A program made the position numbers and the translations under genes. From Tannerella sp. (GTDB lineage: Bacteria > Bacteroidota > Bacteroidia > Bacteroidales > Tannerellaceae), in NCBI GenBank assembly GCA_031258835.1, contig JAIRMH010000235.1:1-44294 (forward strand): a DNA stretch of 44,294 bases, written 5' to 3'. Under the pieces are notes generated by a model that was not told the origin of the DNA, searched no databases, and saw only the letters and a list, made by a program, of their open reading frames with translations. How positions within the stretch are numbered: position 1 is the stretch's first letter; each line of letters begins with the position of its first letter. Below are positions 1 to 44,294 of the stretch, in pieces.

Positions 1-153
1 GAAACGCCTTACGGCAAAGTAAAAAGCGGTTGGAAACGCGAAAATGCAAAAATAAAATACTGTTTTGAAATTCCTTTCGGCGCAGTAGCCCGTATAAAAA
101 CAGGCAGCGAGGAAAAAATTGTTCCGTCGGGGAAATATGAGTTTGAAAAATAA
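1..153 (+). CDS. C-terminal end of a probable alpha-L-rhamnosidase (partial)
   Basis: An open frame enters from the left edge and ends at a TAA at 151-153, leaving 50 residues. The segment begins ETPYGKVKSGW and ends SGKYEFEK. TPYG followed by a basic residue, Ser and Trp, then a beta-rich stretch and an SGxYxF ending, is typical of the C-terminal beta-sandwich of Bacteroidota GH78 alpha-L-rhamnosidases. This is recognition by pattern only; the catalytic domain lies outside the window. The stop is three bases from the 3' end of the convergent nuclease gene, with no room for a separate terminator. Another beta-sandwich carbohydrate enzyme is possible. Confidence 0.55.
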   Translation, partial: ETPYGKVKSGWKRENAKIKYCFEIPFGAVARIKTGSEEKIVPSGKYEFEK

Positions 154-156
154 GAA

Positions 157-1149
157 TCATTTTGCGTTCAACTGACGCATCAACTCTGCGAGTTGTTTGT
201 CTTTTTCTTCAAGCGCTTTCTCCTTCTCTTCAATCGTTTTGTCTTTTTCTTCAATCGTTTTGGCCTGCTCTCCAAGCGCTTTGTCCTTTTCTTCGATCGT
301 TTTTTCCTGTTCTTCGATAATGCGCTGCTGTTTCCTGTGCGTTTTTCCGAAAAGGGCGTCAATGGTTCGTAACGCTTCCGCCTCCTTTTCTATTTCTTCC
401 CGTTCCGCAGGGTCGGCTACCATCTCGTTCAGCGCCGAAGCGATAAAACGAATGTCTTTATTATTCGACAGGAACGTGTACTGCTTGCTGATTTCCGATC
501 CCTGGTTGATGAAATGCGCCTGTTCGAAGAGGCTTAGCAGTTCGTTCAGTTTTGTACCGTAACGTTCGTTGGCGATTCTTCCCGCCTGAATGACATAGCT
601 GTCGTGGGTGAGTTTCTCTACGAAAGGAGACTTCGCATGGATAGGATTCCCATGAACCATATCCCTGTAATGCCGCTCTACCTTGATACACGGGCTTTCA
701 ATCCCGGCAAGCCGTCCGCCTAATAGATAGATGGTAGTGATGGGCAACACGATCTCTTCGCCGTTTATCCGGTCTACAATCCTGTACTGCTCGGCAAGGT
801 AGTTGCGGAAACGGATCACGTCTGTCTCGTCCCACGACTTCTGTACTTCTATCAGGATTTTTTTCCACTCACCTTCTTTCGTCTCTATCGTGGCCATGAA
901 GTCTATCCGGTAGATAGAATAGCCAATGTTGTCATCATCTGACGACTTCTTACCTTTTTCAGTTTTTTTCCGGTATGTAAACTCCTGCGGGTGAACAGTC
1001 AGGGATACGATGTTCTCACCCAACAGCGTGCCGAGGAAAAATTTGGCGATACGCTCGTTTTCCATCAGTTTTTTGAATACAGTGTCGTATATCGGGTTAG
1101 CGATGACGCACGACTTCGGATATTCTTCGTTTTGCTTTTTTGTTCCCAT
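157..1149 (-). CDS. PD-(D/E)XK nuclease family protein (Rpn/transposase-like), copy 1
   Basis: 330 residues. The N-terminal three quarters is the PDDEXK_2 / Rpn-type nuclease domain common in Bacteroidales, usually annotated as a PD-(D/E)XK nuclease family transposase. Visible motifs are NPIYDTVFKKLMEN (18-31), Asp83 in RIDFMA, and Glu101-x-Gln103-Lys104 in IEVQKSW, which match the D...ExQK nuclease core. The last 60 residues are a charged coiled coil built from 7-residue repeats (EEKDKTI type). Related E. coli Rpn proteins are DNA endonucleases that promote recombination; here activity is inferred. No terminal inverted repeats or target duplications flank it, so it is not a recognisable insertion sequence. 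A close paralogue lies at 32624-33688. Confidence 0.85.
   Translation of the reverse strand: MGTKKQNEEYPKSCVIANPIYDTVFKKLMENERIAKFFLGTLLGENIVSLTVHPQEFTYRKKTEKGKKSSDDDNIGYSIYRIDFMATIETKEGEWKKILIEVQKSWDETDVIRFRNYLAEQYRIVDRINGEEIVLPITTIYLLGGRLAGIESPCIKVERHYRDMVHGNPIHAKSPFVEKLTHDSYVIQAGRIANERYGTKLNELLSLFEQAHFINQGSEISKQYTFLSNNKDIRFIASALNEMVADPAEREEIEKEAEALRTIDALFGKTHRKQQRIIEEQEKTIEEKDKALGEQAKTIEEKDKTIEEKEKALEEKDKQLAELMRQLNAK
208..312 (-). repeat. 21-bp in-frame tandem repeats encoding the nuclease coiled coil
   Basis: Five consecutive 21-bp units (208-228, 229-249, 250-270, 271-291, 292-312) differ at only a few positions, with weaker units on both sides. Each encodes one heptad of the form E-E-K/Q-D/A-K-T/A-I/L. 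Perfect heptad periodicity in DNA and protein suggests growth by slippage or unequal recombination without loss of frame. Confidence 0.85.
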
Positions 1150-1153
1150 AACT

Positions 1154-1197
1154 TTGTCCTAATATTGCTGTTATATTGTCCAATTATTGCGGTTATA
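1154..1197 (-). repeat. Two tandem 22-bp repeats abutting the nuclease start codon
   Basis: On the minus strand two head-to-tail 22-bp copies (1197-1176 and 1175-1154) match at 19 of 22 positions. Each begins TATAAC and ends GGACAA, and only four bases separate the second copy from the ATG at 1149. They lie in the inferred 5' untranslated region, so they could be an operator or a translational control site. No function is known to me. Confidence 0.75.
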
Positions 1198-1217
1198 CGA
1201 TTTTTTGATTAGCCGAA

Positions 1218-1225
1218 CAAAGATA
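1218..1225 (-). promoter_or_regulatory. Possible -7 box for nuclease copy 1
   Basis: The minus strand reads TATCTTTG, a perfect match to the Bacteroidota -7 consensus TAnnTTTG, 69 bases upstream of the nuclease ATG. A second match (TAGTTTTG, 1228-1235) sits beside it. Neither has a convincing TTTG -33 box at the usual 18-21 bp. Confidence 0.4.
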
Positions 1226-1359
1226 ACCAAAACTAAATGAATTTACCTAATCATTATTGAACAAATTAAAAACTTTTATTCATTAGATTACACGATTCGC
1301 TTAATGAATGAATTTGAAATTTGTGATTTAGGGAGGTGTATAAATCTTTACGGAGGACG

Positions 1360-1430
1360 TTGTCTCACCAAGATTCGAACTTGGACAAACAGAACCAAAA
1401 CCTGTTGTGCTACCATTACACCATGAGACA
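1360..1430 (-). tRNA. tRNA-Gln (anticodon TTG)
   Basis: Read on the minus strand, a 7-bp acceptor stem (TGTCTCA with TGAGACA) encloses a D arm with GGT, an anticodon stem ACAGG/TCTGT with loop TTTTGGT (anticodon TTG), and a T arm with loop TTCGAAT closed by CCAAG/CTTGG. Position 1360 is the discriminator base; CCA is not encoded and must be added enzymatically. A matching promoter lies 29 bases upstream. Confidence 0.95.
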
Positions 1431-1458
1431 ATCTGGCGCTTTCTGCTAAAAAGCGGTG

Positions 1459-1489
1459 CAAAAGTAAAAGTTTAATATCACATTTGCAA
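1459..1489 (-). promoter_or_regulatory. Promoter of tRNA-Gln
   Basis: On the minus strand TTG (1489-1487) is followed after 20 bases by TACTTTTG (1466-1459), a good Bacteroidota -33/-7 pair. The predicted start lies roughly 20 bases before the mature tRNA. A run of eight T follows -33-proximal sequence upstream. Confidence 0.7.
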
Positions 1490-1525
1490 CTTTTTTTTCG
1501 AAAACTATTTGCGGCGTATGAAAAT

Positions 1526-2824
1526 CTATTTTGCCGTAAGTAAGAAATAATTCTTTTTCCCGCGCTGAACGAGCAGATATTTGCCATTCAACAGGTGATC
1601 GGCATTTATTACGGTATCGTGTCCGGCAAGTTTCTCCTTGTTTATACTTACGCCTCCGCTTTGCGTCAATTTCCGCATTTCGCATTTCGACGGGAAAATG
1701 GCGGCTTTATCCGTACACAAGTCAATCGCTTTGATGCCCGCCGACAATTCGTCGCGTGATATTTCAAACTGCGGCACACCTTCGAATACGGACAGCAAGG
1801 TATCTTCGTCGATCTTTTTCAGGGTATCGGAAGTTGCGTTTCCGAACAGGATAAGTGATGCTTCTACCGCCGCATTATAATCTTCTTCGGAATGTACCAT
1901 TGTCGTCACTTCCTGTGCCAAGCGTTTCTGCAACGGGCGCAGATGAGGCGCTTCGATCTGTTCGTTTTCTAAGGAGGCTATTTCTTCCCGGCTTAATGCC
2001 GTGAATATTTTAATATATTTGGCAGCATCTTCGTCGCTCACGTTCAGCCAGAATTGATAGAATTTATAGGGAGATGTATAACGACGATCCAGCCATACAT
2101 TACCGGATTCCGTTTTGCCGAATTTCCCACCGTCAGCTTTCGTTATCAGAGGACATACCAGTGCAAACGCTTCCGCCTCCGGCCCTAATGTGCGGCGTAT
2201 CAGTTCCGTCCCGGTTGTGATATTGCCCCATTGGTCGGAACCGCCCATCTGAAGGCGGCATCTTTCGTGTTGATATAAATGCAGGAAATCGTATCCCTGA
2301 AGCAGTTGATATGAAAATTCCGTAAATGACATGCCTACATTAGATTCCGTGCTCAGGCGTTTTTTCACGGAATCTTTAGCCATCATGTAATTTACCGTCA
2401 GGTGTTTTCCAACGTCACGGATGAAATTGAGAAACGTATAATCTTTCATCCAATCGTAGTTGTTTACCAATTTGGCCGCATTGGGGGCGTCGGAGTCGAA
2501 ATCAAGGAATTTGGCTAATTGCTTTCTGATGCAATTCTGGTTGTGGCGCAAGGTAGCTTCGTCGAGCAGATTGCGTTCCGCCGATTTCATAGACGGGTCT
2601 CCAATCATACCGGTAGCGCCGCCGACAAGTGCGATCGGACGATGCCCTGCGCGTTGAAAATGTTTCAGCATCATGACGCTGACTAAGTGTCCGATATGCA
2701 GCGAATCGGCCGTAGGATCTATTCCTACATATGCGGATGTCATCTCTTTTTGTAACTGTTCTTCCGTTCCTGGCGTCATGTCATGTACCATGCCCCGCCA
2801 TTTCAATTCTTCAACAAAATTCAT
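1526..2824 (-). CDS. tyrS: Tyrosyl-tRNA synthetase
   Basis: 432 residues, the usual length for bacterial TyrRS. It charges tRNA-Tyr with tyrosine in the cytoplasm. The class I HIGH motif is at residues 43-46 (SLHIGHL); the KMSKS-equivalent loop is [14 protein letters not shown], typical of bacterial TyrRS, is also present. The C-terminal ~80 residues form the S4-like tRNA-binding domain ending in GKKNYF. The frame is open 18 codons further upstream, but [11 protein letters not shown] is the family's normal N terminus and the promoter at 2848-2879 would lie inside the longer version, so the ATG at 2824 was chosen. It is transcribed toward tRNA-Gln, which has its own promoter. Confidence 0.97.
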
Positions 2825-2847
2825 CGTATTCGTATTTTTTTGTCGTG

Positions 2848-2879
2848 CAAAGATAGCGCAAGCCGGCAAACAATACAAA
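2848..2879 (-). promoter_or_regulatory. Promoter of tyrS
   Basis: On the minus strand TTTG (2879-2876), a 20-bp spacer, then TATCTTTG (2855-2848). Both boxes match the Bacteroidota consensus. The 5' untranslated region would be about 20 nt, too short for a T-box leader. Confidence 0.75.
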
Positions 2880-2935
2880 AAAACTCTGTTTGTTTTTGAT
2901 TTTGTTTCATTATTAGCGGGCTTGTAAAATGAAAC

Positions 2936-3157
2936 TCAGGGTACCGGATCATATCCGCTTCCGCCCCAGGGGTGGCATCGCAAGATACGTTTTATCGCCA
3001 ACCAACCTCCTTTCAGCGGACCGTATTTTTTTAGCGACTGTATTGCATATTCGGAACACGTCGGTGTATACCTGCAACTTGCCGGCGTCAAAGGCGATAT
3101 GCAATATTTATAGAAGTATATCGGCAACAGGAATAATTGTGTCAGCAGCCATTTCAT
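2936..3157 (-). CDS. yidD: Membrane protein insertion efficiency factor YidD
   Basis: 73 residues, normal for the family. YidD is a small inner-membrane-associated protein that helps YidC-dependent insertion of membrane proteins. The sequence shows the conserved core [20 protein letters not shown], followed by [34 protein letters not shown]. The three Cys and the HPWGGxGxDPVP ending are diagnostic. Its ATG overlaps the rnpA stop by four bases (ATGA), so translation is probably coupled. The rnpA-yidD pair is a widely conserved arrangement. Confidence 0.96.
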
Positions 3158-3555
3158 ACAAGTTCTTTTTCGCGGATGATTTTAAGCGCTTTCAGCATAC
3201 TTTTCTCTATATCGGCATACGTCTTTATTTCATTACATATATATATAAAGGCGATATGGAGTTGCGTCCCTTTTTGTTTGCACAAATCCGAACTTTCATT
3301 TTTATTTAGCCGGAAAGCTTCACGAATAAGTCGTTTTATTCTATTACGGCGTACGGAATGTCGGATGCGTTTTTTGGGAACGCTTATTAATACAGAAATG
3401 CCGGATACCGGAGAGGCGTCTCCTGTATCCGACAAATATGCTATCCGCAGGGGATATGACAAAAATGATTGTCCGTCGGCGAACACTTTATCAATATCCT
3501 TTTTCAGATATAATCGTTCGTTTTTATGAAAAAACTTCCTTTCAGAGGCTTCCAT
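3154..3555 (-). CDS. rnpA: Ribonuclease P protein component
   Basis: 133 residues, slightly longer than the usual 110-125. It is the protein cofactor of RNase P, which removes the 5' leader from precursor tRNAs. The central RNA-binding helix is clear: [19 protein letters not shown], containing the RNR motif, preceded by [10 protein letters not shown]. The N-terminal [17 protein letters not shown] matches the family. It overlaps hemD by 14 bases at its 5' end and yidD by four bases at its 3' end. It belongs to the DUF4271-hemD-rnpA-yidD operon, away from its more familiar rpmH-dnaA neighbourhood. Confidence 0.96.
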
Positions 3556-4318
3556 TTCTTGTGCCTTCCCCCATTTCTTTTTTCAAGTATTGTTCAAGAG
3601 CAGCAGTCATAGAAGGCGCCTCCGGGGTCGGCGCTTCGATGTCAAGACGCAGTCCCGCATCAACAGCGGCTTTAGCTGTTGTAGGCCCGAAGCAGCCAAT
3701 TCGTATATCTTCCTGTTTGAACTCAGGAAAATTTTTCAGCAGGGAAGATATGCCGGAAGGACTGAAAAACACAAGCATATCGTAATCGAACATTTCATTC
3801 TCGGTGAAATTATTACTTACGGTACGAAACATGGTTGCCGTCTTGTAGTTGATTTTCTTTACGTCAAGACCTGTCATAAGATCGCCTTTATGTACATCGG
3901 AAACGGGAATCAGATACTTTTCCTTCGAATGTTTTACGATAAGTTTCACTAAGTCCTCCAGTTTCCCGTTTTGCCCGAAAAAAACTTTACGCTTGCGATA
4001 CACAATATATTTCTGCAAATAAACGGCGATCGTTTCCGTCATACAAAAATATTTCATCGATTCGGGGATTGTGACGCGTAATTCTTCGCATAGCCTGAAA
4101 AAGTGATCTACTGCCGTCCGTGCGGTAAAGATAATAGAGGTGTAATCCAGAATGAATACCCTTTGCTGCCTGAACTCTTTTGCCGACAACGGCTCGATTT
4201 TGATAAATGGGCGAAAGTCTATTTCCACGCCATATTTTTCCGCGATGTCAAAATAAGGAGATTTGCCCGATGTAGGCTGAGGTTGGGATACCAACATTTT
4301 TTTGATAATCACTGCCAT
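3542..4318 (-). CDS. hemD: Uroporphyrinogen-III synthase
   Basis: 258 residues. This enzyme cyclises hydroxymethylbilane to uroporphyrinogen III, the branch point of haem, sirohaem and cobalamin synthesis. The family is poorly conserved, but the N terminus MLVSQPQPTSGKSPYFDIAE and the segment VFFSPSGISSLLKNFPEF are characteristic of the Bacteroidales form, and IGCFGPTTAKAAVDAGLRLD is the usual C-terminal substrate-loop region. The start at 4318 overlaps the upstream DUF4271 gene by ten bases and the stop overlaps rnpA by 14. No other haem gene is in the window. Confidence 0.92.
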   Translation of the reverse strand: MAVIIKKMLVSQPQPTSGKSPYFDIAEKYGVEIDFRPFIKIEPLSAKEFRQQRVFILDYTSIIFTARTAVDHFFRLCEELRVTIPESMKYFCMTETIAVYLQKYIVYRKRKVFFGQNGKLEDLVKLIVKHSKEKYLIPVSDVHKGDLMTGLDVKKINYKTATMFRTVSNNFTENEMFDYDMLVFFSPSGISSLLKNFPEFKQEDIRIGCFGPTTAKAAVDAGLRLDIEAPTPEAPSMTAALEQYLKKEMGEGTRNGSL

Positions 4319-5040
4319 ATATTATTTGTTTCGATAATATTATACATATAAATCAAACCCTCATATAAAAATATCAATGGTATAATTTCCTGGCTGCAAA
4401 GGTACAAACTTAAAAACAATAATCCCGTATTTTTGTAAAAAAATATGTAAATAAACCTGTAAATAAATGTAACCCTGAACGATAAGTAGCTGATAATAAA
4501 CATTATATATGCTATATAAAAATATTCCCCGACGAGTAAGATCCATAAAATTGGGAGGTATAAAGATATCCCCCAGATGCAAAATAACGCCTGATAGTTT
4601 ACAACCGTTATTTTATAGATGTCCTTTTCAAGGAATATATATCCGAAAATGCCATATATGCTTCTTTTAAACAGGTAGAATGTAAGCGAAACGACAAACA
4701 GGCCGGATATAACGAGGACGGTCGTCGTTATATCCGGCCTTGTGAAGAAGTTATAATTTACGCTTAGCAGGAAGATGAAAATACCACTCAGGAACAACGT
4801 CTGAAAATTCATAAAAAGATTAAATAAAAAACTGTCCCTCTGCGTTGTGTCGAAAATGCTTTGCCGTTGCTCGTTCGCATGGATATTATTTATCACTCTG
4901 CCGAACAAGGGTAAATTGAGTCTGAATATTAATGCGAATGTAGACAACAAGATAAGTACAACAAACAACATGATGTCGTTCGAAAATGTAGCGTTATTAA
5001 GGTAGATACCCGAATATCCTTCAAAATCAATGTCGTTCAT
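4309..5040 (-). CDS. DUF4271 membrane protein
   Basis: 243 residues. This is the Bacteroidota-specific integral membrane protein family DUF4271; its function is unknown. At least five or six hydrophobic segments are visible, starting with MLFVVLILLSTFALIF and including LFLSGIFIFLLSVNY and TVLVISGLFVVSLTFYLF. The open frame begins with a TTG at 5043, but the ATG at 5040 is the better start. It is the first gene of the operon with hemD, rnpA and yidD, which agrees with the conserved Bacteroidales order. A promoter-like element (5065-5096) lies 25 bases upstream. Confidence 0.85.
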   Translation of the reverse strand: MNDIDFEGYSGIYLNNATFSNDIMLFVVLILLSTFALIFRLNLPLFGRVINNIHANEQRQSIFDTTQRDSFLFNLFMNFQTLFLSGIFIFLLSVNYNFFTRPDITTTVLVISGLFVVSLTFYLFKRSIYGIFGYIFLEKDIYKITVVNYQALFCIWGISLYLPILWILLVGEYFYIAYIMFIISYLSFRVTFIYRFIYIFFYKNTGLLFLSLYLCSQEIIPLIFLYEGLIYMYNIIETNNIWQ

Positions 5041-5064
5041 CAACGTTTGCTATCTTATTGGCTG

Positions 5065-5096
5065 CAAATGTACATGAAATTTTCGACATTCCACAC
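5065..5096 (-). promoter_or_regulatory. 32-bp promoter-like element, copy 1, before the DUF4271 operon
   Basis: On the minus strand the element runs from GTGTGG through TCGAAAATTT to a terminal -7 box TACATTTG (5072-5065). It matches the copy at 8295-8326 at 30 of 32 positions and the copy at 24999-25029 at 28 of 32 with one gap. The -7 box is correctly placed to drive the DUF4271-hemD-rnpA-yidD operon, but no TTTG -33 box is present, so conservation of the upstream part may replace it. Confidence 0.7.
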
Positions 5097-5111
5097 ATGC
5101 CGATAAAAATA

Positions 5112-5804
5112 TCATTCTTTCCACGTTAATATATACTCATCGGATATCCGGTAATTTATTCTGAAACGCCGACATTGTTCCGTACGTTTTTCCTTAAGGA
5201 AGAGCACTCCTTCTTTTGAAAAGGTGAAATTTTCTATGTTGAAATGTTCGGAGAAGTCGACGTCGGCCGCCCCCAGCGCTTTAAACGCCGTTTCTTTGGC
5301 GCACCAGCATATGGTGGCGATGTCGGCGGCGCTAATGGTAATACCCATGGCGGCAGTTGCTACGACACGGTCGGCGTCAGTATCGGCGTCGGTATCGGTA
5401 TCGGCTGTCGGCATAATTGTCTTCCATTCGCTTTCGCACATGTATTTTTTATGCAGTCTCCATGCGCGATCCGAGCGGTATTCCATATCGATGCCGGGGT
5501 TTTTGTTCTTACTTAGTATGATTGCAGCAAAGCCTTTTGTGTGCGAAATGCTTATGTTACAGGCGCTTCCTGACAAGTAAGGCGTTCCGTTCCCACGGTA
5601 TCCAATGTATATGTCGCTTCCCGAAAGATGTTGCAGCAGTAATCGTACGGCAAGCCATTCCTGCTTGCGTTTATCGGACGATATCTTCATTACATCGGAA
5701 TAGTAAACGTTTTTATCAGTTAGCAATTCTAACAGTTCCTGCCACGATTCGGCGATCTTCCATATGCCTATCAGGGGTGTTTCGTATTTGTTTAACAGAG
5801 GCAT
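5112..5804 (-). CDS. 4'-phosphopantetheinyl transferase superfamily protein
   Basis: 230 residues. Such enzymes transfer phosphopantetheine from CoA to acyl or peptidyl carrier proteins. Metal and catalytic residues are present: Asp106 and Glu108 in GIDMEYRSD, and Trp167, Lys170-Glu171 and Lys175 in WCAKETAFKALG. RGNGTPYL and NISISHTKG are the usual substrate-pocket motifs of Sfp-like members. The frame extends four codons to a TTG, but the ATG at 5804 overlaps the gldD stop by one base (TAATG), a coupled start. An Asp/Thr/Ala-rich insertion at residues 134-145 is encoded by a hexanucleotide repeat. It closes the ssb-gldE-gldD operon, as in other Bacteroidales. Confidence 0.92.
   Translation of the reverse strand: MPLLNKYETPLIGIWKIAESWQELLELLTDKNVYYSDVMKISSDKRKQEWLAVRLLLQHLSGSDIYIGYRGNGTPYLSGSACNISISHTKGFAAIILSKNKNPGIDMEYRSDRAWRLHKKYMCESEWKTIMPTADTDTDADTDADRVVATAAMGITISAADIATICWCAKETAFKALGAADVDFSEHFNIENFTFSKEGVLFLKEKRTEQCRRFRINYRISDEYILTWKE
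5370..5412 (-). repeat. Hexanucleotide microsatellite inside the phosphopantetheinyl transferase gene
   Basis: About seven imperfect units of six bases (GTCGGC/ATCGGT/ATCGGC on the plus strand) encode alternating Asp with Ala or Thr. Because the unit is two codons, length changes would keep the frame. The run lies between the metal-binding GIDME motif and the WxxKE motif. Confidence 0.75.
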
Positions 5805-6382
5805 TATTTTTTCCAATAAAAAGATTGAATGAGTTCGACGATGTCTTTTTTTATGTATTCGGTGACAGGAGCGAGCGAATCGGCATTAGAGCCATATGTG
5901 TAATACAGTGCGCCACGGAAAAAATTGGAGACGCTGTCCGTAAGCGTAAATTGTATGGGTGATGCGCTTTCGCCTTCAATCAGGAACAGGGAAGCATAAA
6001 TATGGCGCTCTTTGTTTTCATAAAACCTCTCGTTTATCGCATCTGCGTTTTTAACGGAATGTTCAATCAGCCGGCGACATTCGTTTTCGCATATCGGGAG
6101 TGTCTGGGGCGTTATAGGCTGGTAGCTACAGTATATTTTTGCTTCAAAGTCGTAATAGTCAATATTGAGCCAGTTTAAAGAACTGTCCTTCGACGGCGTT
6201 TCGACAGCTGTTTGCGTCGAAATATTAAATCCATAGGGCAATTCATCCCTGTCAAAAGCAACATATTGCGCTTCCCGGATTTCTATGCGCAGGTAGCCTT
6301 TAGGCTTGGGCGTGTAATTTTTTTTACACGATAGCAACAGGCATGTAAAAAGAAAAGAAAAAATAATGATTCGCCTTGTCAT
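5804..6382 (-). CDS. gldD: Gliding motility-associated lipoprotein GldD
   Basis: 192 residues. GldD was defined in Flavobacterium gliding and type IX secretion, and homologues occur in many non-gliding Bacteroidota. The ATG at 6382 gives a classic lipoprotein signal: MTRR, a hydrophobic stretch, then LLLSC. YTPKPKGYLRIE directly after is the family's N-terminal hallmark, and FRGALYYTYGSNADSLAPV its C-terminal one. The frame continues 18 codons upstream and would overlap gldE, but that would bury the signal peptide. It lies between gldE and the phosphopantetheinyl transferase. No gldK/L/M/N genes are in the window, so a gliding role is not implied. Confidence 0.93.
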   Translation of the reverse strand: MTRRIIIFSFLFTCLLLSCKKNYTPKPKGYLRIEIREAQYVAFDRDELPYGFNISTQTAVETPSKDSSLNWLNIDYYDFEAKIYCSYQPITPQTLPICENECRRLIEHSVKNADAINERFYENKERHIYASLFLIEGESASPIQFTLTDSVSNFFRGALYYTYGSNADSLAPVTEYIKKDIVELIQSFYWKK

Positions 6383-6422
6383 CTTGGAGATTATGACGTC
6401 AAAGGGATGGAATACGACATTA

Positions 6423-7721
6423 TTAACCTTCTTCATTTTGGGAAATGATGCTAAATTTTATTTTCAATACGCGGCGTTCGTCAGCTTCGAGTATGCGAAA
6501 ACGATAGTTTTTGTAATCGATCACTTCGCGTCTGCCCGGCAATATCCCTTTTATTGCAAGCAGAAGGCCGGTGAGTGTTTCCGCCTCCCCGGTATGTTCA
6601 CCGAAATCCGACGGTGAAACGCCCGTTTCACGGAAGAAGTCATTGAGTTGCGTCTTCCCTTCAAAGATATAGCTGCCGTCGGGCAAAGACATAAACGAAT
6701 GTTCGTCTTCGTCATATTCGTCCGATATATCGCCGACGATTTCTTCCACGATATCTTCCATTGTGACGAGGCCCGATGTACATCCGAACTCATCGACTAC
6801 GATGGCTATATGTGTCTTGTGCGTGCGCAATTCGTCTAAAAGGTCGTCTATCTTTTTCGTTTCGGGGACAAAATATGGTTTGCGCATTAGCGGCTGCCAT
6901 TCGAATTTATCCGGCTTGTTAAACGCCGGTATAAGATCTTTCACATAAAGAACGCCTTTTATATCGTCTTCATCTTTCTCGTATACGGGAATACGGGAAT
7001 AACCGGACTCTATGAGCATATGTATTACTTCATTCAAATCGCTTTTGATATTTATCGCTACGATATCTGTGCGCGGAGTCATTATCTCATTTGCCTTTTT
7101 ATTATAGAAATGGATGATGTCTTCAAGCATTTCCTTTTCTTCATACATATTGTTAGGCGCTTCGTCGGCGAGCGGTATCTGAGTTTTTTTTGCATGGTCG
7201 CTATCCGCTTTTTCCACCGGCATGGATGTCATACGTACAAACGGCGAGCAGATTTTTATGACTGACCTCAGCAACGGCGCCATTGTGCGGGCTGTACTTA
7301 ACTTGTGGTTAGACAGTGACTTGGGGAAGATGCCGCAGAAAAGCGTCCATAGCACAAGGGCGCATATGAATGTAAGCAAGTATGCCGGCACAGGCGCTTC
7401 AATGCCGAATATATTCATCCCGTATGCGCATAAGGCTGTTACGGCAATAAGAATAAATGACCGTACGATACGACAGGAGGCTCTCATCTGCCGTAAGTGG
7501 CCAGACAGATATCCGATGATTTTATCCCGCGCCGAAGCGCTTTCTTCCAGCTTGCTCATATCTTCCTGCGACAAAGAAGCAATCGCATTTTCGGCAGCAG
7601 ACAAAAAGGTTATGAATAACAGTAAAAACAAGGCAAGGCCAAAAGCTGTTGCAAAATCGGTTATAAGATCATAAAAGGCCGCTTGCAACAGCAACTCCGG
7701 GAAATAATCGTCTGATTCCAA
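6423..7721 (-). CDS. gldE: Gliding motility-associated protein GldE (CNNM/CBS hemolysin-type)
   Basis: 432 residues. The N-terminal ~150 residues hold several membrane segments of the CNNM type (FLSAAENAIASLS is diagnostic). A CBS pair occupies roughly residues 200-320 (MTPRTDIVAI, SGYSRIPVYE, HIAIVVDEFGCTSGLVTMED). The C-terminal CorC_HlyC domain contains DGSYIFEGKTQLNDF and ends in FRILEADERRVLKIKF. Related CorC proteins act in divalent-cation handling; GldE works with GldD in flavobacteria. The only plausible start is a TTG at 7721: an in-frame TAA lies four codons upstream and no ATG occurs for over 50 codons, beyond the first membrane segment. It sits 16 bases after ssb. Confidence 0.93.
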   Translation of the reverse strand: MESDDYFPELLLQAAFYDLITDFATAFGLALFLLLFITFLSAAENAIASLSQEDMSKLEESASARDKIIGYLSGHLRQMRASCRIVRSFILIAVTALCAYGMNIFGIEAPVPAYLLTFICALVLWTLFCGIFPKSLSNHKLSTARTMAPLLRSVIKICSPFVRMTSMPVEKADSDHAKKTQIPLADEAPNNMYEEKEMLEDIIHFYNKKANEIMTPRTDIVAINIKSDLNEVIHMLIESGYSRIPVYEKDEDDIKGVLYVKDLIPAFNKPDKFEWQPLMRKPYFVPETKKIDDLLDELRTHKTHIAIVVDEFGCTSGLVTMEDIVEEIVGDISDEYDEDEHSFMSLPDGSYIFEGKTQLNDFFRETGVSPSDFGEHTGEAETLTGLLLAIKGILPGRREVIDYKNYRFRILEADERRVLKIKFSIISQNEEG

Positions 7722-7737
7722 AGTATTATATTAATTT

Positions 7738-8193
7738 TTAAAATGGTAAATCGTCCGCCGGATTTGTTGCAGGTGGAACTTCTGCCGTTGCAACGTTGTT
7801 GTTTGCGGATGTGACGGCTGTACTGCCGCTTTCCTGTTGTTCGTCGCGACGGTTGCCGCTTCCTAATGAATAAAACTCAATCCTATCGGCGTATATTTCC
7901 GAGATATAACGTTTATTTCCGTCTTTATCGTCGTAGTTACGTGTGCGAATTTTACCTTCGACATATAAAAGGGATCCTTTCTTTATGTATTTTTCGGCAA
8001 ATTGTGCACGGTCGCGAGTTGCGACGATATTGTGCCATTCGGTGCGTTCGGGAATTTCGGTTCCGTTTGCAAGTTTGTAGCCGCGTTCCGACGTGGCCAA
8101 CGGGAAGTTTGCTATCGCATTACCGCTGTCAAAATAGCGGACATCAGGGTCTTTACCGACATTACCTATTAGAATAACTTTGTTCAATGACAT
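7738..8193 (-). CDS. ssb: Single-stranded DNA-binding protein
   Basis: 151 residues. It coats single-stranded DNA in replication, repair and recombination. The OB fold starts MSLNKVILIGNVGKDPDVRY and includes the conserved ERTEWHNIV and GSLLYVEGKIRTR. A Gly/Ser/Asn-rich linker leads to the acidic tip DDLPF that recruits partner proteins. The frame is open 21 codons upstream, but MSLNKVILIG is the standard N terminus and the ATG at 8193 was chosen. It is first in the operon with gldE, gldD and the phosphopantetheinyl transferase. Confidence 0.97.
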   Translation of the reverse strand: MSLNKVILIGNVGKDPDVRYFDSGNAIANFPLATSERGYKLANGTEIPERTEWHNIVATRDRAQFAEKYIKKGSLLYVEGKIRTRNYDDKDGNKRYISEIYADRIEFYSLGSGNRRDEQQESGSTAVTSANNNVATAEVPPATNPADDLPF

Positions 8194-8227
8194 AATATTA
8201 ATATTAAAAGATGATGAATAACAAGGA

Positions 8228-8257
8228 CAAATATACGGCATTTTTTTGATATTCAAA
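8228..8257 (-). promoter_or_regulatory. Promoter of the ssb-gldE-gldD operon
   Basis: On the minus strand TTTG (8257-8254), 18 bp, then TATATTTG (8235-8228), a full Bacteroidota -33/-7 pair about 35 bases before the ssb ATG. Confidence 0.7.
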
Positions 8258-8294
8258 ATTTCCCCTATAAATTTTGCCGCATTTTTATCGGTCT

Positions 8295-8326
8295 GTGTGG
8301 ATTGTCGAAAATTTCATGTACATCTG
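8295..8326 (+). promoter_or_regulatory. 32-bp promoter-like element, copy 2, in the ssb-HU intergenic region
   Basis: This copy is on the plus strand and points toward the HU gene, whose ATG is 213 bases away. It matches copy 1 (5065-5096) at 30 of 32 positions, but its -7 box has one change (TACATCTG), so it may be a decayed or weaker promoter. The rest of the 8194-8539 gap holds the ssb and HU promoters and no RNA or gene I can recognise. In several Bacteroidales mutY sits beside ssb; it is absent here. Confidence 0.6.
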
Positions 8327-8461
8327 TAATCTTTTTTTTGTTCCTGTCAATACATTTATTTCGTTGATATAATACAGCTGTGTTGCGCTCTAATCCATTC
8401 ATCATTCAGGGTAAGTACGAAAGATATAGCAATATTTATAAATAAAAAAGCGCAGATTTTT

Positions 8462-8491
8462 TTTGTCTATGATAGAAAAGTAGTATATTTG
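8462..8491 (+). promoter_or_regulatory. Promoter of the HU gene cluster
   Basis: TTTG (8462-8465), 18 bp, then TATATTTG (8484-8491). Both boxes match consensus. The 5' untranslated region would be about 40 nt. Confidence 0.75.
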
Positions 8492-8539
8492 CAGTCCGAA
8501 AAAATTAGAACGTAATATTCATATAATAAAATATTTAAC

Positions 8540-8944
8540 ATGACTAAAGCAGAACTGATTAGCCTGATATCGAAAAGTTCGGGCATTGAGAAGACGGAAG
8601 TTTCTTTTATTGTAGCTAATTTTATGGACATCGTCAAAAGATCGTTAGATGAAGGAGAGAATGTTTATTTAAGAGGATTTGGAAGTTTCATCGTGAAGAA
8701 AAGAGCAGAGAAAAAGGCTCGTAACATTTCGAAGAATACGACCATTACAATACCGGAACACAATGCCCCGGTATTCAAACCGGCAAAAGCATTTCTGGAG
8801 GCGGTAGCTTACAGGGGGAAGAAACCGGCAAAAACGCTTTCTGATACGATAGCTCACGGAAGGATGAAGTTGAAAACATCTTCGGATGCAGCGCCTTACG
8901 GAAGGAAGAAAACGAAGAAGAAAGACGAAAAAAACAAGAAATAA
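8540..8944 (+). CDS. HU-family DNA-binding protein with a repetitive basic C-terminal tail
   Basis: 134 residues, against about 90 for standard HU. The first ~89 residues are a normal HU/IHF fold: KAELISLISKSSGI, the conserved GFGSF motif (NVYLRGFGSFIVKKR), the DNA-binding arm ARNISKNTTITIPEHNAPVF, and KPAKAFLEAV. The remaining ~45 residues are Lys/Arg-rich and made of three degenerate repeats containing AYRGKK, AHGRMK and PYGRKK. HU bends and compacts DNA; the tail, recalling long-tailed HU proteins of some bacteria, may add nonspecific DNA or RNA binding (inference). It has a strong promoter and precedes a tiny ribosomal-type protein and RNase G, an order that recurs in Bacteroidales. Confidence 0.93.
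   Translation: MTKAELISLISKSSGIEKTEVSFIVANFMDIVKRSLDEGENVYLRGFGSFIVKKRAEKKARNISKNTTITIPEHNAPVFKPAKAFLEAVAYRGKKPAKTLSDTIAHGRMKLKTSSDAAPYGRKKTKKKDEKNKK
8804..8920 (+). repeat. Degenerate ~42-45-bp tandem repeat encoding the HU tail
   Basis: Three units (8804-8848, 8849-8890, 8891 onward) each begin with a GTAGCTTAC / ATAGCTCAC / GCGCCTTAC-type block followed by purine-rich codons for Gly-Arg-Lys. Similarity at DNA and protein level indicates expansion of the tail by duplication. Confidence 0.65.
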
Positions 8945-8972
8945 ATAACAAACCATTTAAAATAGAAAAGTT

Positions 8973-9062
8973 ATGCCAAGCGGAAAGAAAAGAAAAAGAC
9001 ACAAGATGGCTACGCATAAGCGTAAAAAAAGACTGAAGAAAAACAGACATAAAAAGAAGTAA
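8973..9062 (+). CDS. 29-residue COX24/AURKAIP1-domain protein, probable small ribosomal protein
   Basis: A very short gene encoding 29 residues: MPSGKKRKRHKMATHKRKKR followed by LKKNRHKKK. Nineteen or more residues are basic. The pattern HKMxTHKRKKRLKKNRHK is that of the COX24/AURKAIP1 C-terminal domain, which in mitochondria is small-subunit ribosomal protein mS38. Bacteroidales proteins of this size and sequence are annotated with that domain, so a structural role on the 30S subunit is likely (established homology, inferred function). It starts 28 bases after the HU stop and lies 90 bases before RNase G. It is easily missed by gene callers because of its length. Confidence 0.85.
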   Translation: MPSGKKRKRHKMATHKRKKRLKKNRHKKK

Positions 9063-9152
9063 GTCTGAAATGAAAGAGTCTGAAAGAACAAGCTTAATAA
9101 AAATGATCGTTATTTAAGTTTGTTCTTTTGTTTATTTATTAAAAAATCGGAT

Positions 9153-10727
9153 GTGGTAAGCGAAATAATTGTAAATGTAACCTCTAAAGAGGTCTCTATC
9201 GCAGTGACGGAGGACAAGGTACTGGTCGAATTTCAGCGGGAAACACGCAACGAATCGTATGCAGTCGGCGATATTTATTTCGGGAAAGTAAAAAAAATAC
9301 TTCCCGGCCTCAATGCTGCATTTATTGATGTCGGATACAAAAAAGAAGGCTTCCTTCATTATCAGGACCTCGGCTCTAATTTTAATACGCAACAGAAGTT
9401 CCTGAAAAAAATACTTTCCGGAGATAAGAAAAATACCATAGTCTCTAAGGTGTCGCTTTTGCCGGAAATGCAGAAAGACGGTAAGATTGCGGAGACGCTC
9501 GCCGCCGGCGAAGAAGTGCTGGTTCAGATAGCAAAAGAACCTATTTCGACGAAAGGCCCACGCTTGACAGCCGAATTGTCTTTTGCCGGACGTTATCTTG
9601 TGCTTATTCCTTTTTCCGATAAAGTTTCCGTTTCTACCAAAATCAAGTCGAATGAAGAACGCGCCAGACTACGACAGTTGATACAGAGCGTTAAAACAAG
9701 GAATTTCGGCGTCATCGTCAGGACATCGGCCGAAGGAAAGCGTGTCGCCGAACTCGACCATGAACTCAAAACCCTGCAGAAACGTTTCGACGACAATATC
9801 CTTAAACTGCACAAATCGAAAGCGCCATCACTTTTTTATGAAGAAACGTCGAGAATGGTAGCCCTCCTGAGAGATGTGTTGAATCCTACTTTCGTACATA
9901 TTTATATTAATAATGCAGATGTGTACAGGAATGTGCTTGATTATGTATCGCTAATATCGCCGGAACAGAAGGATATTGTCAAACATTATACGGACGAATT
10001 GCCTATTTTCGACCATTTTGCTATTACCAAACAGATAAAATCGTCGCTTGCCCGTACGGTTACGTTCAAATATGGAGCATATCTTATCATCGAACATACG
10101 GAAGCCATGCATGTCGTTGATGTGAATAGCGGCAATCGTTCAAATAAAAACGGGAATGAACCGGAGGAGGCTTCCTTTAATGTGAATATTGCAGCCGCGG
10201 ACGAGCTGGCCCGACAGTTGCGCTTACGCGACATGGGCGGCATTATCGTCGTTGACTTTATCGACATGACGGACGCCGCGAATCGCCAGAAACTGTTCGA
10301 GCATATGAACATGGTGATGTCGCACGACCGCGCCCGCCATAATATATTGCCGTTAAGTAAGTTCGGACTGATGCAGATCACACGTCAACGGGTACGGCCA
10401 GTACTGGATATTGATACGTCGGAGACTTGTCCGACATGCTCTGGCTCCGGTCATGCGCGTCCGTCGATCCTGTTTACCGATACGTTGGAGGAGAAATTGG
10501 ATACCCTGACTAACAAGTTACATGTGAAAAATTTTATCCTCCACATACATCCATATGTATATGCCTATATTACAAAAGGGTTTATCTCGATGTTGAAACA
10601 CTGGAAATGGAAATACAGCCGGAACTTGAAAGTGATTCCGAACCAGAGCCTTGGCTTCCTGGAATATAAATTTTATGATGCGGATAACAATGAATTTGAA
10701 GTGAACGAAAAAGTGGAAATCAAATAA
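9153..10727 (+). CDS. rng: Ribonuclease G (RNase E/G family)
   Basis: 524 residues starting at the GTG at 9153. This endoribonuclease processes rRNA 5' ends and takes part in mRNA decay. An S1 domain lies at about residues 35-120 (VGDIYFGKVKKILPGLNAAF, IDVGYKKEGFLHY). The catalytic domain has VVDVNSGN and MGGIIVVDFIDM, with metal-binding aspartates, and the zinc-link motif CPTCSGSGH. There is no long C-terminal degradosome scaffold, so it is RNase G-like. The frame continues 11 codons to a TTG at 9120, but VSEIIVNVTSKEVSIAV aligns with the usual N terminus and gives the usual length. It is probably cotranscribed with HU. Confidence 0.95.
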   Translation: MVSEIIVNVTSKEVSIAVTEDKVLVEFQRETRNESYAVGDIYFGKVKKILPGLNAAFIDVGYKKEGFLHYQDLGSNFNTQQKFLKKILSGDKKNTIVSKVSLLPEMQKDGKIAETLAAGEEVLVQIAKEPISTKGPRLTAELSFAGRYLVLIPFSDKVSVSTKIKSNEERARLRQLIQSVKTRNFGVIVRTSAEGKRVAELDHELKTLQKRFDDNILKLHKSKAPSLFYEETSRMVALLRDVLNPTFVHIYINNADVYRNVLDYVSLISPEQKDIVKHYTDELPIFDHFAITKQIKSSLARTVTFKYGAYLIIEHTEAMHVVDVNSGNRSNKNGNEPEEASFNVNIAAADELARQLRLRDMGGIIVVDFIDMTDAANRQKLFEHMNMVMSHDRARHNILPLSKFGLMQITRQRVRPVLDIDTSETCPTCSGSGHARPSILFTDTLEEKLDTLTNKLHVKNFILHIHPYVYAYITKGFISMLKHWKWKYSRNLKVIPNQSLGFLEYKFYDADNNEFEVNEKVEIK

Positions 10728-10796
10728 ATCCGCTCTGTAAATCCTTCCGAAACAATAATTAACATAACATTATGGATGTCGTATCGTTATTTTTTA

Positions 10797-10804
10797 TAAC
10801 TTTG
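10797..10804 (+). promoter_or_regulatory. -7 box of metK
   Basis: TAACTTTG matches TAnnTTTG and would start transcription within about ten bases of the SAM-II aptamer. No convincing -33 box is seen. Confidence 0.5.
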
Positions 10805-10814
10805 CGGTCGAATT

Positions 10815-10870
10815 GATGTGGACAGATTTGTACTGCTTGCAACCACAGGAAAAAATGCTAAAAAAATTGA
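10815..10870 (+). promoter_or_regulatory. SAM-II riboswitch upstream of metK
   Basis: The sequence has the SAM-II signature in order: 5' P1 strand TGTGG (10817-10821), loop element GATTTG, the conserved CTGCTTGCAA, the 3' P1 strand CCACA (10843-10847), an A-rich joiner, then ATGCTAAAAAA, the segment that closes the H-type pseudoknot. SAM-II binds S-adenosylmethionine and usually sequesters the ribosome-binding region. It lies just before the SAM synthetase gene, giving simple product feedback. About 85 bases separate it from the metK ATG, including a T-rich run, so control could be transcriptional or translational. Confidence 0.88.
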
Positions 10871-10954
10871 TCCCCTTTTTTTCTTGCCGTTTCGGTAGAA
10901 CATTCCCCAACGTTGATTCATTATTTATGTTTAACTTAATAAATGAATGAAGTA

Positions 10955-12247
10955 ATGAGTTATTTATTTACATCAGAGTCGGTGTCGGAAGGACATCCCG
11001 ACAAAGTTTCCGATCAGATATCGGATGCGTTATTAGATGCATTTTTGGCGCAGGACAAACAATCAAAAGTGGCATGCGAAACGCTGGTTACTACCGGTCA
11101 GGTAGTGGTTGCCGGCGAAGTTAAATCAAGCGCTTATGTGGATGTACATGATGTTGTGCGTAATGTAATCGAAAAAATCGGTTATACAAAGAGCGAATAT
11201 CAGTTTGAAGCAAAATCGTGCGGCATACTCTCCGCTATTCATGAGCAAAGTCCGGATATCAACCGCGGTGTTGACCGACAAAATCAAGGGGCTGATGATC
11301 AAGGGGCAGGCGATCAGGGGATGATGTTCGGTTATGCAACGAACGAAACGGAGAATTTTATGCCGTTAGCACTTGACTTGGCACACAGCCTGATGAAAGA
11401 ACTTTCCGTAATACGTAAGAACGAAATTGAACGGATGCCGTATCTGCGTCCTGATGCAAAGAGTCAGGTTACGATTGAATATGACGACAATGGAACGCCA
11501 TTGCGCATAGATACGATTGTAATATCTACGCAGCATGACGAATTTGTAACAGCCGGAAACGGATTATCGGAGGAAGATGCCGACCGGCAGATGCAGCGTG
11601 CAATAACGGAAGATGTGAAGACGATTCTGATTCCGCGCGTAAAAGCGCAATATCCGGCGAAAGTACAGGCGTTGTTCGACGATCATATCACTTATTACGT
11701 CAATCCTACCGGCAAGTTCGTTATCGGCGGACCGCACGGAGATACGGGACTGACGGGACGTAAGATTATTGTCGATACTTACGGCGGCAAGGGCGCGCAC
11801 GGTGGCGGCGCTTTTTCGGGAAAAGACCCGTCGAAAGTAGACCGTTCAGCGGCTTATGCCTCGCGTCATATAGCCAAAAATCTTGTTGCGGCAGGAGTGG
11901 CGGACGAGGTGTTGGTGCAGGTATCCTATGCGATCGGCGTTGCTAAGCCAATGAATATTTTTGTTAATACATACGGTCGCTCCAACGTAAACCTTACCGA
12001 CGGAGAGATCGCAGAAAAGGTCGCAATACTGTTTGATATGCGCCCCAAAGCCATCGAAGAACGGATGAAATTGCGAAACCCGATCTACTTTGAGACCGCT
12101 TCTCATGGACACATGGGGCGTACACCGGAGTTCGTTACGAAGGTTTTCGAATCGCGCTACAAAGATCCGGTGACGTATGAAGTTGAATTGTTCACATGGG
12201 AAAAGTTAGACTATGTCGATAAGATAAAAAAAGCGTTCGGATTGTAG
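10955..12247 (+). CDS. metK: S-adenosylmethionine synthetase
   Basis: 430 residues, the standard Bacteroidales length. It makes SAM from methionine and ATP in the cytoplasm. Motifs: [18 protein letters not shown] at the N terminus, [15 protein letters not shown] for the ATP site, [14 protein letters not shown] and [21 protein letters not shown] short Gln/Gly-rich repeat ([13 protein letters not shown]) precedes the ATP loop. An ATG four codons upstream (10943) is in frame, but [11 protein letters not shown] is the conserved N terminus. It is a single-gene unit: riboswitch upstream, hairpin terminator downstream, with a convergent gene beyond. Confidence 0.97.
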
Positions 12248-12299
12248 CATGTCAGCTAACGAAGCGGGTAAAATCCCGGATCAGGATATGTAAAACAAT

Positions 12300-12336
12300 G
12301 AAAGCAGGTATCTCGCGATAGCTGCTTTCTTGTTTT
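12300..12336 (+). terminator. Terminator after metK
   Basis: GAAAGCAG (12300-12307) pairs with CTGCTTTC (12322-12329), an 8-bp stem with a 14-base loop, followed by TTGTTTTA. It lies between the convergent metK and fimbrillin-like genes. Confidence 0.6.
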
Positions 12337-12390
12337 ATCGGTCATCCGATAATAATATTGTAATAATGAATAATGAATAATGAAACTCTT

Positions 12391-15108
12391 TTAAAATTCT
12401 CTAACGCATCTTATTCTGAATTGTTGAGATTTATGTTGAATCGGAGCATTGCCCGATCCTCCGGCATCGGCTCTGCTTCCGCTTCCGAAGATAGTCCATG
12501 CATGCGTATCGGCTGCCGAAGATTCCGTCGCGCTCCAATAGTAATCCTCTCTAAGTAAGTTGAATCCCGTGAATGTCTTTTTTATTTCATTCTGTAATAT
12601 CCAAATGGACTGAAGCTCGCGTTGCGTCGGGAGTCTCCAACCTGTGACGCCCCCTTCGGCATATGAATTGCATGCGGTTATGCTCCATGGTGCTCCTGAT
12701 GTAGAAAGATCGTTAACCGCTACACGAAGCGTTTTAAATAACGTGTTATTATTGTAGGAATTTTCATTTCCTGCGCCATCGTTCTTGCTGATTATCGTAT
12801 AACTTGCTGTCGGCATTCCATTTTCGAAATCTATCACAGGATAGCTACCCGGTAATATCATACTGCTCCCTCCTGCTACGTCGCGTACGCAACGAGCCCA
12901 GTTTTTATCGCTTTTATAGTGATGACCGACATTGCCGAATTTGAAATTTATTAACTGGGCTTCATCGGTATACAATTTATTAGCCGTAGAACTCCAGAAT
13001 ATACTATCAATACCGATGCGTCTAAAGTTTGATGTGCCAATATCTTTAAGAAAATTGTAAGATAGCCACATGCCCAATAACTGAGCCTGAGAAGGTAAAT
13101 ACCATTTCAATTCTCCGTCAACACTGCCTGATCCGGTGATTCTGTTTTTATGCGCACAATAATTGATCGCCTGGTATAAGGTATTCTGATAGTCGAAAGG
13201 GGTAACAGCATTGTTATATTTGCTCCAGTCGAATGCGGATTTGGCGGACAGACGTCCGTTATATATTGCATTACTAAACGTAACCGGACTTCCCGTACCT
13301 ATGTATGTGGGCATTGTAGTGAACTCGTATCGCTGTTCCGTATATAACATGGCGGTATAAATGCTGTCATCCGCAGGCGTCACATTTGTGTAGCCGAATC
13401 TGCCTACCGGTATAGCCGGCAATTGTGTTATGCATAGTTTCCTTTTTACACCGCCGCTGGTTGTAACAGTGACGCTTCCCGTTCGTGAATAGCCCGTCAG
13501 ATTTTCATCCAGATGTAAATACAACTTTGTAGACATACCGTTATATGATGTTAGCATACCTGTCGAAGTATAAAGCCGACTCGTTGATATATTCAGCCAT
13601 CCGGGGGTTATATTATCTTTTCCGTCTTCATAAACGCTTGCTTGCGTATACTCTTCGCTAAAATTGAAAATACTGTCGCCAACAATAAAGTGAGCGTCAC
13701 ATATCCGTTGGGCGGGTAACATCAGGTATCTCACAATATTTCCGGCTTTCATACTTATCTCGCCGCTGACATTAAACTCCGGAAATTTCGAAAACTCATC
13801 TTCGCTAAGGTCGAGTTTAAATTTAAAATTTCCGCAATGTTGCTGGTCTAACAGGATCTTTCCGTCTTTGAACCCCGTAGGATTCAATGCCTTATTATCC
13901 GTATCAATGCCCTCTGTAAATATTTCCATCCCGTTAATCTCAGCGCCGGTGTTTGTTGTGAAGTCTTCAAAATTAAAATATAGCGCTTGCGCATCCGTGC
14001 AGAAGTCGATGATCGCTTCCCCGTTGGAATCGAATTTTATTTCCGGCGATACCGTCAGATAAGTCCCGTAAATGTTTCCGTCTCCATTCACATCTTTCCA
14101 GGGCTGTACATCTATGGTTATTACCGGCTCAAGGCTTTGCCCGCGCACCTTTATGTCTAATGTATAAATATAGTTTCTCAACAAGGCATTTCTGCTTGTT
14201 ACAGTAAATAAGTCATAATCATAAGAGGCTACTTTTGCCCCGTCGGTAGGAGAATATGTAGGAATTGTCACTCTTACCTTGGTTATATCCCCAGTGCTGT
14301 ATGTTGATAAGTGATTCTCATTTACATAAAAAGAGTCTATCTGTCCTCCAGCCGTATTATTAAAGGTTGGGGAAGGGCGGAGCGAAGAAGGCAAAGGAGG
14401 CAAACCGCTGCGTTCCGGATAATTGATATATCCGAATGTGGACTGGCCTTTGGCGACATCAGCTCCCGGAAATAACGACGTTTGGTTAGGTACGTTTAAT
14501 GCTTGTATTTTAACATTATCGTAATCTATTTCCAGATCTTTGGGAAGGATGAGGAGGTGTTTTGATATGTTCACACGAACTTTCGCTACGTCGCGAACCA
14601 GATGTATCGTACCTTCATAAGACGTCCCGTTGGATCGGATGGAATCCGAGCCGCTCATAAAAAACAAAGTTTCGCGATCGGTGGCGTCGGGATAAATCTC
14701 ACCGGTTATAGTTTTTACGCTTTTGCGGTTTGCATAAACTCTCGCAAAAAGTTTTCCGTCAATGATATTATCCACTTCATAACCTATCTCCACAATGGAA
14801 TCGTTTGTATTTAACGCTATCTTCAATTCGCTCCTGTGGAACTGACTTTCTTTTAACAGCCCGTTGTTTTCATATAAATCTACATATAACGAGTCAATGC
14901 GATTTTCAAGTGCCGAGGCGTCTTCATTGGCATAAGTAGACACGCTTCCTTTCGGAATAAATACTTTTAAGGACACCTGTCCGCTCTTTATTATCGGTTC
15001 GATCTCCTGATCAACAATGCGTTCATTTGTACACTTTGTACACAATATCATACAAAACCACAGTGTCAAACAACACATCAAAAAAGATGCTATACGTTTC
15101 ATTTTCAT
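12391..15108 (-). CDS. Fimbrillin-like cell-surface protein with two C-terminal FISUMP/Lcl-type domains
   Basis: 905 residues. A signal peptide is clear (MKMKRIASFLMCCLTLWF) and is followed by a Cys-rich LCTKCTNE segment that could be a lipid attachment site, though not a canonical lipobox. Residues ~40-350 resemble P. gingivalis FimA/Mfa-type fimbrillins: a two-sandwich region ending in RNALLRNYIYTLDIKVRG and VITIDVQPWKDV. Two related C-terminal domains follow (~580-750 and ~755-905), with LPSQAQLLGMW...FWSST...ARCVRDV and WRLPTQRELQSIW...YWSATES...RIRCVREF, typical of FISUMP/DUF1566-like modules. Such proteins are fimbrial tip or surface adhesins (inference). It stands alone on the minus strand; no other fimbrial genes are nearby. 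FimA similarity is weak, so another lipoprotein class is possible. Confidence 0.75.
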   Translation of the reverse strand: MKMKRIASFLMCCLTLWFCMILCTKCTNERIVDQEIEPIIKSGQVSLKVFIPKGSVSTYANEDASALENRIDSLYVDLYENNGLLKESQFHRSELKIALNTNDSIVEIGYEVDNIIDGKLFARVYANRKSVKTITGEIYPDATDRETLFFMSGSDSIRSNGTSYEGTIHLVRDVAKVRVNISKHLLILPKDLEIDYDNVKIQALNVPNQTSLFPGADVAKGQSTFGYINYPERSGLPPLPSSLRPSPTFNNTAGGQIDSFYVNENHLSTYSTGDITKVRVTIPTYSPTDGAKVASYDYDLFTVTSRNALLRNYIYTLDIKVRGQSLEPVITIDVQPWKDVNGDGNIYGTYLTVSPEIKFDSNGEAIIDFCTDAQALYFNFEDFTTNTGAEINGMEIFTEGIDTDNKALNPTGFKDGKILLDQQHCGNFKFKLDLSEDEFSKFPEFNVSGEISMKAGNIVRYLMLPAQRICDAHFIVGDSIFNFSEEYTQASVYEDGKDNITPGWLNISTSRLYTSTGMLTSYNGMSTKLYLHLDENLTGYSRTGSVTVTTSGGVKRKLCITQLPAIPVGRFGYTNVTPADDSIYTAMLYTEQRYEFTTMPTYIGTGSPVTFSNAIYNGRLSAKSAFDWSKYNNAVTPFDYQNTLYQAINYCAHKNRITGSGSVDGELKWYLPSQAQLLGMWLSYNFLKDIGTSNFRRIGIDSIFWSSTANKLYTDEAQLINFKFGNVGHHYKSDKNWARCVRDVAGGSSMILPGSYPVIDFENGMPTASYTIISKNDGAGNENSYNNNTLFKTLRVAVNDLSTSGAPWSITACNSYAEGGVTGWRLPTQRELQSIWILQNEIKKTFTGFNLLREDYYWSATESSAADTHAWTIFGSGSRADAGGSGNAPIQHKSQQFRIRCVREF

Positions 15109-15198
15109 ATATTTATATTCTTATTTTGTTTCACATTACAACGTTAATTATTGAAATTAAAATAAATTTATCCTTAGAAAAGAATCACAAATCTCATG

Positions 15199-15304
15199 CA
15201 AAGGTAGATCTATCAAAATATATATTCACTATACAAATCTATATGAATACAATCGCCAAATATCTACAAGTCCAATATCTTGTCTATGCAAATCTATACG
15301 AATA
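15199..15304 (-). promoter_or_regulatory. Direct-repeat promoter region upstream of the fimbrillin-like gene
   Basis: Two 21-bp direct repeats (15229-15249 and 15284-15304), identical at 19 of 21 positions, start 55 bp apart in a very AT-rich gap. On the minus strand each contains TAGATTTG, a -7 consensus match (15241-15234 and 15296-15289). A third match, TACCTTTG, is at 15206-15199. None has a clear -33 box. The spacing and position suggest multiple promoters or a repeated regulator site. Confidence 0.5.
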
Positions 15305-15367
15305 TTTTTATTTATCTTCATTAATCGACTTATAATCAATTACATATTATTTTCATTTGATTTTATA

Positions 15368-15389
15368 CCGGAAGTATAAATGCTTCCGG
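15368..15389 (-). terminator. Hairpin after mlaF
   Basis: CCGGAAG (15368-15374) pairs perfectly with CTTCCGG (15383-15389) around an 8-base loop, 19 bases beyond the mlaF stop. The minus-strand 3' flank is only moderately T-rich, so this may be a weak terminator or a 3'-end stabiliser. Confidence 0.45.
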
Positions 15390-15407
15390 CAAAATTTATT
15401 TCATAAC

Positions 15408-16208
15408 TCACTCCGTATTACTTTTTTCATCATTTATGTCTTTTTGTTGTATCTCTTTTTCCAGCTCTTTAGCTTTACGAAGGAGATCTGATGCAAAGAT
15501 AAATTCCTCCAACGCTTTGTTTCCGGAGCTTATGACCTGCTCTTTGGTACCGTTCCATACGCACATGCCCTCCTTTATAAAGACAATATTTTCGCCGATG
15601 TTCATCACGGAATTCATGTCGTGCGTATTGACGAGAGTTGTCATGCCGTATTCTTTCGTAATGCCATGTATCAGGTCGTCGATGATGAGTGCGGTTTTCG
15701 GATCCAATCCCGAATTTGGTTCGTCGCAGAACAGATATTTGGGTTGTAGCGCGATTGCGCGTGCGATAGCGGCCCGTTTCATCATACCTCCACTTATCTC
15801 CGATGGATACAAATCGTATGTTCCTGACAAGTCAACCCTTTCCAGACATGAAATAGCGCGTTTTCGTCTTTCCCTTACGGATTTTCCCGAGAACATATCC
15901 AATGGGAACATCACGTTTTCCAGCACCGTCATACTGTCGAACAGGGCAGACCCTTGAAACAGCAAACCCATTTCGCGTCGCAGGATCAACGTCTCGCGTT
16001 TATTCATTTTCAAGATATTGCGGCCATCGAATATGATGTCGCCGGAATCGGGCGTCATTAAACCGATCACATTTTTCAGTAAAATCGTTTTCCCGGAACC
16101 GCTCCGTCCTATGATAAGGTTGGTTTTTCCGGTTTCGAAAACCGTACTTATATCATTAATGACTGTTCTTCCGTCGAACGATTTGATGAGATGTTTTACT
16201 TCAATCAT
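15408..16208 (-). CDS. mlaF: ABC transporter ATP-binding protein, MlaF type
   Basis: 266 residues. It is the ATPase of an MlaE-family lipid transporter that moves phospholipids between inner and outer membranes. Walker A GRSGSGKT is at 34-41, the Q-loop in GLLFQGSALFDSMTVLENV, the signature SGGMMKRAAIARAI, Walker B YLFCDEPNSGLDP and the switch His in VNTHDMNSV. FQGSALFDSMTVxENVxFPL is characteristic of MlaF. It directly follows the permease gene (one base between stop and start). No MlaD-type MCE substrate-binding gene is in the window, so it must be elsewhere. It is the last gene of the envelope operon. Confidence 0.92.
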   Translation of the reverse strand: MIEVKHLIKSFDGRTVINDISTVFETGKTNLIIGRSGSGKTILLKNVIGLMTPDSGDIIFDGRNILKMNKRETLILRREMGLLFQGSALFDSMTVLENVMFPLDMFSGKSVRERRKRAISCLERVDLSGTYDLYPSEISGGMMKRAAIARAIALQPKYLFCDEPNSGLDPKTALIIDDLIHGITKEYGMTTLVNTHDMNSVMNIGENIVFIKEGMCVWNGTKEQVISSGNKALEEFIFASDLLRKAKELEKEIQQKDINDEKSNTE

Positions 16209-16209
16209 A

Positions 16210-16953
16210 TCAAGTCAGCATTATATGCGTTAATAAGACATCCGCCAATAATATCATGATGCTGCTCATCACTACCGAGTTCGTGCTCGCTTTACCAACC
16301 ATTAGAGAGCCGCCTTTTACCGTATATCCGAAAAAAGACGAAATAGATGATATAATGAACGCATAAACGATGGACTTTATAATCGAATACAAGATATAGA
16401 ACGAATTGAAATAGAACTGAAGTCCGAACTCAAAAGAGGACGGCGTCATACCTCCTCCCGTATAACTTGCCGCTATTCCGCCGGCGATTCCTGTCGTCAT
16501 GCTGAATATGACTAATACGGGGATAAACAGCATCAATCCTGCAATTTTAGGCATGATGAGGAAATTTGCGGAATTGACGCCCATCATTTCCATTGCATCA
16601 ATCTGTTCGGTGACGCGCATCGTGCCTATCTCGGACGCTATGTTGCTGCCTACTTTTCCCGCGAGGATGAGACACATAATAGAAGACGAGAACTCCAGCA
16701 GTATGATCTCGCGTGTCGTATAACCTATCGTGAACTTAGGAATCAGCGGCGAACTTATATTAAGCGATATTTGGATTGCGATTACTGTTCCTATAAATAT
16801 GGAGATGATAACGACAATCCAGATGGAATCTACGCCAAGTTTGTAAATCTCTTTTATTAACTGCTTGAAAAACATGTTCCACCGCGTAGGTATGGCAATA
16901 GCCCTCTTCATAAGAAGTACATATTCTCCTAATTGATGCAGTGCCTTTAGCAT
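16210..16953 (-). CDS. mlaE: ABC transporter permease, MlaE family
   Basis: 247 residues. Integral membrane permease of the phospholipid transporter that pairs with MlaF. The N terminus is an amphipathic region (WNMFFKQLIKEIYKLGVDS) followed by membrane segments IWIVVIISIFIGTVIAI, a central IALVF-type region with LAGKVGSNIASEIGTMRVTEQIDAM (the conserved MlaE motif here is split to AGKVGS and EIGTMRVTEQIDA), and C-terminal SSISSFFGYTVKGG. All are family hallmarks. It lies 20 bases after rseP and one base before mlaF. Confidence 0.93.
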   Translation of the reverse strand: MLKALHQLGEYVLLMKRAIAIPTRWNMFFKQLIKEIYKLGVDSIWIVVIISIFIGTVIAIQISLNISSPLIPKFTIGYTTREIILLEFSSSIMCLILAGKVGSNIASEIGTMRVTEQIDAMEMMGVNSANFLIMPKIAGLMLFIPVLVIFSMTTGIAGGIAASYTGGGMTPSSFEFGLQFYFNSFYILYSIIKSIVYAFIISSISSFFGYTVKGGSLMVGKASTNSVVMSSIMILLADVLLTHIMLT

Positions 16954-16973
16954 ACTTGTTCCTTTCTAATTAT

Positions 16974-18296
16974 TTAACGGAAGAAAAATTTCAGTACATC
17001 ATTTCCGTTTGCAAATATAAACAAAGAAAATAATATAATCATACCTGTGATTTGGGCGTATTCGAGGAATTTATCGCCCGGCTTACGTCTTGCGACCACT
17101 TCGTAAAGTAGAAACATCACATGTCCGCCGTCCAGGGCGGGGATAGGAAGTATGTTCATGAATGCCAGTATGATTGACAAAAGTGCCGTACGTTCCCAGA
17201 AGATGCGCCAGTTCCACGAGGCGGGGAAGAGACTTCCGATGGCGCCGAATCCGCCCACGTTTTTCGCACCTTCTTTTGTGAATACATATTTCATGTCGTT
17301 CACATATCCTTTGAGCGTGTTTATGCCTAATGTTATCCCTGCGGGGAAGGAATTGAAGAAATTGTATCTTACCGTCGCCACCTCATAGATTGAACCAGGG
17401 TCGTTGTAGATATTGACACCGAGGTGTCCGAGCGAGTCGACCGGCGCATCAATCGACAGAGGGCGTCCGTTACGCAGGATGTCTATCCTCACGTTTTTTT
17501 CACGGTTGGCATATAATTCATTTATGATATCCGATGCCGCAATAGCGCTTACTCCGTTGACGCCCGTTACACGGTCGTCTTTTTTCAATCCCGCTTCTAT
17601 CGCGGATTCCCTTTGCACTTCGGCGATAATCATTGGTATACGGTAATAGGCGAAGCCTTCTTTATCCCGGAGAATCCGTTGCATCATATCTTCGGGAATT
17701 TCGATGACGACATCCTGTCCATCCCGAAGAACGGTCACCGTACGTGCGTTTACTACATTACGCAAGCAGTTTTCGTTAAAACGCTCAAGCGTTGTCGTAT
17801 CGGCTTTTAACAGGATATCACCGTCCTGAAAGCCGATATTTTTGAACGTACTGCTATATTCCATACCGCATGTTACGTTCCTCAATGGGATGTATGTATC
17901 ACCCCAGCGCAACAATACCATCGAATAGATGAACAGTGCGAGCAGGAAGTTGAATATGACGCCGGCTGTCATGATGAGCAGTCGTTGTCCCGCAGATTTG
18001 GAACGAAATTCGTAGGGCTTGGGCGGTTGCGCCATTTGTTCCCGATCCATCGATTCGTCTATCATGCCGGAAATCTTACAGTAACCGCCAAGCGGCAACC
18101 AGCCTATGCCATATTCCGTATCGCTGTTTTTCGGTTTGAATCTGAACAGCGAAAACCATGGGTCGAAAAACAGGTAAAATTTTTCTACGCGCACCTTAAA
18201 CAGACGGGCGAAAATAAAATGCCCAAATTCATGAATGAGCACTAATATTGAGAGACTTAGAACAAGTTGTACGGCTTTTATCAAAAATGTTTCCAT
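16974..18296 (-). CDS. rseP: RIP metalloprotease RseP (site-2 protease)
   Basis: 440 residues. This inner-membrane zinc protease cuts transmembrane segments of anti-sigma factors and leftover signal peptides. The zinc motif HEFGH is at residues 22-26 and the third ligand lies in LPIPALDGGHVMFLLYE near the C terminus. Two PDZ regions occupy the periplasmic centre (FQDGDILLKADT and KKDDRVTGVNG). Four membrane segments are apparent. It lies four bases from dxr in a conserved dxr-rseP pair. Its presence is functionally relevant to the two FecR anti-sigma factors in this window, since RseP homologues process FecR-type proteins in other bacteria (inference here). Confidence 0.96.
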   Translation of the reverse strand: METFLIKAVQLVLSLSILVLIHEFGHFIFARLFKVRVEKFYLFFDPWFSLFRFKPKNSDTEYGIGWLPLGGYCKISGMIDESMDREQMAQPPKPYEFRSKSAGQRLLIMTAGVIFNFLLALFIYSMVLLRWGDTYIPLRNVTCGMEYSSTFKNIGFQDGDILLKADTTTLERFNENCLRNVVNARTVTVLRDGQDVVIEIPEDMMQRILRDKEGFAYYRIPMIIAEVQRESAIEAGLKKDDRVTGVNGVSAIAASDIINELYANREKNVRIDILRNGRPLSIDAPVDSLGHLGVNIYNDPGSIYEVATVRYNFFNSFPAGITLGINTLKGYVNDMKYVFTKEGAKNVGGFGAIGSLFPASWNWRIFWERTALLSIILAFMNILPIPALDGGHVMFLLYEVVARRKPGDKFLEYAQITGMIILFSLFIFANGNDVLKFFFR

Positions 18297-18300
18297 ATAA

Positions 18301-19470
18301 TTAATTTGTGAATTTATTTATTGTTATCAACTCTTCCGCGATGCGGCGGGCTTCTGTGTCGGTGCGGACATAGTCTTCATAAACGGGATTTGCGATGAAC
18401 GGCGCTTTTTCCATAGTTTGTTCGATGATATCGCTCATCCGCAGGAAACTCGTTTGTCCTCGGAGAAAAGCGGATACGACGATTTCGTTTGCCGCGTTCA
18501 GTATGCACGGCATGTTTCCGCCTTTGCGTATGGCCTCGAACGCGAACGCCAGGTTACGGAATTTTCCCATGTCGGGTCGTTCGAACGTAAGCGACTGACA
18601 GGTGAAGAAGTCAAGTCTTCCGGACGGACTTTTCAGTCGCTTGGGGTATGAAAAGGCATACGATATGGGCAGTTTCATGTCGGGTATGCCTAACTGCGCC
18701 ATGATTGCGCCATCTTCAAACTGAACCATGGAATGTATGATCGATTGCGGATGGACGACGATTTCGATCTGTTCCGGTTTGACGTCGAAAAGCCATTTGG
18801 CCTCTATCATTTCGAAGCCTTTGTTCATCAGTGATGCCGAATCGACCGTCACTTTGGCGCCCATGTTCCAGTTCGGATGCCGAAGTGCCTCTTCTTTTGT
18901 CGCTACGGCAAGCTCTTCTTTCGTCCGGCGGAAGAATGGGCCTCCCGAAGCCGTCAGCAGTATCTTTTCGATCGGATTGCGCCATTCGCCGTTAAGACAC
19001 TGGAAGATGGCCGAATGTTCGGAATCAACAGGTATAATTGGGGTCTGCCGTTCTTTTGCCAGATTGGTTATCAGTTCGCCGGCTACGACTAACGTCTCTT
19101 TATTGGCAAGTGCAATAGCTTTGTTCGCTTTGATGGCTTCAATAGTCGGGCGAAGGCCGGAATATCCGACCATTGCCGTCAATACCATGTCGATCGGTTT
19201 TGCTGTGACGACTTGCGCGATAGCATCGGCTCCCGCCCATACTTTTATCGGCAAATCTTCGAGCGCCTCTTTCACTTCGGGATAATTTTTCTCGTTAGCG
19301 ATGACTACCGTATCCGGCATGTATTTATGAGCCTGTTCTATCAACAGTTCGGCATTATTGTTGGCCGTTAACGCATATATTTCGAATAAATCCTTATGCG
19401 CGTCGACCACTTCTAACGCTTGTGCGCCGATAGAACCTGTAGAGCCTAATATCGCCAGTTGTCTTGCCAT
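18301..19470 (-). CDS. dxr: 1-deoxy-D-xylulose 5-phosphate reductoisomerase
   Basis: 389 residues, typical length. It converts DXP to 2-C-methyl-D-erythritol 4-phosphate, the committed step of non-mevalonate isoprenoid synthesis, and is the target of fosmidomycin. NADPH-binding GSTGSIG is at 8-14; ALANKETLVVAG, PVDSEHSAIFQCL, LTASGGPF and the MNKGFEMIEAKWLF active-site helix are all present. It supplies isoprenoid precursors for undecaprenyl phosphate, which suits its place among murA and envelope genes. The gap to the M23 peptidase gene is 34 bases. Confidence 0.97.
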   Translation of the reverse strand: MARQLAILGSTGSIGAQALEVVDAHKDLFEIYALTANNNAELLIEQAHKYMPDTVVIANEKNYPEVKEALEDLPIKVWAGADAIAQVVTAKPIDMVLTAMVGYSGLRPTIEAIKANKAIALANKETLVVAGELITNLAKERQTPIIPVDSEHSAIFQCLNGEWRNPIEKILLTASGGPFFRRTKEELAVATKEEALRHPNWNMGAKVTVDSASLMNKGFEMIEAKWLFDVKPEQIEIVVHPQSIIHSMVQFEDGAIMAQLGIPDMKLPISYAFSYPKRLKSPSGRLDFFTCQSLTFERPDMGKFRNLAFAFEAIRKGGNMPCILNAANEIVVSAFLRGQTSFLRMSDIIEQTMEKAPFIANPVYEDYVRTDTEARRIAEELITINKFTN

Positions 19471-19504
19471 TTTATCGTTTCAATAGTGATGATATTTCAT
19501 TCAT

Positions 19505-20368
19505 TCAAAAAGCGATATACTCCTCCGGATTGACGGGAACGCCATTGTGCCATAGTTCGAAATGCAAATGCGGCCCTGTCGATAACTCGCCCGTATTTCC
19601 TACGATACCGATTGCTTCGCCTGCAATTACGCGTTCTCCGACCTCTTTTAAGAGTATATCATTATGTTTATAGATGGATATAAAATCATTTTTATGCTGC
19701 AAAGAGATGACATTTCCGTATTTCAAGTCAAATCCTGCATAGATAACCGTTCCGTCAAGCGTTGCGATAACATTTTCCTTGGGAGCGGATGTCAGGTCTA
19801 TCCCAAGATGTCCTTTCTCTTCGTTGAAAGTCGAAGATACAATGCCGTTTAGCGGTCGGTAGAAAAAGATATCCGTACGCGGAGGGTTAGTATTCAATGC
19901 TGTGAGATTGTATTTTTCCTCCTCTTCGAATTTGCGTATGTATGCCGATTCTCTATCGCTGCGCGGGATATCGTAGTTGGAGGTCGCGTATGACATCGTA
20001 TCATTATACGGTATAGTGTCGATCGGTATATTCCCCGATAAAATGTTGGATATGTTCTTGATATAACCGGACTGGATCGTTATTTTTTCTTCTAGAGAAT
20101 CGGCCTTCAACGCGTTCATGAGAATTTCTTTACGTACCTCAACAGGCAGATATCCGGGCAGATAATTACGTATCGGCGTAAGTATTATAATTGCGGACGT
20201 AAGCGTTATCAAGATAAACGCAAAGATACAAATATAGATAAATACCGACAACTGGGATAAACGGAAAGACCAAACCTCATCTAACGTCGATTCGTTGATA
20301 AACATGAACTTATACTTAAATCGTATACGATTCCAAAATGATTTGTTTGAGTGTTTACGTTTCATCAT
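19505..20368 (-). CDS. M23-family metallopeptidase (LytM domain), membrane-anchored
   Basis: 287 residues. A basic N terminus and one membrane segment at about 39-62 (IYICIFAFILITLTSAI) place the bulk in the periplasm. The C-terminal LytM domain has the zinc motifs HLGIDLT (H...D) and GPHLHFELWH (HxH), plus YGNVISLQH, so it looks catalytically intact. Such enzymes cut peptide cross-links in peptidoglycan or activate amidases. The preceding ~100 residues include a helical, likely coiled, region. It is encoded between rimM and dxr, the usual place in Bacteroidales. Confidence 0.93.
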   Translation of the reverse strand: MMKRKHSNKSFWNRIRFKYKFMFINESTLDEVWSFRLSQLSVFIYICIFAFILITLTSAIIILTPIRNYLPGYLPVEVRKEILMNALKADSLEEKITIQSGYIKNISNILSGNIPIDTIPYNDTMSYATSNYDIPRSDRESAYIRKFEEEEKYNLTALNTNPPRTDIFFYRPLNGIVSSTFNEEKGHLGIDLTSAPKENVIATLDGTVIYAGFDLKYGNVISLQHKNDFISIYKHNDILLKEVGERVIAGEAIGIVGNTGELSTGPHLHFELWHNGVPVNPEEYIAF

Positions 20369-20380
20369 TCTTCCATTATA

Positions 20381-20896
20381 TCATAATTCCCAAAATCCTT
20401 CCGGCAATGAAACTTCCACCATTTTCCGTTCCCTGTCGACAATTGTCGCCAATGCTGCCGGAATAAGTATTTCCTTTTCGTTATAATTGACTTTCAGCAG
20501 GATATTGAGTGTATTATAGTCAACATCCGTTACCTGTCCGATTTTGCCGAACTTTTCATCCGACACCGTATATCCGGTAATAAAATCCCATCCGGGGGCA
20601 TCTTCGTCGCGCGGCGGTAACATATCCGCCGGGATATAAGCCTGTTTTCCGGTAAAAAGTTTCGCCTTGTCGCCGGAGTCGACGCCGGCAAATCCGACGA
20701 GTATCGTCGAATGGCTTTTTTGCCTTAACGAATCGATGAAAAAAGGTACCGGTATGCCGTCCATATCGCAAATGATAAAAGGGTCGTCGCAGGAAATAGC
20801 CGCCAAGTCATAACCGGTCGACAGCGATAATTCGCCTTTTATCCCATGCGGTTTGGCGAACAGCCCTATTTTAATCAATTCTTCTTTTTTTATCAT
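20381..20896 (-). CDS. rimM: Ribosome maturation factor RimM
   Basis: 171 residues. RimM binds S19 and helps mature the 30S head. The N-terminal domain begins IGLFAKPHGIKGELSLS (family G-x-x-x-x-x-HG-I-x-GE), and the PRC-barrel domain includes FGKIGQVTDVDYNTLNILL and the C-terminal ILIPAALATIVDRERKMVEV with LPEGFWEL, matching the family's conserved LP-EGL ending. Its ATG overlaps the murA stop by four bases, so translation is likely coupled. Confidence 0.95.
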   Translation of the reverse strand: MIKKEELIKIGLFAKPHGIKGELSLSTGYDLAAISCDDPFIICDMDGIPVPFFIDSLRQKSHSTILVGFAGVDSGDKAKLFTGKQAYIPADMLPPRDEDAPGWDFITGYTVSDEKFGKIGQVTDVDYNTLNILLKVNYNEKEILIPAALATIVDRERKMVEVSLPEGFWEL

Positions 20897-22206
20897 GATG
20901 CATCTTTTCTTAAAATGCGCGCTCCGAGTTTATTCAGGCGTTCGTCTATTTGTTGATATCCCCGGTCTATCTGTTCGATATTGTCGATACGGCTTGTCCC
21001 TTTGGCGCTCATAGCGGCAATAAGCAATGCTATTCCTGCGCGGATATCGGGAGATACCATGTTCGCGCATCTCAATTGTTGACGGTTGCCCAATCCGATG
21101 ACGGTTGCCCTGTGCGGGTCGCATAAGATGATCCGGGCGCCCATGTCTATCAGTTTATCCACGAAAAACAACCGGCTTTCGAACATTTTCTGATGTATCA
21201 GCACGCTGCCTTCGGCCTGTGTAGCAACGACAAGCATCACGCTCAGCAGGTCGGGCGTCAGTCCCGGCCACGGCGCATCGGCGATGGTCATGATAGAACC
21301 GTCCATAAATGTTTCTATATGATATTGACATTGCGCCGGTATATAAATATCGTCGCCTCTTTTTTCGATACTGATGCCGAGACGCCGAAACGATTCCGGA
21401 ATGATGCCGAGTTCGTTGCAGGCCGTATCCTTGATTGTGAGTTCGGAGCCTGTCATGGCGGCCATACCGATGAAACTGCCCACTTCTATCATGTCGGGGA
21501 GTATCTTATGTTCCGTACCGAGTAAGGTTGTTACTCCTTTGATTGTAAGCATGTTGGATCCGATGCCGGATATTTTTGCTCCCATGTTACAAAGCATTTT
21601 CGACAATTGTTGAATATACGGTTCGCAAGCGGCATTATAAATAGTTGTATCGCCTTCGGCAAGAACTGCCGCCATAATGATGTTGGCCGTCCCGGTGACG
21701 GAGGCTTCATCCAGCAGGATATAATTACCGTTCAGTTTTGACGCGGTTATTTCGCTCGTCTGCCGTTGAGTGTTAGTACTGATTGTCGCTCCCAGCGCCC
21801 GAAATCCGAGCAGGTGCGTATCGATCCTCCGGCGTCCGATTTTGTCGCCTCCGATTTGTGGAAGCACGGCTTTGCCGAAGCGTCCGAGCAACGGGCCAAG
21901 CATTAGCGCCGAGCCTCTCAGCGATGCCGCTATGCGTGCATATTCTTCCGAATAAATATAGTCGATGTCGACTTTATCCGCTTGAAACGAGTATTCGTTA
22001 TCCGACAGTCGCTTGATTTTAACGCCCAGTTTTTGAAGCAGCAGCATCATATTCCGGATGTCGAGTATATCCGGAATATTGTAAATCTTAACTTCCTTCG
22101 GCGTAAGTAAGGTTGCACAGATAACTTGTAGCGCTTCGTTTTTTGCGCCTTGCGGGGAAATCTCACCGCTTAATTTGCTATTACCTTCTATGGTGAACGA
22201 ACTCAT
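20893..22206 (-). CDS. murA: UDP-N-acetylglucosamine 1-carboxyvinyltransferase
   Basis: 437 residues. It transfers enolpyruvate from PEP to UDP-GlcNAc, the first committed step of peptidoglycan synthesis. Lys22-Asn23 of GAKNEAL contact substrate. In the active-site loop the sequence is LPQIGGDKIGRRRIDTH, with Asp121 (codon at 21844-21846) where E. coli has Cys115, the residue alkylated by fosfomycin. Asp at this site is known to keep activity and give fosfomycin resistance. It overlaps the DUF4290 gene by one base and rimM by four. Confidence 0.97.
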   Translation of the reverse strand: MSSFTIEGNSKLSGEISPQGAKNEALQVICATLLTPKEVKIYNIPDILDIRNMMLLLQKLGVKIKRLSDNEYSFQADKVDIDYIYSEEYARIAASLRGSALMLGPLLGRFGKAVLPQIGGDKIGRRRIDTHLLGFRALGATISTNTQRQTSEITASKLNGNYILLDEASVTGTANIIMAAVLAEGDTTIYNAACEPYIQQLSKMLCNMGAKISGIGSNMLTIKGVTTLLGTEHKILPDMIEVGSFIGMAAMTGSELTIKDTACNELGIIPESFRRLGISIEKRGDDIYIPAQCQYHIETFMDGSIMTIADAPWPGLTPDLLSVMLVVATQAEGSVLIHQKMFESRLFFVDKLIDMGARIILCDPHRATVIGLGNRQQLRCANMVSPDIRAGIALLIAAMSAKGTSRIDNIEQIDRGYQQIDERLNKLGARILRKDAS

Positions 22207-22832
22207 TATCCTTTGCGCGAATGGTTTTTCTTGTTCTTTTTATTATTATTGTTGTTGTTCATGTTCCGTTGAGGCGTGTCGATCAGTTCGGCAGCTTCGG
22301 CAAGCAGGAAGGTCTCCGCATTGCGTACGATTCGCCTTCCGGATAGCTCGGCTAAGTCTTTTAATATTTTCCGATTGTCGACAGAATCTTTGTTCCACAG
22401 AAGGAATGATTTCTTCATCTGATTGGCAATGAGGAGTATTAAAGTTTCTTTTCCTTCACAGTCTCTCATCTCGGCGGCTTTGTTGATCAGGCGTTCGAGC
22501 ATTTGTCCGTAGTGACGATAGGTAATTGCCGTATCGCTGTACTGAACACGTGGCGGACGCTGGTGCATGTTCTCTTTTCTTATCACTTCATACGGATAGT
22601 CGACATCAAGTTTGAAGTCTGCCATTATTGCCAGATGATCCCAGAGGATATGCTTGAAATCATTGACGTCGCGCAGGTGAGGGAACAAATTACCCATAAT
22701 ACTTATGATCGCGTTTGCGCAACGGTTACGTTCTTCACGGTTTTCTACTGTCAGGCAATAGTCGACCATATTCTGAATGTTACGGCCATATTCGGGAAGG
22801 GTCAGCCGTTTGGAAATTGTATTGTATCTCAT
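22206..22832 (-). CDS. DUF4290 family protein
   Basis: 208 residues. This is the Bacteroidota family DUF4290, function unknown. MRYNTISKRLTLPEYGRNIQ and GNLFPHLRDVNDFKHILWDH are recognisable family blocks. It appears soluble and helical, with no signal peptide. The C-terminal ~20 residues are an Asn run followed by a Lys/Asn/Arg-rich tail (NNNNNKKNKKNHSRKG), low-complexity and probably disordered. It heads the operon and overlaps murA by one base (TAATG), suggesting a role linked to cell-wall synthesis (inference from context only). Confidence 0.88.
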   Translation of the reverse strand: MRYNTISKRLTLPEYGRNIQNMVDYCLTVENREERNRCANAIISIMGNLFPHLRDVNDFKHILWDHLAIMADFKLDVDYPYEVIRKENMHQRPPRVQYSDTAITYRHYGQMLERLINKAAEMRDCEGKETLILLIANQMKKSFLLWNKDSVDNRKILKDLAELSGRRIVRNAETFLLAEAAELIDTPQRNMNNNNNNKKNKKNHSRKG

Positions 22833-22867
22833 AACTTATATTATATATCATCAATATTTTTACGGCG

Positions 22868-22904
22868 CAAAAATAGGTAATTATATTGACTTTTACTATT
22901 TTTG
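22868..22904. promoter_or_regulatory. Divergent promoter region between the DUF4290-murA operon and the thiC-like gene
   Basis: Two -7 boxes face outward: CAAAAATA (22868-22875, read TATTTTTG on minus) and TATTTTTG (22897-22904, plus). With one extra flanking base each they form a perfect 9-bp inverted repeat separated by 19 bp. The implied thiC leader is only about 25 nt, so there is no room for a TPP riboswitch. Neither -33 box is clear. Confidence 0.6.
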
Positions 22905-22936
22905 CCGAAGTAAAAAAATAAAAAACAGAAAGGGTA

Positions 22937-24421
22937 ATGAAGAAAATATATGTTGTAGGCGAGATAAACAACGTACGGGTTGGAATGGGTCAGATAAGTC
23001 TTTCCGATACCGTTACGGAGACGGATAACGGTAAAATTGTAAAAAAGAATAGCCCCGTTGTCGTTTATGATACATCAGGGCCTTACGGAGACAGCGCATA
23101 TAAAGCCGATTTTTTGGAAGGACTGCCTCGTATACGTAAGTCATGGTATGTACGTCGCAGGGACATCGTGCTCAAGTCAAGCAATAAAGATAGCGTAAAA
23201 AAATCATCTTTTTGCGCCAAAGACGGGAAGTGTGTTACACAAATGTATTATGCGAAGAAACGTATGATAACGCCGGAGATGGAATATGTCGCAGTACGTG
23301 AAAACCAGCAGATCGAGGCGCTCGGGTTAAAGTCGTATATCACCCCGGATTTTGTCCGTAAAGAGATTGCCGCCGGACGTGCCGTGATACCCGCCAATAT
23401 TAATCATATGGAGCTTGAACCGATGATTATAGGAAATCGTTTTCTTGTAAAGATAAACGGCAATATAAATTTGGGTAAGAATTTCACAGGAAACGACATA
23501 GAAAAGATACGTCTTAACTGTTGTTTCGGTGTCGATACGCTCATGGATATATCCCGGGCGGAGGCTTCCTCCCGGTCGCGTAAGTATCTGGTTCGCAATT
23601 CTCCGATACCTGTCGGCGCTCCCCCATTGTATCAAGCATTGGCGAAAGCTAAAGGGAATGTTAAGGATTTGTCGTGGGATCTTTATCGTTGCGCCCTGAT
23701 TGAACAATTAGAGCAGGGCGTTGATTTTATTTCCATACATGCCGCCATGAAACGGAAACATCTTAAGATGATTTCGCACAGGCTCACGGGTATTGTTTCT
23801 TGCGCAGGGGAGATTCTTGCCGAGTGGATGGACGTTCATAAAGAAGAGAATTTCCTTAATACGCACTTCCGGGAGATATGCGAGATTGCATGTGCATACG
23901 ATGCCGTCATATCGCTGGGGAGCGGGTTGCGCCCCGGTTCTATCTATGATGCGAACGACCGCGCTCAACTCAATGAGCTTACCGAAATGCGGGCGCTTGT
24001 CGAAATTGCATGGGAATATTACGTTCAGGTGATGGCTGAAGGTCCGGGACATATCCCGATGAATAAAATAGAATATTATATGAAGGAATATCAATATATT
24101 TGTAAAGGCGTCCCGTTTTTTTCGCCGGGCATGGTCACGTCGGATCTCGCCGTCGGGCACGAACATATCGCTGCGGCTATCGGGGGCGCACAAATGGCAT
24201 GGTACGGCGCTTCGCTCATCGGCGGACTTAAAAGCCAGGTTGACATAACGGATGTAGAGCGCATGAAGACCGATTTGCTCAGTTATAAGATTGCCGCACA
24301 TTCGGCTGATCTGGCCAAGGGTCATCCCGGCGCCCAGGTGCGCGATAATGCTTTTAGCAAAGCGAAACGGGAAAATCGAAAAAAAGACTGGATAAAACTG
24401 TCGCTCGGTAACGTCCGGTAG
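22937..24421 (+). CDS. ThiC-like protein lacking the C-terminal Fe-S cluster motif
   Basis: 494 residues, against about 560-640 for phosphomethylpyrimidine synthase. ThiC converts AIR to HMP-P in thiamine synthesis by radical SAM chemistry. Family blocks are unmistakable: VTQMYYAKKRMITPEMEYVA, VIPANINHMELEPMIIG, EQLEQGVDFISIHA, RPGSIYDAND, EGPGHIPMN (His372), GHEHIA (His410) and ADLAKGHPGAQVRDNA. The ORF then ends at GNVR, about 60 residues before the CxxCxxxxC [4Fe-4S] motif should appear. LGDGLRPG is LGSGLRPG (Ser329), and the YVTPKEHLGLP loop is missing. The reading frame is otherwise clean and has a good Shine-Dalgarno-like AGAAAGGG. It is either a decayed gene or a repurposed paralogue; no other thiamine gene is present. 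It is on the strand opposite both neighbours. Confidence 0.85.
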   Translation: MKKIYVVGEINNVRVGMGQISLSDTVTETDNGKIVKKNSPVVVYDTSGPYGDSAYKADFLEGLPRIRKSWYVRRRDIVLKSSNKDSVKKSSFCAKDGKCVTQMYYAKKRMITPEMEYVAVRENQQIEALGLKSYITPDFVRKEIAAGRAVIPANINHMELEPMIIGNRFLVKINGNINLGKNFTGNDIEKIRLNCCFGVDTLMDISRAEASSRSRKYLVRNSPIPVGAPPLYQALAKAKGNVKDLSWDLYRCALIEQLEQGVDFISIHAAMKRKHLKMISHRLTGIVSCAGEILAEWMDVHKEENFLNTHFREICEIACAYDAVISLGSGLRPGSIYDANDRAQLNELTEMRALVEIAWEYYVQVMAEGPGHIPMNKIEYYMKEYQYICKGVPFFSPGMVTSDLAVGHEHIAAAIGGAQMAWYGASLIGGLKSQVDITDVERMKTDLLSYKIAAHSADLAKGHPGAQVRDNAFSKAKRENRKKDWIKLSLGNVR

Positions 24422-24494
24422 TGGCGTCAAATAGTTGAAAAGTATAACGGCGAGCATACCCGGTGTCAGTGGCCGGACGGTAGAGGCGCTGTTT

Positions 24495-24965
24495 TTATTT
24501 TAAATCTTTAAGTAAGAACTCTTCGATGATTTCCACAAACGAATCGCGCGGTATTGCTCCCATAGTCGATTGGGGCTTGTCTTTTGCAGGTACAAAAAGG
24601 AACATCGGGATGCTGCTTACACCGAAAAGTCGGGCTAACTCCCGTTCCCTGTCCACGTTGATTTGGTATACGATGATCTTTCCTTTATATTCGGCAGCGA
24701 GTTCTTTTAATATCGGCGCCACTCTTTTACACGGGCCGCACCAATCGGCATAAAAGTCGATTATACAGGGAAGTTCTCCTTCATAAACCCATTCTTCCGG
24801 ATTTTTTTCGTAATTATATACTTTCTTTAGAAAGTCAGCCTTGTTTAAGACGACAACGCCACCTGAATCGTCTATTGACGTTTTCGGATTTTCCGGATGC
24901 GACGCGATGCTTCCGCTCGCAAGCAGCATGGCTGTAAATATCCATATGCAGTTAAAAATCTTCAT
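24495..24965 (-). CDS. Exported thioredoxin-family protein
   Basis: 156 residues. A cleavable signal peptide is likely (MKIFNCIWIFTAMLLASGSI ahead of ASHPE). The thioredoxin fold follows, with the redox motif WCGPC at 75-79 in FYADWCGPCKRV, and the cis-Pro loop GVSSIPMFLF. It probably catalyses disulphide exchange in the periplasm; the CGPC motif suggests a reductant-type thioredoxin rather than a DsbA-like oxidase. It is transcribed alone toward the thiC-like gene, with a promoter-like element at 24999-25029. Confidence 0.92.
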   Translation of the reverse strand: MKIFNCIWIFTAMLLASGSIASHPENPKTSIDDSGGVVVLNKADFLKKVYNYEKNPEEWVYEGELPCIIDFYADWCGPCKRVAPILKELAAEYKGKIIVYQINVDRERELARLFGVSSIPMFLFVPAKDKPQSTMGAIPRDSFVEIIEEFLLKDLK

Positions 24966-24998
24966 TGATAAATGATTAGAAATGAATAATTAAATATG

Positions 24999-25029
24999 CA
25001 AATGTACATAAAATTTTCAGATTACACAC
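24999..25029 (-). promoter_or_regulatory. Promoter-like element, copy 3, before the exported thioredoxin gene
   Basis: On the minus strand it runs from GTGTG through GAAAATTTTATG to the -7 box TACATTTG (25006-24999). It aligns with copy 1 (5065-5096) at 28 of 32 positions including one gap. The -7 box is 34 bases upstream of the ATG, a normal distance. Confidence 0.65.
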
Positions 25030-25116
25030 AAACGAATAAAGATATCCGGCAAAATTCATGATTCCCGATAATCGAACATTCGGAAAACAGTTCGGATAGA
25101 TATCCGGATAAATTCA

Positions 25117-25157
25117 ATAAAAGAGAGGGCGTCCAAAAGCCTTGGACACCCTCTTTT
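25117..25157 (-). terminator. Terminator of the left SusCD operon
   Basis: A stem of about 16 pairs (25121-25136 with 25142-25157; one C/A mismatch) with a 5-base loop ends on the minus strand in CTCTCTTTTATT. The core pairs are GTCCAA/TTGGAC and GAGGG/CCCTC. The plus strand also ends in TTTT, so it may work both ways. It lies 75 bases beyond the susD stop. Confidence 0.8.
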
Positions 25158-25231
25158 CGATATGTTAAAAATACATTGGGACGATGTATTATCCCGGGCT
25201 GTTTTACGACCTGCGCCGGGACGTTTTATTG

Positions 25232-26839
25232 TTAGTAACCGTCGTTTTGTTTTAACTGCGGGTTTTTGTCGATCGTCGTTTGCGGAATCGGCAAATAACG
25301 GTTGTGCGATGCAAATTTGCGATCTTCGATTTTTTCCACGCCGGTGATCGTCGCTCTTGAATACGGGTCAGGCTCGGCATAGTTGATTGTGCCGACGACG
25401 CGGTTCAGCGGGCCGTTCATGACGGTCTCGGCAATCATCTTGCCGGAAGCATCTTTCCAGCGTACGATATCGGCGCGGCGATGTCCCTCGCCGGCAAATT
25501 CTACGCTACGTTCGCGACGTATCAGTTCGCGAAGCGTCTCTTTGCTGTTATATTTCGCACGGTCGACGGCGGGCATCCCTACCCGTTGGCGCACTTCGTC
25601 CAATGCTTCGTAAACCTCGTCGGAAGGCCCGGACAATTCATTTGACGTTTCGGCGATAGTAAGCAGCGCTTCCGCATAACGGAACACTACCTGGCAGAGG
25701 CTCGTGCTGTAAAAGTCGTTCTCGTACTGTTCCAGCGGAGCGACATATTTAGACCACGTCAATCCGGTTTTCGAAGCATTGTCGGCTGCCGTCGGGAAAT
25801 TTGGGTTTTTGCTTCCGTTGGGCAACACCTCGTCCAGCGTATTCAAAATACTACTCTGCCAATCCTGTCCGGGATACAAAACGGTCATTGCCATGCGCGG
25901 ATCCCTGTTCTTGTACGGATGCGCCGGATCGTACGCCGAAGATTCTTCCTTTGTTAATCCGTCGTTCATCTCGTACATATCAACCAGGTTCTGGCTGGGC
26001 GTCATTGACGACCAACCGCCGTCGGCATTATTAGGTAACGTCACCATCCATTCGTCCTTGAGATTTTTAAGATGTTGTACGGAAAGAATGATTTCTTCAG
26101 AATCTACGCCGGCAAGCGTAAACATATTTGCATAGTTCGGATCCAACTTGTAGATACCTAATGCTTTGATCGCTTTGGCGGCGTCTAAGGCGCGTTGATT
26201 GTCGCCCCAATACAGCGCCGAGCGCATCTTAAGGGCTAACGCCGCGCCTTTGGCTATCCGTCCGCGTGCGGCGGGGCGGTCGTTGATGTCGGCAACCGCC
26301 GCGTCTATCTCCTTATAAATGTAGTCTTTCACTTCGGCTTCCGTATTGCGTGGCGCTTTGGCCTCTTCAGCATCCTTGAAAAGGGAGATTACAGGCACGC
26401 CTCCATACCAGAAGTTCATCTTAAAATAGTCGTAAGCGAGTATCACCCGCGCCTGCGCTATGATGTCCTTTTTCCTCTTTTCGTCGGTGAAAGGTATCAG
26501 TTCTATGTTTTCCAGGAGCGTAAGGCAACGACGTATCCTTGTATAACTGTACGAAGAACTGCCGGGATTGGCGGCAGTGAGCGTGCCGTCACCGATCACC
26601 CGCCAACCTTCGTGCGTGTGATAACTGAATCCTATGTCCGATGCACAATCCCAATAGAGGAAGCCTTCTCCCCAGATCCAACCGTCGTAGCAGCCGATGA
26701 GGAATTTCTCGGCGTCATCCTCTGTTTTCCACGTAGTAGCAGGCGACAGGGCATCATAAGGGTACGTGTCAAGGAAATCGGAACAGGAACAGCACAGCAT
26801 TAAAACGGCGCTGATGTATATAAATATATTTTTTCTCAT
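25232..26839 (-). CDS. SusD/RagB family nutrient-binding outer-membrane lipoprotein (left system)
   Basis: 535 residues. SusD proteins cap SusC transporters and bind glycans or other ligands at the cell surface. The lipoprotein signal ends LMLCCSCSDFLDTYP, and the N-terminal TPR-type region includes RVILAYDYFKMNFWYGGVP. The C-terminal signature is clear: VFRYAEALLTIAETSNELSG, RRERSVEFAGEGHRRADIVRW and YLPIPQTTIDKNPQLKQN. It follows susC by 27 bases and precedes a strong terminator, so the left system ends here without a glycoside hydrolase. Substrate cannot be told from sequence. Confidence 0.94.
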   Translation of the reverse strand: MRKNIFIYISAVLMLCCSCSDFLDTYPYDALSPATTWKTEDDAEKFLIGCYDGWIWGEGFLYWDCASDIGFSYHTHEGWRVIGDGTLTAANPGSSSYSYTRIRRCLTLLENIELIPFTDEKRKKDIIAQARVILAYDYFKMNFWYGGVPVISLFKDAEEAKAPRNTEAEVKDYIYKEIDAAVADINDRPAARGRIAKGAALALKMRSALYWGDNQRALDAAKAIKALGIYKLDPNYANMFTLAGVDSEEIILSVQHLKNLKDEWMVTLPNNADGGWSSMTPSQNLVDMYEMNDGLTKEESSAYDPAHPYKNRDPRMAMTVLYPGQDWQSSILNTLDEVLPNGSKNPNFPTAADNASKTGLTWSKYVAPLEQYENDFYSTSLCQVVFRYAEALLTIAETSNELSGPSDEVYEALDEVRQRVGMPAVDRAKYNSKETLRELIRRERSVEFAGEGHRRADIVRWKDASGKMIAETVMNGPLNRVVGTINYAEPDPYSRATITGVEKIEDRKFASHNRYLPIPQTTIDKNPQLKQNDGY

Positions 26840-26866
26840 GATCTTTATTAATTAAGCGGTTACTAA

Positions 26867-29800
26867 TTAAAATGTTATATTCACTCCAAAAGAATGAGTT
26901 TTAATAAGCGGATAGGACGAGCCACGCTCGCTGGATGTTTCCGGGTCCAGGCTGATAGGCATGGCGTCCAGCGTAAATACGTTTTCTGCCGAATAATAAA
27001 CGCGCAATCTTGATATTCCGCTGCTCTTCATCAATTGAGGAGGCACGTTATAACCGACCTGCAGATTTTTCAGGCGCAGGTAGCTCGTGTTTTGCAGCCA
27101 GAAAGTAGACATCACATTCTGTGGATAGCTGTTGGAGTTAACATCATTCCAGATACGCGGCATTTTGGCGTCTTTGTTTTCGGACGTCCAGGCATCTAAC
27201 CAGATAGAGGCAGGGTGAGAGGTGTCGCCGCGGAAAGCGCCGAACACTTCCACATTGTAAATCCGGGCAACCTTTGCCGCTCCTGTGAATATCGTGGCAA
27301 AATCGAAATTTTTGTAGCCGAGATTCAGGTTAAAGCCATAAACATAGGCCGGATTAGTGGAATTGCAGATCACACGGTCATCACCGTCTATCTTGCCGTC
27401 GTTATTGGTGTCGACATATTTGATATCGCCGGCCTTGAAAGGGCGGGAGAAGAGCGTAGTGCCTGTGGATGCGTTATATTTGGCAGCAAAAGCGTCCGCT
27501 TCTTCCGGCGACTGAAAAAAACCGTCGGCCTGATATACGTAAAAAGAAGAAATAGGATGTCCGATCTGCCGGATCAAATAGCTGTCTATCATGCGTTCAA
27601 CGCCACCAAGGTTCAGAATTTCGTTTTTATTATACGAGAAATTGCCGGTAGCCGACAAGCGCCAGTCGCCCCAGCTATTGTTGTAACTTAAACCGAGTTC
27701 AACACCCCTGTTTCGCATGGCGCCTACATTGTCTTTATAAGAGCCTAAAGCAAATTCTTCCGGAGCAGGCACATCCATGATGATATCGGTCGTTTTGCGG
27801 TCGTAGATATCTATGGTTGCGTCAATATGATTTAAGAGGCCGATGTCCAGCCCTATACCATAAGTGCGCGCCTTTTCCCACGATATGGTTTCGATGTGGA
27901 AATCACTCTGGTAATATCCGCTTTGCAGCGTACCGCCAAAGGGATAGGAAGCGCCCAAATTGTACGTATTCAGGTATGGATAATAATCGTTCAAACTATC
28001 CTGATTTCCCAGTAATCCCCATGAGGCGCGGATTTTCAGGTTGTGCATCCATTCTTTAGCGTTTTCCGCAAAACCTTCTTCGCTTAACCGCCACGCCGCA
28101 GAGAAAGAGGGGAAATATCCCCAGCGGTTTTTCGGCGCAAAGCGGGAAGAGGCATCGGCGCGGAAGTTCACTTCCGCGATATATTTACCCGCATAATCAT
28201 AGTTGATGCGTCCGAATCCCGAAAGCATAGCCAATGAACGGGTATAACCGCTGTTGGTTTGCGTCGAGGTCGTACCGGCGTTGAGGTCGGTAAGGTCGTT
28301 GTTCGGGAAGTTCTTACGGCTCATACTGTTTTCGATGTTGTTGTATTTTTCCGTATGCCATCCCAGCAATACCTTTACGCCGTGCATACCGAAACGTTTA
28401 TCATAATTCAGCAGTACGTCGAAATTGGTGCGATCCCAGAGATAATAGCGTTCGTCAAGGGAGTTCGGACCGTGATATTTGTTCGGATTATACTGTATAT
28501 CTTTCAAGAAACTTTTATAATGCTGGATATTACCGGTATAAGAGCCTTGGATGGTAGCTATCATCCCGTCGAAAAACTTATAATCGGCGGAAAGAATGCC
28601 GGTAAAATTCTGGTTATACCGGTCGACGGTCTGCCCGAGATCCAGCCAGGCAATCGGATTCCCGTCGGAAACCGTTCCGTAAGAGCCGTCTTCGTTTTTG
28701 TATGGAATCCACGGAGCGATAAGATTCAATTGCCGGATGATCTGGTCGGAACCGCCTCCTACATAACTGTTGGTCGGATCTTTATAATCATTTTTAATGT
28801 AAGCCATTTTCAGCCTTACCGTTAAACGGTCTGACAATTTGATATCAAGATTAGTACGTCCGTTGAACTGCTGTCTTTCGGCGTTCGGCAAAATGCCTTT
28901 TTGCTGCAAGAACCCAACCGATGCCATATATTGAACTGTTTCAATACCTCCGCTGATATTCACATTATGATGATGTTGAAGTCCGTTCCGGTAGGCAAGA
29001 TCATACCAGTCGGTGTTTGGGTGGCCGTACGGGTCTGAGCCGTCCTGGAATTTCCGGATATCGTCGGTCGACCAGCGTTCGGCTTTTCCGTCGTCCGACA
29101 GCGCTTTGTTGAGCAAGGTGGCGTAATCGGCAGAGTTCAGCCGTTCAATCATCTGCGTAGGTTTTTGAATGCCGACATAAGCGTTGTAGTTTATTCGTGG
29201 TTCACCGGTTTTTCCGCGTTTTGTAGTGACAAGAATGACGCCGTTTGAAGCTTTCGATCCATAGATAGCAGCCGAAGATGCATCTTTCAATACGGAGATA
29301 TTTTCAATATCATTCGGGTCAAGGGAATTTAATGTTCCGCTTTCTATCCCGTCTATCAGGATATACGGATCGGCGGTATTGAGTGTTCCCACGCCGCGTA
29401 CGCGTATCGTAGCGTTATCCAGCCCCGGACGCCCCTCGCCTGATAAAACCGTTACGCCCGGCATCAGACCCTGTATGGCGGATGAGATATTCTGTATCGG
29501 ACGGTTTGACAATATTTTACTGTCTATCTGCGCTACAGAGCCGGAGAGGTTGACTTTCTTTTGTATGCCGTAACCGACGACCACCACTTCTTCGAGCGCC
29601 TGATCGTTTTCCGACAGTTTGACAAGGATCAGGCGATCGCTATTGCCTGCGACTATTTCCTGTGTGAGATAGCCGACATAAGAAATAACCAATACGGGAT
29701 TGGACGAGGTTGTCGATAAGTTAAAATGACCGTCTACGTCGCTTGTCGTTCCTGTCGTTGTCCCTTTTATGATTATATTCGCTCCAATAACCGGCTCGTT

Positions 29801-30229
29801 CATGTCGTCCGTTATGATTCCTCTTATCGTTCTTGATTGTTGCTGAACGGTTGTTTCCATAGCGGGTTCTTTTTGCGAGATGAATATTTGCCGGTCGTCA
29901 ATGACGTAAGTGTTATCGGTCGATTCAAATAAGCGGTCTAAAATTTTGTCAACCGTTTTGTTCTTCGCACGAATACTTACGATGCGATCTATATCCAAAA
30001 CATCATCGTAATAAAAGAAGATATATTCGCTGTTTTTTTCTATCTCATCAAAAACTTCTTTTACCGATTTGTTATTTAATGAAATAGATAAGCGGGTCGA
30101 TTGAGAATATGTCACAGTGGCGCTGCTTGCTCCTATCCCTATGAACAAAAAGATAAGCAATAATCTCATAATTCTTATTGTTTTTTTTACATTAGCGCTA
30201 AACAGGCTATTTTTTAATAGATTTGTCAT
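26867..30229 (-). CDS. SusC/RagA family TonB-linked outer-membrane transporter with STN domain (left system)
   Basis: 1120 residues. After a signal peptide, an STN signalling domain spans about 45-115 (LSISLNNKSVKEVFDEIEKN, FYYDDVLDIDRIVSI), typical of transporters that talk to a FecR anti-sigma. A carboxypeptidase-regulatory domain follows (~133-210; IRGIITDDMNEPVIGANIII), then the SusC signature plug segment (EEVVVVGYGIQKKVNLSGSV; ISVLKDASSAAIYGSKASNG) and a beta-barrel ending in FGVNITF. It imports large ligands with SusD using TonB energy. Upstream lie fecR and an ECF sigma gene. The 129-bp gap before it contains a candidate antisense RNA whose -7 box overlaps this gene's start. Confidence 0.95.
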   Translation of the reverse strand: MTNLLKNSLFSANVKKTIRIMRLLLIFLFIGIGASSATVTYSQSTRLSISLNNKSVKEVFDEIEKNSEYIFFYYDDVLDIDRIVSIRAKNKTVDKILDRLFESTDNTYVIDDRQIFISQKEPAMETTVQQQSRTIRGIITDDMNEPVIGANIIIKGTTTGTTSDVDGHFNLSTTSSNPVLVISYVGYLTQEIVAGNSDRLILVKLSENDQALEEVVVVGYGIQKKVNLSGSVAQIDSKILSNRPIQNISSAIQGLMPGVTVLSGEGRPGLDNATIRVRGVGTLNTADPYILIDGIESGTLNSLDPNDIENISVLKDASSAAIYGSKASNGVILVTTKRGKTGEPRINYNAYVGIQKPTQMIERLNSADYATLLNKALSDDGKAERWSTDDIRKFQDGSDPYGHPNTDWYDLAYRNGLQHHHNVNISGGIETVQYMASVGFLQQKGILPNAERQQFNGRTNLDIKLSDRLTVRLKMAYIKNDYKDPTNSYVGGGSDQIIRQLNLIAPWIPYKNEDGSYGTVSDGNPIAWLDLGQTVDRYNQNFTGILSADYKFFDGMIATIQGSYTGNIQHYKSFLKDIQYNPNKYHGPNSLDERYYLWDRTNFDVLLNYDKRFGMHGVKVLLGWHTEKYNNIENSMSRKNFPNNDLTDLNAGTTSTQTNSGYTRSLAMLSGFGRINYDYAGKYIAEVNFRADASSRFAPKNRWGYFPSFSAAWRLSEEGFAENAKEWMHNLKIRASWGLLGNQDSLNDYYPYLNTYNLGASYPFGGTLQSGYYQSDFHIETISWEKARTYGIGLDIGLLNHIDATIDIYDRKTTDIIMDVPAPEEFALGSYKDNVGAMRNRGVELGLSYNNSWGDWRLSATGNFSYNKNEILNLGGVERMIDSYLIRQIGHPISSFYVYQADGFFQSPEEADAFAAKYNASTGTTLFSRPFKAGDIKYVDTNNDGKIDGDDRVICNSTNPAYVYGFNLNLGYKNFDFATIFTGAAKVARIYNVEVFGAFRGDTSHPASIWLDAWTSENKDAKMPRIWNDVNSNSYPQNVMSTFWLQNTSYLRLKNLQVGYNVPPQLMKSSGISRLRVYYSAENVFTLDAMPISLDPETSSERGSSYPLIKTHSFGVNITF

Positions 30230-30241
30230 ACATTTGTACTG

Positions 30242-30315
30242 ATTTTAGTTAATAACTCTTTTTTGATTTTAAAGTCACTACCGGATGATATGGAGGTATC
30301 GTCCGGTTTTTTTTA
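30242..30315 (+). ncRNA. Candidate antisense small RNA opposite the left susC leader (DonS-like)
   Basis: On the plus strand, opposite the operon, a -7 box TACATTTG (30229-30236) overlaps the susC start region. Transcription would begin near 30242. A strong intrinsic terminator follows: ACCGGATGATA (30280-30290) pairs with TATCGTCCGGT (30297-30307) as 11 pairs with one G-U, a 6-base loop, then eight T (30307-30314). The RNA would be about 73 nt, fully complementary to the susC leader. DonS RNAs of Bacteroides fragilis have this size and location and repress their SusC operon. No -33 box is seen; expression is inference. Confidence 0.6.
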
Positions 30316-30358
30316 TATCGAGGTGTCATATCCGGTTTTTATCCATAGGCAAATAGTT

Positions 30359-31591
30359 TTATTTGTGAATAATCAAGTATTTATCGTTATCAAATTGATA
30401 GTTGACGGGCGCGGTATGCGAGATTCCTCTCAGCACGCTATTTAAGTCATCTTTCAAGTCTAATTTGCCCGAACATTTCAAATGTGCGACTTCCGGCATG
30501 CAGGAGATGTCTTTTCCGTAATAACGCGACAGGCGTTTCATGATCACCTCCAACCGTTCGCTTTTGTATTGGTACATGCCCGTTTTCCACGATGTGAAAT
30601 ATTCGACGTTTACCTTTTCAACGTGAGAATTTCCGTTTTCCGAAATATACATTTCATTAGGGGATAAAACGGTTTCGGCGTTGTCTCGCGAATGTACCCT
30701 GACGGACCCGGATATTAAGACAATATGTTGATTCGTATCATTTTCATATGCCATTATATTGAATGATGTTCCTAATACGTTCACGCTAAATTTTTTGGAT
30801 TTTACAATAAACGGACGCGTTTTATCAACGGATACTTCGAGATACGCTTCTCCGTCCACATAAATCTCCCTTTTGTCTTCCGTGAAGTTCGCCGGATAGA
30901 CGATGCGCGTACCGGCGTTCACCCACATTTTACTGCCGTCTTCAAAGGTAAGCATCGAACGTTTACCTTTCGGTACAATCAATTGATGATAGATTATTCC
31001 GGGGAGTTCGGTCTGTTTTTTTATCAACATCTTATCCTGATTATTTATGGCAACACCCTCATGGTCGTGCATAATATCGGCTTCCGCACCGTCAACTGCA
31101 ACGACTTCCTCGTTTGCCAGAATGATCTGGATTTCGTCGACCGGATCCTTCGGCGCTTTTACCGTTTCGATGGAATGAGGCATCGTGTCGTTCGGTTGGT
31201 TTTTCGTGTCGCCGGTTGTCAACTTGCCGTATATGAAAAACAACAGTAATACGACAGCGATGTTGCCCAGCGTCCACATGAGAATACGCTTTTTCTTCCG
31301 GTTTTTCTTTCGGCGCTCAATCTGCCTGTTTATTTTCTTAATATCATCCCATAGTAAATCAATTTCGTCGGAGGGAATAATATCTGTTCGCGTTTGCAAT
31401 GAGTCGATGATGTAACATGCCTGGTCATAATTCCCCCGGCTGACATTTTTTTGCCGTAAGGCTTCCGTCCAGAAACGCTCCGATTCTTTTGAAGGGTTCG
31501 CTTTGGAGTGGATGAAATAGTCATCTTGCAGCAACTCTTCTACCGAGTATTGTTTATATTTATGATGGTCTATATTTTTTATTACGTGCAT
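30359..31591 (-). CDS. FecR-family anti-sigma factor (left system)
   Basis: 410 residues from the ATG at 31591; the frame opens earlier at a TTG right after the sigma stop, which is less likely. A cytoplasmic N-terminal part (~125 residues) binds the sigma factor and carries a basic stretch (RRKKNRKKKRI) before one membrane segment (MWTLGNIAVVLLLFFIYG). The periplasmic FecR domain has LTFEDGSKMWVNAGTRIVYP and GEAYLEVSVDKTRPFIVKS, with NVLGTSFNIMAY; a DUF4974 domain ends the protein. It holds the sigma factor inactive until SusC signals through its STN domain. It lies 21 bases after the sigma stop and 129 bases before susC. Confidence 0.93.
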   Translation of the reverse strand: MHVIKNIDHHKYKQYSVEELLQDDYFIHSKANPSKESERFWTEALRQKNVSRGNYDQACYIIDSLQTRTDIIPSDEIDLLWDDIKKINRQIERRKKNRKKKRILMWTLGNIAVVLLLFFIYGKLTTGDTKNQPNDTMPHSIETVKAPKDPVDEIQIILANEEVVAVDGAEADIMHDHEGVAINNQDKMLIKKQTELPGIIYHQLIVPKGKRSMLTFEDGSKMWVNAGTRIVYPANFTEDKREIYVDGEAYLEVSVDKTRPFIVKSKKFSVNVLGTSFNIMAYENDTNQHIVLISGSVRVHSRDNAETVLSPNEMYISENGNSHVEKVNVEYFTSWKTGMYQYKSERLEVIMKRLSRYYGKDISCMPEVAHLKCSGKLDLKDDLNSVLRGISHTAPVNYQFDNDKYLIIHK

Positions 31592-31612
31592 TTTGATTAT
31601 TTTATAGTTCAA

Positions 31613-32221
31613 TTATTGAGATTCGGAACGCATTTTTTTGATAAAAGCCTTTTGTTTTTCTTTTTCGGCAAGCGCCGAACGTAATTTTTTTATAGAACGT
31701 TGCAACAAGTTTTGTACCGATTGATAATTCATATCCATAATTTCGCCGATGTGATTCAGTTTTAATCCTTTTGTATAACGGTAGTAGATCACTTCTTTCT
31801 GGCGTGGAGTGAGCGTTTCCAATACTTTATTGATTTTATTTCTGCGTTCCTGCTCCAGTTCGTTCTCTATCCATTCGTCTTCGATGGTGTATTCAACTGT
31901 AAAAACAGGTTCTATGGTGTCCATCTTATATAAAGATTTGTCTTTTTCAAAAACGTTGAACAGGATGTTTTTAAGAGCGATGAAAAGATAAAGTTTTACA
32001 TTGTCCGTACAACTCAGGTTTGAACGGTTGCTGTATATTTTCACGAAAAGATCCTGAATGCAGTCTTTTATCAGTTCCTTGTCCGACGTAAAACGCATGC
32101 CGTAAGAAAAGAGTTCTTCCACATATTGCCGGTAAAGATATGAGTAAGCGTCCTCGTCTCCGGCGAGAATCTTCTCCCATAACAGGCTCTCATCAATGGT
32201 ATAAACGTTTCGAGTAGACAT
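31613..32221 (-). CDS. ECF-type RNA polymerase sigma factor (left system)
   Basis: 202 residues. Region 2 covers about 25-95 (DAYSYLYRQYVEELFSYGMR, IKDCIQDLFVKIYSNRSNL), and region 4 about 130-190 (TLTPRQKEVIYYRYTKGLKL, NYQSVQNLLQRSIKKLR). This is the Bacteroidales sigma-70 family linked to FecR and SusC. It should direct transcription of the susCD genes when released from the anti-sigma. A basic, Lys-rich tail (EKEKQKAFIKKMRS) follows. It is the first gene of its operon; an inverted repeat lies 73 bases upstream. Confidence 0.94.
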   Translation of the reverse strand: MSTRNVYTIDESLLWEKILAGDEDAYSYLYRQYVEELFSYGMRFTSDKELIKDCIQDLFVKIYSNRSNLSCTDNVKLYLFIALKNILFNVFEKDKSLYKMDTIEPVFTVEYTIEDEWIENELEQERRNKINKVLETLTPRQKEVIYYRYTKGLKLNHIGEIMDMNYQSVQNLLQRSIKKLRSALAEKEKQKAFIKKMRSESQ

Positions 32222-32293
32222 ATTTCAGGTTTTTATTGGCGTCAAATATTGCATGTTATATTTCCGATCAGGCATTTTTAGCGTGAGCAACCT

Positions 32294-32328
32294 GCTTGGA
32301 CAAACATATTGTCTATGTTCGTCCAAGC
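32294..32328 (-). promoter_or_regulatory. 15-bp inverted repeat upstream of the left ECF sigma gene
   Basis: GCTTGGAC (32294-32301) pairs with GTCCAAGC (32321-32328), and after one mismatch AACATA pairs with TATGTT around a 5-base loop. No T-run follows on either strand, so it is unlikely to be a terminator. Its place upstream of the sigma gene suits a dimeric regulator operator or a structured leader. Confidence 0.6.
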
Positions 32329-32582
32329 AAATCAATCGCGCAATCTTTGTAATATAGTTCATATAAATTACTTTATATAGAAAACAGCTGTAAAATTAAA
32401 ACATACTCACTTTTGTGAAAATTTTTATGTATGTTAAAAAACATATTCCCAATTTTTCTTATTCCTGAAACTAAAAACCGGAAAACAAAAACACGGATAG
32501 AACAGATCTCGGACTGAATAGCATATCAAAAAAAAAGATTTAGCTTTTACGGTAATTTTTTTACAGCATCAAAAATATTTGA

Positions 32583-32590
32583 TAATTTTG
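32583..32590 (+). promoter_or_regulatory. -7 box of nuclease copy 2
   Basis: TAATTTTG matches TAnnTTTG 33 bases before the ATG. The upstream region is A/T-rich but has no exact TTTG at 18-21 bp. Confidence 0.45.
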
Positions 32591-32623
32591 TAGCCTGTAA
32601 TAACATAACGAAGATAAAGAAAT

Positions 32624-33688
32624 ATGGAAACAAAAGACGTAAGCAGAAAATCAGTAAAACGGTTTATCATCGCGAATCCGATATACGATACGGTGTTTAA
32701 ACGCTTGATGGAAAATCGGCGGATAGCGAAATTTTTTATCAGTGCCATACTCGAACAGCCCATAGAGGACTTACAGGTACTGCCGCAAGAGTTCTCATAT
32801 AAACTTGACGAGACGAAAGTGCCGGACAGAGACAGGGACAATGGAAAAGAGAAAGACGGGGAGAAAGACAACGCTCAGTATTTTTATGCTTTCTTCCGGT
32901 TAGATTTCATGGCCACCATTCGCGACAGCAAAGGCAACCTTCGCAAGATATTGATAGAACTCCAAAAATCATGGGAAACGTTAGATGTGATACGTTTCCG
33001 GAAATATCTCGGAGAGCAGTATAAAAGAGTGGATATCATAGACGGAAAGGAGACAGTCCTGCCGATAACAACCATCTATATACTGGGCAACAATCTTGCC
33101 GAGATAGACTGTCCTTGCATTAAAGTAGGCCGTACCTACACCGACATGCTCAATAAGAAACCTATAAATACAAAGTCGAAATTTATAGAAAACCTTACCC
33201 ATAACAGTTATGTCATTCAGGCAGGCAGAATCACGGATGTGCGTTACACTACAAACCTCGATAAGTTACTCAGCATCTTTGAACAGCGGTATTTTATAAA
33301 AGAAGATTCGGTGGCAAGAAAAGAATACCCATATCAACCCGATGATGAAGATATGACACTTATCACCGATCTGCTTTACGAAATTGGAGCAGACCCCAAA
33401 GAACAAAAACAGATAGAAGATGAAGAAGAGGCTTTGCGTATTATTAACAACGTGAAAGATCCTCTTAAAAGATCACTCGAAGAGAAAGAGAAAACGATCG
33501 AAGAACAAGCCAAATCGCTCGAAGAGCAGGCTAAAACAATTGAAGAACAAGCTAAATCGCTCGAAGAAAGTAAGAAAAAACTCGAAGAACAAGCTAAATC
33601 GCTCGAAGAAAGTAAGAAAAAACTCGAAGAGCAAGCGAAAAAAATTGCAGAAGTGGAACGTCTTCTTCAGGATAAACAAATTGAATAA
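32624..33688 (+). CDS. PD-(D/E)XK nuclease family protein (Rpn/transposase-like), copy 2
   Basis: 354 residues, a clear paralogue of the protein at 157-1149. Shared blocks include IANPIYDTVFKRLMEN, PQEFSYK, RLDFMATI (Asp94), IELQKSW (Glu112-x-Gln114-Lys115), VIRFRKYLGEQYKRVD, VLPITTIYILG and THNSYVIQAGRI. Catalytic residues are intact. The last ~70 residues form a heptad-repeat coiled coil, longer than in copy 1. A charged insertion (DRDRDNGKEKDGEKDN) splits the N-terminal part. It stands alone between two head-to-head nutrient-uptake operons, with its own promoter and terminator. Function may be DNA cleavage or recombination; no flanking inverted repeats were found. Confidence 0.85.
   Translation: METKDVSRKSVKRFIIANPIYDTVFKRLMENRRIAKFFISAILEQPIEDLQVLPQEFSYKLDETKVPDRDRDNGKEKDGEKDNAQYFYAFFRLDFMATIRDSKGNLRKILIELQKSWETLDVIRFRKYLGEQYKRVDIIDGKETVLPITTIYILGNNLAEIDCPCIKVGRTYTDMLNKKPINTKSKFIENLTHNSYVIQAGRITDVRYTTNLDKLLSIFEQRYFIKEDSVARKEYPYQPDDEDMTLITDLLYEIGADPKEQKQIEDEEEALRIINNVKDPLKRSLEEKEKTIEEQAKSLEEQAKTIEEQAKSLEESKKKLEEQAKSLEESKKKLEEQAKKIAEVERLLQDKQIE
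33500..33646 (+). repeat. Seven 21-bp heptad repeats in nuclease copy 2, including a 42-bp tandem duplication
   Basis: Seven consecutive 21-bp units begin GAAGA and encode E-E-Q-A-K-S-L or E-E-S-K-K-K-L heptads. Within them 33548-33589 and 33590-33631 are a 42-bp tandem duplication that differs only at the last base, so it is recent. Unit length preserves frame and coiled-coil register. Confidence 0.9.
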
Positions 33689-33807
33689 GTTTATAGTGAA
33701 CAGCGTGTTTTGTAAACATTTATATTGTGTCGTATATCTCCGGTTCTCCGGCAGGACAAACTCGTAAATTGTCCGGATTGTGCGGCGTCATAACTATTAA
33801 TTTTAAA

Positions 33808-33855
33808 GACATATTCTCTTCATGTTGAAACTATGAGTGTAGAATATGCCTTTTT
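33808..33855 (+). terminator. Terminator of nuclease copy 2
   Basis: CATATTCT (33810-33817) pairs with AGAATATG (33841-33848), with an inner TCAT/ATGA pair of segments, followed by TTTTT (33851-33855). Confidence 0.65.
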
Positions 33856-33979
33856 AATCAATAAAAACCGGATGAGAACTGCAAAGCATGAACAGAAATA
33901 TATTTTTTTTCTACATTAACCGGTGTTTGGTAAATAAAAAAGTAACAGAATATTCGTTATACTTTAACGAAATAACTTG

Positions 33980-33987
33980 TATATTTG
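33980..33987 (+). promoter_or_regulatory. -7 box abutting the right ECF sigma start (possibly leaderless)
   Basis: TATATTTG, a perfect -7 box, ends only seven bases before the ATG at 33995. Transcription from it would begin at or within a base or two of the start codon, giving a leaderless mRNA. Confidence 0.55.
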
Positions 33988-33994
33988 TCCCGTT

Positions 33995-34573
33995 ATGTTT
34001 CAGGATAAAAATGCTTACACCGCTTTTTCGTCTGTTTTTGAACGATATAAAAAGCCTTATGTGTTATTTGCTTATTCATATATCAGAGATATGGATGAGG
34101 CGGAGGATATTTATATGGATGTGATGTTGCATTTCTGGGAAAACCGCGACAGACTGCCGGAAGACCTTCATATCCCGTCTTATTTGCTGGCCGCTGTGAA
34201 AAACCGGGCGCTTAACTACCTGCGGCATCGGCAAGTAATATCAGATACGCATAGCGGTTTGCTGGAGCATGAACAGCGGGAATTAAACTTTCGTATTTCG
34301 ACGCTCGAAGCGTGTGAACCATCTCAATTGTTTGCCGACGAAATAAAGCACATAATAGACGACACGTTGAACCACATGCCGGAACGGACGAAAGTGATAT
34401 TTTTTATGAGCAGATATGAAAATAAAACCAACAAAGAGATTGCACAAAAACTAAGTTTGAATATTAAAACAGTAGAATACCATATCGGCAAAGCGCTGAA
34501 AGCGCTCAGAACCAACCTGAAAGATTATTTGCCGCTTTTTTTTATCGGATTGATGTATCATGGATTGAAATAA
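33995..34573 (+). CDS. ECF-type RNA polymerase sigma factor (right system)
   Basis: 192 residues from the ATG at 33995; the frame extends six codons to a TTG, which overlaps the -7 box and was rejected. Region 2 (about 10-75) has YKKPYVLFAYSYIRDMDEAE and DIYMDVMLHFWENRD; region 4 (about 125-180) has MPERTKVIFFMSRYENKTNK and NIKTVEYHIGKALKALR. It is the Bacteroidales FecR-linked sigma type. The C terminus is unusually hydrophobic (YLPLFFIGLMYHGLK). It starts the right-hand uptake system and reads away from the left one. Confidence 0.93.
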   Translation: MFQDKNAYTAFSSVFERYKKPYVLFAYSYIRDMDEAEDIYMDVMLHFWENRDRLPEDLHIPSYLLAAVKNRALNYLRHRQVISDTHSGLLEHEQRELNFRISTLEACEPSQLFADEIKHIIDDTLNHMPERTKVIFFMSRYENKTNKEIAQKLSLNIKTVEYHIGKALKALRTNLKDYLPLFFIGLMYHGLK

Positions 34574-34700
34574 GCGTTATTCAATTTTCAACGGAAATTT
34601 GAATAGTTGGATTTTTCCAAAAAAAAGTCACATTTATGTTTAGGGTATTATCCGTTTCGCGTGTTATTAGGCTATAAAGGATAAATTACTTAATGAGTAG

Positions 34701-35654
34701 ATGGAAAAAGAGCAGATGGAAAAAGAACTGTTGTATAAATATTTTTCAGGCGAGGCGAACCCTGTTGAGGAAAAAGAAATAATCGATTGGGCGGAATCTT
34801 CTTCGGAAAATTATCGTATGTATTTAAAGGAAAGAGAATTTTGGAATGCTGTTTTGGTAAATTCTGCCGAAATTTCAACACGAGAAATAGCCGATACGAA
34901 AAAACGACCGGCGAAAATAAATATCCGGCAGTTTACGATGATTGCAGCTTCTGTTGCCTTGTTGGTGTTCTTTTTATATCCGCTCATCAGCTCTGATAAA
35001 CACAGTGAGGAATGGCAATCGGTATGGGCGCCTCCCGGCCAACGGACGCGGATTGTGCTGAACGACAGTACGGTGGTGTGGTTAAATTCGCAGTCTACGC
35101 TCACGTTTCCATCTGTTTTCAATTCGAATATCCGTAAGGTTAAATTAGATGGAGAAGGATATTTTGAAGTGAAAAAGAGAGGGGAAAAAACGTTTGTTGT
35201 CCAGACGTCACATTATGATATTTCTGTCTTGGGGACGAGTTTTAATGTGTTTGCCTATGAAAATAAGGCCGCATTTGAGACTTCTTTGTTAGAGGGTTCT
35301 GTCGAGATTTCGCATAAAAACAAAAATATTCCTGTCGTTCGTTTGTCGCCGAATGAAAGGATCACCGCAATAGACGGACGGTTGGTGAAGAGTAAGATTC
35401 ATAATTTCGACCACTTTCGGTGGAGAGACGGCCTTATATGCTTTGATGGGGAGCCGTTCGAGAGTATGATGGAGAAATTTTCCCTCTACTTCGATATATC
35501 TATTAAAATTGAAAATCCTGCGTTATTGGAATATTGCCCGACCGGTAAGTTCCGTCACAGCGACGGTATAGAGCATGCCTTGAATGTACTTAAACGGGAT
35601 TTACGTTTTACGTACAGCCGTAATCACGAAAATGATGAGATAGTTATACGATAG
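34701..35654 (+). CDS. FecR-family anti-sigma factor (right system)
   Basis: 317 residues, a typical length. The N terminus (MEKEQMEKELLYKYFSGEAN, EEKEIIDWAESS) is the cytoplasmic sigma-binding part. A single membrane segment follows at about 75-95 (FTMIAASVALLVFFLYPLI). The periplasmic FecR domain contains APPGQRTRIVLNDSTVVWLN and GEGYFEVKKRGEKTFVVQT, with SVLGTSFNVFAYEN. The C-terminal DUF4974 region ends DLRFTYSRNHENDEIVIR. It keeps the sigma factor off RNA polymerase until SusC contacts it. It lies 127 bases after the sigma gene and 152 bases before susC. Confidence 0.94.
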   Translation: MEKEQMEKELLYKYFSGEANPVEEKEIIDWAESSSENYRMYLKEREFWNAVLVNSAEISTREIADTKKRPAKINIRQFTMIAASVALLVFFLYPLISSDKHSEEWQSVWAPPGQRTRIVLNDSTVVWLNSQSTLTFPSVFNSNIRKVKLDGEGYFEVKKRGEKTFVVQTSHYDISVLGTSFNVFAYENKAAFETSLLEGSVEISHKNKNIPVVRLSPNERITAIDGRLVKSKIHNFDHFRWRDGLICFDGEPFESMMEKFSLYFDISIKIENPALLEYCPTGKFRHSDGIEHALNVLKRDLRFTYSRNHENDEIVIR

Positions 35655-35705
35655 TTATTCACATTTAAAAGATGATGCCTATGAGAAACAACATGTAAGA
35701 TGCTG

Positions 35706-35794
35706 AAAAAAAAAGACCAAAGAGCGCTACCAACGCTCCTTGGCCGCGTTAATCCAAGATTGACTTTATTTACCTTAGTATTAACAAAAAATTC
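35706..35794 (-). ncRNA. Candidate antisense small RNA opposite the right susC leader (DonS-like)
   Basis: On the minus strand a -7 box TAATTTTG (35807-35800) overlaps the first base of the susC ATG. Transcription would start near 35794. The RNA would end at a strong intrinsic terminator: minus-strand GGCCAAGGAGCG (35745-35734) pairs with CGCTCTTTGGTC (35726-35715), 12 pairs with two G-U, a 7-base loop, then nine T (35714-35706). Length is about 89 nt, entirely complementary to the susC leader. The arrangement mirrors the left system. No gene on this strand otherwise needs a terminator here. Confidence 0.65.
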
Positions 35795-35806
35795 GATTAC
35801 AAAATT

Positions 35807-38800
35807 ATGGAAAAAAATCATTGTGGAATTTTTTCTGTGTTAATAATTCACAGAAAGTGTAAATTGTTACGTATTATGAAGTTAGCCTCTATTTTACTTT
35901 TTGTCTTTGTCTTTACTATCATAGCGAAAAATGTATATTCGCAGGATGCCAGAGTTTCCATAAATAAGGAAAATACCGTTATACAGGAAATTCTGGACGA
36001 GATAGAAAATCAGACGGACTATCTTTTCCTTTATAACAAGAAAAGTGTGAATGTGAACCGACAAACTACAATTAAGGAGTCGAATACTCCTGTTGCGAGA
36101 GTGTTGGAAAATCTATTTGACGGAACCGGGGTGATATCCGACATGGTGGGGAATCATATTGTTCTTACGAGCCGGTCTGAAAATAAACAGGAACCCCGCG
36201 AACAGCAGCAAGGCCGTGTTCGTATTACCGGAACGGTTACGGATGAATACGGCGAACCGGTGGCCGGGGCTAATGTTGTGGAGAAAGGTGTTACGAATGG
36301 CGTTATAACGGATCTTGACGGCAAATATGTGATTCATGTTTCGGAAGGCGCTGTTTTGTTGATATCGTATATAGGATATGTTTCGCAGGAGGTGACGGTT
36401 GGAAATCAGCGTGTCATTAACGTTACTTTAGATGAAGACATCCGGATTATGGACGAGGTAGTGGTTATTGGATATGGTACGGTAAAACGAGCGAATCTTA
36501 CCGGCGCTATTTCTACTGCCGATGCCCAAACTTTCCGCTCGCGTCCTGTTCAGAATGCGGCGAATGCGCTACAGGGCGAAGTGCCGGGACTTACGGTCAT
36601 ACGGACAAGCGGAGCGCCGGGCAGCAGTCCGGTGGTAAGAGTGCGCGATGTATCGTCGATCAACGGCGGGTCGCCATTGATACTTATTGATGGTGCGGAA
36701 GGTGATTTGAACACCGTCAACTCTGCCGATATCGAAAATGTGTCGGTGTTGAAAGACGGTACGGCAGCTATTTATGGCGCCCGTGCTGCCGATGGGGTGA
36801 TATTGATTACTACAAAAAATGCGAAAAGGAATCAAAAACTGAAAATTTCTTTTGACGCCTATTATTCGATAAAAAAACCGGCGTTACTGAGGAAACCGGC
36901 CGGTTTATACGAACATGCCCTGATGGCGTTAGAGATCACCGACGGCTCGTTCCCGATTGAATATACGGAAGACGAATTGCAATTAATACTGGAAGGCAGC
37001 GATAAAGTTCTTCCTGCCGGCAACTGGGGACGATGGTCGGGCTATGAGAAATTTTATAAAAACCAGAATTGGAACGATCTTATAATAGGCAATGGTAGCC
37101 TGCAAAATTATAATGTAGCGCTTTCCGGCGGTGGCGAGAAATATTCATATCTTATTTCATTAGGCTATCAACACGAAGAAGGCTTGCCCAAATTCGGAAA
37201 AGACAGCGACGAGAGGTATTTTGTACGCGCCAAGTCGAATATTGAGATCGTTAAAAATTTGCAGTATGACATAAATCTCTCTTATGAAGCCAGCAGCAGG
37301 GATTATTCTTCCGGTATAAGCGAAGGGCAGAATATATGGGAACTGATATATAAAACGCGTAGCTGGGCGCCTCTGCGCAATCCGGCAGGTAATTTTTATA
37401 CCTTCGAAGGATTTGATAATCCGGCGCAACTTCTTGAAGACGGCGGATTTTCTAACTTGACAACCGGGAACTTTACCATCAACAACCAATTAAGTTGGCA
37501 ACCGCTGAAAGACCTTAATATAATCGGACGTGCGGTAATTCGCAAGAGCGATAAGGACAAGAATGTGATCCGCAAAATGCTTTATAGCTATAACTGGGAA
37601 AACGTAAATCACAGGACGGCGCGAACACCGAACAGTGCGGAATGGAATTACGGGAAAACATTGTTGAAAAATTTTACCTTATATGCGGACTATAAGAAAT
37701 CCTTAGGAAAACATGATATCGGTGTAATGGCCGGTATTGCGAACGAATCTGCGGATTATGACTATTTTTCGGCTAAACGTATTAATTTCGACCAGCAGGA
37801 GAACATGTCTCTTCAATTGGGCAGTTCGGAAAATCAAACGGCTTATAGTGAGGGAAATGCCTGGACGATTAACTCGTTTTTCTCCCGCTTAAGCTATTCT
37901 TTTGCTAACAAATATATGATTGACGGTGTCTTGCGTGCAGACGGCAGCTCCCGTTTCCATCCGGATCATCGCTGGGGTTATTTTCCCGGCATATCGGCTG
38001 CATGGCATTTTAATGAAGAGAAATTCATGAAAGATTTGAATATTTTTGATGAACTTAAATTTAAAGCGTCTTATGGCGAAATGGGGAATCAGTCGGGTAT
38101 CGGGCTTTATGATTATATACAGTTGGTGTCAATAAGCAGTAGTTATTATCCTTTTGGAAACGGACAAAAAGCACAGATGGCCAGTCCCGGAAATATCGTT
38201 TCTATTTCGAGAACGTGGGAAACGATAGAATCTATTGATGCAGGATTGGAATTTGCCGCATTGAAAAACAGGCTATTCGGTTCTTTCGACTATTTTTGGA
38301 AAGAAAACACAAATATGTTGATACCGGTTACCTATCCTTCCATGCTGGGCGCCGATGCTCCCAGAACAAACAGCGGAAGTCTCGAAATTAAAGGATGGGA
38401 GATTGCTCTTGGCTGGAGGGATCGGGTTGGCGATTTGAGTTATTCGATAAAAGGCAGCCTTAGCGACGCCCGGAATAAAGTAGTAGAAAGGGTAGGTAGT
38501 AATATCATTACGCACGGCTTGAATGCAACGCCTACGGGTTATCCTCTTAGCTCATGGTTCGGATATGTTTTTGACGGAATCATCCAAAACGAACAGGAAT
38601 TGGCGGAATATGAAGCCCGTTTCCCGAACGGAGGGATTCCAGGACACGGAGATTTGTCGATTGGCGACGCCAAATATAAAGATCTGGATAACGACGGAAA
38701 GTTGACGGTTCTTGGTGATGATCCTGAAAACGGCACCGGCGATGTGGTTTATCTGGGAAATACAAATCCCCGGTATAATTTCGGGTTAAATCTTGGCGCC

Positions 38801-39247
38801 GAATATCGCGGCTTTGATTTTTCCACGTTCATTCAAGGGGTCGGCGATCGGACGATATTCCTTGAAGGCGATGCGGATAAGCCATTTGCCCAACCATGGT
38901 TCCAATCTGCAGAATATTGGTTTGGAAAGACCTGGACGGAGGATCGGACGGATGCTAAATATCCGGCGATTACAAATAAAGGCAAGAGGAGTTATAACTA
39001 TTATATTTCATCAAATACAAAACATAACGTAGCCTATATGCGTCTTAAAAATTTGCAGGTCGGATATACGATTCCTGAAAAATATGTGCGGAATCTGAAG
39101 ATGGAAAAGATAAGGCTGTATTTCAGCGGAGAGGACTTGTATGAGATACATAATGCACCCGGAGGATGGGATCCTGAAGATGGTGGAGGATTTACCGGTT
39201 ATCCGTTTGCAAGGAATTTTTCATTTGGCGTGAATGTTGTTTTCTAA
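35807..39247 (+). CDS. SusC/RagA family TonB-linked outer-membrane transporter with STN domain (right system)
   Basis: 1146 residues. The signal peptide is internal to a long basic start (hydrophobic LASILLFVFVFTIIA, then VYSQ). An STN domain lies at about 45-120 (VIQEILDEIENQTDYLFLYN), a carboxypeptidase-regulatory domain at about 140-215 (ITGTVTDEYGEPVAGANVVE), then the plug with DEVVVIGYGTVKRANLTGAI and SVLKDGTAAIYGARAADG, and a beta-barrel ending FSFGVNVVF. It imports a large ligand captured by SusD. Same gene order as the left system, but the barrel is clearly divergent, so a different substrate is likely. susD follows after 22 bases. Confidence 0.95.
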   Translation: MEKNHCGIFSVLIIHRKCKLLRIMKLASILLFVFVFTIIAKNVYSQDARVSINKENTVIQEILDEIENQTDYLFLYNKKSVNVNRQTTIKESNTPVARVLENLFDGTGVISDMVGNHIVLTSRSENKQEPREQQQGRVRITGTVTDEYGEPVAGANVVEKGVTNGVITDLDGKYVIHVSEGAVLLISYIGYVSQEVTVGNQRVINVTLDEDIRIMDEVVVIGYGTVKRANLTGAISTADAQTFRSRPVQNAANALQGEVPGLTVIRTSGAPGSSPVVRVRDVSSINGGSPLILIDGAEGDLNTVNSADIENVSVLKDGTAAIYGARAADGVILITTKNAKRNQKLKISFDAYYSIKKPALLRKPAGLYEHALMALEITDGSFPIEYTEDELQLILEGSDKVLPAGNWGRWSGYEKFYKNQNWNDLIIGNGSLQNYNVALSGGGEKYSYLISLGYQHEEGLPKFGKDSDERYFVRAKSNIEIVKNLQYDINLSYEASSRDYSSGISEGQNIWELIYKTRSWAPLRNPAGNFYTFEGFDNPAQLLEDGGFSNLTTGNFTINNQLSWQPLKDLNIIGRAVIRKSDKDKNVIRKMLYSYNWENVNHRTARTPNSAEWNYGKTLLKNFTLYADYKKSLGKHDIGVMAGIANESADYDYFSAKRINFDQQENMSLQLGSSENQTAYSEGNAWTINSFFSRLSYSFANKYMIDGVLRADGSSRFHPDHRWGYFPGISAAWHFNEEKFMKDLNIFDELKFKASYGEMGNQSGIGLYDYIQLVSISSSYYPFGNGQKAQMASPGNIVSISRTWETIESIDAGLEFAALKNRLFGSFDYFWKENTNMLIPVTYPSMLGADAPRTNSGSLEIKGWEIALGWRDRVGDLSYSIKGSLSDARNKVVERVGSNIITHGLNATPTGYPLSSWFGYVFDGIIQNEQELAEYEARFPNGGIPGHGDLSIGDAKYKDLDNDGKLTVLGDDPENGTGDVVYLGNTNPRYNFGLNLGAEYRGFDFSTFIQGVGDRTIFLEGDADKPFAQPWFQSAEYWFGKTWTEDRTDAKYPAITNKGKRSYNYYISSNTKHNVAYMRLKNLQVGYTIPEKYVRNLKMEKIRLYFSGEDLYEIHNAPGGWDPEDGGGFTGYPFARNFSFGVNVVF

Positions 39248-39269
39248 TTATACTTAATGTTACAAAATC

Positions 39270-40940
39270 ATGAAAAAATATATATATTATAGACAAACGA
39301 TTTTTATCGTCGCATTGTTAACTGTAGCGGGTTGTCAGGATATAGATTTGTTACCTAAAGACAATCTGCCGGATCAGTTGTTCTGGAAAACCCCTGCAGA
39401 CTATGCGAAAGAAGTAAATCAGTTATATAGCAGAACTGAAACTTTCGGCACAAAAGATACGGACAGCGATATCGGATTCGAATTGAATACAAATAACGTC
39501 AGTAATGGGACGTTTAGTGCTCCTAATTCCGACAGTGAGTGGTCTGACCGTTTTGCCGATTTGCGGCAATGCAATACCATTATCGAAAAAAGCGAATCGT
39601 ATGAGGGTGGCTTTGCCGAAATAGAACGTTATGTTGCGGAAGCGCGTTTTTTCAGGGCGTATACCCATTGGCGTCTGATGAAAAGATTCAATGAGATACC
39701 CGTTTTGACAAAACCCCTGACGATAGAATCTCCCGAATTATATGGCGGCAGAATACCGCAAAAGGAAGTGGAGGATTTTATACTTTCGGAACTCGAAGCC
39801 ATATATGCCAAATTGCCGAAACAAAGCGAATTGAAATCCAACGAGACAGGGCGTGTCACACAGGGCGCCGCGTTAGCGCTTAAAGCGCGAGTAGCCCTGT
39901 TCGCCGGTACATGGGCTAAATATCATCAGCATCGTACGGACTATCAGCAATTGTTGGAGCAGGCAATACAAGCGGCGCAACGCCTTATCGACAGTAAAGA
40001 GTATACTTTATTTGAAGATAAAGATGCTGAAAGTTACCGTTATTTGTTTATCGACGAAGGAGATAATGCCGCGGAAGAAATATTCGGAAGCCGTTATTAT
40101 GACGATATACGCGTACATGGAACGGCACATTCCGTATTTTGGGGTTGGAGAGGTACGCCGACGAAAAAAATGGCGGATATGTATCTCTGTAAAACATCCG
40201 GCCTGCCGATTGAACATTCTAATTCCGGGTTCCGTGGCTATGAAAAGATAACGGATGAATTTGAAGATCGCGATCCGAGGATGTCGCAGACGATCCTTAT
40301 GCCCGGAACGCCATACCGGAATGCACAGCACGGTCCGGATGTCTGTTCGTCGAAATTCACTACGCGACCGGAAACGAGAACCGGTTATAAACTGTGGAAG
40401 TTTATGGGAGAAGTTTTCGGTAAACCGTCGGACAAAGACTCCTACGATTATCATATCATACGTTATGCGGAAGTACTGCTGATATTGGCCGAAGCGACAT
40501 TTGAAAAAGACGAAAGCGTCAGTGATGATGTCCTGAATAAATCAATCAATGTTGTCCGTTCAAGGAAAGGCGTCGAGATGCCTCCACTCACAAATCAATT
40601 TGTTCGGGATAACGGCTTGGACATGCAGACGGAGATTCGCCGGGAACGGACCGTCGAACTTGCTTTCGAAGGATTCAGGCGCGATGACCTCAGACGTTGG
40701 AAAACGGCGGAAACCGAATTGAAAAAAGCAATCATGGGAATAAAGTATACGGGTACCGAATACGAAGAACAACAGGCTCTGAACGATGGTTATTCCGGAT
40801 TGATAGATGCAGATGGATTCCTCGTTATAGAACCGGAAGAAAACCGTTTCTTTACCGTTCCTAAACATTATTATTATTCGCTTCCTTTGGATGAGTTGTT
40901 TCTGAATCCGAATTTAGTGCCTAATAATCCGGGATGGTGA
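39270..40940 (+). CDS. SusD/RagB family nutrient-binding outer-membrane lipoprotein (right system)
   Basis: 556 residues. Lipobox LLTVAGC follows a hydrophobic signal. TPR-type N-terminal helices include YVAEARFFRAYTHWRLMKRF and the C-terminal signature is YHIIRYAEVLLILAEATFEK, RRERTVELAFEGFRRDDLRR, ending FLNPNLVPNNPGW. It forms the lid of the SusC channel and binds substrate at the surface. It is followed 60 bases later by the first of two paralogous exported proteins, presumably in the same transcript. Confidence 0.94.
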   Translation: MKKYIYYRQTIFIVALLTVAGCQDIDLLPKDNLPDQLFWKTPADYAKEVNQLYSRTETFGTKDTDSDIGFELNTNNVSNGTFSAPNSDSEWSDRFADLRQCNTIIEKSESYEGGFAEIERYVAEARFFRAYTHWRLMKRFNEIPVLTKPLTIESPELYGGRIPQKEVEDFILSELEAIYAKLPKQSELKSNETGRVTQGAALALKARVALFAGTWAKYHQHRTDYQQLLEQAIQAAQRLIDSKEYTLFEDKDAESYRYLFIDEGDNAAEEIFGSRYYDDIRVHGTAHSVFWGWRGTPTKKMADMYLCKTSGLPIEHSNSGFRGYEKITDEFEDRDPRMSQTILMPGTPYRNAQHGPDVCSSKFTTRPETRTGYKLWKFMGEVFGKPSDKDSYDYHIIRYAEVLLILAEATFEKDESVSDDVLNKSINVVRSRKGVEMPPLTNQFVRDNGLDMQTEIRRERTVELAFEGFRRDDLRRWKTAETELKKAIMGIKYTGTEYEEQQALNDGYSGLIDADGFLVIEPEENRFFTVPKHYYYSLPLDELFLNPNLVPNNPGW

Positions 40941-41000
40941 TGTATTTGCAATGATTGAGATGCCGAAAGAAAGAAGGAAATTCATCATAAAATAAATTGT

Positions 41001-42359
41001 ATGAGACGAAAACTGATTTTTATAGCAATCGCGACGGTATTCTTTGTGCCGGATATTTTATTTGCTTCCGGTAAGGGACTGGGAGAGAACGTGACGCCCG
41101 ATAAATTGATGGGAAACCGGTTTCTTACCCTGAATACAGTCATTAGGGTAAATCAGATTGAAGTTACCCGTGACAGGTATGTCGGTAATGACGAACGTGA
41201 TATGCACACTCCCGAAAGGGTTATTGCATTTCGTGAAGCCGTTTCCTCCGAATTTCCCGGAGCAAGGATTACATGGGCTTTTAGCTGGCTGGCGCTGCAT
41301 GATAATTCTGATAATTATAAGAAGATAAGGGAATTAGTTGTCGGTTATCATTATCTGTATGGCGATGATATCACCTTCATTCCGGGCGCGTATTTTGCAA
41401 ATGCATATAACAGCAGAGAGCAGGTAAATAAGGATTTGCACGAGGGGCTGGCAAAAGTCGGCGAGATGGTGGGCGGCGGTTTTCGTCCGAAAAGCGTAGT
41501 TGCCGGATTCCTGGCTGCTGAAAACCAGCTATATCTTGCCGAAAAAGAAAATATCCATGTTTGTCAGGGTAATATATGGAGCCAGTTTTCTATTGATAAT
41601 CAGGATGGCGACGGCGCGGTCTCTTATCCCTTTTATCCTTCTAAGGAACATTTTTGTAAACCTGCGCAGGGAAAGGATGATTTTATAGACTGCGTAAACC
41701 TGGATGGCTGGACAGTAGATTTCCTGGCGGCCAGAAGGGATGGTTTTACCGATGGTTTTAACAGCCGTATGGGGGTGGGGCCGATAGAAACGCTACTTGC
41801 ATATGGGAAGTTGATTGGTTTGAGCCAAATGATGCATACGACAGGCGTACATTATGACCGGGGATTCGACCTGAACGGCTTTGCCTGGGTAACGAACTGC
41901 TGGGAATTATCCTTGCCGATTGATATTTCGGGGTTGAAAGACTGGTTGAATGAGATTAAAAGGCGCTGGCCGGATGTTCGGTTTATTACACAAGGCGAAT
42001 TCGGATTGTTATGGAGGGAACATTACAAAGAAAATTCGTTCGATTATCGATTTGAACAGAAAGGTTCGGGCATCGGAGGATCCGATATCAATATGGAAAT
42101 ACGTTGGTTTATGAACAAAGATTTCCGATTGGCGCTGCTGAAAGACTGGCAGAAGACCCGGAATGAATCTGTGATTGATTTTACTAATTACAGTGAGAAG
42201 GCGGAAGAGCCTCAAGTAATGACCCGTAAATGGAGCTTGCTGGGTGAGATCAATCAGAAACAAAGTCGTCCGCAGGATAAGCCGAAAGCTATCAGTAAAT
42301 TATCCGGCGACGCTGTTTCATTAGTCAGGAAGCATTATCCTTATTTGCTTAATGATTAA
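41001..42359 (+). CDS. Exported protein of unknown function, paralogue A (probable DUF3863/DUF3864 type)
   Basis: 452 residues with a signal peptide (MRRKLIFIAIATVFFVPDIL, then FASGKG). I believe it belongs to the Bacteroidales family with Pfam domains DUF3863 and DUF3864, but I cannot confirm this. Conserved blocks shared with the next gene: GNRFLTL near 38, EVTRDRY, ARITWAFSWLAL, YPFYPSKEHFCKPAQG, FIDCVNLDGWTVDF, MHTTGVHYDRGFDLNGFAWV and EIRWFMNKDFRLALLKDW. Invariant Asp, Glu, His and Trp residues suggest an enzyme, perhaps a TIM-barrel glycan hydrolase or deacetylase (speculative). It is the third exported product of the right uptake operon, which fits a degradative role. The gene ends 31 bases before a strong terminator. 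Confidence 0.75.
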   Translation: MRRKLIFIAIATVFFVPDILFASGKGLGENVTPDKLMGNRFLTLNTVIRVNQIEVTRDRYVGNDERDMHTPERVIAFREAVSSEFPGARITWAFSWLALHDNSDNYKKIRELVVGYHYLYGDDITFIPGAYFANAYNSREQVNKDLHEGLAKVGEMVGGGFRPKSVVAGFLAAENQLYLAEKENIHVCQGNIWSQFSIDNQDGDGAVSYPFYPSKEHFCKPAQGKDDFIDCVNLDGWTVDFLAARRDGFTDGFNSRMGVGPIETLLAYGKLIGLSQMMHTTGVHYDRGFDLNGFAWVTNCWELSLPIDISGLKDWLNEIKRRWPDVRFITQGEFGLLWREHYKENSFDYRFEQKGSGIGGSDINMEIRWFMNKDFRLALLKDWQKTRNESVIDFTNYSEKAEEPQVMTRKWSLLGEINQKQSRPQDKPKAISKLSGDAVSLVRKHYPYLLND

Positions 42360-42390
42360 AAGCAGATCTAACATGTTATTATGTACTTTT

Positions 42391-42442
42391 TAACCGGTTA
42401 TTTGTTGATGCAAAAAGTTTGCAAATAACCGGTTATTTTTTT
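42391..42442 (+). terminator. Strong terminator between the two paralogous genes
   Basis: TAACCGGTTATTTG (42391-42404) pairs perfectly with CAAATAACCGGTTA (42422-42435), a 14-bp stem with a 17-base loop, followed by a run of seven T. It ends about 30 bases before the next ATG, leaving little room for an independent promoter, so it may attenuate rather than stop transcription. Confidence 0.85.
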
Positions 42443-42471
42443 ATATCATATGGTTTTAATTCTTATTTTTT

Positions 42472-43986
42472 ATGAAGTGTATTATAGGAGATTATAGCAG
42501 TGTTTTTTTTGAAAGAATATTAAGGTTGTTTATGGCCGTGTTATTCATGCAAATAAACATTATGCGTGCGGATGCGAAAGGGGTGGCCGGCTCTTTAGTA
42601 AATGGAGTGATCCCGGCGGAAGATTTTTATGTTAATGCGGATGATGGAGCTTGTTCGTTTGTTAGGGATTCGCTTACGTTGACGGGCAACAGGTTTGTTA
42701 CGCTTTGTATAATGATACGTACGACACCCTGGGAAGTGTCGAGGGACGTAAAACTTCATCCGCGCGATGAGGCGGACTGGCATACGCTTGAAGGAGTGCG
42801 CGCTTTAAGAGAGGCGTTTGCGAAAAATAATCCCGGCGGGCGACTTACCTGGGGTTTTACCATGAATGCGCTGGAAGATCAGAGAGAAAACTTCAGGCAA
42901 ATACGTGAATATGTTGTGGAATGTCAAAAGAGGTATGGTGACGAAGTGACTTATTTTCCCGGATATTTTCCGGCAATGTATCTGCCACGTGAACAGGTAA
43001 ATCGCGAGATATCGGAAGCTATCGGTATTATTTCGAGAATGATAGGCGACGGATATCGGCCACAGTCTGTTATCGGAGGTTTCCTGTCGGCAGACAATCT
43101 GAAATATCTTGCGGAAAAAGAAGATATACATACGGCGCATGCTGTAATCTGGAGTCAACATAACATTGATGGAGGCGGAGCTGACGGCTCTCCGTCGTAT
43201 CCTTTTTATCCTTCTACGGAACATTTCTGCAAACCTGCTCAGGGAGAAGAAGATTTTATTGATTGTGTAAATCTGGATGGGTGGACGATGGATTTTATCT
43301 GTGCCCGCAGAAGCGGCGCTAATGGGCACGGTATAGAAGGTTATAACAGTCGTCGCGGTGTTGGCCCTATTGAGACATATAAGGGGTGGGGACTGGAACT
43401 CGGCCATCGTGAAGTGATGCATACGCAGTCTATCCATTTCGACAAAGGTTTTCAATTGAATGGATTCGGATGGGTGACCAATATATGGGAGGCTCAACTT
43501 GTTCATGAATATGGGAAGGACTTTATTTGCAATGCTATGGAGATGTGGGTGACGGATACGAAAAAACGCTGGCCTGACACCTATTTTGTGACTTTTGGCG
43601 AGTATGGGAATATCTGGAGGCGACAATACAGGACAAACGACGACTGGAATTACCGGTTTGTGGAGCGAGGATCCGGATTGGGAGATTCATATAATAATCT
43701 TGAAATCCGTTGGTTTATGAATAAAGAGTTTCGTCTGGCGCTATTGCGGGACTGGCATAAAAGAAAATCGCCCGCCTGTGTAATAGACTTTACCCGTTAT
43801 GACCTGAAGACGGAAGAACCGGCAGACCCTTCTCCCGGAAAACCCGTAAAAGACTGGAGTCTTATAAACGTTATGAACCAGAAAGGATTAAGGCCGCAGG
43901 ATGCACCCAAGCCGATAACTGAACTGCGCATGGAAGACCGGGAACTTATAAAAAAATACTATCCGGAGTTGTTTGAAAATCAGTGA
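42472..43986 (+). CDS. Exported protein of unknown function, paralogue B (probable DUF3863/DUF3864 type)
   Basis: 504 residues. It is closely related to the protein at 41001-42359 through most of its length: GNRFVTLCIMIRTTPWEVSR, GRLTWGFTMNAL, YPFYPSTEHFCKPAQG, FIDCVNLDGWTMDF, MHTQSIHFDKGFQLNGFGWV and EIRWFMNKEFRLALLRDW. A hydrophobic N-terminal segment (LFMAVLFMQINIM) is probably a signal peptide, with an extra ~45 residues before the shared core. A Gly/His-rich insertion (GANGHGIEGYNSRRGVG) lies mid-protein. Tandem duplication with divergence suggests two activities on related substrates (inference). Expression may depend on read-through of the terminator 30 bases upstream. Confidence 0.75.
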   Translation: MKCIIGDYSSVFFERILRLFMAVLFMQINIMRADAKGVAGSLVNGVIPAEDFYVNADDGACSFVRDSLTLTGNRFVTLCIMIRTTPWEVSRDVKLHPRDEADWHTLEGVRALREAFAKNNPGGRLTWGFTMNALEDQRENFRQIREYVVECQKRYGDEVTYFPGYFPAMYLPREQVNREISEAIGIISRMIGDGYRPQSVIGGFLSADNLKYLAEKEDIHTAHAVIWSQHNIDGGGADGSPSYPFYPSTEHFCKPAQGEEDFIDCVNLDGWTMDFICARRSGANGHGIEGYNSRRGVGPIETYKGWGLELGHREVMHTQSIHFDKGFQLNGFGWVTNIWEAQLVHEYGKDFICNAMEMWVTDTKKRWPDTYFVTFGEYGNIWRRQYRTNDDWNYRFVERGSGLGDSYNNLEIRWFMNKEFRLALLRDWHKRKSPACVIDFTRYDLKTEEPADPSPGKPVKDWSLINVMNQKGLRPQDAPKPITELRMEDRELIKKYYPELFENQ

Positions 43987-44294
43987 TTGGCTTTATATAT
44001 CGCCTTCGTCCGAAACGGGATACCCTGAAAAACAAACAGGCTGGGGAAACGCAGTACCGAAGATAGTACCATTGCGACGCCAAAAATTCATCAGATGTTT
44101 CTATGGCGCAGTCCCGACAGATCTCTTTGCCGACATGGAGTATACCGCGGCATGCCGGATTGAAAATTATGTATTATTATGTATTATTAACAAAATCGGT
44201 TTGCATCGGATTAAGAGTATGTCTATCTTTGTGGTCTGTGTCTGTTGAATATAATAAAAAGGCCATTACGATAAGATTTTTGATAATTCTACAT
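43987..44294. other. Intergenic end of the window with an outgoing promoter
   Basis: No gene is supported in these 308 bases. A -33/-7 pair near the right edge points out of the window; no terminator for the preceding gene is evident. Confidence 0.6.
44200..44231 (+). promoter_or_regulatory. Promoter reading out of the right edge
   Basis: TTTG (44200-44203), a 20-bp spacer, then TATCTTTG (44224-44231). Both boxes are perfect and spacing is ideal, so a plus-strand gene or RNA probably starts beyond position 44240. Confidence 0.65.

Follow-up and report, generated by a model that had tools for sequence, protein, structure and literature searches.

A candidate DonS-type antisense RNA gene opposite a susC start codon in Tannerella sp., with a putative micro-ORF at its far end

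Does the leader of a susC homolog in Tannerella sp. carry, on its opposite strand, a gene for a short antisense RNA, and by what means might such an RNA restrain SusC? The question is raised by the right-hand one of two SusC systems in the window (the whole stretch of 44,294 nucleotides analysed here), which lie in opposite orientations with a FecR gene upstream in each, and for which an initial annotation had proposed RNAs resembling DonS. DonS and the other PUL-associated cis-antisense RNAs of Bacteroides go back to Cao et al. 2016 (cited via PMC7366714, PMC10994844, PMC11697453 and PMC9723704). As far as the accessible parts of these papers describe it, the family comprises cis-antisense RNAs of 78–128 nt divergent to susC homologs (PMC7366714), with 32 PUL-linked members in B. 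thetaiotaomicron (PMC10994844) and such RNAs at 15 PULs in B. fragilis (PMC9723704). Repression has been demonstrated for one such RNA of B. fragilis, and antisense RNA and PUL anticorrelate for several pairs, some B. thetaiotaomicron pairs correlating positively (PMC10994844). The mechanism of DonS itself is stated to be not known (PMC11697453), and functional work has been called for (PMC10994844). Judged from sequence, it is very probable that the start of the right susC faces a gene for a short antisense RNA on the other strand.

Table 1. Genes and predicted regulatory features of the two SusC systems (window positions)
Feature	Positions	Strand	Basis or detail
Right system: ECF sigma factor	33977..34573	+	Pfam Sigma70_r2, Sigma70_r4_2
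FecR-type anti-sigma factor	34701..35654	+	Pfam FecR, FecR_C
GCCTATG and micro-ORF MRNNM-stop	35677..35698	+	ATG 35681-35683, TAA 35696-35698
Nine-T tail of antisense terminator	35706..35714	-	
Antisense terminator hairpin, 12 bp, loop UUGGUAG (U-turn type YUNR)	35715..35745	-	
5' hairpin of predicted antisense RNA	35747..35786	-	folding
Predicted antisense RNA, 90 nt, complementary to susC leader	35706..35795	-	TSS inferred at 35795
Antisense -7 box TAATTTTG (consensus TAnnTTTG)	35800..35807	-	overlaps A of susC ATG
susC homolog with STN domain, TonB-dependent transducer type, antisense target	35807..39247	+	Pfam Plug, CarbopepD_reg_2, STN
susD homolog	39270..40940	+	Pfam SusD_RagB
Two neighbouring DUF3863/DUF3864 genes 3' of susD	41001-43986		
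Left system: susC homolog with STN domain	26867..30229	-	ORF, Plug, STN
Antisense -7 box TACATTTG, over susC ATG	30229..30236	+	
Predicted antisense RNA, about 75 nt	30241..30315	+	terminator 30280-30307, box 30229-30236
GCCTATG and micro-ORF MDKNRI-stop	30326..30350	-	pattern match 30227-30350

The genes and putative regulatory features are collected in Table 1. On the minus strand of the right system TAATTTTG, which read as CATAATTTTG spans the susC ATG at 35807-35809, was found where a -7 box had been proposed, and it matches TAnnTTTG, the -7 consensus of the housekeeping sigma factor (sigma-ABfr; PMC7366714). With the transcription start site set 5 nt past this box, after the placement of TAnnTTTG at -12 to -5 in Flavobacterium psychrophilum (PMC9723704), the predicted RNA measures 90 nt, where about 89 nt had been claimed, and folds into two hairpins (-31.4 kcal/mol, z -5.45). 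The second of these is the 12-bp terminator with nine T of the initial annotation; it has 14 pairs including G-U and 12 without the two apical pairs (-20.5 kcal/mol, z -5.5), and is the first-listed terminator-like site in the scanned 20 kb (24300-44294). At the level of sequence the element is thus antisense and divergent to a PUL susC, carries TAnnTTTG at -7 and ends in an intrinsic terminator. The proposed likeness to DonS appears sound, position, predicted length, box, terminator and PUL linkage all matching the published family. No CAAA peak corresponding to a -33 TTTG element was seen in the expected stretch of the leaders, and this element was not treated as defining because it is likewise not identifiable in F. 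johnsoniae (PMC7366714). A sigma-70 promoter scan returned 43 sites against 43.9 expected and is uninformative for this phylum. At Rfam gathering thresholds the whole window gave tRNA and SAM-II only, the antisense RNA matching no described family; the SAM-II riboswitch (10812-10871) precedes an ORF at 10943, and a strong hairpin with a T-rich tail lies on the minus strand at 25124-25154, downstream of the ORF at 25232-26839.

The left system is a mirror image of the right layout, with a terminator loop that lacks the U-turn motif. As the initial annotation had it, the two terminators are unrelated in sequence and alike in position, and they keep their strand as well; its further claim, that the architecture is selected rather than copied recently, is supported by 72 distinct terminators of the leader set described below, which likewise keep place and strand, by five loci with related SusC proteins (64-82% identity) and by two compensatory stem changes in one of these. 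The five loci, L031 (Porphyromonadaceae UBA8128), L032 (Parabacteroides faecis), L033 (Prevotella sp. 10(H)), L034 and L035, all have both the CAAAnnTATG start and the antisense terminator, and the loss from close relatives that had been named as evidence to the contrary was not seen. Compared with the right stem, that of the nearest relative L031, to which this comparison is confined, keeps 12 of 12 pairs through two double and three single changes; a MAFFT alignment of the five leaders was of no use beyond L031, as its input comprised stretches downstream of the leader for L033 and L035 and a stretch cutting the hairpin for L034. The L034 ORF that begins at the ATG of CAAAnnTATG stops after 63 codons, perhaps through a contig error.

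The pattern GCCTATG-N105..135-CAAAnnTATG, with the pattern read backwards as control, occurs nine times forward and never backwards in the own genome (86% complete, 354 contigs), and one extra copy of the layout, C347, was thereby found beside another FecR gene. Four genomes reached via L031, L033, L034 and L035 hold 24 matches versus 2 backwards, and two further genomes of the order 14 and 11 versus 0 and 1. Wider samples were near chance when scored by genomes with a match: 46/247 versus 44/247 backwards in the phylum, where a second control pattern matched 23/247, and 53/197 versus 43/197 backwards in the order, where about 100 matches versus 50 backwards left a surplus confined to few genomes. 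The pattern is insufficient alone in distant genomes, and adding the hairpin and the ORF split true from chance loci: 8 of the 29 non-own loci of the phylum search combine a long susC-like ORF with an antisense terminator, all eight from one family (f30) outside the order.

Altogether 139 distinct pattern places were collected, with a long ORF starting at 92 and a short ORF at 47. An antisense terminator is present at 74 of the 92 (72 distinct hairpins) and at 8 of the 47, two of the latter (L034, 63 codons; L192, 128 codons) having a SusC-like start and looking interrupted or cut. Forty places were hand-picked from search matches, among them 13 of the 14 of G439 (one repeat dropped) and 10 of the 11 of G386, the remainder being chosen mostly by a visible A-run hairpin. 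Results without L253-L279 were alike, with a short micro-ORF in 54/55, loops of 6-7 nt in 50/55 and a U-turn on either strand in 33/55. The RNAs predicted from the 72-leader set are of two-hairpin form, 75-129 nt long with a median of 91 nt; the right RNA falls within the 78-128 nt of the DonS family, the left one measures 75 nt, and three of the 72 are barely outside. In the SusC proteins of the 74-leader set the n-region is long, at about 20 residues (window 35807-35878 for the right susC), and in 65/74 a second in-frame Met stands immediately ahead of the signal-peptide core, as at 35876 in the right susC, making a dual translation start possible in these proteins.

At the far end of the layout, the ATG of GCCTATG opens a putative micro-ORF. 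An in-frame stop follows within six codons in 73/74 leaders, at codon positions 1 to 6, as compared with 26 and 19 leaders in the shifted frames, a mean of 27 and a maximum of 44 in 2000 base shuffles, 12/39 pattern places with a short ORF and no terminator, and 14/72 further GCYTATG occurrences in a 398 kb portion of the own genome; in the single exception, L099, the retrieved sequence contains no FecR. In the sense direction, a median of 10 nt separates the stop from the 3' end of the antisense RNA that follows (7 nt in the right system). No peptide is conserved among the micro-ORFs, MK, MI, M and ME being commonest, so that the act of translation and not the peptide should matter. A competing interpretation, which we hold to be a serious if doubtful one, takes GCCTATG as the -10 of an ECF promoter, the sense mRNA beginning a few nt later and no micro-ORF starting there. 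In its favour, GCCTATG is preceded by an A-tract, from -11 to -7, and by a weak bias towards AA/AC, from -18 to -16, a spacing that would suit an ECF promoter; two leaders, L010 and L118, lack GCYTATG and have no short ORF in the corresponding place. The interpretation is opposed by the frame-specific stops spread over six codon positions, and by L029 and L032, likewise GCYTATG-less, in which GGAGG is followed by ATG-AAT-TAA and ATG-TAA. With L087 and L017, where an ATG opens 4 and 8 codons, these make up the 6/79 leaders with box, long ORF and terminator that are without GCYTATG.

The own genome also holds 15 non-FecR susC leaders with GCYTATG, with a stop after 2-9 codons in 13, and the micro-ORF is therefore more widespread than the antisense gene. 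GCCTATG micro-ORFs of 5-9 codons were noted at L040, L045, L051, L062, L092, L102, L120, L141, L142 and L148, at distances of 97-216 nt ahead of susC genes that have neither FecR nor the antisense box. GGAGG precedes the micro-ORF ATG in L029, L032, L043 and L258, and any Shine-Dalgarno-like word was seen there in 3/74 leaders; this is unusual, Shine-Dalgarno sequences being reportedly absent from the mRNAs of Bacteroidetes (PMC7366714). No description of a micro-ORF in such leaders was found among the open-access full-text papers listed: the micro-ORF is the part not found in print, the kind of antisense RNA having already been published.

As to the terminator loop, YUNR is reported in the recognition loop of either partner where antisense pairing begins loop to loop (PMC4485353, PMC6562991). 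RNAfold closes G-U pairs and lone A-U pairs within loops, and such weak apical pairs were therefore peeled, controls being treated alike; only 398 kb of the own genome supplied the control terminators, and the leader set spans many genomes. Peeled loops measure 6 or 7 nt in 65/72 leaders versus 95/317 controls. Loops that begin with YUNR number 30/72 on the antisense strand, and on either strand 44/72 versus 32/317 controls (3/24 for controls behind an ORF); counted anywhere in the peeled loop it occurs in 25/72 versus 61/320. The U-turn motif is missing from both strands in 28/72 loops and is present on either strand in 5/10 loops of the own genome. The loops as closed by RNAfold gave no excess of YUNR (10/74 antisense versus 53/320 controls), for which reason the apparent constraint on the loop, hinging as it does on how loops are defined, is graded a lead.

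We consider it likely that the right-hand element is a DonS-type cis-antisense RNA gene that restrains SusC by pairing with its leader. Transcribed by the housekeeping sigma factor when the glycan is absent, the RNA would pair with the susC leader, first via the complementary loops of the terminator hairpin, the U-turn loop among them, and the resulting duplex would extend over the leader to within about 12 nt of the susC ATG, block ribosome access and mark the mRNA for decay. Glycan would free the ECF sigma factor, sense transcripts would come to outnumber the antisense RNA, and sense polymerase crossing the start-codon promoter would silence it, with a threshold switch as the outcome. At the mRNA 5' end, just outside the duplex, the micro-ORF probably serves to load or park a ribosome; this is the least certain step of the scheme. 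Transcriptional interference would account for part of the same layout: polymerase setting out from the susC ATG would meet sense polymerase, the antisense promoter would matter and the RNA itself would not, and the terminator would only halt it ahead of the micro-ORF and fecR. A promoter box on the start codon and an RNA 3' end stopping just short of the micro-ORF both fit such a mechanism. It predicts neither a constrained terminator loop nor a folded 5' part, and the part ahead of the terminator has a mean z of -2.55 on the antisense strand versus -0.92 on the sense strand (72-leader set), so that interference by the promoter alone seems to us improbable.

The strand on which the leaders fold bears on pairing as the favoured reading. 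Terminator hairpins are stabler on the antisense strand in 68/72 cases and contain 138 G-U pairs in the antisense fold versus 17 in the sense fold, part of this strand bias being expected of hairpins chosen on the antisense strand (control terminators are stabler on their own strand in 79/98). Whole leaders folded without picking are lower on the antisense strand in 87/92, and because these unpicked leaders and the 5' part both favour the antisense strand, structure has most likely been selected on the antisense RNA. That the hairpin is instead a sense-strand leader element, an attenuator or stabiliser with the T-run and box as by-products, is in our view very unlikely: the right sense hairpin does still form (-11.6 kcal/mol), but the G-U pairs, the unpicked leaders and the co-occurrence of box and hairpin all go against it.

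How far box and terminator belong together was assessed in the own genome on 122 of 148 Plug matches, the others being dropped for low score or contig edge. The box lies exactly on the ATG of 12/23 FecR- or STN-type susC genes versus 3/99 others (Fisher 3.5e-8), and in the 119 leaders with at least 125 nt upstream the antisense terminator accompanies 12/14 leaders with the box versus 5/105 without (Fisher 5e-11). Either element alone is no more than chance: CATANNTTTG is not rare, with 4 occurrences in the window versus 2.3 expected. It is their combined occurrence that exceeds chance. That promoter and terminator are functionless products of chance in an AT-rich leader, a view to which the 57 occurrences of TANNTTTG in the whole window (38 expected from shuffles) and terminator-like sites in non-FecR leaders (antisense 19/99, sense 18/99) would lend themselves, is hardly credible given the fixed box position, the co-occurrence with the terminator and the retention of the layout in related loci and in the 8 loci of the family outside the order.

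The statement that two of two systems carry the arrangement holds for the window and does not extend to the genome. Among its 19 FecR-linked leaders the box is at the ATG in 10, an antisense terminator lies anywhere in -300..+60 in 11, and both parts are in canonical place in 8; the complete layout is thus missing from 11/19, which counts against the explanation that we prefer. In four non-FecR leaders of the own genome (L041, L052, L058 and L063) a similar antisense hairpin with a T-rich tail was seen at about -68 to -18 together with an antisense TAnnTTTG at +4, within the coding start; such antisense RNAs may form a second class, shorter than the first.

Among known systems the DonS family is closest, sharing the cis-antisense position divergent to susC, the housekeeping-type box and a length (78-128 nt versus 90 nt here); the genus is another, and the likeness is drawn to the published description and not to the DonS sequence. 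Three features of the present layout, the box on the start codon, the loop with its U-turn and the micro-ORF, do not appear in the accessible parts of the DonS-family descriptions. FopS and GibS, sRNAs of B. thetaiotaomicron, likewise target the translation start region of susC mRNA, but are described as using short seeds, several mRNAs and RbpB, whereas the RNA predicted here is fully complementary to its own leader (PMC11697453). Plasmid and toxin-antitoxin antisense RNAs share the YUNR U-turn in the recognition loop, on either strand; there it has been experimentally shown in a few systems, whereas here it is a loop statistic only, and in pMV158, which is without a YUNR motif, kissing is not critical (PMC4485353, PMC6562991). 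The uORF of E. coli topAI-yjhQ resembles the micro-ORF as a short reading frame ahead of a regulated gene (PMC12121999, in the part available); in contrast, the micro-ORFs here have 1-6 codons and no conserved peptide, and nascent-peptide sensing is therefore unlikely.

For the wider family, the layout offers a search rule that needs no RNA-seq, GCCTATG-N105..135-CAAAnnTATG followed by an A-run hairpin and a long susC-like ORF, and it reduces the question of DonS-type repression to three elements, box, loop and micro-ORF. We give an even chance to the broader proposal that one cassette is common to transducer-type susC genes from two or more orders of the class, made up of a micro-ORF of 1-6 codons, a two-hairpin antisense gene with a U-turn terminator loop and a promoter box fused to the susC start codon, in which a ribosome ties the ECF switch to the antisense brake. 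If this is true, the ribosome on the micro-ORF would sit beside the landing site of the antisense RNA, and an upstream reading frame nearly free of peptide would, when translated, couple the ECF switch and the antisense brake.
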